Of a stretch of DNA of 46,670 nt, positions 1-46,670 are shown piece after piece (positions within the stretch are counted from its first letter, which is position 1; every line of letters starts with the position of its first letter). A program made the position numbers and the translations under genes. The notes under the pieces were generated by a model. That model saw only the letters and a list, made by a program, of their open reading frames with translations, ran no database searches and was not told the DNA's origin. The stretch is from Rubrivivax sp. (lineage in GTDB: Bacteria; Pseudomonadota; Gammaproteobacteria; Burkholderiales; Burkholderiaceae_C). The stretch lies in contig JAEUPF010000070.1 of assembly GCA_016790425.1 (NCBI GenBank), forward strand, positions 1 through 46,670. Reading direction: 5' to 3'.

Positions 1-2805
1 GGCCTCACCGCCCTCCGGCCCGAGGTCGACGATCCAGTCCGACGCACGGATGACGTCGAGGTTGTGCTCGATGACGAGCAGCGAGTGCCCGGCATCGAGC
101 AGCTTGCGCAGCGCCCGCATCAGCTTGGCGATGTCGTCGAAATGCAGGCCGGTGGTCGGCTCGTCGAAGAGGAACAGCGTGCCGCGCCGCGCCACCGGCT
201 GCTTCGAGGCCGACACCGCCGCCTCGGCCAGGAAGCCGGCGAGCTTCAGCCGCTGCGCCTCGCCGCCGGAGAGCGTGGGCACCGGCTGCCCCAGGCGCAC
301 GTAGTCCAGTCCCACGTCCACCAGCGGCTGCAGCCGCGCCACCACGTCGCGGTCGCCCTGGAACCAGTGCACGGCCTCGGCCACCGTCAGCTCGAGCACG
401 TCGGCGATGCTGAACTGCTGCGGTCCGCGCATCACCTTCACGTCGAGCACTTCGGCGCGGTAGCGGCGGCCATCGCAGTCGGTGCAGCGCAGGTAGACGT
501 CGGAGAGGAACTGCATCTCCACGTGCTCGAAGCCGCTGCCGCCGCAGGCCGGGCAGCGGCCGTCGCCGGCGTTGAAGCTGAAGGTGCCGGCGGTGTAGCT
601 GCGCTCGCGCGAGAGCGCCGCGTTGGCGAAGATCGCGCGCAGCTCGTCGAAGGCGCCGACGTAGCTCGCCGGGTTGCTGCGCGCCGTCTTGCCGATCGGG
701 CTCTGGTCGACGAACACGGCGTCGGCCAGCGCCTCGGCGCCGAGCAGCCGCTCGTGCGCACCCGGCGTCTCGGTGGCCTTGCCGAAGTGGCGTGCCAGCG
801 CCGGGTACAGCACGTCCTGCATCAGCGTGCTCTTGCCCGAGCCGGAAACGCCGGTGACGCAGACCAGGCGCTGCAGCGGCAGCTCCACCGTGATGCCGGC
901 CAGGTTGTGCTCGCGCGCCCCGGTGACCACGAGCCGCGGCGTCGCCGGCAGCACCGGCCGCCGCTGTGCCAGGCTCACCTGCTTGCGCCCGCCGAGGTAG
1001 GCGCCGGTCAGCGTGTCGGCGTGGCGCGCCGCGTCGGGCGGGCCGTCGAAGACGATGCGCCCGCCGCGCTCGCCGGGCCCCGGGCCGAGGTCGATCAGGC
1101 GGTCGGCGGCCAGCATCACCGCCGGGTCGTGCTCGACGACGACAAGCGTGTTGCCGGCGTCGCGCAGGCGGTGCATCGCCTGCACGATGCGGCCCATGTC
1201 GCGCGGATGCAGGCCGATGCTCGGTTCGTCGAGCACGAACATCGTGTTGACGAGCGAGGTGCCGAGCGCCGTCGTCAGGTTGATGCGCTGCACCTCGCCG
1301 CCACTGAGCGTGCGGCTCTGGCGGTCGAGCGTCAGGTAGCCAAGGCCGACATCGACGAGGTACTTCAGCCGCGTGCGGATCTCGTCCAGCAGCAGCTTCA
1401 GCGCCTCGTCGAGCAGGGCGCTGGGCAGTTCGACGCCGTCGAAGAAGCGGCGCAGGCGCTCGATCGACAGCTGCATCAGGTCGTGCAGCGACAGTCCCGG
1501 CAGCGCCTCGAGCTGCGCGCGCGACCACGCCGCGCCCACCGGCAGGAAGCGGTTCGCCGGAGCGAGCACCGCATCGGCATCGGCCTTCGAGCCCAGCCGC
1601 CACAGCAGCGCCTCCAGCTTCAGCCGCGCGCCGCCGCAGACGGTGCACGGCGTGTAGCTGCGGTACTTCGACAAGAGCACGCGGATGTGCATCTTGTACG
1701 CCTTGCTCTCGAGGTACTCGAAGAAGCGGCGCACGCCGTACCAGGCCTTGTTCCAGTCGCCCTTCCAGTTCGGCGAGCCGCCGATGACCCATTGCCGCTG
1801 CGCCTCGGTGAGTTGCTGCCAGGCGGTGTCGCGCGGGATGCCGGCTTCGCCGGCGTAGCGCAAGAGGTCGTCCTGGCACTCGGCCCAGGCGGGCGTCTGC
1901 AGCGGCTTGATGGCGCCGTTGCGCAGCGTCTTCTTCGCGTCGGGGATCACGAGGCCCCAGTCGACGCCGATGACGCGCCCGAAGCCGCGGCAGGTGTCGC
2001 AGGCGCCGTAGGCGCTGTTGAAGCTGAACAGGCCGGGCTGCGGATCGGCGTAGCGGATGTCGCTCTCGGGGCAGTGCAGGCCGGTGCTGTAGCGCCAGGC
2101 CGCGGCGCCGTCGCCGGCAAGGACGTTCAGCCGCCCGCCGCCGCGCTTGAGCGCCAGCTCGACCGCCTCGACGACGCGCACCTTCTCGGCGCCGGCCAGG
2201 CGCAGGCGGTCGGCGACGACGTCGAGCACCTTCTTGCCGTTGACCACGCGCTCGCCGGCCACGCGCGTGAAGCCGCTCGCCGCGAGCCACTGCTCCTGCT
2301 GCTCGGCGCTGGTGTCGGCGGGCAGCTCGACCGGGAAGGTGAAGACCAGCCGCGGGTCGCCGGCCGCGGCCGCGCGCGCCACCAGGTCCTCGTAGATCGT
2401 CTCCGGTGAGTCGTGCCGCACCGGGTGCGCGGTGGCCTTGTCGAACAGCTGCGCGGCGCGCGCGAACAACAGCTTCAGGTGGTCGTTCAGCTCGGTCATC
2501 GTGCCGACGGTCGAGCGCGACGTGCGCACCGGGTTGGTCTGGTCGATGGCGATGGCCGGCGGCACGCCTTCCACCTTGTCCACCGCCGGCCGGTCCATGC
2601 GGTCGAGGAACTGCCGCGCGTAGGCGCTGAAGGTCTCGACGTAGCGCCGCTGCCCTTCGGCGTACAGCGTGTCGAAGACGAGGCTCGACTTGCCCGAGCC
2701 GCTCGGCCCCGTCACCACCGTCAGCTCGCCGGTGGCGATGTCGAGGTCGAGGTTCTTCAGGTTGTGCTGGCGGGCGCCGCGGACGCGGATCACACCTCGG
2801 GACAT
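1..2805 (-). CDS. uvrA: Excinuclease ABC subunit A (UvrA2-like), C-terminus cut by the window edge
   Basis: DNA-damage recognition ATPase of nucleotide excision repair. The 935 residues present show two ABC ATPase halves: Walker A GPSGSGKS at about residues 33-40 and GVSGSGKS at about 652-659, with signatures LSGGEVQR (about 500) and LSGGEAQR (about 842). The frame stays open through base 1, in the VDLGPEGGE segment that lies near the C-terminus of the family. The zinc module before the second half is complete (CPACGGSG...CTDC). The first module reads HCPES...CDTC, so the second cysteine of the usual CxxC is a serine. The CxxC normally found after the LLFAR motif is also absent, and the family-typical cysteine cluster of the UvrB-interaction region is not seen. 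This pattern fits the UvrA2-like branch better than canonical UvrA. ATG at 2805 was chosen because IRVRGARQHNL, the conserved N-terminus, follows directly. The family is certain; the subclass is inferred. Confidence 0.92.
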   Translation of the reverse strand, partial: MSRGVIRVRGARQHNLKNLDLDIATGELTVVTGPSGSGKSSLVFDTLYAEGQRRYVETFSAYARQFLDRMDRPAVDKVEGVPPAIAIDQTNPVRTSRSTVGTMTELNDHLKLLFARAAQLFDKATAHPVRHDSPETIYEDLVARAAAAGDPRLVFTFPVELPADTSAEQQEQWLAASGFTRVAGERVVNGKKVLDVVADRLRLAGAEKVRVVEAVELALKRGGGRLNVLAGDGAAAWRYSTGLHCPESDIRYADPQPGLFSFNSAYGACDTCRGFGRVIGVDWGLVIPDAKKTLRNGAIKPLQTPAWAECQDDLLRYAGEAGIPRDTAWQQLTEAQRQWVIGGSPNWKGDWNKAWYGVRRFFEYLESKAYKMHIRVLLSKYRSYTPCTVCGGARLKLEALLWRLGSKADADAVLAPANRFLPVGAAWSRAQLEALPGLSLHDLMQLSIERLRRFFDGVELPSALLDEALKLLLDEIRTRLKYLVDVGLGYLTLDRQSRTLSGGEVQRINLTTALGTSLVNTMFVLDEPSIGLHPRDMGRIVQAMHRLRDAGNTLVVVEHDPAVMLAADRLIDLGPGPGERGGRIVFDGPPDAARHADTLTGAYLGGRKQVSLAQRRPVLPATPRLVVTGAREHNLAGITVELPLQRLVCVTGVSGSGKSTLMQDVLYPALARHFGKATETPGAHERLLGAEALADAVFVDQSPIGKTARSNPASYVGAFDELRAIFANAALSRERSYTAGTFSFNAGDGRCPACGGSGFEHVEMQFLSDVYLRCTDCDGRRYRAEVLDVKVMRGPQQFSIADVLELTVAEAVHWFQGDRDVVARLQPLVDVGLDYVRLGQPVPTLSGGEAQRLKLAGFLAEAAVSASKQPVARRGTLFLFDEPTTGLHFDDIAKLMRALRKLLDAGHSLLVIEHNLDVIRASDWIVDLGPEGGEA

Positions 2806-2889
2806 GGCGGGTCGGTTCGGCTTGCGGTTCGGGATCTGCCCGTGCGGCAAGCCCGCGGTGGAAGCACTGGGGCCCGGGGGCAATCGGCC

Positions 2890-2895
2890 AGTATA
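2890..2895 (-). promoter_or_regulatory. Candidate -10 box for uvrA
   Basis: On the minus strand this reads TATACT, one mismatch from the sigma-70 -10 consensus, in an otherwise very GC-rich gap of 293 bp between two divergent genes. It would give a leader of roughly 75-80 nt before the ATG at 2805. No convincing -35 was found 17 bp upstream, and no LexA-type CTG-N10-CAG box was seen. The assignment is tentative. Confidence 0.3.
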
Positions 2896-3098
2896 GGCAA
2901 GCGCCTTCGCGGCCATCGGCGCAGGCGTTTCGCTGCGCCGCCAGCCCCGCTGCGGCCGCCTCGCGCGCCGGTTGAGGGCGCGGATGACCCTGCCCGCGAG
3001 CTTGGGGGGTTGTCCCGGCGGGCGCCGATTCCGACCATCGCGGTCGCATCCGCCGACGCCGCGCGAGACGGCCGGGCGGCAACCAAGGAGGCTCCTTG

Positions 3099-6000
3099 AT
3101 GATCGCGTTCGCGCCGCTGTCGACGCGGTGGCTGCACGGCGCGCTCGCGACCGCGTTCATGCTCGGGGCATGCGGCGGCGGCGGTGGAGAGGCCGCGCCA
3201 GGCGTCGTCGTCAACCGCGCGCCGCAGGTCACCTCCGCGCCGGCGACGACCGCGTCGGTCGGCGTGCCCTACGTCTACGAGGCCAAGGCCAGCGACCCCG
3301 AGGGCGGTGCGCTCGCCTGGTCGCTCACGCAGGCGCCGGCGGGCATGTCGATCGGCGCTGCCGGTGGCCTCGTCACGTGGACGCCGGCACCCGCGCAGGC
3401 GGGCAACCAGGCGGTGGTGCTGCGCGTCGTCGACCCGGCCGGCCTGGCCGCCACGCAGTCCTTCTCGATCGCGGTGACGGCGGCCAACGCCGCGCCGCGC
3501 ATCACCAACACGCCCCCGGCGACCGCGGTCGTCGGGGCCCTCTATCGCCACCAGATCGAGGCCAGCGACCCCGACGGCGACGCGCTCGCATTCACGCTCG
3601 ACGCGGGGCCCGACGGTCTCGGCCTCGACGGGGCCACCGGCATCCTCGGCTGGACGCCGCGGGCCGACCAGCTGGGCAACCACGCCGTCACGCTTCGCGT
3701 GGCCGATGCACGCGGGCTGTCGGCGACGCAGTCGTTCACGCTGACCGTCGTCGCAGGCCGCGCGCCGCCGCAAATCACCTCGGTGCCGGTGACCACGGCC
3801 CTCGTCGGCGCGCTCTACCGCTACGTCGTGCGCGCCGTCGACCCGAACGGCGACGCCTTCACGCTGTCGCTGCTGCAGGCGCCCGCGGGCATGTCGATCG
3901 ATGCCGCGAGCGGCGCGATCACCTGGACACCGGCCGCGCAGCAGACCGGCGCCCAGGCGGTCACCGTGCGCGCCGCCGACGCCGGCGGGCTCGCCACGAC
4001 GCAGGTCTTCTCGGTCGCCGTCGGCGCGGCCAACGTGGCGCCGCAGATCACCTCCGCGCCCGTGACCGCGGCGACGACCGGCCAGCCCTACAGCTATCTC
4101 GTCGTTGCCGCCGACCCGGACGGCGACCCGCTCGCCTACTCGCTGCTACAAGGCCCCGCCGGCATGACGCTGGACGCCGCGAGCGGCCTGCTCGGCTGGA
4201 CGCCCACGGCGGCGCAGGCGGGCTCGCACGCGGTGAGCGTGCGCGCCGCAGACCCCGCCGGCCTGGCGGCGACGCAGTCCTTCGCGATCGCGGTCGCGCC
4301 GGCCAACGCGGCGCCGCAGATCACCACCGCGGCCGTCACGAGCGCGGTGGCCGGCACGGCCTACCGCTACGACGTCGACGCCCTCGATCCGAACGGCGAC
4401 GTGCTCGCCTACGCGCTCGTGCAGGCGCCGGCCGGCATGACCATCGAGGGCGGCAGCGGCGTCATCGCGTGGGCGCCGTCGGCGGCGCAGGCCGGCACCC
4501 ATGCGGTCGTCGTGCGCGTGGCCGACCCGCGCGGTTTGGCCGCCACGCAGAGCTTCTCGATCATCGTCGCGCTGCCCAACGTCGCTGCGGTCATCACCTC
4601 GTCGCCCGTGCTCGGCGCCAGCGTCGGCGCGCCCTATGTCTACAAGGTCATTGCCGCCGACGCCAACGGCGATGTGCTCGCCTACTCGCTGGCGCAGGCG
4701 CCGGCCGGCATGGGCATCGATTCGAGGAGCGGCGTGATCGCCTGGACGCCTTCGTACGCGCAGGTCGGCCGGCAGGCGGTGACGGTGCGCGTCGTCGACC
4801 CCGGCGGCCTCGCCGCCACGCAGTCGTTCGACGTCGTCGTCGGCGGCACGACGCGCGCCGACATGGCCACGCCCGCCGACACGAAGGCCGACGCCGGCGG
4901 CACGGCGACGATCTCGCTGAACTGGGTGCGCGTGCCGACGGCCGCCGACACGCTGCAGTTCATGCACCTCGTCAGCGGCAGCGGGCAGGTGTGGTCGGTG
5001 GACGATCACTGGACCGCTTCGGCCACCTGGGCTGCCGGCGCCTTCACCGAGGCGCGCACGATCACCGTGCCGGCCGGCCTGCCGGCGGGCACCTACGACA
5101 TCCGCGTCGGGCTTTCGGGCGGCAACCCGTGGGGCAACTTCGCGCTCGCCGCCGGCGCCGGCGTCACCGACCCGGCCGGCGACCACCGCTACCGCGTCGG
5201 CACGCTCACCGTCGAAGGCACCTCCGCCGGCGGCTCGATGCAGATGGCCTGCGCCGACGGTGCCGGCTGGCAGTGCAGCGGCCAGACCGTGCTGCGCACC
5301 GATCGCGGCGTCGCGCTCACGCGCTCGGGCGTGCAGGCCTACGGCCGCTCGACGAGCGACAGGGGCGCGACGAACCCGAACCGCGCCACCGCCTTCGGCC
5401 TCGCGGTGGCCAGCGGCGGTGTGGCCGAGATCCGCGTGCGCAAGGACGGCAACGCGGCGCCGGTCGATGCGGCCGTGCTGCTCAGCGACCTCGACATCTT
5501 CTGGAGCGGCCAGCAGAACCGGCCGCAGATCATCGAAACGTTCAACCCCACCGCCGGCCGCGTCTTCCTCGAAGGCTCCGGCGCGCTGGGCGGGGGCGGA
5601 TTGCCGCCCAGTTCCGACCTCGACTACTACGACTTCGCCAGGCTCGGCACGGCCGGCACGCGCGAGAACTACGCCAACAACCGCTACTTCCCGCGCGCCG
5701 CTGCGCCGCGCTGCGTGCCGGGCGGCTGGTGCTCGACCTACGAGACCACCGGCCTGCAGTTCGGCGGCGGCTCGTGGCGCTCCGGCGGCAGCGACCCCGA
5801 CCGCATCACCGGCATGCGCAACCACGAGGACGGCGACGTGCACGCCGGCAACGGGCTGCCCGACGGCAACGGCAACCCCACGCTGCTGCCCGGCGCCAGC
5901 GGCTTCGGCGTGCCGATGCCGGGGTCCAAGGGCTACCGCACGCTCGACCACTGGAGCTACCGCTACGGCAACCTGGCCTCGTGGTTCACCGAAGACACGG

Positions 6001-6464
6001 TGAGCATCGCCGAGTGGGGCGGCATCAACGAACACAACAAGAACCGCCGCGGCTTCGTTGCCTTCGGCGACACCACCGACCCCGCTGCCGTGCCGGGCAG
6101 CGGCACGGCCACCTACTTCGGCATCGTGCGCTTGCGCTACACGGCCAACGGCAGCAGCGATCCGGCCCTGTACAGCGGCCAGGCCACGGTGGTGGTGAAC
6201 TTCGCCAGCCGCACCGTGACCGTCTCGATCCAGGGCACCCCCGTGGACATGACGGCCACGGCGACGCTGGCCTCCGGCGCCAACGCCAACTACCTGCAAG
6301 GGCCCGCCGCCAGCGGCGGCCTGAGCGGCGGTCTCGGTGGCCGCCTGTTCGGCCCGATGACGGGCGGCGGCGCGGGCAGCGCGCCGGCGGAGATCGGCGG
6401 CGCGTTCTCGCTGACGAACGGCAACGCGGCCGTGGTCGGCGGCTTCATCGCGCGGCTGCAGTAG
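3099..6464 (+). CDS. Secreted lipoprotein with six Ig-like repeats, an unrecognised domain and a TbpB-like C-terminal barrel
   Basis: Predicted surface lipoprotein of 1121 residues. The signal peptide ends in a lipobox LGAC with Cys25 followed by a glycine run. Residues about 39-583 are six repeats of roughly 90 residues. Each opens N-x-AP-x-IT and carries DPNGD or a variant, QAPAGM, WTP and DPxGLAATQSF, the pattern of putative Ig/CADG (He_PIG) domains. After a linker with a beta-rich segment, residues about 706-1121 match the C-terminus of the minus-strand protein at 36254-39082 over nearly their whole length. The last ~50 residues (GGRLFGP...AEIGGAFSL...VGGFIA) resemble the closing strands of the transferrin-binding-protein-B/Slam-substrate barrel. 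AAGGAGG at 3085-3091 lies about 8 nt from the ATG at 3099. An in-frame TTG one codon earlier is less likely. Adhesion or ligand binding at the cell surface is inferred; the ~300-residue domain before the barrel is not recognised. Confidence 0.85.
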   Translation: MIAFAPLSTRWLHGALATAFMLGACGGGGGEAAPGVVVNRAPQVTSAPATTASVGVPYVYEAKASDPEGGALAWSLTQAPAGMSIGAAGGLVTWTPAPAQAGNQAVVLRVVDPAGLAATQSFSIAVTAANAAPRITNTPPATAVVGALYRHQIEASDPDGDALAFTLDAGPDGLGLDGATGILGWTPRADQLGNHAVTLRVADARGLSATQSFTLTVVAGRAPPQITSVPVTTALVGALYRYVVRAVDPNGDAFTLSLLQAPAGMSIDAASGAITWTPAAQQTGAQAVTVRAADAGGLATTQVFSVAVGAANVAPQITSAPVTAATTGQPYSYLVVAADPDGDPLAYSLLQGPAGMTLDAASGLLGWTPTAAQAGSHAVSVRAADPAGLAATQSFAIAVAPANAAPQITTAAVTSAVAGTAYRYDVDALDPNGDVLAYALVQAPAGMTIEGGSGVIAWAPSAAQAGTHAVVVRVADPRGLAATQSFSIIVALPNVAAVITSSPVLGASVGAPYVYKVIAADANGDVLAYSLAQAPAGMGIDSRSGVIAWTPSYAQVGRQAVTVRVVDPGGLAATQSFDVVVGGTTRADMATPADTKADAGGTATISLNWVRVPTAADTLQFMHLVSGSGQVWSVDDHWTASATWAAGAFTEARTITVPAGLPAGTYDIRVGLSGGNPWGNFALAAGAGVTDPAGDHRYRVGTLTVEGTSAGGSMQMACADGAGWQCSGQTVLRTDRGVALTRSGVQAYGRSTSDRGATNPNRATAFGLAVASGGVAEIRVRKDGNAAPVDAAVLLSDLDIFWSGQQNRPQIIETFNPTAGRVFLEGSGALGGGGLPPSSDLDYYDFARLGTAGTRENYANNRYFPRAAAPRCVPGGWCSTYETTGLQFGGGSWRSGGSDPDRITGMRNHEDGDVHAGNGLPDGNGNPTLLPGASGFGVPMPGSKGYRTLDHWSYRYGNLASWFTEDTVSIAEWGGINEHNKNRRGFVAFGDTTDPAAVPGSGTATYFGIVRLRYTANGSSDPALYSGQATVVVNFASRTVTVSIQGTPVDMTATATLASGANANYLQGPAASGGLSGGLGGRLFGPMTGGGAGSAPAEIGGAFSLTNGNAAVVGGFIARLQ
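3213..4848 (+). repeat. Six in-frame ~270-bp repeats encoding Ig-like domains
   Basis: Six consecutive units of about 270-275 bp, each encoding one Ig-like domain, lie head to tail inside the lipoprotein gene. The conserved core of each unit encodes GLAATQSF or a close variant followed by the next N-x-AP start. Units differ in sequence, so they look like an old domain array rather than a recent expansion. Confidence 0.8.
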
Positions 6465-6543
6465 GCCGGCAGGCGGCAGGCGGCGGCGGGCGCTGGCCCT
6501 GCAGGGCGCCGTGCATGCTCCGGGCTAACCCTGATGTGAGGTA

Positions 6544-6564
6544 GGCCGCCGGGCGGCCGTTCTT
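6544..6564 (+). terminator. Weak candidate terminator after the Ig-repeat lipoprotein gene
   Basis: GGCCGCC (6544-6550) can pair with GGCGGCC (6552-6558); in practice this is a 5-6 bp GC stem with a 3-5 nt loop. It is followed by GTTCTTC, a poor U-tract. It lies about 80 bp after the stop codon and 125 bp before the next start. Confidence 0.3.
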
Positions 6565-6690
6565 CACTCCTGCCGGCCAGCGCTCCCGCAAGCGCGGGGT
6601 TGTCCGCCGCGCGGGCGCTTCGTGAACATCCGGTCACGTTTCAACACAAGCCGGCACACGAAGAACGCCGGCCCGTCCGAGGGGCTCCGC

Positions 6691-9600
6691 ATGAAGAAAA
6701 CTCGTCCGCTGCGCACGGCGTTTCTGGCGCTTTCCTCGCTGGCCGCCGCGGTTCTCGTCGCTTCGTGCGGCGGCGGCGGCAGCGAAACCGATCCGGCCGC
6801 CACCGCCGCGGCCGGCAAAGGCGCGGCGGAACAGAAGCGCAAGCTGCCGCCGGGCACGCCGGTGAACGCCGACGCGCATCTGCGCGGCCAGTTCGGCCCG
6901 GTGCAGCCGTGGCCGGTGATCCCGGTGCACGCCGTGCTCACCGCCGACGGCCGCGTGCTCAGCTACGGCACGCGCGAGACCGGCCAGCAGACCGCGTTCT
7001 TCCAGTACGCGGTATGGGACATCGAGGACAACAGCCACACCACCTGGACCAACGGCACCGGCACCGACATCTTCTGCAGCAGCCAGATCCTGCTGCCCGC
7101 CGGCGACCAGGTCTTCATCGCCGGCGGCGACAACTGGACCGGCAGCGGCACCACCAACACCGGCAACAACAACAGCAACCTCTTCGCCACCGCGAACAGC
7201 TCGCTGACGCGGCAGGCCAACATGAACCGGGCGCGCTGGTACTCCAGCTCGACCATGCTGCTCAGCGGCGAGGTCTACATCCAGGGCGGCACCGGCGGCA
7301 CCGACCGCCCCGAGGTGCGGGGCGCCAACGGCGCGTTCCGCCTGCTCGGCGGCGCCGACACCAGCACGCTGGACTTCATGTACCCGCGCAACTTCATCGC
7401 GCCGGACGGCCGCGTCTTCGGCTTCGACAGCGCCGGGCGCATGTACTACGTCAACGCCGGCGGCACCGGCACCTTCACCAGCGCCGGCCAGTTCAGCGCC
7501 ACGGTGGCGGGCAGCGATGCCAGCGCGGCGATGTTCTCGCCCGGCCGCATCCTGCAGTTCGGCGGCAACAGCAACGGCGCCATCGTCATTGACATCACCG
7601 CCGGCGGCACGCCCCGCGTCACCAACACCGCGGCGATGGCGATGCAGCGGCGCCTGGGCACCGCCACCGTCATGGCCGACGGCAAGGTGCTCGCCAGCGG
7701 CGGCAGCCGGGTGTGGAACGAGATGACCGACGTCGTCTATGACGCCGAGATCTGGAACCCCGCCAACGGCCAGTGGACGCGCGCCGCCACCGCCGTGCAG
7801 GCGCGCCTGTATCACAGCGTGGGCCTGCTGCTGCCCGACGCCACGGTGCTGGTCGCCGGCGGCGGCGCCCCGGGGCCGCAGAACAACCTCAACGCCGAGA
7901 TCTACCACCCGCCGTACCTGTTCACCAGCGGCGCCGAGGCGGTGCGGCCGGTGATCGCCACCGCGCCCACCGTTGTCGACCCGGGCAAGACGGTGGCCGT
8001 GAGCTTCACCCATCCGAACGGCCGCCCGGCCAGCCGCGTCACCTTCGCCAAGACCGGCTCGGTCACGCACAGCTGGAACATGGATCAGCGCTTCGTCGAC
8101 CTGCCGTTCACCGCCGGCGCCAACGGCACGCTGGCGGTTCAGATCCCGGCCCGCGCCTCCGACGTGCCCCCGGGCATGTGGATGATGTTCGTCTTCGACG
8201 ACGCCGGCGTTCCTTCGGTGGCGAAGATGGTGCGCGTCAACGTCGCGCCGACGCTCAACGTCGCCGTCGCGCCCACGATCACCGCCCCGGGCAACCAGGG
8301 CGGCAGCGCCGGCACGCCGATCGCCGGGCTGCAGATGGCTGCCAGCGACCCCAACGGCGACGCGCTCGCGTACTCGGCCAGCGGCCTGCCGCCCGGCCTG
8401 GCCATCGATGCGGCCACCGGCTTCATCAGCGGCACGCCGGCCACGCCCGGCACCTACAGCGTCACCGTCGCCGCCAGCGACGGCATCAACAGCGCCAGCA
8501 CCAGCTTCACCTGGACCATCAGCGGCGCCGGCGCGACGCTGACGATCACCCAGGCCACCGTGCCTGCGCCCTCGGTCAGCGGCACCAGCGCCACCTTCAC
8601 CGCCAGCGCCAGCGGCACCAACGTGCGCTACCGCTGGAACTTCGGCGACGGCAGCGCCGTCACCGCCTGGTCGGCCAGCGGGAGTGCCAGCCGCACTTAC
8701 GCCGCGCCCGGCATCTACTTCGTCACCGTCACCGTCACCGACGACAGCGGCGCGCAGGTGTCGCAGACGGTGATGCACCAGGTGTTCCTCACCGCCACGG
8801 CCAATGCGCCCAGCATCAGCGGCCAGATGGCCTACGAGCCGAGGAGCGGCGCGCCGGCGAGGCTGTGGGTGGTGAACCCGGACAACGACAGCGTCTCGGT
8901 CTTCGACACCGCGGCGCGCACGCGCACGGCCGAGATCGCGGTGGGCACCGCGCCGCGCGCGCTGGCCATCGCGCCGGACGGCTCGGTGTGGGTCGCCAAC
9001 CGCGGCAGCGGCACGATCAGCGTCATCAGCCCGGCAACGCTGGCCGTCACGCGCAGCATCAGCATGCCGCGCGGCAGCCTGCCCTACGGCATCGCGATGG
9101 CGCGCACGAGCGGCAGCGCGCTGGTGGCGCTCGAAGGCACCGGCCAGCTGCTGAAGGTCAGCACCAGCACCTTCGCCACCACCGGCACGCTCGGGGTGGG
9201 TGCCAACGCGCGCCACGTGGCCGTGGCCGCTGACGGCAGCACCGCGTTCGTCTCGCGCTTCATCACGCCGCCGCTGGCCGGCGAGGCCACCGCCACCGTC
9301 GACACCGCCTCGGGCGGCGGCCAGGTGGTCGTGGTCAATGCCGGCTCGATGAGCACGGTGCGCACGATCACGCTGGCGCACAGCAACAAGCCCGACGCCG
9401 AGAACCAGGGCCGGGGCATCCCGAACTACCTCGGGGCCGTGGCCATCTCGCCCGACGGCTCGCAGGCGGTGGTGCCGAGCAAGATGGACAACGTCGCGCG
9501 CGGCACGCAGCGCGACGGGCTGGCGCTGAACTTCCAGAACACGGTGCGCGCGATCAGCTCGCGCATCGTGATGAGCAGCCAGAGCGAGGACCTGGCTGCC

Positions 9601-11124
9601 CGCATCGACCACGACAACGCCAGCGTCGCCAGCGCCGCGGCGTACGACCCGCTCGGCGTGTATCTCTTCGTCGCGCTCGAGACGAGCCGCGAAGTGGCCG
9701 TGCTCGACGCGCACCGGCGCAACCAGCTGATGCGCATCGACGTCGGCTTCGCGCCGCAGGGCCTGGTCGTCTCGCCCGACCGCACGACGCTGTACGTGCA
9801 CAACTTCATGGCGCGCACGGTCGGGGTGTTCGACCTCCGGCCGCTCACCGAACAGGCGCGCGCCGCGGCCGACCCGCTGGCGACGATGGCCACGGTGGCG
9901 CTGGACAAGCTTCCCGCCACGGTGCTGCTGGGCAAGCAGCTGTTCTACGACGCACGCGACCCGCGCCTGGCGCGCGACCGCTACATGAGCTGCGCCAGCT
10001 GCCACAACGACGGCGGCCACGACGGCCGCACCTGGGACCTGCGCGCGCAGGGCGAAGGCCTGCGCAACACCATCGCGCTGAAGGGCCGCGCCAGCATGGG
10101 CCACGGCCGCCTGCACTGGAGCAACAACTTCGACGAGCTGCAGGACTTCGAAGGCCAGATCCGCACGCTGGCCGGCGGCAGCGGGCTGATGAGCGACGCG
10201 GCGTACTTCGCCGGCACGCGCGCCCAGCCGCTGGGCGACGCCAAGGCGGGCCTGTCGGCCGACCTCGACGCGCTCGCCGCCTATGTCGCTTCGCTGGACA
10301 GCTTCGACCTCGCGCCGGCGCGGCCGAGCGCGTCGGGCCTGTCGGCCAGCGCCAGCGAGGGCCGGCAGGTCTTCATCGACGCCAACTGCGGCACCAACTG
10401 CCACGCGGGCAGCAACTTCACCCGCAGCGCCGCCGACAACCCGGCGGACATCGGCACGCTGAAGACCACCAGCGGGCAGCGCCTGAACGGCGCGCTCACC
10501 GGCATCGACGTGCCGACGCTGCGCGACGCATGGGCCACCGCGCCGTACCTGCACGACGGGTCGGCGGCCACGCTCGAGGCCGCCATCGGCGCGCACGCCG
10601 GGCACGGCCTGGCCAGCGCCGACATCACGCGCCTGGCCGCGTACCTGCGCGAACTGGGCCGCGACGAGGGCGCGGCACCGACGCGGCCGGCCAGCGGCGC
10701 CGGGCTGCTGGGCAGCTATTTCGGCAACCTCACGCTCGCCGGCACGCCGCTGGTGACGCGCATCGAAGCCGTCAACTTCGACTGGGGCAACAGCCGCCCG
10801 GCCATCGGCGTGCCGGCCGACAACTTCTCGGCGCGCTGGACGGGAACGTTGACGGTGCCCAGCACCGGCACCTATCGCTTCCGCACCAGCAGCGACGGCG
10901 GCGTGCGGCTGTGGGTCAACGGCAGCCAGATCGTCAGCGCCTGGAGCGACAAGGCGGCGACCAACAACACCAGCGGCAACGTCACGCTCACCGCCGGGCA
11001 GCGGGTGCCGCTCACCCTGGAGAACTACGATCGCACCGGCAACGCGACGATGCAGCTGCTGTGGCGGCTGCCGGGAACGAGCGCCTACGTGCCGATACCG
11101 GCGGCGAGCCTGAACACGCAGTGA
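6691..11124 (+). CDS. Lipoprotein fusing a copper radical oxidase to Ig/PKD domains, a YVTN propeller, a di-haem peroxidase-like domain and PA14
   Basis: Predicted exported lipoprotein of 1477 residues (lipobox VASC, Cys26). Residues about 45-500 form a galactose/glyoxal-oxidase module. The thioether cysteine (DIFC, Cys129), the radical tyrosine (RWYSSS, Tyr184), the axial Tyr374-His375 (RLYHS) and the last copper ligand His460 (VTHSWNMDQR) all align with the fungal enzymes. Then come an Ig-like repeat (about 535-615), a PKD domain (about 620-705, with the NFGDGS motif), a YVTN/YncE-like beta-propeller (about 720-1060) and a MauG/cytochrome c peroxidase-like module. The latter has a CASCH haem site (1101-1105) and a second, atypical CGTNCH (CxxxCH, 1233-1238). 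The C-terminus (about 1337-1477) is PA14-like. ATG at 6691 gives a clean signal peptide; an in-frame GTG at 6622 would add 23 residues and bury it. Likely role: periplasmic or surface oxidation of an alcohol or aldehyde, with the haem module handling electrons or H2O2 (inference). Confidence 0.88.
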   Translation: MKKTRPLRTAFLALSSLAAAVLVASCGGGGSETDPAATAAAGKGAAEQKRKLPPGTPVNADAHLRGQFGPVQPWPVIPVHAVLTADGRVLSYGTRETGQQTAFFQYAVWDIEDNSHTTWTNGTGTDIFCSSQILLPAGDQVFIAGGDNWTGSGTTNTGNNNSNLFATANSSLTRQANMNRARWYSSSTMLLSGEVYIQGGTGGTDRPEVRGANGAFRLLGGADTSTLDFMYPRNFIAPDGRVFGFDSAGRMYYVNAGGTGTFTSAGQFSATVAGSDASAAMFSPGRILQFGGNSNGAIVIDITAGGTPRVTNTAAMAMQRRLGTATVMADGKVLASGGSRVWNEMTDVVYDAEIWNPANGQWTRAATAVQARLYHSVGLLLPDATVLVAGGGAPGPQNNLNAEIYHPPYLFTSGAEAVRPVIATAPTVVDPGKTVAVSFTHPNGRPASRVTFAKTGSVTHSWNMDQRFVDLPFTAGANGTLAVQIPARASDVPPGMWMMFVFDDAGVPSVAKMVRVNVAPTLNVAVAPTITAPGNQGGSAGTPIAGLQMAASDPNGDALAYSASGLPPGLAIDAATGFISGTPATPGTYSVTVAASDGINSASTSFTWTISGAGATLTITQATVPAPSVSGTSATFTASASGTNVRYRWNFGDGSAVTAWSASGSASRTYAAPGIYFVTVTVTDDSGAQVSQTVMHQVFLTATANAPSISGQMAYEPRSGAPARLWVVNPDNDSVSVFDTAARTRTAEIAVGTAPRALAIAPDGSVWVANRGSGTISVISPATLAVTRSISMPRGSLPYGIAMARTSGSALVALEGTGQLLKVSTSTFATTGTLGVGANARHVAVAADGSTAFVSRFITPPLAGEATATVDTASGGGQVVVVNAGSMSTVRTITLAHSNKPDAENQGRGIPNYLGAVAISPDGSQAVVPSKMDNVARGTQRDGLALNFQNTVRAISSRIVMSSQSEDLAARIDHDNASVASAAAYDPLGVYLFVALETSREVAVLDAHRRNQLMRIDVGFAPQGLVVSPDRTTLYVHNFMARTVGVFDLRPLTEQARAAADPLATMATVALDKLPATVLLGKQLFYDARDPRLARDRYMSCASCHNDGGHDGRTWDLRAQGEGLRNTIALKGRASMGHGRLHWSNNFDELQDFEGQIRTLAGGSGLMSDAAYFAGTRAQPLGDAKAGLSADLDALAAYVASLDSFDLAPARPSASGLSASASEGRQVFIDANCGTNCHAGSNFTRSAADNPADIGTLKTTSGQRLNGALTGIDVPTLRDAWATAPYLHDGSAATLEAAIGAHAGHGLASADITRLAAYLRELGRDEGAAPTRPASGAGLLGSYFGNLTLAGTPLVTRIEAVNFDWGNSRPAIGVPADNFSARWTGTLTVPSTGTYRFRTSSDGGVRLWVNGSQIVSAWSDKAATNNTSGNVTLTAGQRVPLTLENYDRTGNATMQLLWRLPGTSAYVPIPAASLNTQ

Positions 11125-11197
11125 CGGCGCGCGCCGCCGCGGCACCCGCCGCAGCGGTTGCGTGGCATCGCAGGCGCAGGCGGCACGGCCGCCGCGC

Positions 11198-11968
11198 TCA
11201 CTTCGCTCCGGCTGCCTCCAGCAGCTTCACCATCGCCGCGTAGCCGCGGCCGCGCGCCAGCGCCAGCGGCGTGCGGCCTTCGCGATCGGCGAGCTTCGTG
11301 CTCGCGCCGGCGTCGAGCAGCGCCTTCAGCGTGGCCTGGTGGCGAGCACCGCCGTCGCCGAGCACGATCGACTCGATCACCGCGGTCCAGTGCAGGTTGT
11401 TGACGTGGTCCAGCGGCGCGCCGGCGCCGATGAGCTGGCGCACGACGCCGTCGTGCCCCAGGTGCGCCGCGGCGATCAGCGCCGTGCCGTCGTAGCGGCT
11501 GGTGACGAGCCGGGCGCTGGCACCCGCGGCCAGCAGGATCGCCAGCGTCTGCTCGTCGTCGGCGACGGCAGCGATGGTCACCGCGTCGTAGCGGCCGCTG
11601 TCCAGCGCCGCGTGGTCGGCGCCGGCGGCGAGCAGCGCCTTCACCGCCGCGCGCTGCTTGGCGAACGTGGCCACGTGCAGCGGCGTGCGGCCGTTCCCGT
11701 CGCGCGCTTCGAGCGCGGCCTTGTCGCCGCCCTTTGCGGCGGCAGCGCGCGCGATGGCCGCCGCGTCGCCCTGCCAGGCCGCGGCGTGCAGGCCGCGGTA
11801 GGCCGCCGCCTCGGCCGCTGATGGCGGCACCTGGGCGCGCGCCGCTTCGGGGGCGGCCAGGCCGGCGAGCGCGACGACCGCCGCCAGCGCGAACGGCGCG
11901 AACGGCGCAATCGGCGCAATCGGCGCTATCGCCGCGAACGGCGCACGCGACGCGGCTCGCGTCCTCAC
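11198..11968 (-). CDS. Secreted ankyrin-repeat protein
   Basis: 256 residues beginning with a signal peptide whose hydrophobic core is an alanine/proline/isoleucine/phenylalanine repeat, with a probable cleavage site after ARA. The rest is about five ankyrin repeats, seen as NGRTPLHVA, VKALLAAGAD, YDGTALIAAAHLGHDGVVRQLI, LKALLDAGAS and EGRTPLALARGRGYAAMVKLL. The start is a GTG at 11968 that overlaps the TGA of the upstream HbpS-like gene in GTGA, a sign of translational coupling. Such periplasmic ankyrin proteins usually mediate protein-protein contacts, and some accompany oxidative-stress enzymes. Here the partner is presumably the co-transcribed HbpS-like protein; this is inference. Confidence 0.85.
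   Translation of the reverse strand: MRTRAASRAPFAAIAPIAPIAPFAPFALAAVVALAGLAAPEAARAQVPPSAAEAAAYRGLHAAAWQGDAAAIARAAAAKGGDKAALEARDGNGRTPLHVATFAKQRAAVKALLAAGADHAALDSGRYDAVTIAAVADDEQTLAILLAAGASARLVTSRYDGTALIAAAHLGHDGVVRQLIGAGAPLDHVNNLHWTAVIESIVLGDGGARHQATLKALLDAGASTKLADREGRTPLALARGRGYAAMVKLLEAAGAK
11889..11942 (-). repeat. Six 9-bp units inside the signal peptide of the ankyrin gene
   Basis: Six consecutive 9-bp units (plus-strand forms GCGAACGGC, GCAATCGGC, GCTATCGCC) encode the hydrophobic core of the signal peptide as Ala-Pro/Ala-Ile/Phe triplets. A change in copy number would keep the frame and alter only the length of the hydrophobic core. Confidence 0.75.
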
Positions 11969-12471
11969 TTCAGCAGGTCCTTCACCTTGTCCAGCGCCGC
12001 CACGGCGCACTGCTCGTCGAGGTGGCCGCCGGGCGCGCCGCCGACGCCGACGGCGCCGATGACCTCGTTGCCCACGCGGATGGGCACGCCGCCGCCCAGC
12101 AGCAGGAAGCCGGGCATGTAGACCAGGTTGGCCGCGGCCGGGTTCTTCTGCGCGTTCTCCAGCATCACCAGCGTGCTGGCCTTCGCCGAAGCCGACGTGT
12201 AGGCCTTCGCCTGCGCCGACGAAAGCGTGTGCGGGCCGGCGTTGTCGGCGCGCTGCAGGGCGCGCAACTGGCCGGCGCGGTCCACCACCGCGGCGGCCAC
12301 GTTGTGCCCGTTGGCCAGGCAGGCGGCCACGGTGGCAGCGGCGATCTGGTTGGCGAGGTCCAGCGAGATGTTGCGCTCGGTCCGCACCGGCGTCGATTGC
12401 GCCTGCACGGCCGCGGCGGCGGCAACGGCCACGGCGGCAAGCGCCAGGCGGGAGAGGAGGGTGTTCTTCAT
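11965..12471 (-). CDS. Secreted HbpS/GlcG-like (DUF336) protein
   Basis: 168 residues. A signal peptide ends near VQAQS, and the mature part has the whole DUF336 fold: the early LDLANQIAAATVAAC helix, GHNVAAAVVDRAGQLRAL, the AKAYTSASAK helix, and the GFLLLGGGVPI...GAVGVGG hairpin. Family members include Streptomyces HbpS, an exported haem-binding protein that modulates a neighbouring sensor kinase, and GlcG. The gene lies directly downstream of a kinase/regulator pair on the same strand and is coupled by a 4-bp overlap to the ankyrin gene. Haem or cofactor binding is inferred from the family; no haem ligand can be assigned from sequence alone. The 175-bp gap upstream carries its own candidate promoter elements. 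Confidence 0.88.
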   Translation of the reverse strand: MKNTLLSRLALAAVAVAAAAAVQAQSTPVRTERNISLDLANQIAAATVAACLANGHNVAAAVVDRAGQLRALQRADNAGPHTLSSAQAKAYTSASAKASTLVMLENAQKNPAAANLVYMPGFLLLGGGVPIRVGNEVIGAVGVGGAPGGHLDEQCAVAALDKVKDLLK

Positions 12472-12525
12472 CGCGTTCGTGCTCCTGTGCGTGGCCGCTG
12501 CAAGGGCGCAACAGCCGTGCCCGGC

Positions 12526-12590
12526 ACTCTAGGCAGGCGCTGCTGCGCCGGCCATTCGCGCGGCTACCCGCTCCACAGCGTAGTTCTACG
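12526..12590 (-). promoter_or_regulatory. Candidate promoter and regulator site before the HbpS-like gene
   Basis: CGTAG-TT-CTACG, an inverted repeat with perfect 5-bp arms, lies at 12579-12590. A TAGAGT box that could act as -10 lies at 12526-12531 on the minus strand. The repeat would be centred about 64 bp upstream of the expected start site, a normal place for a FixJ/LuxR-type activator. The regulator gene next door makes it a plausible target, but there is only this one copy to judge from. Confidence 0.35.
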
Positions 12591-12646
12591 GAGCGTCTCC
12601 CGAGGGTCGCCGGGCCTCGGTGTTCGCCGCCGCGGCGGGCGCGCCC

Positions 12647-13321
12647 TCAGGCCGGGCCCGAAGCGCCCTCGGCCAGGTCGGCGTAGCGCCGCACGAGCTG
12701 CGCCAGCGACTCCACCGCGAGCTTGGCGAACAGGTGCGCGCGGTGCGTCTCCACCGTGCGCGGGCTCAGGCCGAGCGCGCGGCCGACTTCCTTGTTCGTG
12801 AGGCCGGCGACGATGAGCCCGAGCACTTCGCGCTCACGCTCGGACAGCCGGCCGTAGCGCTCGCGCGCCTCGCGGTCGCCGCGCTGGCGTTGCCGCTGGC
12901 GCGCATGCTGGCGCACGGCCTGCTGCAACGCGTCGAGCAGCGCCTGGTCATCGACCGGCTTCTCGAGGAACTCGGCGGCGCCGGCCTTGAAGGCGCGCCG
13001 GCACATGTCCACGGTGCCGTGGCCGGTGAGCATGATCACCGGCTGGTCGACGCCTTCGGCCAGCAGGCGCTCCAGCACCATCAGCCCCGACAACCCCGGC
13101 ATGCGCACGTCCAGCACGATGGCGCCGATGGCATCGCGGTCGAAGCCAGCGAGGAAGCTATGCGGCTCGGCCCACGGCGCCACGCGCAGGCCGACGGTGC
13201 CCACCAGCAGCGCCAGGCTCTCGCGCACCGCCGCGTCGTCGTCGACGAGGTTCACCAGCGGCGAGGTGCTCGCCGCGGCTGCGCTGGCGACCCCGCCAGC
13301 CCCGGCACTAGCGGGCGGCAT
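12647..13321 (-). CDS. FixJ/NarL-type response regulator
   Basis: 224 residues. The N-terminal receiver domain has the acidic pair DDD near residue 28, phosphoacceptor Asp71 in VLDVRMPG, the threonine of MLTGHG, and the lysine of FLEKPVDD. The C-terminal LuxR-type helix-turn-helix reads LSEREREVLGLIVAGLTNKE followed by SPRTVETHRAHLFAKL. The start at 13321 overlaps the end of the kinase gene by 14 bp, so the pair is one transcription unit. A Ser/Ala-rich N-terminal extension of about 20 residues precedes the receiver. The likely partner is the kinase encoded immediately upstream. Confidence 0.93.
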   Translation of the reverse strand: MPPASAGAGGVASAAAASTSPLVNLVDDDAAVRESLALLVGTVGLRVAPWAEPHSFLAGFDRDAIGAIVLDVRMPGLSGLMVLERLLAEGVDQPVIMLTGHGTVDMCRRAFKAGAAEFLEKPVDDQALLDALQQAVRQHARQRQRQRGDREARERYGRLSEREREVLGLIVAGLTNKEVGRALGLSPRTVETHRAHLFAKLAVESLAQLVRRYADLAEGASGPA

Positions 13322-14888
13322 CGGCCGTCTCCGAACCGCCGGCGCGCGGCAGCTCCAGGCGGAAGACGGCGCCGCGCCCGCCGGGGGCGTTGCCGCCGCT
13401 CAGGCGGCCGCCCATGCCGCCGGCCAGCGTCTCGCACAAGCTGAGGCCGAGGCCGAGGCCGCCCTCGCGCGTGGTGAAGAACGGCTCGAACAGGCGCGGC
13501 AGCGCCTCCGGCGCGATGCCCGGGCCGCTGTCGCGCACGGTCACCACGCCGCGCGCCCCTTCCGCCGCGGCGACGAGCTCGAGCCGGCGTTCGGCAGCCG
13601 GTACCTGCTGCAGCGCCTGCGCGGCATTGCCGATGAGGTTGTGGACGATCTGCTCCAGCGCCACCGCGTCGGCGGACACGCGCAGATCAGGCGGGTCGCA
13701 GCGCACGCTCGCGCGCACCGCGGCGCGGTCGAGCTCGGGCTGGCGCAGGTCGAGCGCTGCCTCCAGCAAGGTCGCCAGCGGCACCGTTGCCTGCGGCCCG
13801 CCGCTGCCACCGGCGGGTTCCACCAGCCGGCGCAACCGTGCCAGCACATCGGCGGCGCGGCGCGCCTGCTGTGCCGCCTGCGTCATGGCGTCGCGCGCCT
13901 GCGGCAAGGCCTCGGTGCCTTCGTCGGCGAGCAGCCGCCGTGCGGCCGCGGTGCTCGCCACCACCGCCGTCAGCGGCTGGTTCAGCTCATGCGCGATGCC
14001 GGCGGCCAGTTCGCCCATGGCGTTCAGCCGGCTCACCTGGCCCAGCCGCAGCAGTTCGCGCGTGCGCCGCTGCTCGGCGCGCTGGCGCAGCCAGGCGGCG
14101 GCGGTGCCGACGGCCAGCGCGCTGAGCACCGACCACGCCAGCATCCAGGCCCACGGCCACTGTGCCCAGGGCAGGCGTTCGCCGACGCGCACCTCGAACG
14201 GCTGGCTCTCGGCCGCCAGCGCCTTGGCGAAGGCCAGGCGTGGCCCGGCCAGCCAGGCCGATGCGCCGGCCGCGCTCGCCGGGGCCGCGGCGCCACCGGC
14301 CGTGTCGGCTGCATCGGCCGCATCGGCAGACCTGCCCGGCTGCAGCACGAAGCGCTGCCCGCCGTGCGCCAGCGCGACGGCCGCCGCCGCAGGCGCCGCC
14401 ACCGGCCCCTCGCCGACCGGGGGCAACGCCGCAAGGTCGATCTGCAACGCGTAGCTCGAGGGCTCGGCCGCTCGCACCAGCCAATAGCGGCCGCGCGGCA
14501 ACTCCACCGGACCGAGCGCCGGGCGCGCCGCGCCGCGCGAGGCCGTCTCGGCGGCCGCCAGGGCTGCCGCCTCGGCGACGGTCACCCCGGACCAAGGCTC
14601 GCTGCCGGTGCGGCGCAGCACCCGCAGCACCTGCGGGTAGAGCGCGGTCAGCCGCTGCTCGGGCGCGTCGCGTCCCTCGAGGGCCGGCTGCAGCAGTGCC
14701 AGCGTGGCCAGGATCGCGTCATGCTGCACGACGCGCTGGCTGAGCACGCGGTGCACGATGCGCGCGTCGGTCTCGAAGCGCGCGCGCTGCTCGTCGTAGG
14801 CGCGCAGCGCGATGAGCAGCGAGCCGCCGGCGGCGAGCAGGGCGCCGGCCAGCAGCCAGCCGATCCATCCGAAGCCCGCAGGACGCAT
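13308..14888 (-). CDS. Membrane sensor histidine kinase
   Basis: 526 residues. A transmembrane helix at about 6-27 and a second at about 245-265 bracket a ~215-residue periplasmic sensor region with no recognised domain. Its second half holds an Ala/Asp-rich low-complexity stretch. The kinase core has the H-box GELAAGIAHELNQPL with His300, an N-box HNLIGNAAQAL, and the G boxes DSGPGIAPE and GLGLGLSLCE. The HELNQPL form is typical of the FixL/DctB-like subgroup that pairs with FixJ-type regulators, as here. ATG at 14888 starts directly before the first membrane helix; the open frame extends upstream but is Arg/Gly/Ala-rich there and not credible. It diverges from the TldD-like gene across 128 bp. 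Confidence 0.92.
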   Translation of the reverse strand: MRPAGFGWIGWLLAGALLAAGGSLLIALRAYDEQRARFETDARIVHRVLSQRVVQHDAILATLALLQPALEGRDAPEQRLTALYPQVLRVLRRTGSEPWSGVTVAEAAALAAAETASRGAARPALGPVELPRGRYWLVRAAEPSSYALQIDLAALPPVGEGPVAAPAAAAVALAHGGQRFVLQPGRSADAADAADTAGGAAAPASAAGASAWLAGPRLAFAKALAAESQPFEVRVGERLPWAQWPWAWMLAWSVLSALAVGTAAAWLRQRAEQRRTRELLRLGQVSRLNAMGELAAGIAHELNQPLTAVVASTAAARRLLADEGTEALPQARDAMTQAAQQARRAADVLARLRRLVEPAGGSGGPQATVPLATLLEAALDLRQPELDRAAVRASVRCDPPDLRVSADAVALEQIVHNLIGNAAQALQQVPAAERRLELVAAAEGARGVVTVRDSGPGIAPEALPRLFEPFFTTREGGLGLGLSLCETLAGGMGGRLSGGNAPGGRGAVFRLELPRAGGSETADAAR

Positions 14889-15016
14889 GCGTCGATTCTT
14901 GCACTCGCGCCCCGCGGCGCCGCGCGGGCATTGGCGCGGGGCTGCATGCCGGCGCGGCGAATCCCCGTAGCATCCGCCGACCGTTCCCGCCCGGGCGGCC
15001 ACCCGCCGCCACCGCC

Positions 15017-16363
15017 ATGAGCACCAGCTACCTCGAGACGCGCCGCCACGAGCTGCGCAAGACCCGGCTCGCAATGGTCGACGGCAACCTCGCGGCCAAC
15101 CTGCGCAGCGTGCAAGGCGGCGTCAGCGCCCGCGCCTACCGCGAAGGCTACTGGGGCTTCGCCTCGGCGCCGCAGGACGACGCCGCCGCCCTCCAGCGCG
15201 TGCAGCGCGAGGCGCGCGACAACGCCGGCGCGATGGCCGTCTTCGGCGGCCGGCGCACGTTGGCGCTGCCCGGCGACATCCACGTCGGCGAACAGGCCGC
15301 GCACGGCGGGCCCGAGTTGCCCGCGCAGCAGACCATCGAGCGCCTGGCGGCGCTGCACGCGCACTGCATGAAGGCCTACGCCGGCCTGCGCAGCACGCGG
15401 CTGATGGCCACCGACGAGCACCACATCAAGCAGCTCGAGAGCGCCGACGGCGGCCGTGCGCTGGCACGCATCCAGCGCGCCGCCGCCTACGTGACGCTGG
15501 TGATGGAAGATGCCGAAGGCCGGCCGCTGGAGCTGACCGAGATCGTCTCGGGCATCGGCAGCCTGGCCGACATCGACTGGTCGCTGGCTGCGTTCCGCCC
15601 CAGGCTCGATGCGCTGTACGAGCACCTGCTGGCCAAGCGCCAGGCGGTGCCGGCGCAGGGCGGCCTGCGCCGCGTGGTGATGGCGCCAGAACTGGCCGGC
15701 ATGCTGGCGCACGAGGCGATGGGCCACCCGTGCGAGGCCGACTCGGTGCTCTCCGGCGCCGTCACCGCCGACCTCGCCGGCAAGCCGGTGGCGAGCGAAC
15801 TGGTGACGATGGCGGACCTGGCGCACCACCACGAGGGCCGCGAGCTGATGGTGCCGGTGTACGCCGACGACGAAGGCACGCCGGCGCGCGACGTGACGAT
15901 GATCGAGCGCGGCGTGCTGCGCGAGTTCATGCACAGCCGCGAGACGGCGGCGCGCATGGGCCTGGCGCCCAGCGGCAACGCGCGCGCCTACGCGCCCGAC
16001 GACGAGCCGCTGGTGCGCATGCGCAACACCGCCATCCTGCCGGGCACTTCGACGATGCAGCAGATGATCGAAGGCGTCGACGACGGCTACCTGCTCCTGA
16101 AGACGAGCAACGGCCAGGCCGACTCGACGACCGAGTTCATGTTCGGCATCAACCTCGCCTACGAGATCAAGGGCGGCAAGATCGGCCGCGCCGTGCGTGA
16201 CACCACCGTCTCGGGCTCGGCGCTGAAGGTGCTGCAAAGCGTCGATGCCGTGGGCAACGAGATGGAGTGGAGCTGCAACGGCTACTGCGGCAAGAAGCAG
16301 CCGATGGTCGTTTCGGTGGGCGGCCCGGCGCTGCGCGCGCTGGCGCACGTCGGCGGGCAATGA
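15017..16363 (+). CDS. TldD-family zinc metalloprotease subunit
   Basis: 448 residues, somewhat shorter than E. coli TldD. The zinc-protease signature HEAMGH (His232, Glu233, His237) is intact in the context MLAHEAMGHPCE, and the C-terminal conserved block (TSNGQADSTTEFMFG, KGGKIGRAVRDTTVSG) is present. TldD with TldE forms a heterodimeric protease that cleaves unfolded peptides, with known roles in microcin B17 maturation and CcdA turnover. The metal ligands sit in this subunit. The TldE-like partner starts 25 bp downstream. No RiPP precursor is visible nearby, so a general peptide-degrading role is the default. Confidence 0.93.
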   Translation: MSTSYLETRRHELRKTRLAMVDGNLAANLRSVQGGVSARAYREGYWGFASAPQDDAAALQRVQREARDNAGAMAVFGGRRTLALPGDIHVGEQAAHGGPELPAQQTIERLAALHAHCMKAYAGLRSTRLMATDEHHIKQLESADGGRALARIQRAAAYVTLVMEDAEGRPLELTEIVSGIGSLADIDWSLAAFRPRLDALYEHLLAKRQAVPAQGGLRRVVMAPELAGMLAHEAMGHPCEADSVLSGAVTADLAGKPVASELVTMADLAHHHEGRELMVPVYADDEGTPARDVTMIERGVLREFMHSRETAARMGLAPSGNARAYAPDDEPLVRMRNTAILPGTSTMQQMIEGVDDGYLLLKTSNGQADSTTEFMFGINLAYEIKGGKIGRAVRDTTVSGSALKVLQSVDAVGNEMEWSCNGYCGKKQPMVVSVGGPALRALAHVGGQ

Positions 16364-16388
16364 GCACGAGCACCAGGCGGACCCGACC

Positions 16389-17666
16389 ATGACGCTCGAA
16401 GTCGATGGCATCGCCGAGACCGCGCTGCAACGCCTGCGCGAGCGCGGCTTCGACGCGGCGCTGGCCACGGTGACGCAGACGCTGCGCCGCGAGGTGAACA
16501 TCGCCCACAACGAGGCGAGCCTGCTGCGCAGCGGCGAGAAGCACAAGCTGGCGCTGGTGGGCATCAAGGACGGGCGCCGCGCGGCCAGCGAAGGCAGCGA
16601 CGCGAGCGACGCCGGCGTCGCCGCGCTCGTCGAGGAACTGTGGCGCTCCACGCTCGCCGCGCCGCAGGACCAGGCGAACGCGCTGTCGGCCGGCCAGCGC
16701 GGGCGCTTCGAGCAAGGGCCGCGCGCAGGCGACGCCGCCGAGATCACCGGCGCGGCGCGCGCGCTGCTGGAGTGGCGCTCGCGCGAGACGCCTTCGATGA
16801 TGATCGAGGAAGCGCTGGCGGCGCACATGCATCTGCGCCAGCGCACGCTGACCAGCGGCGGCAGCGACCTCGCCTGCGACCTCGGCTGGTACGAGTTCGG
16901 CGTCTTCGGCCTGGCGCGCGAGGGCGGCCAGGCCAGTTCGTTCAACTACGCCGGCGGCCAGGCCGACTCGCTGGCCGGCGTGCCGGCGCGCTTCGGTGCC
17001 GAGACGATGATGCGCGCGCTCACGCGCCAGGTGCGCACGCGGCCGCTGGCCGAGCGCTTCGTCGGCGACGTGCTGTTCACGCCCGCCGCCGTCAACGACC
17101 TCCTCGGCTGGCTGATGCAGCAGCTGGGCGACGGGCCGCTCATCGACGGCAGCTCGCTGTACCGCGAGCGCGTCGGCGACCTCATCGCCAGCCCGCTGCT
17201 GACACTGCAAAGTCGCTACGACGCGCCCGGCTGCGTGCCGCTGACGGCCGACGCCTTCGTCGCGCCGGCGGCGACGCTGCTCGACGCCGGCCGTCTGACG
17301 CAGCTCGCGCCCAGCCTGTACGGCAGCCGCAAGACCGGCCTGCCGCACCGGCCGCTGGCCGCTTCGGGCTGGGAACTCGCGGCGGGCACCACGCCGCTGG
17401 CGGAGATGACGGCCGCCGTCGAGCGCGGCGCGCTCGTCGACCGCCTGTCGATGGGCTCGCCGGCGCCCAATGGCGACTTCTCCGGCGTCATCAAGAACAG
17501 CTTCCTCATCGAAGGCGGCTGCGTCGGCGCGGCGCTGTCGGAGACGATGATCGCCGGCAACGTGGCGCAGATCCTGCGCGACGTGGCCGCCGTCAGCCGC
17601 GAGCGGCTGGACACCGGCGCCGAGTGCCTGCCCTGGCTGCGCGTGCCGGGGCTGCACTTCTCCTGA
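16389..17666 (+). CDS. TldE/PmbA-family subunit
   Basis: 425 residues. It lacks a HExxxH motif, as expected for the inactive TldE/PmbA partner. It carries the family's C-terminal blocks (FVAPAATLLDAGRLTQLAPSLYGSRKTG, GVIKNSFLIEGG, LSETMIAGN). ATG at 16389 was chosen because the conserved region starts shortly after it; the frame is open upstream but overlaps the TldD-like gene. The 25-bp spacing implies co-transcription and stoichiometric production with the protease subunit. Confidence 0.92.
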   Translation: MTLEVDGIAETALQRLRERGFDAALATVTQTLRREVNIAHNEASLLRSGEKHKLALVGIKDGRRAASEGSDASDAGVAALVEELWRSTLAAPQDQANALSAGQRGRFEQGPRAGDAAEITGAARALLEWRSRETPSMMIEEALAAHMHLRQRTLTSGGSDLACDLGWYEFGVFGLAREGGQASSFNYAGGQADSLAGVPARFGAETMMRALTRQVRTRPLAERFVGDVLFTPAAVNDLLGWLMQQLGDGPLIDGSSLYRERVGDLIASPLLTLQSRYDAPGCVPLTADAFVAPAATLLDAGRLTQLAPSLYGSRKTGLPHRPLAASGWELAAGTTPLAEMTAAVERGALVDRLSMGSPAPNGDFSGVIKNSFLIEGGCVGAALSETMIAGNVAQILRDVAAVSRERLDTGAECLPWLRVPGLHFS

Positions 17667-17741
17667 TCGGCCGCCGGCCGGTTCACCCCGCCGGCCCGGC
17701 TCGGCCGTATCAGCCATGTCCCGACCCTTTTGGAGCCCGAC

Positions 17742-18626
17742 ATGGCCGATCGCCGCCGCTTCCTCTTCCTGCTTCCTGCTGCCCTGGCGGTTGCCGCCGG
17801 CGGCTGCGCCTGGCCGAGCGCGAACGCGGCCGGGCAACTGGTGCAGATGCAGATCGTCGAGCGGGGCAGCGGCGAGACGCTGCCCGAGGTGCGCCACCGC
17901 GGCACCGCGTACGTCGCCGGCCGGCCCGGTGAGCGCTACGCGGTGCGCCTGAGCAACCGCAGCGGCGGCCGCGTGCTCGTCGTGCTGTCGGTGGACGGCG
18001 TCAACGCCGTCACCGGCGAAACCGCGGCCACCGGCCAGACCGGCTACGTGCTGGCGCCTTGGCAGACCGCCGACATCACCGGCTGGCGCAAGAGCGACGC
18101 CGAGGCGGCGGCGTTCTACTTCACGGCCCTGCCCGACTCATACGCGGCGCGCACCGAGCGGCCGCACAACGTGGGCGTGGTCGGCATCGCGGTCTTCCGC
18201 GAACGCGCACCGAGGCCGGCGCCGTTCGAGGCGGTGCCGTACTCGTCCAGGGGCCGCGGCGAAGGCGGCCGCAGCGGCGGCAGTGACAGCCGCGAGGGCC
18301 GTGGCGACAGCGGTGGCAGCGCCGGTGGTACGGGCGCAACGCGCGCCGCCGAGAACGCGGCCGCCGGCGCGCCGGCGCCTGCGCATGCACCCGCTGCGGC
18401 GGCACCCGCGCGCGACGAACGCCTGGGCACCGGCCACGGCGAGCGCGAGTACTCGCCGATCGGCCGCACATCGTTCGAGCGCGCCAGCGCGAACCCGGCC
18501 GAGGTGGTGCAGATCCGCTACGACAGCCACGCCAACCTGGCCGCGGCAGGCATCTGGCCGCCCCCGCGCCGGCCGCTGCCGGTGGTTCCCGAGCCGTTCC
18601 CCGGCTACGTGCCCGATCCGCGCTGA
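17742..18626 (+). CDS. Exported protein of unknown function
   Basis: 294 residues; not recognised. A signal peptide (RRRFLFLLPAALAVAAGG) leads to a cysteine in AGGC, a marginal lipobox. An N-terminal beta-rich domain (about 30-165) has the phrases GERYAVRLSNRSGGRVLVVLSVDG and APWQTADITGWRKS. A disordered Gly/Ser/Arg then Ala/Pro linker (about 170-225) follows. The C-terminal ~60 residues are conserved-looking, with a VVQIRYDSHANLAAAGIWP motif and a Pro-rich end. TGGAG 6 nt upstream supports the ATG at 17742. It lies 75 bp after the TldE-like gene on the same strand and converges on the lipase gene. Confidence 0.8.
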   Translation: MADRRRFLFLLPAALAVAAGGCAWPSANAAGQLVQMQIVERGSGETLPEVRHRGTAYVAGRPGERYAVRLSNRSGGRVLVVLSVDGVNAVTGETAATGQTGYVLAPWQTADITGWRKSDAEAAAFYFTALPDSYAARTERPHNVGVVGIAVFRERAPRPAPFEAVPYSSRGRGEGGRSGGSDSREGRGDSGGSAGGTGATRAAENAAAGAPAPAHAPAAAAPARDERLGTGHGEREYSPIGRTSFERASANPAEVVQIRYDSHANLAAAGIWPPPRRPLPVVPEPFPGYVPDPR

Positions 18627-18655
18627 GCGCGGCCGGGCCGCGGCGCGGCGCCTTC

Positions 18656-19663
18656 TCAGCGGTGGCCGCGTCCGCTCAGGAACTCGAGCGTCGCCTGCCA
18701 CGCGGCGGGGGAATTCAGGATGCCCAGGTGCCCCGTGCGCAGCAGCGGGTCGAAAGCGCCCTGGCCGGTGAGGACGAGGTCGCGCGCGCCCTTGAGCTTC
18801 GGGCTCTGGGAGAAGTCGGTCGGCTTGCCGTACGAATCGATCGCCGGCACCGGCGGGATCAAACCGTCCTGCACGGGCATGTAGACGAAGCTCGCGTCGC
18901 CGTTGCGGATGACGAGCGTCGAAAGCGGCAGCGCTTCGAACAAGCCACCCGGGCCGTTGAGCAGGCGCAGGAACGGCGTGTCGGGCGAGCCGAGTTCCTG
19001 GCACACCTCGCTGGAGGGCATGAACGCGCCCTGCCCCGGCAGCTGGAAGTAGTTCGCCGGGTCAGGGCTGCAACTGATGATGCCGTGGTTCGGGCCGTCG
19101 ATGGCGACGAAGCGGCGCACCACCGGGTAGGCGAGGTCCTGCCGCATCCACTCGCGCGCCAGCGTCACCCCCAGGCTGTGGCCGACGATGTCCACCTGCT
19201 TCGCGCCGGTGTACTTCAGCACCTCGCGCACGAAGCGGCGCAGGTCGGGCACGTTGGCCTGGTTGCTGTGCGAGATGCGCGAGCGGAAGGTCTGGTCGCC
19301 GTTGACGTCGCAGCGGTCGCCCTGGTAGCCCAGAGCCCACAGCTCGCTCGGCGAATAGCCGTTGTCGGCCAGGTACTGCGCCAGGCGCTGGATGTGGCCA
19401 TAGACCGGGTTGCACGCGGTGGGGAACGGTGTGTCGTTGTTGCCGTGCAGGAAGATCACCGGCACGCGGCTCACCGGGCCGGCGCCGCCGAAGCCGATGA
19501 CGGGCCTGGCGAGCGACGCGTCCTCGATCGCGGGGAAGCCGGCGGGGAAGGTGGTGCCCACCGTGCCGGCGGCGTGCGCGAGCGCCGCGCAGGCCAGGCC
19601 GATGGCCGTCAACGGTGCGGCCAGCAGGCGCGCGAGCGAGCGTGCCTTCGTCGTCTGGGTCAA
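18656..19663 (-). CDS. Secreted lipase-like alpha/beta hydrolase
   Basis: 335 residues with a signal peptide (cleavage near LAHAAG). The hydrolase core shows the oxyanion-hole region VIFLHGNND, the nucleophile elbow GHSLG with Ser163, and a late TGHLGIL histidine. The stretch SELWALGYQGDRCDV...DLRRFVREVL resembles class-2 lipases and extracellular PHA depolymerases of the PhaZ7 type. The chosen start is a TTG at 19663, 6 nt after a perfect AAGGAG (19670-19675); the next upstream start would add 12 charged residues before the signal. It begins 25 bp after the preceding hydrolase gene and is probably the last gene of the liv operon. Confidence 0.85.
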   Translation of the reverse strand: MTQTTKARSLARLLAAPLTAIGLACAALAHAAGTVGTTFPAGFPAIEDASLARPVIGFGGAGPVSRVPVIFLHGNNDTPFPTACNPVYGHIQRLAQYLADNGYSPSELWALGYQGDRCDVNGDQTFRSRISHSNQANVPDLRRFVREVLKYTGAKQVDIVGHSLGVTLAREWMRQDLAYPVVRRFVAIDGPNHGIISCSPDPANYFQLPGQGAFMPSSEVCQELGSPDTPFLRLLNGPGGLFEALPLSTLVIRNGDASFVYMPVQDGLIPPVPAIDSYGKPTDFSQSPKLKGARDLVLTGQGAFDPLLRTGHLGILNSPAAWQATLEFLSGRGHR

Positions 19664-19688
19664 GGTCGTCTCCTTCTTTCTCTGCAGT

Positions 19689-20543
19689 TCAGGCGGCAAG
19701 GAAGCGCTCGACGAGCGCGAAGTGTTCGGGCGTGTTCAGCGCCGGCGCGTGGCCGCAGCCGGGGATCGTGACGACGACGGCGCGCGGGCCGCGCGAGCGC
19801 ATCGCCTCGGCCACCTCGGGCAGCAGCAGGTCGCTCGTCTCGCCGCGCAGGCACAGCACCGGCAGCGCCAGCGAGTCCCACGCGTCCCACTGGCGGTAGT
19901 CGTCGGGGTGGTGGATGAACTGCTGCACCATCGCCGGGTCGTAGTGCGGCGTCACGCGGCCATCGGGCAGGCGGCGCGTGCTGCTCTCGGTGAGCAGCCG
20001 CCACTGCGCGTCGGACAGCCACCCGTAGGGCTTGTAGACGGTGCGGAAGTACGCCTCGAGCTCGCTCACCGTGGCGAACGACGGCGGGCTGCCGGCGTAG
20101 CTGCGGATGCGCTGCACCGCCGCTGCGGCCAGCTCGGGGCCGATGTCGTTGAGCACCAGGCGCTTGATGCGGCCGCGCAGCGCGCCGGCGGCCGCCTTCA
20201 GGCCGATGGCGCCTCCCATCGACGTGCCGAGCCAGTGGCACTCGCGCACGCCCAGGTGGTCGAGCAAGGCCACGGCCGTCTTCTCGTAGAAGGCGAGGCA
20301 GTATTCGTTCGCCGGGTCGGGGCTCCACTGGCTGAGGCCGCGGCCCAGCGTGTCGGGGCAGATGACGCGGTAGCGCTGCGCCAGGTGCGCGGCAATGGCG
20401 TCCATGTCGCGCCCGGTGCGCGCCAGGCCGTGCCACGCGATCACCGTTTCGCCGTCGGCTGCGCCGTTGCCGGCGCTCCAGTCCATGAAGTGGATCTCGC
20501 GCCCGGCGCAGGCGACGTAGTTCGAGGTCGGCACCGCGTTCAT
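19689..20543 (-). CDS. Cytoplasmic alpha/beta hydrolase in the liv operon
   Basis: 284 residues, no signal peptide. Features are the HGL oxyanion segment (AWHGLARTG), the nucleophile elbow GTSMGG (Ser108) and the late catalytic histidine in GCGHAPALN. This is a MhpC/dienelactone-hydrolase-like ester or C-C hydrolase; the substrate is unknown. Its ATG overlaps the TGA of livM in ATGA, so it is translationally coupled to the transporter. This suggests the hydrolase acts on the imported compound (inference). Confidence 0.88.
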   Translation of the reverse strand: MNAVPTSNYVACAGREIHFMDWSAGNGAADGETVIAWHGLARTGRDMDAIAAHLAQRYRVICPDTLGRGLSQWSPDPANEYCLAFYEKTAVALLDHLGVRECHWLGTSMGGAIGLKAAAGALRGRIKRLVLNDIGPELAAAAVQRIRSYAGSPPSFATVSELEAYFRTVYKPYGWLSDAQWRLLTESSTRRLPDGRVTPHYDPAMVQQFIHHPDDYRQWDAWDSLALPVLCLRGETSDLLLPEVAEAMRSRGPRAVVVTIPGCGHAPALNTPEHFALVERFLAA

Positions 20544-21613
20544 CGACCGCCCTTGCGCACGAGCGCCATCAGGCGAAGGCGCCCGACGATGCCGGTGGGG
20601 AAGTAGTACACCGAGAGCACGAAGAGCAGGCCCAGCCACAGCAGCCAGCGGTCGGGATTGACGAGCACCGAGAGCACCGGCACGCCCTCGAGCACGCCGG
20701 CGCCGAGCTTGAGCAGGTCCTGCAGATAGTTCTGCGCCAGCACGAACAGCGCCGCGCCGACGACCGCGCCGTACATCGTGCCCATGCCGCCGATCACGAC
20801 GATGAGCAGGATGTCGAGCATGATCTCGAAGCTCAGCGTCGTGTCCGGCCCCACGTAGCGCAGCCACAGCGCCAGCAGCGCGCCGGCCAGGGTGGCGAAC
20901 AGCGCCGAAAGGACGTTGGACAGCGTGCGGTACACGACCGTGCGGTAGCCGATCGCCTCGGCGCGGAAGTCGTTCTCGCGGATCGCCTGCAGCACGCGCC
21001 CGAACGGCGAGTTGACGATGCGCAGCAGCACGAGGAACAGCGCCGCCACCGCGAAGAACAGCAGGTAGTAGGTGAGGATCTTGCCGTCGAGGACGAAGCG
21101 CTCGCCCAGCGCCCACTCGAACGAAGGCGCGAACGGCGCCGGGTTCTTGAAGGTGATGCCGTCCTCGCCGCCGGTGAAGTCCGACAGCTGCGACGCCAGC
21201 GTCTGGAACGCCGCGGCGACGGCGAGCGTGATCATCGCGTAGAAGATCGCCTTCACGCGCAGCGAGAACAAGCCGATCACCAGCGACAGCACGAGCGACA
21301 CCGCCAGCGCCGCGGCGAGCCCGGCGAAGAGGGCCGCGTAGCCTTCGCCCATGCGGGTGCTGGCGATGCCGATGCCGTAGGCGCCGATGCCGAAGAACAT
21401 CGTGTGCGCGAAGCTGACGATGCCGGTGTAGCCCAGCAGCAGGTCGAAGCTGGCCACGAGCAGGATGAAGACGAGCATCTTCGCCGCCACCGACAGCGCC
21501 TTCGCGCCGGGGAACAGGAACGGCGCGAAGGCCAGTGCCAGCACGATGGCCACCAGCATCAGCGCCAGCGCGCGGTGGCCGGGGCGGTCGTGCGAGAGCA
21601 GGCGGTCGAGCAT
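20540..21613 (-). CDS. livM: Branched-chain amino acid-type ABC transporter permease LivM
   Basis: 357 residues with about ten hydrophobic segments and the LivM hallmarks: LLGYTGIVSFAHTMFFGIGAY near residue 60, then GRVLQAIRENDFRAEAIGY, the cytoplasmic loop that contacts the ATPases. With LivH it forms the membrane channel of a HAAT-family importer. ATG at 21613 lies 17 bp after the end of livH. The 3' end overlaps the following hydrolase start by 4 bp. Confidence 0.94.
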   Translation of the reverse strand: MLDRLLSHDRPGHRALALMLVAIVLALAFAPFLFPGAKALSVAAKMLVFILLVASFDLLLGYTGIVSFAHTMFFGIGAYGIGIASTRMGEGYAALFAGLAAALAVSLVLSLVIGLFSLRVKAIFYAMITLAVAAAFQTLASQLSDFTGGEDGITFKNPAPFAPSFEWALGERFVLDGKILTYYLLFFAVAALFLVLLRIVNSPFGRVLQAIRENDFRAEAIGYRTVVYRTLSNVLSALFATLAGALLALWLRYVGPDTTLSFEIMLDILLIVVIGGMGTMYGAVVGAALFVLAQNYLQDLLKLGAGVLEGVPVLSVLVNPDRWLLWLGLLFVLSVYYFPTGIVGRLRLMALVRKGGR

Positions 21614-21630
21614 GATTGCCCCGTTCCTGC

Positions 21631-22658
21631 TCAGCGGTTGGCCACCGGGTACAACCCCTGCGGCCGCCACAGCAGCACCGCCACCATCAGGCCGATGGTG
21701 GAGAACAGCGCCACCTTCGGCTCGAGGTAGCCGATGTAGTTGGACATCAGCCCCACCAGCAGCGCGCCGACAAAGCAGCCGAGCGTCGAGCCGAGGCCGC
21801 CGATGATGATGACGATGAAGATCAGCACGTTGACCTGGGCGCCGATCTGCGGGATGACGCTCTGCTGGTAGAACGCCCACAGCACGCCGCCCAGCCCGGC
21901 CAGCGCCGAGCCGGCGACGAAGACGCCGACGAAGAGCCGGCGGATGCGGTAGCCGAGCGCCTCGACCATCTCGCGGTCCTGCACGCCGGCGCGGATGAGC
22001 AAGCCGATCTTCGTGCGGTTGAGCGTGAAGACGAGTGCGGCGAAGACGACGAGGCCGATGGCGGCGGCCAGCACGCGGTACTTCTCGATCGCCGCTTCGC
22101 CGCCGGCGCCGAAGATCCAGGAGCCGCGCAGCACGGCGGGCAAGGGCAGCGCGATCTGCAGCGGGCCCCAGATCGCCTTGATCAGCTCCTCGCCGACGAT
22201 CATGCCGCCCATCGTGATGAGGATCTGCTTCAGGTGCAGGCCGTACACGGGCCGCACGATCACCCGCTCGAAGGCCCAGCCGATGGCGCCGGCCACGGCC
22301 ATCGCCACGGTCATCGAGGCGAAGACGCCGAGCACCGGCGCCCCGCCGTCATCGGCAGCGAAGGCCGCCATCACGCTCGTGGCCATGTAGGCGCCGAGCG
22401 CGATGAACAGGCCGTGCCCGAAGTTCAGCACGTCCATCAGCCCGAACACCAGCGTCAACCCGGAGGCGATGACGAACACGATGAGGCCCATCGCGAGGCC
22501 GGCCACCGTCAGCGTGAGCCAGGTGGCGCCGTTTCCCATCGCCGGCAGCGCGGCGGCCATGACGGCCACGAGCAGCACGATCGGCTTCCAGTCGAATCGA
22601 GCCTCGGGGATGGCCGCAGCGGCGGGCGCCGCCGCAGCGGCCGCGGTGGCGGTGCCGT

Positions 22659-22662
<4 letters not shown>
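21631..22662 (-). CDS. livH: Branched-chain amino acid-type ABC transporter permease LivH
   Basis: 343 residues, multi-spanning, with the LivH signature GLTLVFGLMDVLNFGHGLFIALGAY and the loop IRAGVQDREMVEALGYRIRR. An Ala-rich N-terminal tail of about 20 residues precedes the first membrane helix. ATG at 22662 overlaps the livF stop in ATGA. Confidence 0.94.
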
Positions 22663-23422
<760 letters not shown>

Positions 23423-23426
<4 letters not shown>

Positions 23427-24196
23427 GCCGGCTCCTCCGCCGCCATGCCGAGATAGGCTTGCTGCACCACCGGCGAGGCGATCACCGCCGCCGGCTCGCC
23501 GTCGGCGACGAGCTGGCCGTTGTGCAGCACGATGATGCGGTCGGACAGTTCGCGCACCACGTCCATCTTGTGCTCGACGAGCAGCACCGCGACGTCGCGG
23601 CGCTGCTTCAGCTCGCGGATGAGGTCGAGGATCACCGGCACGTCGTCGACGCTCATGCCGGCGGTGGGCTCGTCGAACATGAAGACCTTCGGGTCGAGGG
23701 CGATCAGCATCGCCACTTCGAGCTTGCGCTGGTCGCCGTGCGGCAGGCTGGCGGCGGCGGCGCCGGAAACGGCGGCCAGGCGCACGCGTTCGAGCAGCGC
23801 CTGGGCTTCGTCGATCCACGCCTTGCGGTCGAGCCAGACGCGGAAGAAGTCCAGCCCCGCCAGGCCGCCGGCGCGCCCGGTCTCGCGCGCCTGGATCGCC
23901 AGGCGAACGTTCTCGCGCACGGTGAGGTGCGGGAAGAGCTGCGTCAGCTGGAACGCCCGGCCCAGGCCGCGGCGCGTGCGCAGCGGTGCCGGCAGCCTCG
24001 TGATGTCCTCGCCTTGCAGCAGCACGCGGCCCTCGCTCGCCGGCAGCTGCCCCGAGATGAGGTTGAAGTAGGTCGTCTTGCCCGCGCCGTTGGGGCCGAC
24101 GATGGCCGTCAGCGTGCCGGGCTCGAACGAGCACGATACGTGATCGACGGCCACGTGGCCACCGAAACGGATGGTGAGGTCGCGGGTCTCGAGCAT
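23423..24196 (-). CDS. livG: ABC transporter ATP-binding protein LivG
   Basis: 257 residues. Walker A GPNGAGKTT (34-42), Walker B KVFMFDEPTAGM, and the LivG-type C-terminal helix VIASPVVQQAYLG. The ABC signature is LPHGDQRKLEVAM rather than LSGGQ, a variation common in LivG-like subunits. It is the second gene of the operon, 59 bp after livK. Confidence 0.94.
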
Positions 24197-24255
24197 GGCG
24201 CCGCCGGCGACGCGCGCGGGTCAGCACGCGCCGCCGTCCATTCGCTTGGCGTCGA

Positions 24256-25473
24256 TCAGCGCTTGTTGCGGATCGGGATCTGCAGCTCGGAAGCCGGGAT
24301 CACCCGCACCAGCTCGGGCACGCCCCAGGCGAAGGCCGGGTCGTTCTTGATGCGGAAATGGAACATGTCCTGCATCGCCTGGTGATCTTCCTTGCGGAAG
24401 GTCATCTTGCCCTTCGGGGTCTCGAAGCTCATCCCTTCCATCGTCGCGATGAGCTTGTCGGTCCCGGTGTCGCCCTTGGTCCTCTTGAGCGCCTCGACGA
24501 CCGCGATCGCCGCGCTCATGCCGCCGCAGGTGAAGAAGTCGGGCGGCGCCTTGAACTTGCTGTAGTGGTTGGCGACGAACCACTCGTTGACCGGGTTCTT
24601 CGGGATGCCGAAGTAGTAGTACAGCGCCCCCTCCATGCCCTCGAAGTTCTTGTACGCGACCATCGCCGGCAGGATGTTGCCGCCCGTGGCGAGCTTGATG
24701 CCGAAGCGCTTCTCGAGCTCCATGTCGGCGATCTTCGGGAACGGCGTCGGGCTGCCGGCCCAGCCCACGCTGAGGTACTTCTTGCCCGGCTGGTCCTTCA
24801 GCTTGTCGATGATGCGCTGCAGGCCGGCGGTGAAGTCGGTGGTGCCGGTGGGCAGGTATTCCTCGTGGACGAACTTCGCCTTCTTGGTGAACTCCTTGGC
24901 CGCCTTCACGCCGTCGCGGCCGAAGGCGGTGTCGTTGGCGAGCGTGGCGATCACCGCGCCCGGCTGGTCCAGCGCCGCGGCGTTGGCCGCCGCGTCCTGG
25001 CTGCTGTTGCGGCCGGTGCGGAAGATGTACTTGTTCCACTTGTCGCCGGTGATGCTGTCAGCGACCGCCGGCTCGACGAGCAGGATCTTCTTGTACTCCT
25101 CGGCCACCGGCAGCATGGCCAGCGCCACGGGGCTGGCGGTGGGGCCCACCGCGATGTCGACCTTGTCGTCGCCGTAGGCCGCCGCGAGCGCCGCCTTGCC
25201 CACGTCGGGCTTGCCCTGGTCGTCCTTCTCGATGACCACGAGCTTGCGGCCGGCCACCGCCATCGTGCCGCCGGTGGCGTACTCCAGACCCATCATGAAG
25301 CCGACGATCATCTGTTTCGCATAGGCCTCCAGCGGGCCGGTCTTGCTCTGGATGACGGCGATCTTGATGTTGCCCCTGCCCTGGGCGAAGGCGGCCAGCG
25401 GCAGCGTGCTGGCGCCGAGCGCGGCAGCGGTGGCCAGGGCCTGGCGGCGGGTCGGTTGCGACGTACGGGGCAT
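24256..25473 (-). CDS. livK: Periplasmic substrate-binding protein of the liv-type transporter
   Basis: 405 residues with an N-terminal TRRQALATA motif (possible Tat-type signal) and cleavage near AFAQ. The mature protein is a Peripla_BP_6 fold: IKIAVIQSKTGPLEAYAKQ, the DIAVGPTASPVALAMLPVAEEYKK region, and GAVIATLANDTAFGRDGVKAAKEF. GGAGG a few nt upstream supports the ATG at 25473. The ligand cannot be read from sequence. Two ester-type hydrolases in the operon and sigma-54 control make an aromatic or organic acid at least as likely as an amino acid. The gene order K-G-F-H-M differs from the E. coli layout. Confidence 0.92.
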   Translation of the reverse strand: MPRTSQPTRRQALATAAALGASTLPLAAFAQGRGNIKIAVIQSKTGPLEAYAKQMIVGFMMGLEYATGGTMAVAGRKLVVIEKDDQGKPDVGKAALAAAYGDDKVDIAVGPTASPVALAMLPVAEEYKKILLVEPAVADSITGDKWNKYIFRTGRNSSQDAAANAAALDQPGAVIATLANDTAFGRDGVKAAKEFTKKAKFVHEEYLPTGTTDFTAGLQRIIDKLKDQPGKKYLSVGWAGSPTPFPKIADMELEKRFGIKLATGGNILPAMVAYKNFEGMEGALYYYFGIPKNPVNEWFVANHYSKFKAPPDFFTCGGMSAAIAVVEALKRTKGDTGTDKLIATMEGMSFETPKGKMTFRKEDHQAMQDMFHFRIKNDPAFAWGVPELVRVIPASELQIPIRNKR

Positions 25474-25530
25474 CGGAGTCCTCCGGGTGTATGGGATTCG
25501 GACAGGATCGAACGGATGGTTCGTCATGGC

Positions 25531-25545
25531 GCAACGGCCGTGCCA
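25531..25545 (-). promoter_or_regulatory. Sigma-54 (-24/-12) promoter of the liv/hydrolase operon
   Basis: The minus strand reads TGGCACGGCCGTTGC. The -24 GG and the -12 GC are separated by exactly 10 nt, and all of TGGCACG-N4-TTGC is matched. Initiation would fall near 25519, about 46 nt before the livK ATG. The neighbouring upstream gene cluster encodes a sigma-54 activator, which strengthens the call. Confidence 0.75.
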
Positions 25546-25604
25546 GTTTGCTCAGAGTTGGTGCAAACCCTGACCGTAGGCCAGTCCGGAGCTTCCTTCC
25601 GCGG

Positions 25605-25634
25605 CTCGATCAGCGCGCAACGACGTGGATCGAG
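25605..25634 (-). promoter_or_regulatory. Candidate upstream activator site for the sigma-54 promoter
   Basis: Perfect 7-bp inverted arms CTCGATC (25605-25611) and GATCGAG (25628-25634) are separated by 16 bp. They lie about 86-115 bp upstream of the predicted start, the usual range for an enhancer-binding protein. A second, shorter inverted repeat, GTTTGC-N11-GCAAAC, is at 25546-25568, immediately next to the -24 element. Confidence 0.4.
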
Positions 25635-25704
25635 GACCGGCCTGCACGCCTTGGAATGACGCAGTGACCGACTGGCAGGCGAAATGACTGAAAACCGGAC
25701 GCCC

Positions 25705-26442
25705 TCAGGCCGCCGCGTCGAGCAGATGGCGCACGAGCTGCGCCGGCTCGCTGACCATCGGAAAGTGCCCGGTCGCGATCTCGCGCACCGTCCAGCCGGG
25801 CTGCTCGCGCACGCGCTTGCGCATCGGCGCGATGGTGGGATAGGCGGGCGAGGTGCAGTCGACGAACCAGCGCGGCACTGAAGCCAGCGCCGCGGCATCG
25901 AACCGCACCGGCTCGCGGTACATGCCGAACGGGTGGTTCACGTGCCGCCGCGCCAGCCATTGCGCATCGGCCTCGGCCAGCGCGAAGCCCGCTGCGTCGG
26001 GTGGCGGCAGCGCGTTGTCGTGTGCCGCCGCAGCAGCCAGGCGCGACGCAACGACCTCCGGCGCGTGGTGGCTCGCCCACGACTCGCCGGGCAGCGGCAC
26101 CATCGCATCGACGTAGACGAGCGCGCGCAGCCGCACGCCGCGTTCGGCCAGCGCCGCCGCCGCCGCCGTGATCACCATGCCGCCGTAGCTGTGGCCCACG
26201 AGCACGAAGCGGTCCAGCTCCTCGGCTTGCACGAGCCCCAGCACGTCGGCGACATGCGTGGCCAGGCCGATGCCGGCGTGGCGCAGGTGCGCGCGCTCGC
26301 CGTCGCCGGTGAGCGTGACGGCGTGCACCTCATGCCCCGCGGCGCGCAAGGGCCCGAGCACGCGCCGCCAGACCCAGGCACCGCCCCAGGCGCCGTGCAC
26401 CAGGACGAAGGCAGGCCTCGAAGGTCGGGTGGCAGTGTTCAT
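25705..26442 (-). CDS. Alpha/beta hydrolase (EstC/salicylate-esterase-like)
   Basis: 245 residues, no signal peptide. The start LVHGAWGGAWVW is the oxyanion motif of plant SABP2/MES-like and bacterial EstC esterases. The nucleophile elbow is GHSYGG (Ser85) and the late histidine is in ATGHFPMVSEP (about 227). It follows the sigma-54 regulator gene by 32 bp on the same strand, so the two are probably co-transcribed. It may process the same class of ester as the liv operon downstream. The substrate is unknown. Confidence 0.88.
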   Translation of the reverse strand: MNTATRPSRPAFVLVHGAWGGAWVWRRVLGPLRAAGHEVHAVTLTGDGERAHLRHAGIGLATHVADVLGLVQAEELDRFVLVGHSYGGMVITAAAAALAERGVRLRALVYVDAMVPLPGESWASHHAPEVVASRLAAAAAHDNALPPPDAAGFALAEADAQWLARRHVNHPFGMYREPVRFDAAALASVPRWFVDCTSPAYPTIAPMRKRVREQPGWTVREIATGHFPMVSEPAQLVRHLLDAAA

Positions 26443-26474
26443 GGCAGTTGCCTCGGGTGGCTGGGGCAGCGGCT

Positions 26475-28220
<1,746 letters not shown>

Positions 28221-28355
28221 GAAGGCATTTTGGCGCCGCTGCGGGCGGTGCAGAAGGCGCGCCGTTTGCCGCGCCCGCCGAGCCACCCGCCCGAACAGGG
28301 CGCCGGCAGAACGCCTGCGCTAACCTCTCGCGCCATTTCGCCAGGAGCCACGCCG

Positions 28356-29900
28356 ATGAACGTGCTGCGCAACTCCCTCGTCCGTTCGCTCGTTCTCGCG
28401 CTGGCGCTGGCCGCCTGCGGCACGCCGGTGCGAAACCCCGTCACCGGGCAGACCGAACGCTCGGTGATGACCGAGCAGGACGAGATCGCCGAAGGGGCCA
28501 AGGCCCACAAGGAGGTGCTGCAGGCCTACAGCGTCGTCACCGACACGGCCCTGCAAGGCTACGTCAACAGCCTCGGCCAGAAGCTGGCGTCGCAGTCGCA
28601 CCGCAAGGAGCTGAAGTGGACCTTCACGGTGCTCGACAGCGACGAGGTCAACGCCTTCGCGCTGCCCGGCGGCTACGTCTACGTGACGCGCGGCATCATG
28701 GCCTATCTCGACAGCGAGGCCGACCTCGCCGGCGTCATCGGCCACGAGATCGGCCACGTCACGGCGCGCCATGGCGCGCAGCGCGCCACGCAGCAGCAGC
28801 GCGCCGGCCTGGCGGTGCTCGGCGCGGTGGTGATCGGGTCGATCTTCGGCGTCGGTCAGGCCGCCGGCGACATCGGCCAGACGCTGGCCGCCGGCCACAT
28901 CGCCAAGTACGGCCGCGAGCAGGAACTGCAGGCCGACGAACTCGGCGCGCAGTACCTGGCGCGCGTGCACTTCAACCCCACCAGCATGATCGACGTGATC
29001 CAGGTGCTGAAGGACCAGGAGCGCTACGCCGCCGACGCCGCGCGCGCCGCCGGCCGCGCCGCACCCGAAGGCGGCGGCTGGCTCGCTTCGCACCCGAGCA
29101 ACGACCAGCGCCTGGCGTCCATCCGCGGCATTGCCGAGCGCCTGGCGGCCACGCCGGGCACGGCGGCGTGGGACGACGAAGGCCGCATGCGCTACCTCAA
29201 GGCCATCGAGGGCATCACCTTCGGCGACAGCCGCGAGCAAGGCGTGGTGCGCGGCCGCCAGTTCTTCCACGAGCCGCTGGGGATCGCCCTCACGGCGCCG
29301 CAGGGCTGGCGCATCGGCAACGAGGCCGAGCAGCTGGTGCTGATGAGCGGCGCCGGCGACGCGGCGCTGGTGATGAAGCTGATCCCCGACGAAGTGGTGA
29401 AGAAGGTGGGCAGCAGCGACCCGCAGGCGTTGCTGCGCGCGCTCGGCGCGAGCGATGGCCGCTTCGAGCCGGTGCCGCTGGCCGGCGGCCTGCAGGCTTC
29501 GCACTTCTCCGGCCAGCGCCGCAACGCGCAGGGGCAGGTGTCGGCGCTGGAGGCCACCGTTGCCAGCGGCCCCGCCGGCCGCATGTTCCTGCTGCAATGG
29601 CTGGCGCGCGACGCGCAGGCGATGCAGCGCTCGCGCGCGGCGTTGCGCGAAGCCGAATCGAGCTTCCGGCCGCTCGCCGCGGCCGACCGCGCGGCGGCGA
29701 AGCCCTGGCGCGTGAAGCTGGTGCCGTTCCCGGCCGGCGGCTTCGCGCAGCTGGCGCGCAGTTCACCGATCACCGAGCTGCCCGAGCAGCAGCTGCGCCT
29801 GCTCAACGGCGCCTATCACTCCGAAGGCGCCGCCGGCGCCGCCACGGCGGCCGGGGGCCGCGAGCCGCGGCCGGGCCAGCTCGTCAAGGTGATCGAGTAG
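28356..29900 (+). CDS. M48-family lipoprotein metalloprotease (BepA-like)
   Basis: 514 residues. The signal peptide has lipobox LAAC (Cys21). The peptidase domain has the zinc motif HEIGH (His130, Glu131, His134) and a downstream third ligand in [13 protein letters not shown]. The fold matches periplasmic M48 proteases such as BepA/LoiP that survey outer-membrane proteins. After the protease domain comes a ~200-residue C-terminal region (from about [17 protein letters not shown]) with no tetratricopeptide pattern, unlike BepA. AGGAG 8 nt upstream supports the ATG at 28356. It diverges from the sigma-54 regulator over 135 bp and converges on the outer-membrane barrel gene, 32 bp apart. Confidence 0.92.
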
Positions 29901-29932
29901 GCGCCGCCCGCGCGCCGCGCGCCGCTTCGCGC

Positions 29933-30589
29933 TCAGAAGCTGCCGAACACGTACGAGTACTGCAGCGTCGTGATGCTCTCGTCGAACTGCGCCGAGCCGA
30001 AGCCCTGGTAGCGCAGCCCGAACGAGTGCGGGCTGCCGGCCTTGCGGTAGCCCAGGCGGATGCTGAAGCCGACGTCGGAGTCGTTGGGCAGCGGGTTGGT
30101 CCGCGACTCGTAGGTGTTGCGCTGCACGGCCAGCGACAGCGAGAGGATGTCGCGGTTCGACGAGCCCAGCCGCAGCTCGGGGAAGTTGACGCCGAGGAAC
30201 GGGCCGCTGTTGTTGGCGAGCTTGCCCGAGCCGACCGTTTCGCCGTAGTTGGCGCGCCGGTAGCCGGCGATCAGCGCCACGCCGTCGTAGACGTGCACGC
30301 CGACGGTGGCGCCGACCTCGGAGCGGAAGCCCGAGACCAGCGTGCCGCCGCCGCCGGGGATGTCCATCGCCAGCGACTCGACGTTGACGTCGAAGAACAC
30401 GCGCTCGCCGGCGGCCGTGAGGCCCAGCGACAGGCCGCCGGTGGGACCGTTGGACTCGGCGCCGGCCAGCATGTAGGCGTTGCCGAGCTGCACGCCCACG
30501 CGCGGCAAGAGGTCGACGGCGTGCGCCGGCAGGACGCCGGCGGCGGCCAGGCAGGCGGTGGCGGCGAGGCGTGGAAGGGCCATCTTCAT
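29933..30589 (-). CDS. Small outer-membrane beta-barrel protein
   Basis: 218 residues. A signal peptide (cleavage near AHAV) is followed by alternating amphipathic strands such as ISLSLAVQRNTYESR and FGLRYQGFGSAQFDES. The chain ends SYVFGSF, with the terminal phenylalanine typical of BAM substrates. Length and pattern fit an 8- to 10-strand barrel of unknown function. It starts 52 bp after the end of the caspase-like gene on the same strand, so the two may be co-transcribed. Confidence 0.8.
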   Translation of the reverse strand: MKMALPRLAATACLAAAGVLPAHAVDLLPRVGVQLGNAYMLAGAESNGPTGGLSLGLTAAGERVFFDVNVESLAMDIPGGGGTLVSGFRSEVGATVGVHVYDGVALIAGYRRANYGETVGSGKLANNSGPFLGVNFPELRLGSSNRDILSLSLAVQRNTYESRTNPLPNDSDVGFSIRLGYRKAGSPHSFGLRYQGFGSAQFDESITTLQYSYVFGSF

Positions 30590-30641
30590 CGGGGAAGTTC
30601 TCCGGGGGTTGGGGGAAAAGGAAACGAGGACCGCGCGGTCC

Positions 30642-31520
30642 TCAGAAGATCACGTTGTTGCTCTTGCGGCGCTTCAGGACGATGCGCTCGTTGAGCGACC
30701 AGTTCATCCACGGCTCCTGCTCGAAGCGCGTGGCACGCTTGACCAGCAGCGTGGCTTCCTGGAAGACGGCGGTGACTTCCAGGCCTTCGTCGCCGATGAC
30801 GCTGGCCAGCGCCTCGGCGTAGGGGCTGTTGCGGCCGTTGCCGTCCAGCGCCACCTTGCCCGGCGAGGTGGCGTAGGCAATGAGCGTGTTGCCCGGCACG
30901 TTGTCCAGCTGCGACAGGCCCGCGGGCACCTCGTCGCGCACGACGCCGCGCTCGGCGCGTTCGCTGCCGGGGGCGATGCCGAGGGCGCGCGAGTAGGCCG
31001 GGCTGCGGCCGACGAACGGGTTGTTGCGGCACGCGTCGAGCACGATGATGTGTGCCGAGCGGCCGTCGGCCGGCAGCGCCTTGAACAACTGGCCGATGCC
31101 GAAGGCGCGCGCCGCCAGCTGCTCGGGCTGTTCGATCTGCGCGTCCACCGGCACCAGGTAGTTCTCGCCGGCGTGCTGCACGCCGTGCCCGGCGAAGTAG
31201 ACGAAGGCGATGTCGCCGCGCGCCAGACGCTGCCCGAACTCGGCCGTCGCCTTCTGCATCTGCGCCAGCGTGGCGTCGCGCAGCAGCGTGACCTTGAAGC
31301 CGACGCGGCCGAGCGAGCGGGCGATCAGGTCGGCGTCATTGACCGAGTTGCGCAGCGGCTCGACATGCGCATAGGCGGCGTTGCCGATGATGAGCGCGTG
31401 GCGCTCCTGCGCCATCGCCGGCAGCAGCACCGAGGCTGCCAGCACGCACCACCACACACTGCACAGGATCCAGCGGCGCTGCAAGGCGTCGGCGACGCGA
31501 TGCAGGCACTTTTTCGTCAT
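30642..31520 (-). CDS. Secreted caspase-fold protease (orthocaspase)
   Basis: 292 residues. An N-terminal hydrophobic segment ends near AMAQ. The p20-like core begins RHALIIGNAAYAHVEPLRNSVNDADLI. It carries the dyad His112 (YFAGHGVQ) and Cys164 (VLDACRNNP), the residues of active peptidase family C14. The p20 core is followed by a short C-terminal region ending NNVIF. ATG at 31520 was chosen as the start just before the hydrophobic segment. It faces a second caspase-like gene across 94 bp. Export suggests a periplasmic or outer-membrane role rather than a cell-death effector in the cytoplasm (inference). Confidence 0.88.
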   Translation of the reverse strand: MTKKCLHRVADALQRRWILCSVWWCVLAASVLLPAMAQERHALIIGNAAYAHVEPLRNSVNDADLIARSLGRVGFKVTLLRDATLAQMQKATAEFGQRLARGDIAFVYFAGHGVQHAGENYLVPVDAQIEQPEQLAARAFGIGQLFKALPADGRSAHIIVLDACRNNPFVGRSPAYSRALGIAPGSERAERGVVRDEVPAGLSQLDNVPGNTLIAYATSPGKVALDGNGRNSPYAEALASVIGDEGLEVTAVFQEATLLVKRATRFEQEPWMNWSLNERIVLKRRKSNNVIF

Positions 31521-31614
31521 CGGCAACAAACGTGCATCCAGGACTGCGACACAACCGGCGGATACTAGGCCGGGTGTCCTTCCGGCGACGAGCCCCGGTG
31601 CCGCATTCCTCGAC

Positions 31615-33501
31615 GTGACGCGCAGAACTCCACACCACTTCCTTGCACTTCGCTCATTAGCAACACTGCTGTTCGCTGCGGCGCTGGCCATCGGCGCTGC
31701 GGGCGGCGCCGCGGCCGCGCCGCGCCGGCTGGCACTGCTCGTCGGCATCGGCCAGTACGCCGACAAGCGCATTCCCACGCTCGAAGGGCCGGCGCACGAC
31801 ATCGACGCCATGCAGGCCGCGCTGCGCGAGCACTGGGGCTTCGCGGGCGCCGACATCACGGTGCTGCGCGACCGCGCCGCCACGCGCGAGGCGATCCTCG
31901 GCGCGATCGAGCAGCTCGAGCGCACCAGCGCCAGCGGCGACCAGTTGTTCATCTACTTCTCCGGGCACGGCACCAGCGCCGGCGACCGCACGCTGAGCCT
32001 GCCGCTGCCGCACAGCTCGGGCGCCTTCGTGCCGCACGACGTGCGCGTGCAAGGCACGCCGGCCGAGATCGCCGCCGGCCTCATCGTCGGCGCGCGCGAC
32101 CTGCGTCCGCGCCTGGCGCGGCTGGACGCCGGCGGTCGCCAGGTGCTGGTCGTCTCCGACAGCTGCTACTCCGGGCAGGCCGTGCGCATGCTCGGCGCGC
32201 TGCCCGGCGGCGTGCGGCTGCGGCCGCGTCACCTGCCGATCGAGGCGCTGGGCAGCGCAGGCGGCGACGCGCCCGCAGCAGCGGCCGCGGCGGCGGCCGG
32301 TTCGGCCCCAGGCTCCGAAACAACACGCGCGGCCACACGCTCGGGCATTCGCGCCGCACGGCCCGAGCCCGAGCCCTACCCCTACCGGCACATCTTCTAC
32401 ATCGCCGCGGCCAGCGACAGCGAGCCGGCGATGGACATCGGCAGCGACTCGCTGGCGAAACTGCCGACGCTGGACAACCGGCCGCACGGCGCGCTCACCG
32501 ATGCGCTGCTGCGCGCCTTCACCGGCCGCCTGCCCGACATCGACGCCAATCGCGACGGCGCCGTCGATCACGGCGAGCTCTTCGCCGCCGTGCAGCGCTT
32601 CATGGCCGGGCGTGCCTACCCGCACGCGCCGCAGGCGCTGCCACCGGCGCGCGACGACACGACGCAGCTGGCGCGCGCCCGTGTCTTCGACGCCGTGCCG
32701 CCCGCGGCACCGGCCACGGCGCCGTTCACGCCGCCCGGCGCCACCGCGCGAGCGCTGCGCGTGCGCCTGGCGGACCTGCGCGAACCGCCGGCCGAGCTGC
32801 GCGACCTCACCGGCGTGCGCTGGCTCGCGTCGCTCGAAGGCAGCACCGATGCCGAAGGCGGCGAAGCCGACCTCGTGCTCGAAGCGCAAGCGCTGCCGTG
32901 GCGGCTGCGCTCGCCGGCCGGCGACCTCGTGCTCCAGGCGCGCCGCGATGCCCCGGCGCAGGTGCGCCGCCGCCTCGTCGCCACCGCCTGGCTGCGCCGG
33001 CTGCAGGCCGCGGCGGTGCACCCGGGCCGCGCACGAATGGCGCTGGACATGCACCCGGTGCCGGCCACTCGCGGCGGCACCTTCGTCGAGGGCGAGACGT
33101 TCACGCTCGCGTTGCGCGCCGAGCGCGAAGCCGCCGTGCTGGTGCTCGTCGTCGATGCCGAGGGCCGCATCTCGCTGCTCTATCCGTTCAACGCCGAAGA
33201 GGCGCAGCGGCACCCTGCGCATGCCGTGCGCCAGACGCCCTCGCCCGCGACGCCGTTGCGCGTGGCGCCGCCGTTCGGCACCGACGAACTCCTGGCCGTG
33301 GCCTTCGAGCAGCCGCCCGAGTGGTGGCCGACGCTGCCGGTGAAGGAGCCGCTGGCACCCGGGCACCGGCTGCTGCTGGCGCTCGAACGCGCGCTGCGCC
33401 CGGTTGCCGAAGGCGGTGCCGCCGGCGCGGTGGGGCTGGCGTCGACGCCGCTGCGTTCGGTGCCGCTGCCGCGAGACCCGCCGGGCGCGGCGCTCGACTA
33501 G
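31615..33501 (+). CDS. Secreted caspase-fold protein with EF-hand-like loop and C-terminal DUF4384-like domain
   Basis: 628 residues from a GTG at 31615, which directly precedes a signal peptide (ATLLFAAALAIGAAGGAAAAP). The caspase core has His118 (YFSGHGTS) and Cys184 (SDSCYSGQ). An insert of ~50 residues rich in Ala/Gly follows the catalytic cysteine. A canonical calcium loop, Asp310 to Glu321 (DANRDGAVDHGE), lies in the core's C-terminal part. The last ~250 residues resemble the DUF4384 module attached to other bacterial caspases (GETFTLALRAEREAAVLVLVVDAEGRISLLYPF). The calcium loop suggests calcium-dependent activity, as in metacaspases (inference). The start is not certain; the frame is open far upstream but overlaps the divergent gene. 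Confidence 0.86.
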   Translation: MTRRTPHHFLALRSLATLLFAAALAIGAAGGAAAAPRRLALLVGIGQYADKRIPTLEGPAHDIDAMQAALREHWGFAGADITVLRDRAATREAILGAIEQLERTSASGDQLFIYFSGHGTSAGDRTLSLPLPHSSGAFVPHDVRVQGTPAEIAAGLIVGARDLRPRLARLDAGGRQVLVVSDSCYSGQAVRMLGALPGGVRLRPRHLPIEALGSAGGDAPAAAAAAAAGSAPGSETTRAATRSGIRAARPEPEPYPYRHIFYIAAASDSEPAMDIGSDSLAKLPTLDNRPHGALTDALLRAFTGRLPDIDANRDGAVDHGELFAAVQRFMAGRAYPHAPQALPPARDDTTQLARARVFDAVPPAAPATAPFTPPGATARALRVRLADLREPPAELRDLTGVRWLASLEGSTDAEGGEADLVLEAQALPWRLRSPAGDLVLQARRDAPAQVRRRLVATAWLRRLQAAAVHPGRARMALDMHPVPATRGGTFVEGETFTLALRAEREAAVLVLVVDAEGRISLLYPFNAEEAQRHPAHAVRQTPSPATPLRVAPPFGTDELLAVAFEQPPEWWPTLPVKEPLAPGHRLLLALERALRPVAEGGAAGAVGLASTPLRSVPLPRDPPGAALD

Positions 33502-33616
33502 GAAGTCCTCTGCCGGCGGCGCCGGGCCGGCATCGCCGCCAGCGACACCACGGGACATTCCCGCGGTGGCGGCGCGCCGCGGCCTGCCTACCATCCGCCG
33601 CGAAGGAGATCGACCC

Positions 33617-34624
33617 ATGCGCCCTGACCGCCCCGCACTCACCCGCCGCCTTGCACTCTCCCGCCGCCAGGCGCTGCTCGGTGCCGCCGCCACGCTGGCC
33701 GCGCCGTTTGCCAACGCCCAGGCGGCGTGGCCGGCAAAGCCGGTGACCATCGTCGTGCCGTTCCCGCCGGGCGGCGGCACCGACGCCTTCGCGCGGCCGC
33801 TGTTCGCGATGATGACGAAGAACACCGGCCGCCAGTTCGTCATCGACAACAAGGGCGGCGCCGGCGGCACGCTGGGGGCGGGCGTCGCCGCGCGCGCCGC
33901 GCCCGACGGCTACACGTTCTTCATGGGCGCGGTGCACCACAGCATCGCGCCCAGCATGTACCCCAAGCTCGACTACGACATCGAGCGGGACTTCGTCCCG
34001 GTGGGGCTGGTGTCCAGCGTGCCGCAGGTCATCGTCGTCAACCCCACGCGCGTGCAGGCCAGGACGCTGCCCGAACTGCTGGCCTTCATCCGCAAGAACC
34101 CGGCGAAACTCAACTACGGCTCGGCCGGCAACGGCACCTCGCACCACCTGGCCGGCGAGCTCTTCAAGCTGCAGACGGGCACCTTCATCACGCACATCCC
34201 CTACCGCGGTGCCGGGCCGGCGTTGCAGGACCTCGTCGCCGGCCAGGTGGACATGATGTTCGACGGCCTGGGCTCCTCGGCGGGCCACATCCGCGGCGGC
34301 CGGCTGCGCGGCATCGCGGTGGCCGCCGACAAGCGCGCTGTTGCCTTCCCCGAGATGCCCACCGCCGCCGAGAGCGGCGTGCCGACCTACAAGGTCTCCA
34401 CCTGGTACGGCATCTGGGCGCCCAAGGGCACGCCGGCCGAGGCCACGAACGCGATGGCCGCCGAGATGAAGAAAGCGCTCGGCAGCGAGGAGCTGAAGAC
34501 CACGTGGGTGGGGCTGGGCACCGAGACGCCCAACCTGTGGGGCGCCGACTTCGGCCGCTTCGTCAGCGCCGAGGTGAAGCGCTGGGCCGAGGTGGTGAAG
34601 TCCTCGGGCGCCAAGCTGGACTGA
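33617..34624 (+). CDS. Bug-family (TctC) periplasmic solute receptor
   Basis: 335 residues. The signal has a twin-arginine-like SRRQALLGAA motif and a cleavage site near ANAQ. The mature protein shows the Bug hallmarks: VTIVVPFPPGGGTDAFARP, IDNKGGAGGTLGAGVAARAAPDGYT and THIPYRGAGPALQDLVAGQVDMMF. Such receptors bind carboxylates and feed tripartite tricarboxylate transporters; no TctAB genes are present here, which is usual in Burkholderiales. AAGGAG at 33603-33608 supports the ATG at 33617. The malonyl-CoA-synthetase-like gene follows by 16 bp, suggesting a dicarboxylate such as malonate as the ligand. Confidence 0.93.
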   Translation: MRPDRPALTRRLALSRRQALLGAAATLAAPFANAQAAWPAKPVTIVVPFPPGGGTDAFARPLFAMMTKNTGRQFVIDNKGGAGGTLGAGVAARAAPDGYTFFMGAVHHSIAPSMYPKLDYDIERDFVPVGLVSSVPQVIVVNPTRVQARTLPELLAFIRKNPAKLNYGSAGNGTSHHLAGELFKLQTGTFITHIPYRGAGPALQDLVAGQVDMMFDGLGSSAGHIRGGRLRGIAVAADKRAVAFPEMPTAAESGVPTYKVSTWYGIWAPKGTPAEATNAMAAEMKKALGSEELKTTWVGLGTETPNLWGADFGRFVSAEVKRWAEVVKSSGAKLD

Positions 34625-34640
34625 AAGAGGCCGACCGGAA

Positions 34641-36185
34641 ATGAACCTCTTCACCGCGCTGCGCGCCGGCTTTCCGGCCGACCTTGCGCGCATCGCCGTC
34701 GAGACCGCCGACACGCCGGCGCCGCTGCACTACACCTGGGGCGACCTCGAGCGCGGCAGCGCGATGCTGGCCAACCTGCTGGCCTCGCTGTCGCTGCCGC
34801 CGCGCTCGCGCGTGGCGATGCAGGTGGACAAGAGCGTCGAGGCGCTGATGCTGTACCTGGCCGTGCTGCGCGCCGGGCACGTGGTGCTGCCGCTGAACAC
34901 TGCCTACCAGGAAGCCGAGATCGCCTACTTCATCGGCAACGCCGAGCCGGCGGTGGTGGTGTGCAGCAAGCGCAACTTCGGCTGGGTGGCGCGCACCGCG
35001 TTCAACGCCGGCACGAAGCACGTCTACACGCTGGACGACGACCGCAGCGGCACGCTGCTGGACCGCGCCGCGTTCCACGCCGACCGCCACGAGCCGGTGC
35101 CCGCCGCGCCCGACGACCTCGCCGCGATCCTCTACACCAGCGGCACCACCGGCCGCAGCAAGGGCGCGATGCTGACGCACGGCAACCTGCTGGCCAACGC
35201 GCAGGTGCTGCACGAGGCCTGGGGCTGGGCCGGCGTCAACCGCGCCGGCGGCCACGACGTGCTCGTGCATGCGCTGCCGATCTTCCACGTGCACGGCCTG
35301 TTCGTCGCCATCCACGGCGCGCTGCTGTCGGGCAGCCGCATGATCTGGTTCAACCGCTTCGACCCGCGCGGCGTGGCGGCCCGGCTGCCCGAGGCCACCG
35401 TCTTCATGGGCGTGCCGACGCTGTACGTGCGGCTGCTCGCCGAACCGGCGTTGACGCGCGAGCAGTGCGCGCGCATGCGCCTGTTCGTCAGCGGCTCGGC
35501 GCCGCTGCTGATCGAGACCTTCGAAGCCTGGCAGCAGCGCACCGGCCACACGATCCTCGAGCGCTACGGCATGAGCGAGACGGTGATGCTGACCAGCAAC
35601 CCCTACCGCCCCGAGAGCGCGCGCCGCGGCGGCACGGTGGGCCCGGCGCTGCCCGGCGTGGGCGTGCGCGTGCGCAGCGACAAGGGCGCGCCGCTGCCGG
35701 CCGGCGAGATCGGCGGCATCGAGGTCGAGGGGCCGAGCGTCTTCGCGGGCTACTGGCGCATGCCCCAGAAGACGGCCGAGGAGTTCACCGCCGACGGCTG
35801 GTTCAAGACCGGCGACGTCGGCCGCATCGACGCCGACGGCTACGTCACCATCGTCGGCCGCAGCAAGGACCTCATCATCAGCGGCGGCTACAACGTCTAC
35901 CCGGCCGAGATCGAAGGCTTCATCAACGAGATGGAAGGCGTTGCCGAGAGCGCGCTCGTCGGCGTGCCGCACCCCGACTTCGGCGAGGTCGGCGTCGCTG
36001 CGGTCGTCGCCAGGCCCGGCGCCGCGCTCGACGGCGAGGCGATCCTGGCGGCGCTGAAGCAGCGCATCGCCAACTTCAAGGTGCCCAAGCGCGTCTTCGT
36101 CGTGCCCGACCTGCCGCGCAACGCGATGGGCAAGGTGCAGAAGAACCTGCTGCGCGAGCAGCACAAGAGCCTGTTCGGGGGCTGA
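34641..36185 (+). CDS. matB: Acyl-CoA synthetase, malonyl-CoA synthetase (MatB) type
   Basis: 514 residues, the typical MatB length. ANL-superfamily motifs are the P-loop YTSGTTGRSKG (165-175), YGMSET, WFKTGDVGRID, GRSKDLIISGGYNVYPAEIE and the C-terminal lysine in NAMGKVQK. The text around RYGMSETVMLTSNPYRPESARRGGTVGPALPGV matches MatB better than long-chain ligases. MatB makes malonyl-CoA from malonate, ATP and CoA. Its placement 16 bp after a Bug receptor gene suggests uptake and activation of the same dicarboxylate. A related acyl-CoA synthetase specificity cannot be excluded. Confidence 0.85.
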   Translation: MNLFTALRAGFPADLARIAVETADTPAPLHYTWGDLERGSAMLANLLASLSLPPRSRVAMQVDKSVEALMLYLAVLRAGHVVLPLNTAYQEAEIAYFIGNAEPAVVVCSKRNFGWVARTAFNAGTKHVYTLDDDRSGTLLDRAAFHADRHEPVPAAPDDLAAILYTSGTTGRSKGAMLTHGNLLANAQVLHEAWGWAGVNRAGGHDVLVHALPIFHVHGLFVAIHGALLSGSRMIWFNRFDPRGVAARLPEATVFMGVPTLYVRLLAEPALTREQCARMRLFVSGSAPLLIETFEAWQQRTGHTILERYGMSETVMLTSNPYRPESARRGGTVGPALPGVGVRVRSDKGAPLPAGEIGGIEVEGPSVFAGYWRMPQKTAEEFTADGWFKTGDVGRIDADGYVTIVGRSKDLIISGGYNVYPAEIEGFINEMEGVAESALVGVPHPDFGEVGVAAVVARPGAALDGEAILAALKQRIANFKVPKRVFVVPDLPRNAMGKVQKNLLREQHKSLFGG

Positions 36186-36200
36186 CGCCTTGCGGGGCGC

Positions 36201-36229
36201 GCGCGGGCCTGTTTTTTTCAGGCCCGCGC
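36201..36229. terminator. Hairpin terminator between convergent genes, with the T-run in the loop
   Basis: A perfect 11-bp stem, GCGCGGGCCTG (36201-36211) with CAGGCCCGCGC (36219-36229), closes a loop of seven Ts. The element sits between the convergent matB-like gene and the Ig-repeat gene and can serve both directions. The U-run is in the loop rather than after the stem, which is unusual. Confidence 0.65.
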
Positions 36230-36253
36230 CGCCCGCCGGCGCTTCTACCGCTT

Positions 36254-39082
36254 CTACTGCTTGCGGGCGATGAACCCGCCCACGGCCAGCGCGTTGCTGC
36301 CGGCACTGAAGAGCTGGAACGTGCCGCCGATCTCGGCCGGCCCGGTGCCGCTGCCGCCACCGGCCACCGGGCCGAACAGGCGGCCGCCGACGCCGCCGCT
36401 CAGGCTGCCGGCCGACGCCACGCCGGTGAGGTGGTTCGCGTTCCCGCCCGCGCCCAGCGTCGGGCTGGCGCTGAAGACCAGCGGCACCGAAGCGCCGCTG
36501 CCGTCGTTGCGCACCGTGTTCTGGATCGACACCGAGACCGCGCGCGTCGTGAAGTTCACCGTCACCGTCACCGAGCCGACGAACGGCACCGGATCGTCGG
36601 TGCCGTTGGCCGCGTACCGGCCGTGCACCACGCCGACGTAGCTGGCCCCGCCGCTCACGGGCACCGCGGCCGGATCGGTGGTGTCGCCGAACGTGACGAC
36701 GCCGCGCCGGTTCTTGTTGTGCTCGTCGACGCCGCCCCACTCGACGATGTTCACCGTGTCCTGCGTGAACCACGAGGCGACGTTGGCGTAGCGGTAGTTC
36801 CACAGGTTCAGCGTGCGGTACCCCTTCGAACCGGGCACCGGCACGCCAAAGCCGCTGCCGCCGGGCAGCCAGGTGGGGTTGCCATTGGCGTCGGGCAGGC
36901 CGTTGCCCGCGTGCACGTCGCCGTCTTCGTGGTAGCGCGAGGCGGCGAGCATGTCGGCGTCGACGCCGCCGCCGCGCCAGCCACCCGTGGCGTACTGCGG
37001 CCCCGAGGTCTCGGCGGTGGCGCACCAGCCGCCGGGCACGCAGCGCGGCGGCTCGGGGCGCGGGAAATAGCGGTTGGCGGCGTAGTTCGCGCGCGTTGCG
37101 CCTGCGGCGCCGAGCGTGGCGAAGTTGTAGTAGCCCAGGTCCGAGCTCGGCGGCAGCGCGCCGAAGGTGAGCGCACCGGTCCCACCCAGCCACACGCGCC
37201 CGGCGGTCGGGTTGAACGTCTCGATGATCTGCGGCCGATCGAGCTGGCCGCTCCAGTGGATCGCGAGGTTGGCGAGCAGCACGGCCACCGAGTCGGGTGC
37301 CGCGTTGGCGTCCTTGCGCACGCGGATCTCGGCGGTGCCGCCGCCGGCCGGCGCGAAGCCGGTGGCGTTGGAGACGTTCGGGTTCGAGGGGCTCAGGTCG
37401 CTCGTCGAACGACCGTACGCCTGCACGCCCGAGCGCGTCAGCGCAATGCCGTTGTCGGTGCGCAGGATCGCCTCGCCGCTGCATTGCCAGCCGCTGCCGT
37501 CGGCGCACGACATCGTCATCGGGCCGGCCGGCGGCGGCGGCGCGGCGCTGACGGTGATCGAGAACGATTGCGTCGCGGCGAGCCCGCCGGGGTCGGCCAC
37601 GCGCACCGTGACGGCTTGCGCGCCGACCTGCGCGGCCGCCGGCGTCCAGGCGATCAGCCCGCTGCCGCCATTGATCGTCATGCCGGCGGGCGCCTGCGTC
37701 AGCGCGTACGTCAGCACGTCGCCGTTCGGGTCGCTGGCGTTGACGTCGTAGGCGTAGGCGGCGCCCACCGTCGCCGTCGTCGGTGGCTGCGTGGTGATCT
37801 GCGGCGCCGCGTTGCCGGCGGGCGCCACGGCGATCGTGAAGGCCTGCGTCGCGGCAAGCCCGCCGGGGTCGGCCACGCGCACCGTCACCGCCTGGCTGCC
37901 CGTTTGCGCCGACGAAGGCGTCCACGCGATGAGACCCGTCGACGCATTGATCGCCATGCCGGCAGGCGCCTGGGTCAGCGACCAGGTCAGCACGTCGCCG
38001 TTGGGGTCGGTCGCGTTCACGTCGTAGCTGTATGCCGCGCCGACCGAGGCCGTCGTGACCGGCGATGTGGTGATCTGCGGCGCTGCGTTGGCGGCGGCGA
38101 CGGTGATGGTGAAGCTCTGCGTTGCTGCCAGGCCGCCGGGGTCGGCCACGCGCACCGTGACCGCTTGCGCGCCGGCTTGCGCGGCCGTCGGCGTCCAGGC
38201 GATCAGGCCGTTCGCCGCGTTGATCGTCATGCCGCTGGGCGCCTGCGTCAGCGAGTACGCGAGCGTGTCGCCGTTGGGGTCGCTCGCATTCACGTCGTAG
38301 CTGTAGGCCGCGCCGACCGCGGCTGTCGTGATCGGCGTCGTCGTGATCTGCGGCGCTGCGTTGGCGGCGGCGACGGTGATGGTGAAGCTCTGCGTCGCTG
38401 CCAGGCCGCCGGGGTCGGCCACGCGCACGCTCACCGCCTGCGAACCGGCGGTCGCCGGCGTCCAAGCGATCAGACCCGTGGTCGCGTTGATCGTCATGCC
38501 CGCCGGCGCTTGGGTCAGCGAAAACGCCAGCACGTCGCCATTGGGGTCGGTTGCATCGACGTCGTAGGCGTAGGCACTGCCCACCGTGGCGCTGGTCGGC
38601 GGCGCGGTGGTGATCGTCGGTGCCTGATTGCCGGTGCCGGCGAGCACGGTGATCGTCACCGTCGTCACCGCCGAGAAGGCGAACCGTGCGTCGTAGGCGC
38701 GGTAGGTGAAGCTGACGGTGCCGCTGTAGCCCGCCGGTGCGCGGTAGGTGAAGCTGCCGTTCGAGGAGGAGGAGATCGTGCCGACGGCCGGCCGCGACAG
38801 GCGCCACAGGAAGATCGCGTCGCCGTTGGCGTCGGTGTCGTTGGCCAACACCCCGGGCGCGGCCACGCTCAGCGTTCCGCCCTGGGCGACGGTATAGCTG
38901 TCGGGACGGGCCACCGGGGCCACGTTGCCGCCTTGCGCCAGCGCCGGGAGCGGCAGCGCACCGAGGAGCCCGGCCGCCGCGAACAGCCCCGCAGCGACCG
39001 CGCGCCGCGCGGCGGTCATGAGCGATGCGAATCCGCCGGCCCTGTGGACCCCGGCCCCGCTCCAGGCTGCCCGACTCTTCAT
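36254..39082 (-). CDS. Secreted Ig-repeat protein with TbpB-like C-terminal barrel (paralogue of the 3099-6464 product)
   Basis: 942 residues with a cleavable signal (LPLPALAQ) but no lipobox. A cadherin-like/VCBS-type domain comes first (VAPVARPDSYTVAQGG...GVLANDTDANGD). Four Ig-like repeats of about 90 residues follow, each with DPNGD, QAP(A/S)GM, WTP and DPGGLAATQ. The last ~420 residues, from MTMSCADGSGWQCSGEAIL, align almost end to end with the C-terminus of the lipoprotein at 3099-6464. Shared blocks are SGVQAYGRSTSD, RPQIIETFNPTAGRV, HEDGDVHAGNGLPD, EWGG(I/V)(N/D)EHNKNRRG and the closing GGRLFGP...AEIGG. GGGAGGG (39090-39096) 7 nt upstream supports the ATG at 39082. It looks like a surface or secreted binding protein; the substrate is unknown. 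Confidence 0.87.
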   Translation of the reverse strand: MKSRAAWSGAGVHRAGGFASLMTAARRAVAAGLFAAAGLLGALPLPALAQGGNVAPVARPDSYTVAQGGTLSVAAPGVLANDTDANGDAIFLWRLSRPAVGTISSSSNGSFTYRAPAGYSGTVSFTYRAYDARFAFSAVTTVTITVLAGTGNQAPTITTAPPTSATVGSAYAYDVDATDPNGDVLAFSLTQAPAGMTINATTGLIAWTPATAGSQAVSVRVADPGGLAATQSFTITVAAANAAPQITTTPITTAAVGAAYSYDVNASDPNGDTLAYSLTQAPSGMTINAANGLIAWTPTAAQAGAQAVTVRVADPGGLAATQSFTITVAAANAAPQITTSPVTTASVGAAYSYDVNATDPNGDVLTWSLTQAPAGMAINASTGLIAWTPSSAQTGSQAVTVRVADPGGLAATQAFTIAVAPAGNAAPQITTQPPTTATVGAAYAYDVNASDPNGDVLTYALTQAPAGMTINGGSGLIAWTPAAAQVGAQAVTVRVADPGGLAATQSFSITVSAAPPPPAGPMTMSCADGSGWQCSGEAILRTDNGIALTRSGVQAYGRSTSDLSPSNPNVSNATGFAPAGGGTAEIRVRKDANAAPDSVAVLLANLAIHWSGQLDRPQIIETFNPTAGRVWLGGTGALTFGALPPSSDLGYYNFATLGAAGATRANYAANRYFPRPEPPRCVPGGWCATAETSGPQYATGGWRGGGVDADMLAASRYHEDGDVHAGNGLPDANGNPTWLPGGSGFGVPVPGSKGYRTLNLWNYRYANVASWFTQDTVNIVEWGGVDEHNKNRRGVVTFGDTTDPAAVPVSGGASYVGVVHGRYAANGTDDPVPFVGSVTVTVNFTTRAVSVSIQNTVRNDGSGASVPLVFSASPTLGAGGNANHLTGVASAGSLSGGVGGRLFGPVAGGGSGTGPAEIGGTFQLFSAGSNALAVGGFIARKQ
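37545..38630 (-). repeat. Four in-frame ~270-bp repeats encoding Ig-like domains
   Basis: Four consecutive units of about 265-275 bp encode near-identical Ig-like domains. The block for DPGGLAATQSFTITVAAANAAPQ recurs with very few base changes between the second and third units. The units are much more alike than those of the paralogue at 3213-4848, so this array looks recently homogenised or expanded. Confidence 0.85.
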
Positions 39083-39126
39083 GATCGGTCCCTCCCGCGC
39101 GCAGGATCCTATGCGCGTGCCAGAGG

Positions 39127-39156
39127 GCATGCCAGGGCCCGCGGGCCCTGGCATGC
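39127..39156. promoter_or_regulatory. Perfect 30-bp palindrome upstream of the Ig-repeat gene
   Basis: A 15-bp sequence beginning GCATGCCAGGGC is followed with no spacer by its exact reverse complement (39142-39156). It lies 45-74 bp upstream of the ATG of the minus-strand Ig-repeat gene and downstream of the LysE terminator. There is no T-run on either side, so an operator or a leader-RNA hairpin is more likely than a terminator. Confidence 0.6.
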
Positions 39157-39177
39157 ACTCGACTGTTGATGCCCGTC

Positions 39178-39205
39178 AAAAAGAAAAGGGGCCGCGGCGC
39201 GGCCC
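39178..39205 (-). terminator. Rho-independent terminator of the dioxygenase-LysE operon
   Basis: On the minus strand GGGCCGC-GCC-GCGGCCC (39205-39189) is followed by a T-rich run (CTTTTCTTTTTG, to 39177). It lies about 30 bp after the LysE stop codon. Confidence 0.65.
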
Positions 39206-39235
39206 GCCGCGCCCTCGGGCGCGCGCTGCGGCGAT

Positions 39236-39871
39236 TCAGCCCGAAGCGGGCACCAGCCCCGCCCACTGCCACAGCGCAAAGCCCGCCAGCAGCAGCGCCG
39301 AGACGCGCCCCACCCAGCGCCGCGCGCGCACGTCGACGTGGTGGCGCAGCCTTGCGACGGCGGCGCTCAGCACCAGCCACCACAGCGCCGAGCCGAGCAG
39401 CACGCCGGCCACCAACGGCAACGGCGACAACGGCTGCGTTTGCCGCGCGCCCATGGCGCCGAAGATGGCGATGAACGACAGGATCGTCGCCGGGTTCGAC
39501 AACGTCAGCGCGAAGGTGGCGGCGAACGACGCGCCCAGGCTCGGCGCGGCGCTCACCGCCGCGGCCTTGTCGGCCGGCACCGCCGCCCAGCTTCGCCAGG
39601 CCAGCCACAGCAGAAGCGCACCGCCGGCCAGTGCCAGCGGCACGCGCGCGGCCTGCAGCGCGCTCATCACCGCCACCACGCCGAAGGCGCCGACGGCGCC
39701 GTAGCAGGCATCGGCCGCCGCGGCGCCGAGCCCGGTGGCCAGCCCCACGGCCCGGCCGTGGTCGAGCGTGCGCTGGATGACGAGCAGGCCGATCGGGCCG
39801 ACCGGCGCGGCGATGGCCAGGCCGATCCCGAGCGCCTGCGCGAACGCGCCGGCGTGTTCCGCCAAAGGCAT
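39236..39871 (-). CDS. LysE-family exporter
   Basis: 211 residues with about six hydrophobic segments and the LysE/RhtB opening GIGLAIAAPVGPIGLLVIQRTLDHGRAVGLATGLGAAAADACY. LysE/RhtB proteins export amino acids or related small metabolites. The family motif NPATILSF is also present. ATG at 39871 lies 10 bp after the dioxygenase stop, so both share one transcript. Confidence 0.92.
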   Translation of the reverse strand: MPLAEHAGAFAQALGIGLAIAAPVGPIGLLVIQRTLDHGRAVGLATGLGAAAADACYGAVGAFGVVAVMSALQAARVPLALAGGALLLWLAWRSWAAVPADKAAAVSAAPSLGASFAATFALTLSNPATILSFIAIFGAMGARQTQPLSPLPLVAGVLLGSALWWLVLSAAVARLRHHVDVRARRWVGRVSALLLAGFALWQWAGLVPASG

Positions 39872-39881
39872 GCGGCGAAGG

Positions 39882-40766
39882 CTACGCGGCCCCGGCCGCA
39901 GCGAGCGCCTCGGCCAACGGGGCCGCTGCCGGCCCGAACGCGTAGGCATCCATGCCGAGGTCGCCGTAGGTGAGGCTGGCGTGCACCCGCCGCGCCGGCG
40001 TGCCGCGCCCGCCCGCACCGGCGGCAACGTACCACGGCAGCAGGTGCTCGTCGGTGGGGTGCATCAGCACCGCATGCGGGGCCCGCCGGCGGTAGTCGAA
40101 CAGCGGCTCCCACGCCGCCGCCTCGCCGTGCTCGCGGAACCAGTCGCGAAACGCCGTGCTTTCCGGCGTGGCCGGCAGGCCGGCGTCGCGCAGCCCGCCG
40201 GCGAAGACGCGCCGCAGGTTATGCGTGATGCTGCCGCTGGCCAGCACGAGCACGCCTTCGGCCGCCAGCGGCGCCAGCGCTTCGCCCAGGGCGAAGAGCT
40301 GCTGCGGCGACCAGTCGGGCGGCCACGCCAGCGGCAGCACCGGAACCTCGGCGTCGGGGAACATGTAGCGCAGCGGCGTCCAGATGCCGTGGTCGAGGCC
40401 GCCTTCGGCCACCGTGTGCACCGGCAGCCCTTGCGCCGCCAGCAACGCGGCCACGCGGGCGGCCAGCTCCGGCGCACCCGGCGCGTCGTAGCGCAGCGTG
40501 TACAGCTTCGGGTCGAAGCCGCCGAAGTCGTACACCGCCTCGTGCTTCGGCGCCGCCAGCAGCACCGGCTCGCGCGTCAGGCTGTGCGCCGAGACCGCGA
40601 CGATGGCCTTCGGGCGGCCGAAGGCGCTTTCGATGGCGCTGCCCAGGCGCTGCATGAAGGCCCCGGCCTCGCGCGGCTCCAACGCCGTCATCGGCGAGCC
40701 GTGGCTGAGGAAGAGGGGCGGCAGCGGAGGCAACGAAGCAGTGGTGCGCGTGTCCATGGCCGCCAT
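39882..40766 (-). CDS. Class III extradiol ring-cleavage dioxygenase (DODA/LigB type)
   Basis: 294 residues. Conserved histidine motifs of the 4,5-DOPA dioxygenase (YgiD/DODA) family are all present: FLSHGSP (His22), SAHSL, GLDHGIWTPL and HPTDEHLLP. The enzyme would open a catecholic ring using a non-haem metal. The ATG at 40766 gives MAAMDT; a second ATG at 40757 is equally possible. The exporter gene follows by 10 bp, hinting that a ring-cleavage product or amino-acid-like substrate is exported (inference). Confidence 0.9.
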   Translation of the reverse strand: MAAMDTRTTASLPPLPPLFLSHGSPMTALEPREAGAFMQRLGSAIESAFGRPKAIVAVSAHSLTREPVLLAAPKHEAVYDFGGFDPKLYTLRYDAPGAPELAARVAALLAAQGLPVHTVAEGGLDHGIWTPLRYMFPDAEVPVLPLAWPPDWSPQQLFALGEALAPLAAEGVLVLASGSITHNLRRVFAGGLRDAGLPATPESTAFRDWFREHGEAAAWEPLFDYRRRAPHAVLMHPTDEHLLPWYVAAGAGGRGTPARRVHASLTYGDLGMDAYAFGPAAAPLAEALAAAGAA

Positions 40767-40934
40767 TGAAGCACCGCGGCGGCCGCAACGGGTTCAACGG
40801 GGTTGCATGCAGGATTCGTGGCGGCGCGCAGGCTTCCCGACGCAGGCGGCCCGCCATCGGGCGAGCGGCGGGCTCCGGTCGCCCCGCCGATCAGCCCGCG
40901 CCGCCGTTCAGCGTGGCGCGCGGCCCGCGCGAAC

Positions 40935-41236
40935 GTTCTCCGGCCCACGCTCGCGGGGATACGCCCGTTTGCTCCGAGGCCGTGCCGTCCTGATCGGGTG
41001 CGGCCGATGCGCCGAGGCGACCGCGAATGGGGCCTGCGACGCTCGCGCGAGCCGCACGCCCTCTCACCACGAGGTGCTCGCGGTGCGATGCCGACACCGG
41101 TGGTTGCAGGGTGGCGGTGGCGCCTGCGGGCGCAGGCCCCATTCGCGGTCGCCCGGCTGCATCGGTGGCACGCTGGTGAGGACGGCACGGCCGCGCGGCC
41201 CAACGTGCGCGTCCCCGCGAGCGTGGGCCGGAGAAC
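40935..41236. repeat. Imperfect inverted repeat with ~105-bp arms
   Basis: The left arm at 40935-41038 and the right arm at 41131-41236 are reverse complements over most of their length. The outer ends share GTTCTCCGGCCCACGCTCGC and the inner ends GGCGACCGCGAATGGGGCC; GGCCGTGCCGTCCT is shared in the middle. The ~92-bp loop has no gene. No transposase, target-site duplication or terminal TA was recognised. The element could be a MITE-like or REP-like dispersed repeat, or encode a long structured RNA. Confidence 0.75.
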
Positions 41237-41313
41237 GCAGGCGCCGCCGCCGCCCTGCCGGGAAGCGTGCAACGGCCCGCCAGCGCGGGCCGGAGAACGC
41301 AGGCGCCGCCGCC
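41225..41313 (+). repeat. 27-bp direct repeat, two copies
   Basis: An identical 27-bp sequence beginning GGGCCGGAGAACGCAGGCGC occurs at 41225-41251 and 41287-41313, 35 bp apart. The first copy overlaps the outer end of the right arm of the inverted repeat, so this end of the element seems to have been duplicated. Confidence 0.8.
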
Positions 41314-41402
41314 ACCCAGCGATCCAGCACAGCACGCACCCGCCGCCGCAGCGTTCGCACACCCGCAGCGCAGGGAATGCCGTTTCGGCTACCGTGCCCG
41401 CC

Positions 41403-44066
41403 GTGAACACGACTGACACCAGCGGCGCTACGCCGCCTTTGCCCGCGGCTGCCCTGCGCGGCAACACCTTCGCCCCGCCGAGCCTCTTCGCGCTGGCCTG
41501 GCGGCAGACGCGGCGCGACCTGCGTGCCGGCGAGCTGCGCCTGCTGGCGCTGGCGGTGATGCTGGCCGTGGCGGCGCTCACGGCGGTGGGCTTCTTCGCC
41601 GACCGCCTGGCCGGCGGCCTGCAGCGCGACGCGCGCCAGCTGCTCGGCGGCGACGCGGTGGTCGTCAGCGACAAGCCCACGCCGCCGGCCATCGCCGAGC
41701 GCGCCCGCGCCGCCGGGCTCGAGACGGCGCGCATGGCCGAGTTCCCGAGCATGGCCCGCGCCAGCGAAGCGCAAGGCGGCGCCACGCGGCTGGTGGCGGT
41801 GAAGGCGGTGAGCGCTGCCTACCCGCTGCGCGGCCGTCTGCAGGTGCGCGACACGCTGCCCGGCGCGGCGGCCGATGGTGGTGCTGCCGCCCCGGCCGGC
41901 GCGCCGGCGCAAACCGCCACCGAGCCGCCGCAGCGTGGCACCGTGTGGGTCGACGCGCCGCTGCTCGACGCGCTCGCGCTGAAGCTCGGCGACAAGCTGC
42001 TGCTGGGCGACTCGGCATTCACCATCACCCGCGTCATCGTTGCCGAGCCCGACCGCGGCGCCGGCTTCATGGTCTTCGCGCCGCGCGTGCTGCTGGCCGA
42101 GGCCGACCTCGCCGCCACGGGGTTGATCCAGCCGGCCAGCCGCGTGACCTACCGCCTGGCGGTGGCCGCGCCGGCCACGGGCGCGTTCGGCGCCGCGGCG
42201 CGCGGCGACGCCGCGGTGCGCGCGTTCGTGCGCGGCGTCGAGGAAGAGATCAAGGCGGCGCCGCTGCGCGGCGTGCGGGTCGACTCGTTCAGCGGCGGCC
42301 GCCCCGAGATGCGCCAGGCGCTCGACCGCGCCGAGCGCTTCCTCAACCTCGTGGCCCTGCTGGCGGCCTTGCTGGCGGCGGTGGCGGTGGGCGTGGCGGC
42401 GCGCGACTTCGCCGAGCGCCACCTCGACGACTGCGCGATGCTGCGCGTGCTCGGCCTTTCGCAAAGGCGCATCGCCGGTGCCTATGCGCTGCAGTTCGGG
42501 CTGGTCGGCCTCATCGCCAGTGCGCTCGGCGCGGCTGTCGGCTTCGTCGTGCACTTCGTCTTCGTCGTGCTGCTGTCGGGGCTGCTCGAAGCGCAGCTGC
42601 CCGCGCCCACCGCGTGGCCGGCCGTCTTCGGGCTGGGCGTCGGGCTGACGCTCCTGGCTGCATTCGGCCTGCCGCCGGTGCTGCAGCTGGCGAGCGTGCC
42701 GCCGCTGCGCGTGATCCGGCGCGACGTCGGCGGCTTGAAGGCCGGCTCGCTGCTGGTGCTGGCCGCCGGCACGGCGGGCTTCGTCGCGCTGTTGATGGCG
42801 GTGTCGGCCGACACCAAGCTCGGCCTCATCGCGGTGGGCGGCTTCGCCGCGGCGGTGGCGCTGTTCGCCGCGCTCGGCTGGCTCGCCGTGAAGGCGCTCG
42901 GGCGCTCCGTGCCGCAGGCGCGCGCGCCGCGCTGGATGATCCTGGCCACGCGCCAGGTGGCCGCGCGCCCGGCGTTCGCGGTGCTGCAGATCGCGGCGCT
43001 GGCGGTGGGGCTGCTGGCGCTGGTGCTGCTGGTGCTGCTGCGCACCGACCTCATCGCCAGCTGGCGCCGCGCCACGCCGGCCGATGCGCCCAACCGCTTC
43101 GTCATCAACGTGCAGCCCGAGCAGGGCGAGGCGTTCCGCCGCATGCTCGCCGACGCCGGCGTCAAGCGCTACGACTGGTACCCGATGATCCGCGGCCGCC
43201 TGGTGGCGGTGAACGGCCGCGACGTGGCGCCGAGCGACTACATCGACGACCGCGCGGCGCGCCTGGTCGAGCGCGAGTTCAACCTGAGCCACAGCGCGAC
43301 GCTGCCGCCGCACAACCCGGTGAGCGCGGGGCAGTGGGTGGCCGAGGAGCGCGACGCGCTGTCGGTGGAGGAGGGCCTGGCGCAGACGCTCGGGCTGAAG
43401 CTGGGCGACCGGCTGACGTTCGACATCGCCGGCCAGCGCACGAGCGCGCGCATCACCAGCCTGCGCAAGGTCGACTGGGGTTCGTTCCGCGTCAACTTCT
43501 TCGTCATCTTCCCCGCCGCCGAGATGCCCGGCCTGCCGGCCAGCTACATCAGCGCCTACCGCGCGCCGCCGGTGGCGGGCTTCGACAACGCGCTGACGCG
43601 CGCCTTCCCCAACATCACCAACGTCGACGTCTCGGCCAGCATCGCGCAGGTGCAGCGCGTGCTCGACCAGGTGATCCGCGCCGTCGAGTTCCTGTTCGGC
43701 TTCACGCTGGCTGCGGGCCTGGTGGTGCTGTTCGCGGCCGTGGCCGCCACGCGCGAGGCGCGCGCGCGCGAGTTCGCGGTGATGCGCGCGATGGGCGCCG
43801 GCTCGAAGCTGCTGCGCCAGGTGCAGCGCGCCGAACTGCTGGGCGTGGGCGCGCTGGCCGGCGTGCTGGCGGCGCTGGCGGCGCTGGCCGTGGGCTGGGC
43901 GCTGGCGCGCTACGCGTTCGAGTTCAGCTGGACGCCCGCGCCGTGGGTGCCGCTGGCCGGGGCGCTGGCCGGTGCGGTGCTGGCCCTGGCGGCCGGCTGG
44001 TGGGGCTTGCGCGAAGTGCTGGCGCGGCCGGTGCTGGAGACGCTGCGCCGGGCCGGCGCGGTGTAG
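41403..44066 (+). CDS. Large FtsX/MacB-type ABC transporter permease (YbbP-like)
   Basis: 887 residues from a GTG at 41403. One membrane helix near the N-terminus (LRLLALAVMLAVAALTAVGFF), a long periplasmic domain, two FtsX-like membrane bundles (about 315-510 and 750-885) and a second periplasmic domain give the architecture of YbbP-like permeases. FtsX-type motifs are LDDCAMLRVLGLSQRRIAGAYALQF and ARAREFAVMRAMGAGSKLL. Such proteins usually work with a LolD/YbbA-like ATPase that drives lipid, lipoprotein or lipase handling in the periplasm. No ATPase gene is adjacent here. The frame extends upstream into the repeat region, but that part is not credible coding sequence. Confidence 0.9.
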   Translation: MNTTDTSGATPPLPAAALRGNTFAPPSLFALAWRQTRRDLRAGELRLLALAVMLAVAALTAVGFFADRLAGGLQRDARQLLGGDAVVVSDKPTPPAIAERARAAGLETARMAEFPSMARASEAQGGATRLVAVKAVSAAYPLRGRLQVRDTLPGAAADGGAAAPAGAPAQTATEPPQRGTVWVDAPLLDALALKLGDKLLLGDSAFTITRVIVAEPDRGAGFMVFAPRVLLAEADLAATGLIQPASRVTYRLAVAAPATGAFGAAARGDAAVRAFVRGVEEEIKAAPLRGVRVDSFSGGRPEMRQALDRAERFLNLVALLAALLAAVAVGVAARDFAERHLDDCAMLRVLGLSQRRIAGAYALQFGLVGLIASALGAAVGFVVHFVFVVLLSGLLEAQLPAPTAWPAVFGLGVGLTLLAAFGLPPVLQLASVPPLRVIRRDVGGLKAGSLLVLAAGTAGFVALLMAVSADTKLGLIAVGGFAAAVALFAALGWLAVKALGRSVPQARAPRWMILATRQVAARPAFAVLQIAALAVGLLALVLLVLLRTDLIASWRRATPADAPNRFVINVQPEQGEAFRRMLADAGVKRYDWYPMIRGRLVAVNGRDVAPSDYIDDRAARLVEREFNLSHSATLPPHNPVSAGQWVAEERDALSVEEGLAQTLGLKLGDRLTFDIAGQRTSARITSLRKVDWGSFRVNFFVIFPAAEMPGLPASYISAYRAPPVAGFDNALTRAFPNITNVDVSASIAQVQRVLDQVIRAVEFLFGFTLAAGLVVLFAAVAATREARAREFAVMRAMGAGSKLLRQVQRAELLGVGALAGVLAALAALAVGWALARYAFEFSWTPAPWVPLAGALAGAVLALAAGWWGLREVLARPVLETLRRAGAV

Positions 44067-44072
44067 CGTTCT

Positions 44073-45548
44073 TCAGCGGCAGCGCCGCCGGGGTGCCGCC
44101 GGCGGCAGCGCCACCACGCGCTGCAGCTTGCCGGTGCGCCCGAGCGGCAGCGCCGGCATCGCCGCGACGCTGATGCGCAGCGCATCCGCACCCTGCCGCG
44201 CGGCGAAGTCCGCCAGCGCACGGCGGCAGCGCTGGCGCGCGCGCTCGCCGCGCGCCGCGTTCGGCCCGAGCACCAGGCGCAGCGCATCCGGGGCGGTCTG
44301 CTGCAGCTGGAAGTCGAAGGCGCCGGCCTCGTCTTCGAGCACGGTCGTCAGGGCCAGCGGCAGCAGCGGCACGCCCTCGCTGCCCTTGCCGCGCACGACC
44401 AGCGTGTCGTCGCGCCGCCCCTGCACCTGCACCACCGGCAACGCGCAGCCGCACGCGCACGCTGCCGTGGCGGCGTCGTGCAGCACGATGCGGTCGCCGA
44501 TGTCGAAGCGGACGAGCGGCTGCACGTGGTTGGCCAGGTTCGTCAGCAGGGTCGTGTGCGACTGCCTGCCCGGCGGCACGGCGCGCCCCTGGGCATCGAC
44601 CGGCTCGAGGATCACCCAGTCGGCGTTGACGTGCAGCCGCCCGGCGCCGCACTCCCAGGCGATCGGCAGGAACTCGGACGCGCCGTAGCTGTTGCGCAAG
44701 GCGCAGCCGAAGGCCTGCTCGACGCAGGCGCGGGCGCTGTCGCCCAGCGTCTCGCCGCCGGTCCACACTTCTTCCAGGCGAAGGCGCAGGCGGCCGGCCT
44801 GCGCTTCCTCGGCCAGCATCGCTGCCGCCGTCGGGTAGGTGGCGAGGATGGTGGGCTGCATCGCGTTGAGCGCGGCCACCAGGTCGGGCAGCGGCTGCAG
44901 GATCGACAGGCTCCGCCAGTTCGCCGTCAGCGCCGGCCACGCCAGGCGCAGCCGTTGCAGCGAGACGTGGCTGGCGAAGTGGCCGCCGGTGGCGCCGACG
45001 AACGCCAGGCGCTCGCCCAGGTACAGCGGGTCGAACCAGCGCGACCACGGCCGCGGCGAGCTGCGCCGCGTCGCTTCGAGCGCGTCGTAGATCGTCATCG
45101 CCTCGGCGTCGTGCAGGTACAGCCCCGGTTCGCCGGTGCTGCCCGAGCTCTCCCAGGCCCAGTAGCGGCCGAGGTACGGCTGGCCGGCGCGCCCGGGCTG
45201 CGCGATGAACTCGCGCAGCGAAGACAGCGTCACCGCCGGGTCGGCCACGCTCGCGGCGAAGTCGTGCATGAGCTGGCGCTTGGTGCACGGCGGCAGTGCC
45301 GCCAGGCTTCGCGCGGCCGTGCTCGCTGCGGCTGCGGCGGGCACGAGCGCGGCGTAGCGCGGTGCGCGGCGCGCCGCCGCCAGCAACTGGGCCAGCCGCC
45401 GCGCCTGCCGCGCCGCGATGCCGGCAGCGTCCGAACGAACGGCCGCAGCGATGTCCAGCGCCGCCGTGGCGCGCTCCAGCGCGGGCGCGCCTTGCGCCAA
45501 CGACGTGGCGAACGGCGTCGGGAAGGAACTCGGGAACGGCCCGGCCAT
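44073..45548 (-). CDS. PaaK-like adenylate-forming enzyme
   Basis: 491 residues. ANL-superfamily features of the phenylacetate-CoA ligase branch are present: the P-loop equivalent WESSGSTGEPG, the YGASEF motif, and VRFDIGDRIVL followed by a cysteine cluster CACGCALP that could bind zinc, as in PaaK-like coenzyme F390 synthetase relatives. The C-terminal domain has PLGRTGKLQR with the catalytic lysine. The substrate, presumably an aryl or alkyl carboxylate, is unknown. GGAG shortly before the ATG at 45548 supports the start. It converges on the permease gene with only 6 bp between stop codons. Confidence 0.87.
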   Translation of the reverse strand: MAGPFPSSFPTPFATSLAQGAPALERATAALDIAAAVRSDAAGIAARQARRLAQLLAAARRAPRYAALVPAAAAASTAARSLAALPPCTKRQLMHDFAASVADPAVTLSSLREFIAQPGRAGQPYLGRYWAWESSGSTGEPGLYLHDAEAMTIYDALEATRRSSPRPWSRWFDPLYLGERLAFVGATGGHFASHVSLQRLRLAWPALTANWRSLSILQPLPDLVAALNAMQPTILATYPTAAAMLAEEAQAGRLRLRLEEVWTGGETLGDSARACVEQAFGCALRNSYGASEFLPIAWECGAGRLHVNADWVILEPVDAQGRAVPPGRQSHTTLLTNLANHVQPLVRFDIGDRIVLHDAATAACACGCALPVVQVQGRRDDTLVVRGKGSEGVPLLPLALTTVLEDEAGAFDFQLQQTAPDALRLVLGPNAARGERARQRCRRALADFAARQGADALRISVAAMPALPLGRTGKLQRVVALPPAAPRRRCR

Positions 45549-45619
45549 GGCACTTCTCCTCGTGAGCCCGCTCGCGGCAAGGACGCACGAGGATCATCGA
45601 TCGGCGCCGGGCGCTCTGC

Positions 45620-45633
45620 TTGCGCCGGATCAA
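45620..45633 (-). promoter_or_regulatory. Candidate FNR/ANR-type site before the PaaK-like gene
   Basis: TTGCGCCGGATCAA carries one perfect ATCAA half-site and a degenerate TTGCG half-site at the correct 4-bp spacing of the TTGAT-N4-ATCAA box. It lies 72-85 bp upstream of the start codon. A -41.5 placement would put the start site near 45585, which is reasonable. One mismatched arm makes this only suggestive. Confidence 0.3.
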
Positions 45634-45764
45634 ATTCGCCGGCGCGCGCTGCGGCGGCGCGCCGCGCCGCACCGCCGGACGCGGGCTGCCGAACGCAGCT
45701 CGTCGAACGCGCCGAACGCAGCGCCGTGCGCCGTTCAGGCGGCGCCACCGGCGTGGCGTTGCGC

Positions 45765-46670
45765 CTAGAACGTCTCCCAGTCGCCGTCGCCCGCGGCGGT
45801 ACCGGCGGCAACGCTGGCACCGGCGGTGGCCGCGGCCGTTGCGGCCGCAGTTGCAGGGGCGGTCACCGAAGCGGCCGGGGTTGCCGGCACCTTCGTCGCA
45901 GCGCCGCGCTGGCCGGCCGAAGACTGGCGCGCCTTGGCCAGCGCGACGTGGGCGACGGAGGCCGGCATCGACGGCGCCGCCACGCCGGCCGGCGCAGCCG
46001 CCGCAGGCGCTGTAAGCGCCGTAAGCGTCGTAAGCGCCGCGGGGGCGGCCGCCGGCTCCGCCCGGATCCGGAACCGCGCCACCACGTCGGCGAGCCGTTG
46101 CGCCTGCTGCGCCAGGCCGGCGGCGGCCGTGGCGCTCTGTTCGACCATGGCGGCGTTGTGCTGTGTCGCCACGTCGAGCTGCGACACCGAGGCGTTGACC
46201 ATCTGGATGCCGGCGCTCTGCTCGGCCGCCGCGCCGCTGATCTCGGCGATGAGGCTGTGCACGCGCTCGACGCTGGCGACGATCTCGCCCATCGTCTTGC
46301 CCGCGTCGCCGACCTGGCGCGCGCCGGCGTCGGCCTTGTCGACGCTGCCGCCGATGAGCGACTTGATCTCGCGCGCGGCGGTGGCCGAGCGCTGCGCCAG
46401 CGAGCGCACCTCGCCGGCGACGACGGCGAAGCCGCGGCCCTGCTCGCCGGCGCGTTCCGCCTCGACGGCGGCGTTGAGCGACAGGATGTTGGTCTGGAAG
46501 GCGATGCCGTCGATGGTGCCGATGATGTCGCCGATGCGCCGCGCGCTGGCGTTGATCTCGCCCATCGTCGCCACGACGGCGGCGACGGCTTCGCCGCCGC
46601 GTTGCGCCACCGCTGCCGCGCCGGAGGAGACCTCGCTGGCGCTGCGCGCTGAAGCCGCCGTCTGGTCGAC
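45765..46670 (-). CDS. Methyl-accepting chemotaxis protein, N-terminus cut by the window edge
   Basis: The 301 residues present include the signalling hairpin tip [35 protein letters not shown], the CheA/CheW-contact region. Flanking helices carry the methylation-type pattern ([29 protein letters not shown]). A ~90-residue Ala/Thr/Pro low-complexity linker leads to the terminal pentapeptide DWETF, the CheR/CheB-tethering site seen as NWETF in Tar and Tsr. The frame is open through the right edge. Sensor and membrane regions lie outside the window. Confidence 0.94.

Follow-up and report, generated by a model that had tools for sequence, protein, structure and literature searches.

Assays of copper radical oxidases (CROs; AA5) are commonly supplemented with horseradish peroxidase. 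In both natural cases cited here, the haem peroxidase is a separate protein. Horseradish peroxidase also appears among the reagents listed in PMC11267884. In the Perox-AlcOx pair of Colletotrichum, as described in PMC9770985, a fungal CRO is activated by a haem peroxidase with an EPR change in the absence of substrate, and CROs pass from a resting to an active form upon Tyr radical formation. In Streptomyces lividans, PMC4736821 reports that maturation of the CRO GlxA under copper limitation needs both Sco and the haem peroxidase DtpA, which uses the H2O2 made by GlxA. The same paper states that GlxA activity with DtpA was no higher than with horseradish peroxidase and that no strong interaction was seen, the authors suggesting that DtpA acts on Sco-bound copper and not on GlxA itself. 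The closest published fusion that we met is the Burkholderia pseudomallei AA5 alcohol oxidase-CE3, a bacterial CRO joined to another domain which, unlike the partner studied here, is an inactive esterase domain and no redox module.

The locus that we compare with these systems lies in a 46,670-nucleotide stretch of Rubrivivax sp. DNA (the window), where positions 6691-11124 of the + strand form a single uninterrupted ORF of 1477 residues with no internal stop. By matches in Pfam, NCBIfam and the PDB, the domains that follow the export signal are, in order, CRO head, He_PIG, PKD, YVTN propeller, di-haem module and PA14; the propeller and di-haem half is called the tail, and CRO plus tail the fusion. 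Inspection of the translation and DNA by eye identified a probable lipoprotein export signal at 6691-6768, with the lipobox VAS-Cys26 followed by GGGG, and the protein is probably exported and lipid-anchored. On the same strand follow the head (residues 65-516, 6883-8238), a He_PIG Ig-like domain (527-611, 8269-8523; PF05345, 6.2e-17), a PKD domain (622-694, 8554-8772; PF00801, 1.2e-15), a seven-bladed YVTN propeller (about 704-1055, 8800-9855), the di-haem module (about 1076-1325, 9916-10665) and a PA14 domain (1338-1468, 10702-11094; PF07691, 1.2e-26). CROs, YVTN propellers and di-haem peroxidases are each known kinds. Among the open-access papers listed by our searches, none describes a CRO, propeller and di-haem fusion.

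The head consists of a kelch propeller followed by an E-set domain, with PF09118 (1.2e-22) and Kelch_1 over their Pfam cut-offs, PF07250 just under its own (4.9e-9), and a PDB match to 9g8h (4.4e-45) spanning residues 65-516. Alignment to 9g8h placed Cys129 (7075-7077), the partner in the Cys-Tyr cofactor, Tyr184 (7240-7242), the cross-linked/radical Tyr, and the copper ligands Tyr374-His375 (7810-7815) and His460 (8068-8070), all on the + strand. All five positions, which the original prediction had named as the active site, aligned with solved galactose oxidases. Among 97 aligned CRO domains (duplicate copies retained), the two Tyr and two His residues were each present in 97, and Cys in 96, the sole missing one falling past a contig end. 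The stacking Trp of galactose oxidase (Trp290), which not all AA5 enzymes have, is absent: the window reads GGTGG, and Trp occurs at this position (residue column 202) in 30 of the 97 domains. The score against the NCBIfam GlxA equivalog NF052501 was 133 bits, the cut-off being 800. From the intact site, we infer that the head is a copper/Cys-Tyr enzyme predicted to oxidise alcohols or aldehydes with release of H2O2.

The di-haem module matched Pfam CCP_MauG with 37.7 bits (cut-off 25.6), pointing to a peroxidase-type fold. Its residues were compared in alignment A4, composed of 87 references minus the second copy in L135, plus the window. The 78 CRO-type and 9 CRO-less tails in A4 were classed by tail similarity, and among the CRO-type rows the contig ends before the CRO in L072, L088, L126 and L153 while most of the CRO is in another frame in L154. 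The first haem motif, CASCH (1101-1105, 9991-10005, +), has its Cys, Cys and His invariant in A4. In place of the second CXXCH of a bacterial cytochrome c peroxidase (CCP), the window has the CX3CH motif CGTNCH (1233-1238, 10387-10404, +; TGC GGC ACC AAC TGC CAC), a form found in 2 of the 80 complete modules among the best 80 of 579 relatives (L059 and L061), the other 78 having CXXCH. Gln1156 (10156-10158, +) is proposed by motif as the counterpart of MauG Gln103 and Pseudomonas CCP Gln104; the A4 column holds Gln in 78/78 CRO-type tails and Asp in 9/9 CRO-less tails.

His1302 (10594-10596, +) occupies the position that the axial Met of the electron-transfer haem has in CCPs. It lies 14 residues past the HDG His, the same ungapped spacing as that of the Met in four CCP chains; HMMER paired it with the Met in two of these four and with a gap in the other two. 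The position is His in 77 of the 78 CRO-type tails of A4, whereas in MauG this place is taken by an axial Tyr. Hence, His probably replaces the axial Met and the second haem is probably bis-His. Sequence comparison identified no peroxidatic Glu (CCP Glu114) in the tail, and no distal His was seen at the CCP position. The NCBIfam scores were 43.2 bits for MauG (TTQ_mauG, cut-off 443.85), 53.4 for MbnH (TIGR04039, cut-off 362.85) and 55.3 for the hydrazine synthase beta-gamma family (NF052342, cut-off 1250).

Structure predictions covered the propeller and di-haem parts. With a 17-row alignment, most of the di-haem part was under pLDDT 50; an 87-row alignment gave a better model, which was weaker (blocks of pLDDT 60-75) around module residues 51-90, part of the first haem pocket. 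VIA-align gave hydrazine synthase (5c2v) as the top match for both parts, with the gamma chain 5c2v_C first for the di-haem model, while Foldseek placed seven CCP/MacA chains ahead of 5c2v_C (TM-scores about 0.5-0.6). The tail thus resembles the beta/gamma chains of hydrazine synthase in having propeller and di-haem parts, and those chains differ from the fusion in having no CRO. The CCP/MauG-like module with two haem motifs that had been predicted therefore holds as a peroxidase-fold di-haem module but not as a standard CCP, the axial Met being apparently absent, no distal His being seen and the fold being nearest to hydrazine synthase gamma by VIA-align. Judged from sequence and model together, the tail differs from an ordinary cytochrome c peroxidase.

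A search for the propeller/di-haem half across 84,980 species genomes yielded 579 relatives, of which we kept the best 80 by tail similarity, a selection that favours CRO-type tails. In 77 of these best 80 of 579 relatives, a single open frame holds both CRO and tail; in the other three (L072, L088 and L126) the frame leaves the contig before any CRO is visible. The 77 include three with a partial CRO where the contig stops (L061, L084 and L124) and one with its tail split across two frames (L074). Pooling with a second region set and removing copies yielded at least 87 distinct fusions with a long CRO, the window included. Two separately assembled Rubrivivax relatives (L059 and L060) carry the fusion with 85-88% identity in head and tail, and a closed plasmid of Comamonadaceae bacterium OTU4NAUVB1, a pure culture, bears a fusion of 1737 residues annotated as "discoidin domain-containing protein". 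The same frame in relatives and on a closed plasmid shows that the fusion did not arise by assembly and recurs in other genomes. The original claim of one polypeptide with a CRO and a di-haem module was hence borne out against two of the findings that would have spoken against it: the ORF is continuous over about 8800-9900, with no join or frameshift there, and the halves are not separate genes in the 77 relatives.

The distribution of the fusion is patchy. Of 250 genomes in a family sample, 29 gave CRO matches at 1e-10 and 29 gave tail matches at 1e-20, counting weak and partial ones, and the fusion was missing from the two other members of the genus in that sample. CRO matches at 1e-30 occurred in 10 of 274 genomes of a class sample, and tail matches at 1e-30 in 3 of 398 genomes of a phylum sample, namely the window's own, G318 (with a CRO) and G122 (without one). 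Named carriers comprise many Burkholderiales, Steroidobacter, Leucothrix, Prosthecobacter, Brevifollis and a Polyangiaceae MAG; MAGs account for many of the carriers, and mis-binning is possible for the "Planctomycetota" contig L074. We judge the fusion to be old and kept across phyla. Fusion genes broken over two frames were seen in L052, L074 and L154. In Rivibacter subsaxonicus DSM 19570 (L079, the same as L044), the ORF at 4869-12533 encodes a 2554-residue fusion in which the entire Ig-PKD-propeller-di-haem-PA14 unit stands twice in tandem, including an identical stretch of 2480 bases, either through recent internal duplication or as an assembly effect.

Head and tail were then compared by their trees. 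Four groups defined from the CRO tree and mapped on the tail tree required 4 label changes, the minimum being 3; shuffled labels required 45.0 on average and none of 200 shuffles was as low. As the tail tree keeps the CRO groups, head and tail are mostly inherited together. The head evolved faster, the most unequal pairs having about 30% identity in the CRO and 63-72% in the tail. One such pair, L049 and L064 (CRO 31%, tail 72%), had raised the suspicion of recent head swapping on one tail. This was rejected, given that the tail tree retains the CRO groups and that head and tail alike give L049 the same nearest relative. The "fused" and "alone" labels needed 6 changes in the CRO tree, 5 of them forced by starred branches, a count affected by row L190, which was labelled fused and had no tail found in its contig-cut frame. 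These changes mean that tail-less CROs are interspersed among the fused groups, by what would be either loss or repeated joining. In L041 (6118-15918), three CRO genes are consecutive: a bare CRO, a CRO with two PA14 matches and the full fusion, so that two tail-less CROs stand in tandem with a fusion. Conversely, nine tail proteins without a CRO were found in the family sample (L143-L151), among the weaker tail matches, with Asp at the Gln1156 position and a different N-terminal region, propeller-like by eye. For the single member scanned (L144), Pfam reported Ig, laminin-G-like, PKD and ricin-like domains and matched nothing in the first 430 residues. The existence of both kinds indicates that neither half strictly requires the other. 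As read from the sequences, the fusion joins a propeller and a peroxidase-fold di-haem module to an intact CRO site in one chain, and these parts are inherited together.

Neighbouring genes were examined in 91 fusion loci. With profiles built on clustered neighbour genes, a SCO1/SenC (Sco copper-chaperone) gene was found within 1.2 kb in 44/91 loci (41 on the same strand) and a small cytochrome c gene adjoining the fusion in 25/91, the loci being related and the counts hence not independent observations; clustering alone found 38 loci with Sco and 11 with cytochrome c among 86 relatives and part of the window. Sco lies upstream in 15 loci and downstream in 29, and its presence on either side suggests linkage kept or regained through rearrangement. 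Pfam confirmed SCO1-SenC in 4/4 examples, and 51 of 52 Sco matches (copies retained) had a CxxxC motif with a later His. The linked cytochrome c genes were named by their CXXCH motif; of two submitted to Pfam, one gave a weak Cytochrome_CBB3 match under the cut-off and the other none. On the OTU4NAUVB1 plasmid, the fusion is followed by an overlapping small cytochrome c gene annotated as "hypothetical protein" and, 13 bases on, by a "SCO family protein". None of 19 CROs without a tail (drawn from 9 genomes, the two in L041 excluded) and none of the 9 tails without a CRO had Sco, cytochrome c or MbnP-MbnH within 2.5 kb.

Flanks of at least 1.2 kb on both sides were available in 73 of the 91 fusion loci, several loci being short-flanked. 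Neither Sco nor MbnP-MbnH was in view in 41/91 loci, or in 28 of the 73 well-flanked ones, and no linked cytochrome c in 66/91. In the window, neither a Sco nor an MbnP-MbnH gene was found; its genome has four SCO1/SenC matches and one CcmH elsewhere. The Sco profile detected three of these four SCO1/SenC matches and thus may miss some.

A joined MbnP-MbnH gene adjoins 6 of the 91 fusions, all six in Verrucomicrobiota, which contribute 11 fusions to the set. MbnP has a role connected with copper. According to PMC3621798, MbnP and MbnH are a conserved pair whose role in copper homeostasis is unexplained, and as of 2013 close MbnP homologues had not been linked to copper by data; the title of PDB 6e1c names a MauG-like protein associated with microbial copper homeostasis. 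The MbnP-MbnH-like gene (about 570-610 residues) is directly upstream of the fusion in L120, L123, L127, L133, L136 and L138, mostly overlapping or nearly touching it, and Pfam confirmed MbnP and CCP_MauG domains in the two examples scanned (L120 and L136).

We tentatively favour, at a confidence slightly short of probable, an exported and probably lipid-anchored CRO with its own haem partner serving as activator and peroxide user. Sco, or MbnP-MbnH in some Verrucomicrobiota, would supply copper, the Cys-Tyr cofactor would form in the head, and the head would make H2O2 while oxidising a primary alcohol or aldehyde, which may belong to a glycan that PA14 binds. The first haem of the di-haem module would react with this H2O2, the oxidising equivalents would convert the resting Cu(II)-Tyr site into its active radical form, Cu(II)-Tyr radical, and assist its maturation. 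Peroxide in excess would be reduced by electrons that the linked cytochrome c supplies via the second, probably bis-His, haem. In this scheme the head would be both activated and shielded by its tail, and the linked cytochrome c would act as a source or sink of electrons. The copper-supply and partnership steps rest on gene linkage, and the direction of electron flow is one that we infer. MauG draws electrons from its partner protein by radical hopping. A MauG-like tail would in this way take electrons from its own head, forming the Tyr-Cys cofactor and the radical, and could hand electrons from the substrate to a cytochrome c of its own, which would link the copper site to respiration and not just to O2; we regard a CRO self-activating by such a route as doubtful.

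The occurrence of the fusion across phyla together with Sco and cytochrome c neighbours supports that oxidase and haem module work together. Assigning the tail the part of activator or protector draws on the haem-peroxidase and Sco precedents, the one-chain fusion and the Sco gene adjoining about half of the loci. Like Perox-AlcOx, the fusion would pair a CRO with an activating haem peroxidase, and like GlxA/DtpA/Sco it ties a bacterial CRO to a haem peroxidase and a Sco chaperone. According to PMC9770985 and PMC4736821, the former are two separate secreted fungal proteins and the latter separate genes with a DyP-type peroxidase, unlike the one chain with a di-haem c-type module seen here. Of the uses that the original prediction did name, consuming the peroxide made in the same chain or handing electrons on, either may apply. 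Activating or maturing the copper radical site, a use that it did not name, is the one with the closest experimental precedents. The favoured reading is supported by these precedents, the retention of the fusion (77 of the best 80 of 579 relatives), the agreement of head and tail trees, the intact CRO residues, the linkage to Sco, cytochrome c and MbnP-MbnH, the plasmid with fusion, cytochrome c and Sco end to end, and the split between Gln in 78/78 CRO-type and Asp in 9/9 CRO-less tails. Against it stand the reports in PMC4736821 that DtpA was no better than horseradish peroxidase for GlxA, showed no strong interaction with it and was proposed to act on Sco-bound copper. Each half also occurs alone, 28 of 73 well-flanked loci and the window have neither Sco nor MbnP-MbnH, the peroxidatic Glu was not identified, and the model is weaker near the first haem pocket.

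Three other explanations would give the tail another task. The tail could serve peroxide disposal only, converting the head's H2O2 to water with the linked cytochrome c as electron donor and taking no part in radical formation. The apparent lack of the CCP axial Met, the failure to find CCP Glu114 and the 19 examined CROs that manage without any tail make this somewhat unlikely. A dehydrogenase mode, in which substrate electrons pass from the copper site by way of the di-haem tail and the small cytochrome c into the respiratory chain, O2 not being the main acceptor, would suit the cytochrome c genes linked in 25/91 loci and the probably bis-His second haem, fit for plain electron transfer; built-in cytochrome domains are redox mediators in some oxidoreductases, according to PMC6472588. 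However, the CRO site matches O2-using enzymes and 66/91 loci are without a visible linked cytochrome c, and we consider this mode very unlikely. Finally, the chain could be a scaffold for two separate catalysts, the propeller and di-haem half running its own chemistry like its hydrazine synthase kin and the CRO being merely co-targeted. Both tail parts match hydrazine synthase best by VIA-align, and in nine proteins the tail follows another N-terminal region without a CRO; still, the long joint inheritance of head and tail and the class-specific Gln/Asp point to coupling, leaving such independence distinctly unlikely.

The fusion offers a fixed 1:1 system in which either half can be disabled, making CRO activation testable, and it points toward CRO biocatalysts that need no added peroxidase. 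A widely kept fusion with copper-chaperone and cytochrome c neighbours suggests that the haem partnership of CROs recurs, and a hydrazine-synthase-like propeller/di-haem unit here occurs in a very different protein.

Some further genes were noted around the fusions. In L198 (11861-13226), the fusion operon on the plasmid has protocatechuate 3,4-dioxygenase genes about 1.5 kb away, which might hint at aromatic substrates. The window encodes two more large proteins with He_PIG Ig repeats (3096-6464 and 36254-39154), the former also having a Cys-Gly-rich, lipoprotein-like start. Downstream of the fusion, 11198-15074 (- strand) encodes an ankyrin-repeat protein, an HbpS-like protein, a LuxR-type response regulator and a histidine kinase, and an ankyrin-like gene, recognised by eye, adjoins the fusion in L059, L060 and L064 too.
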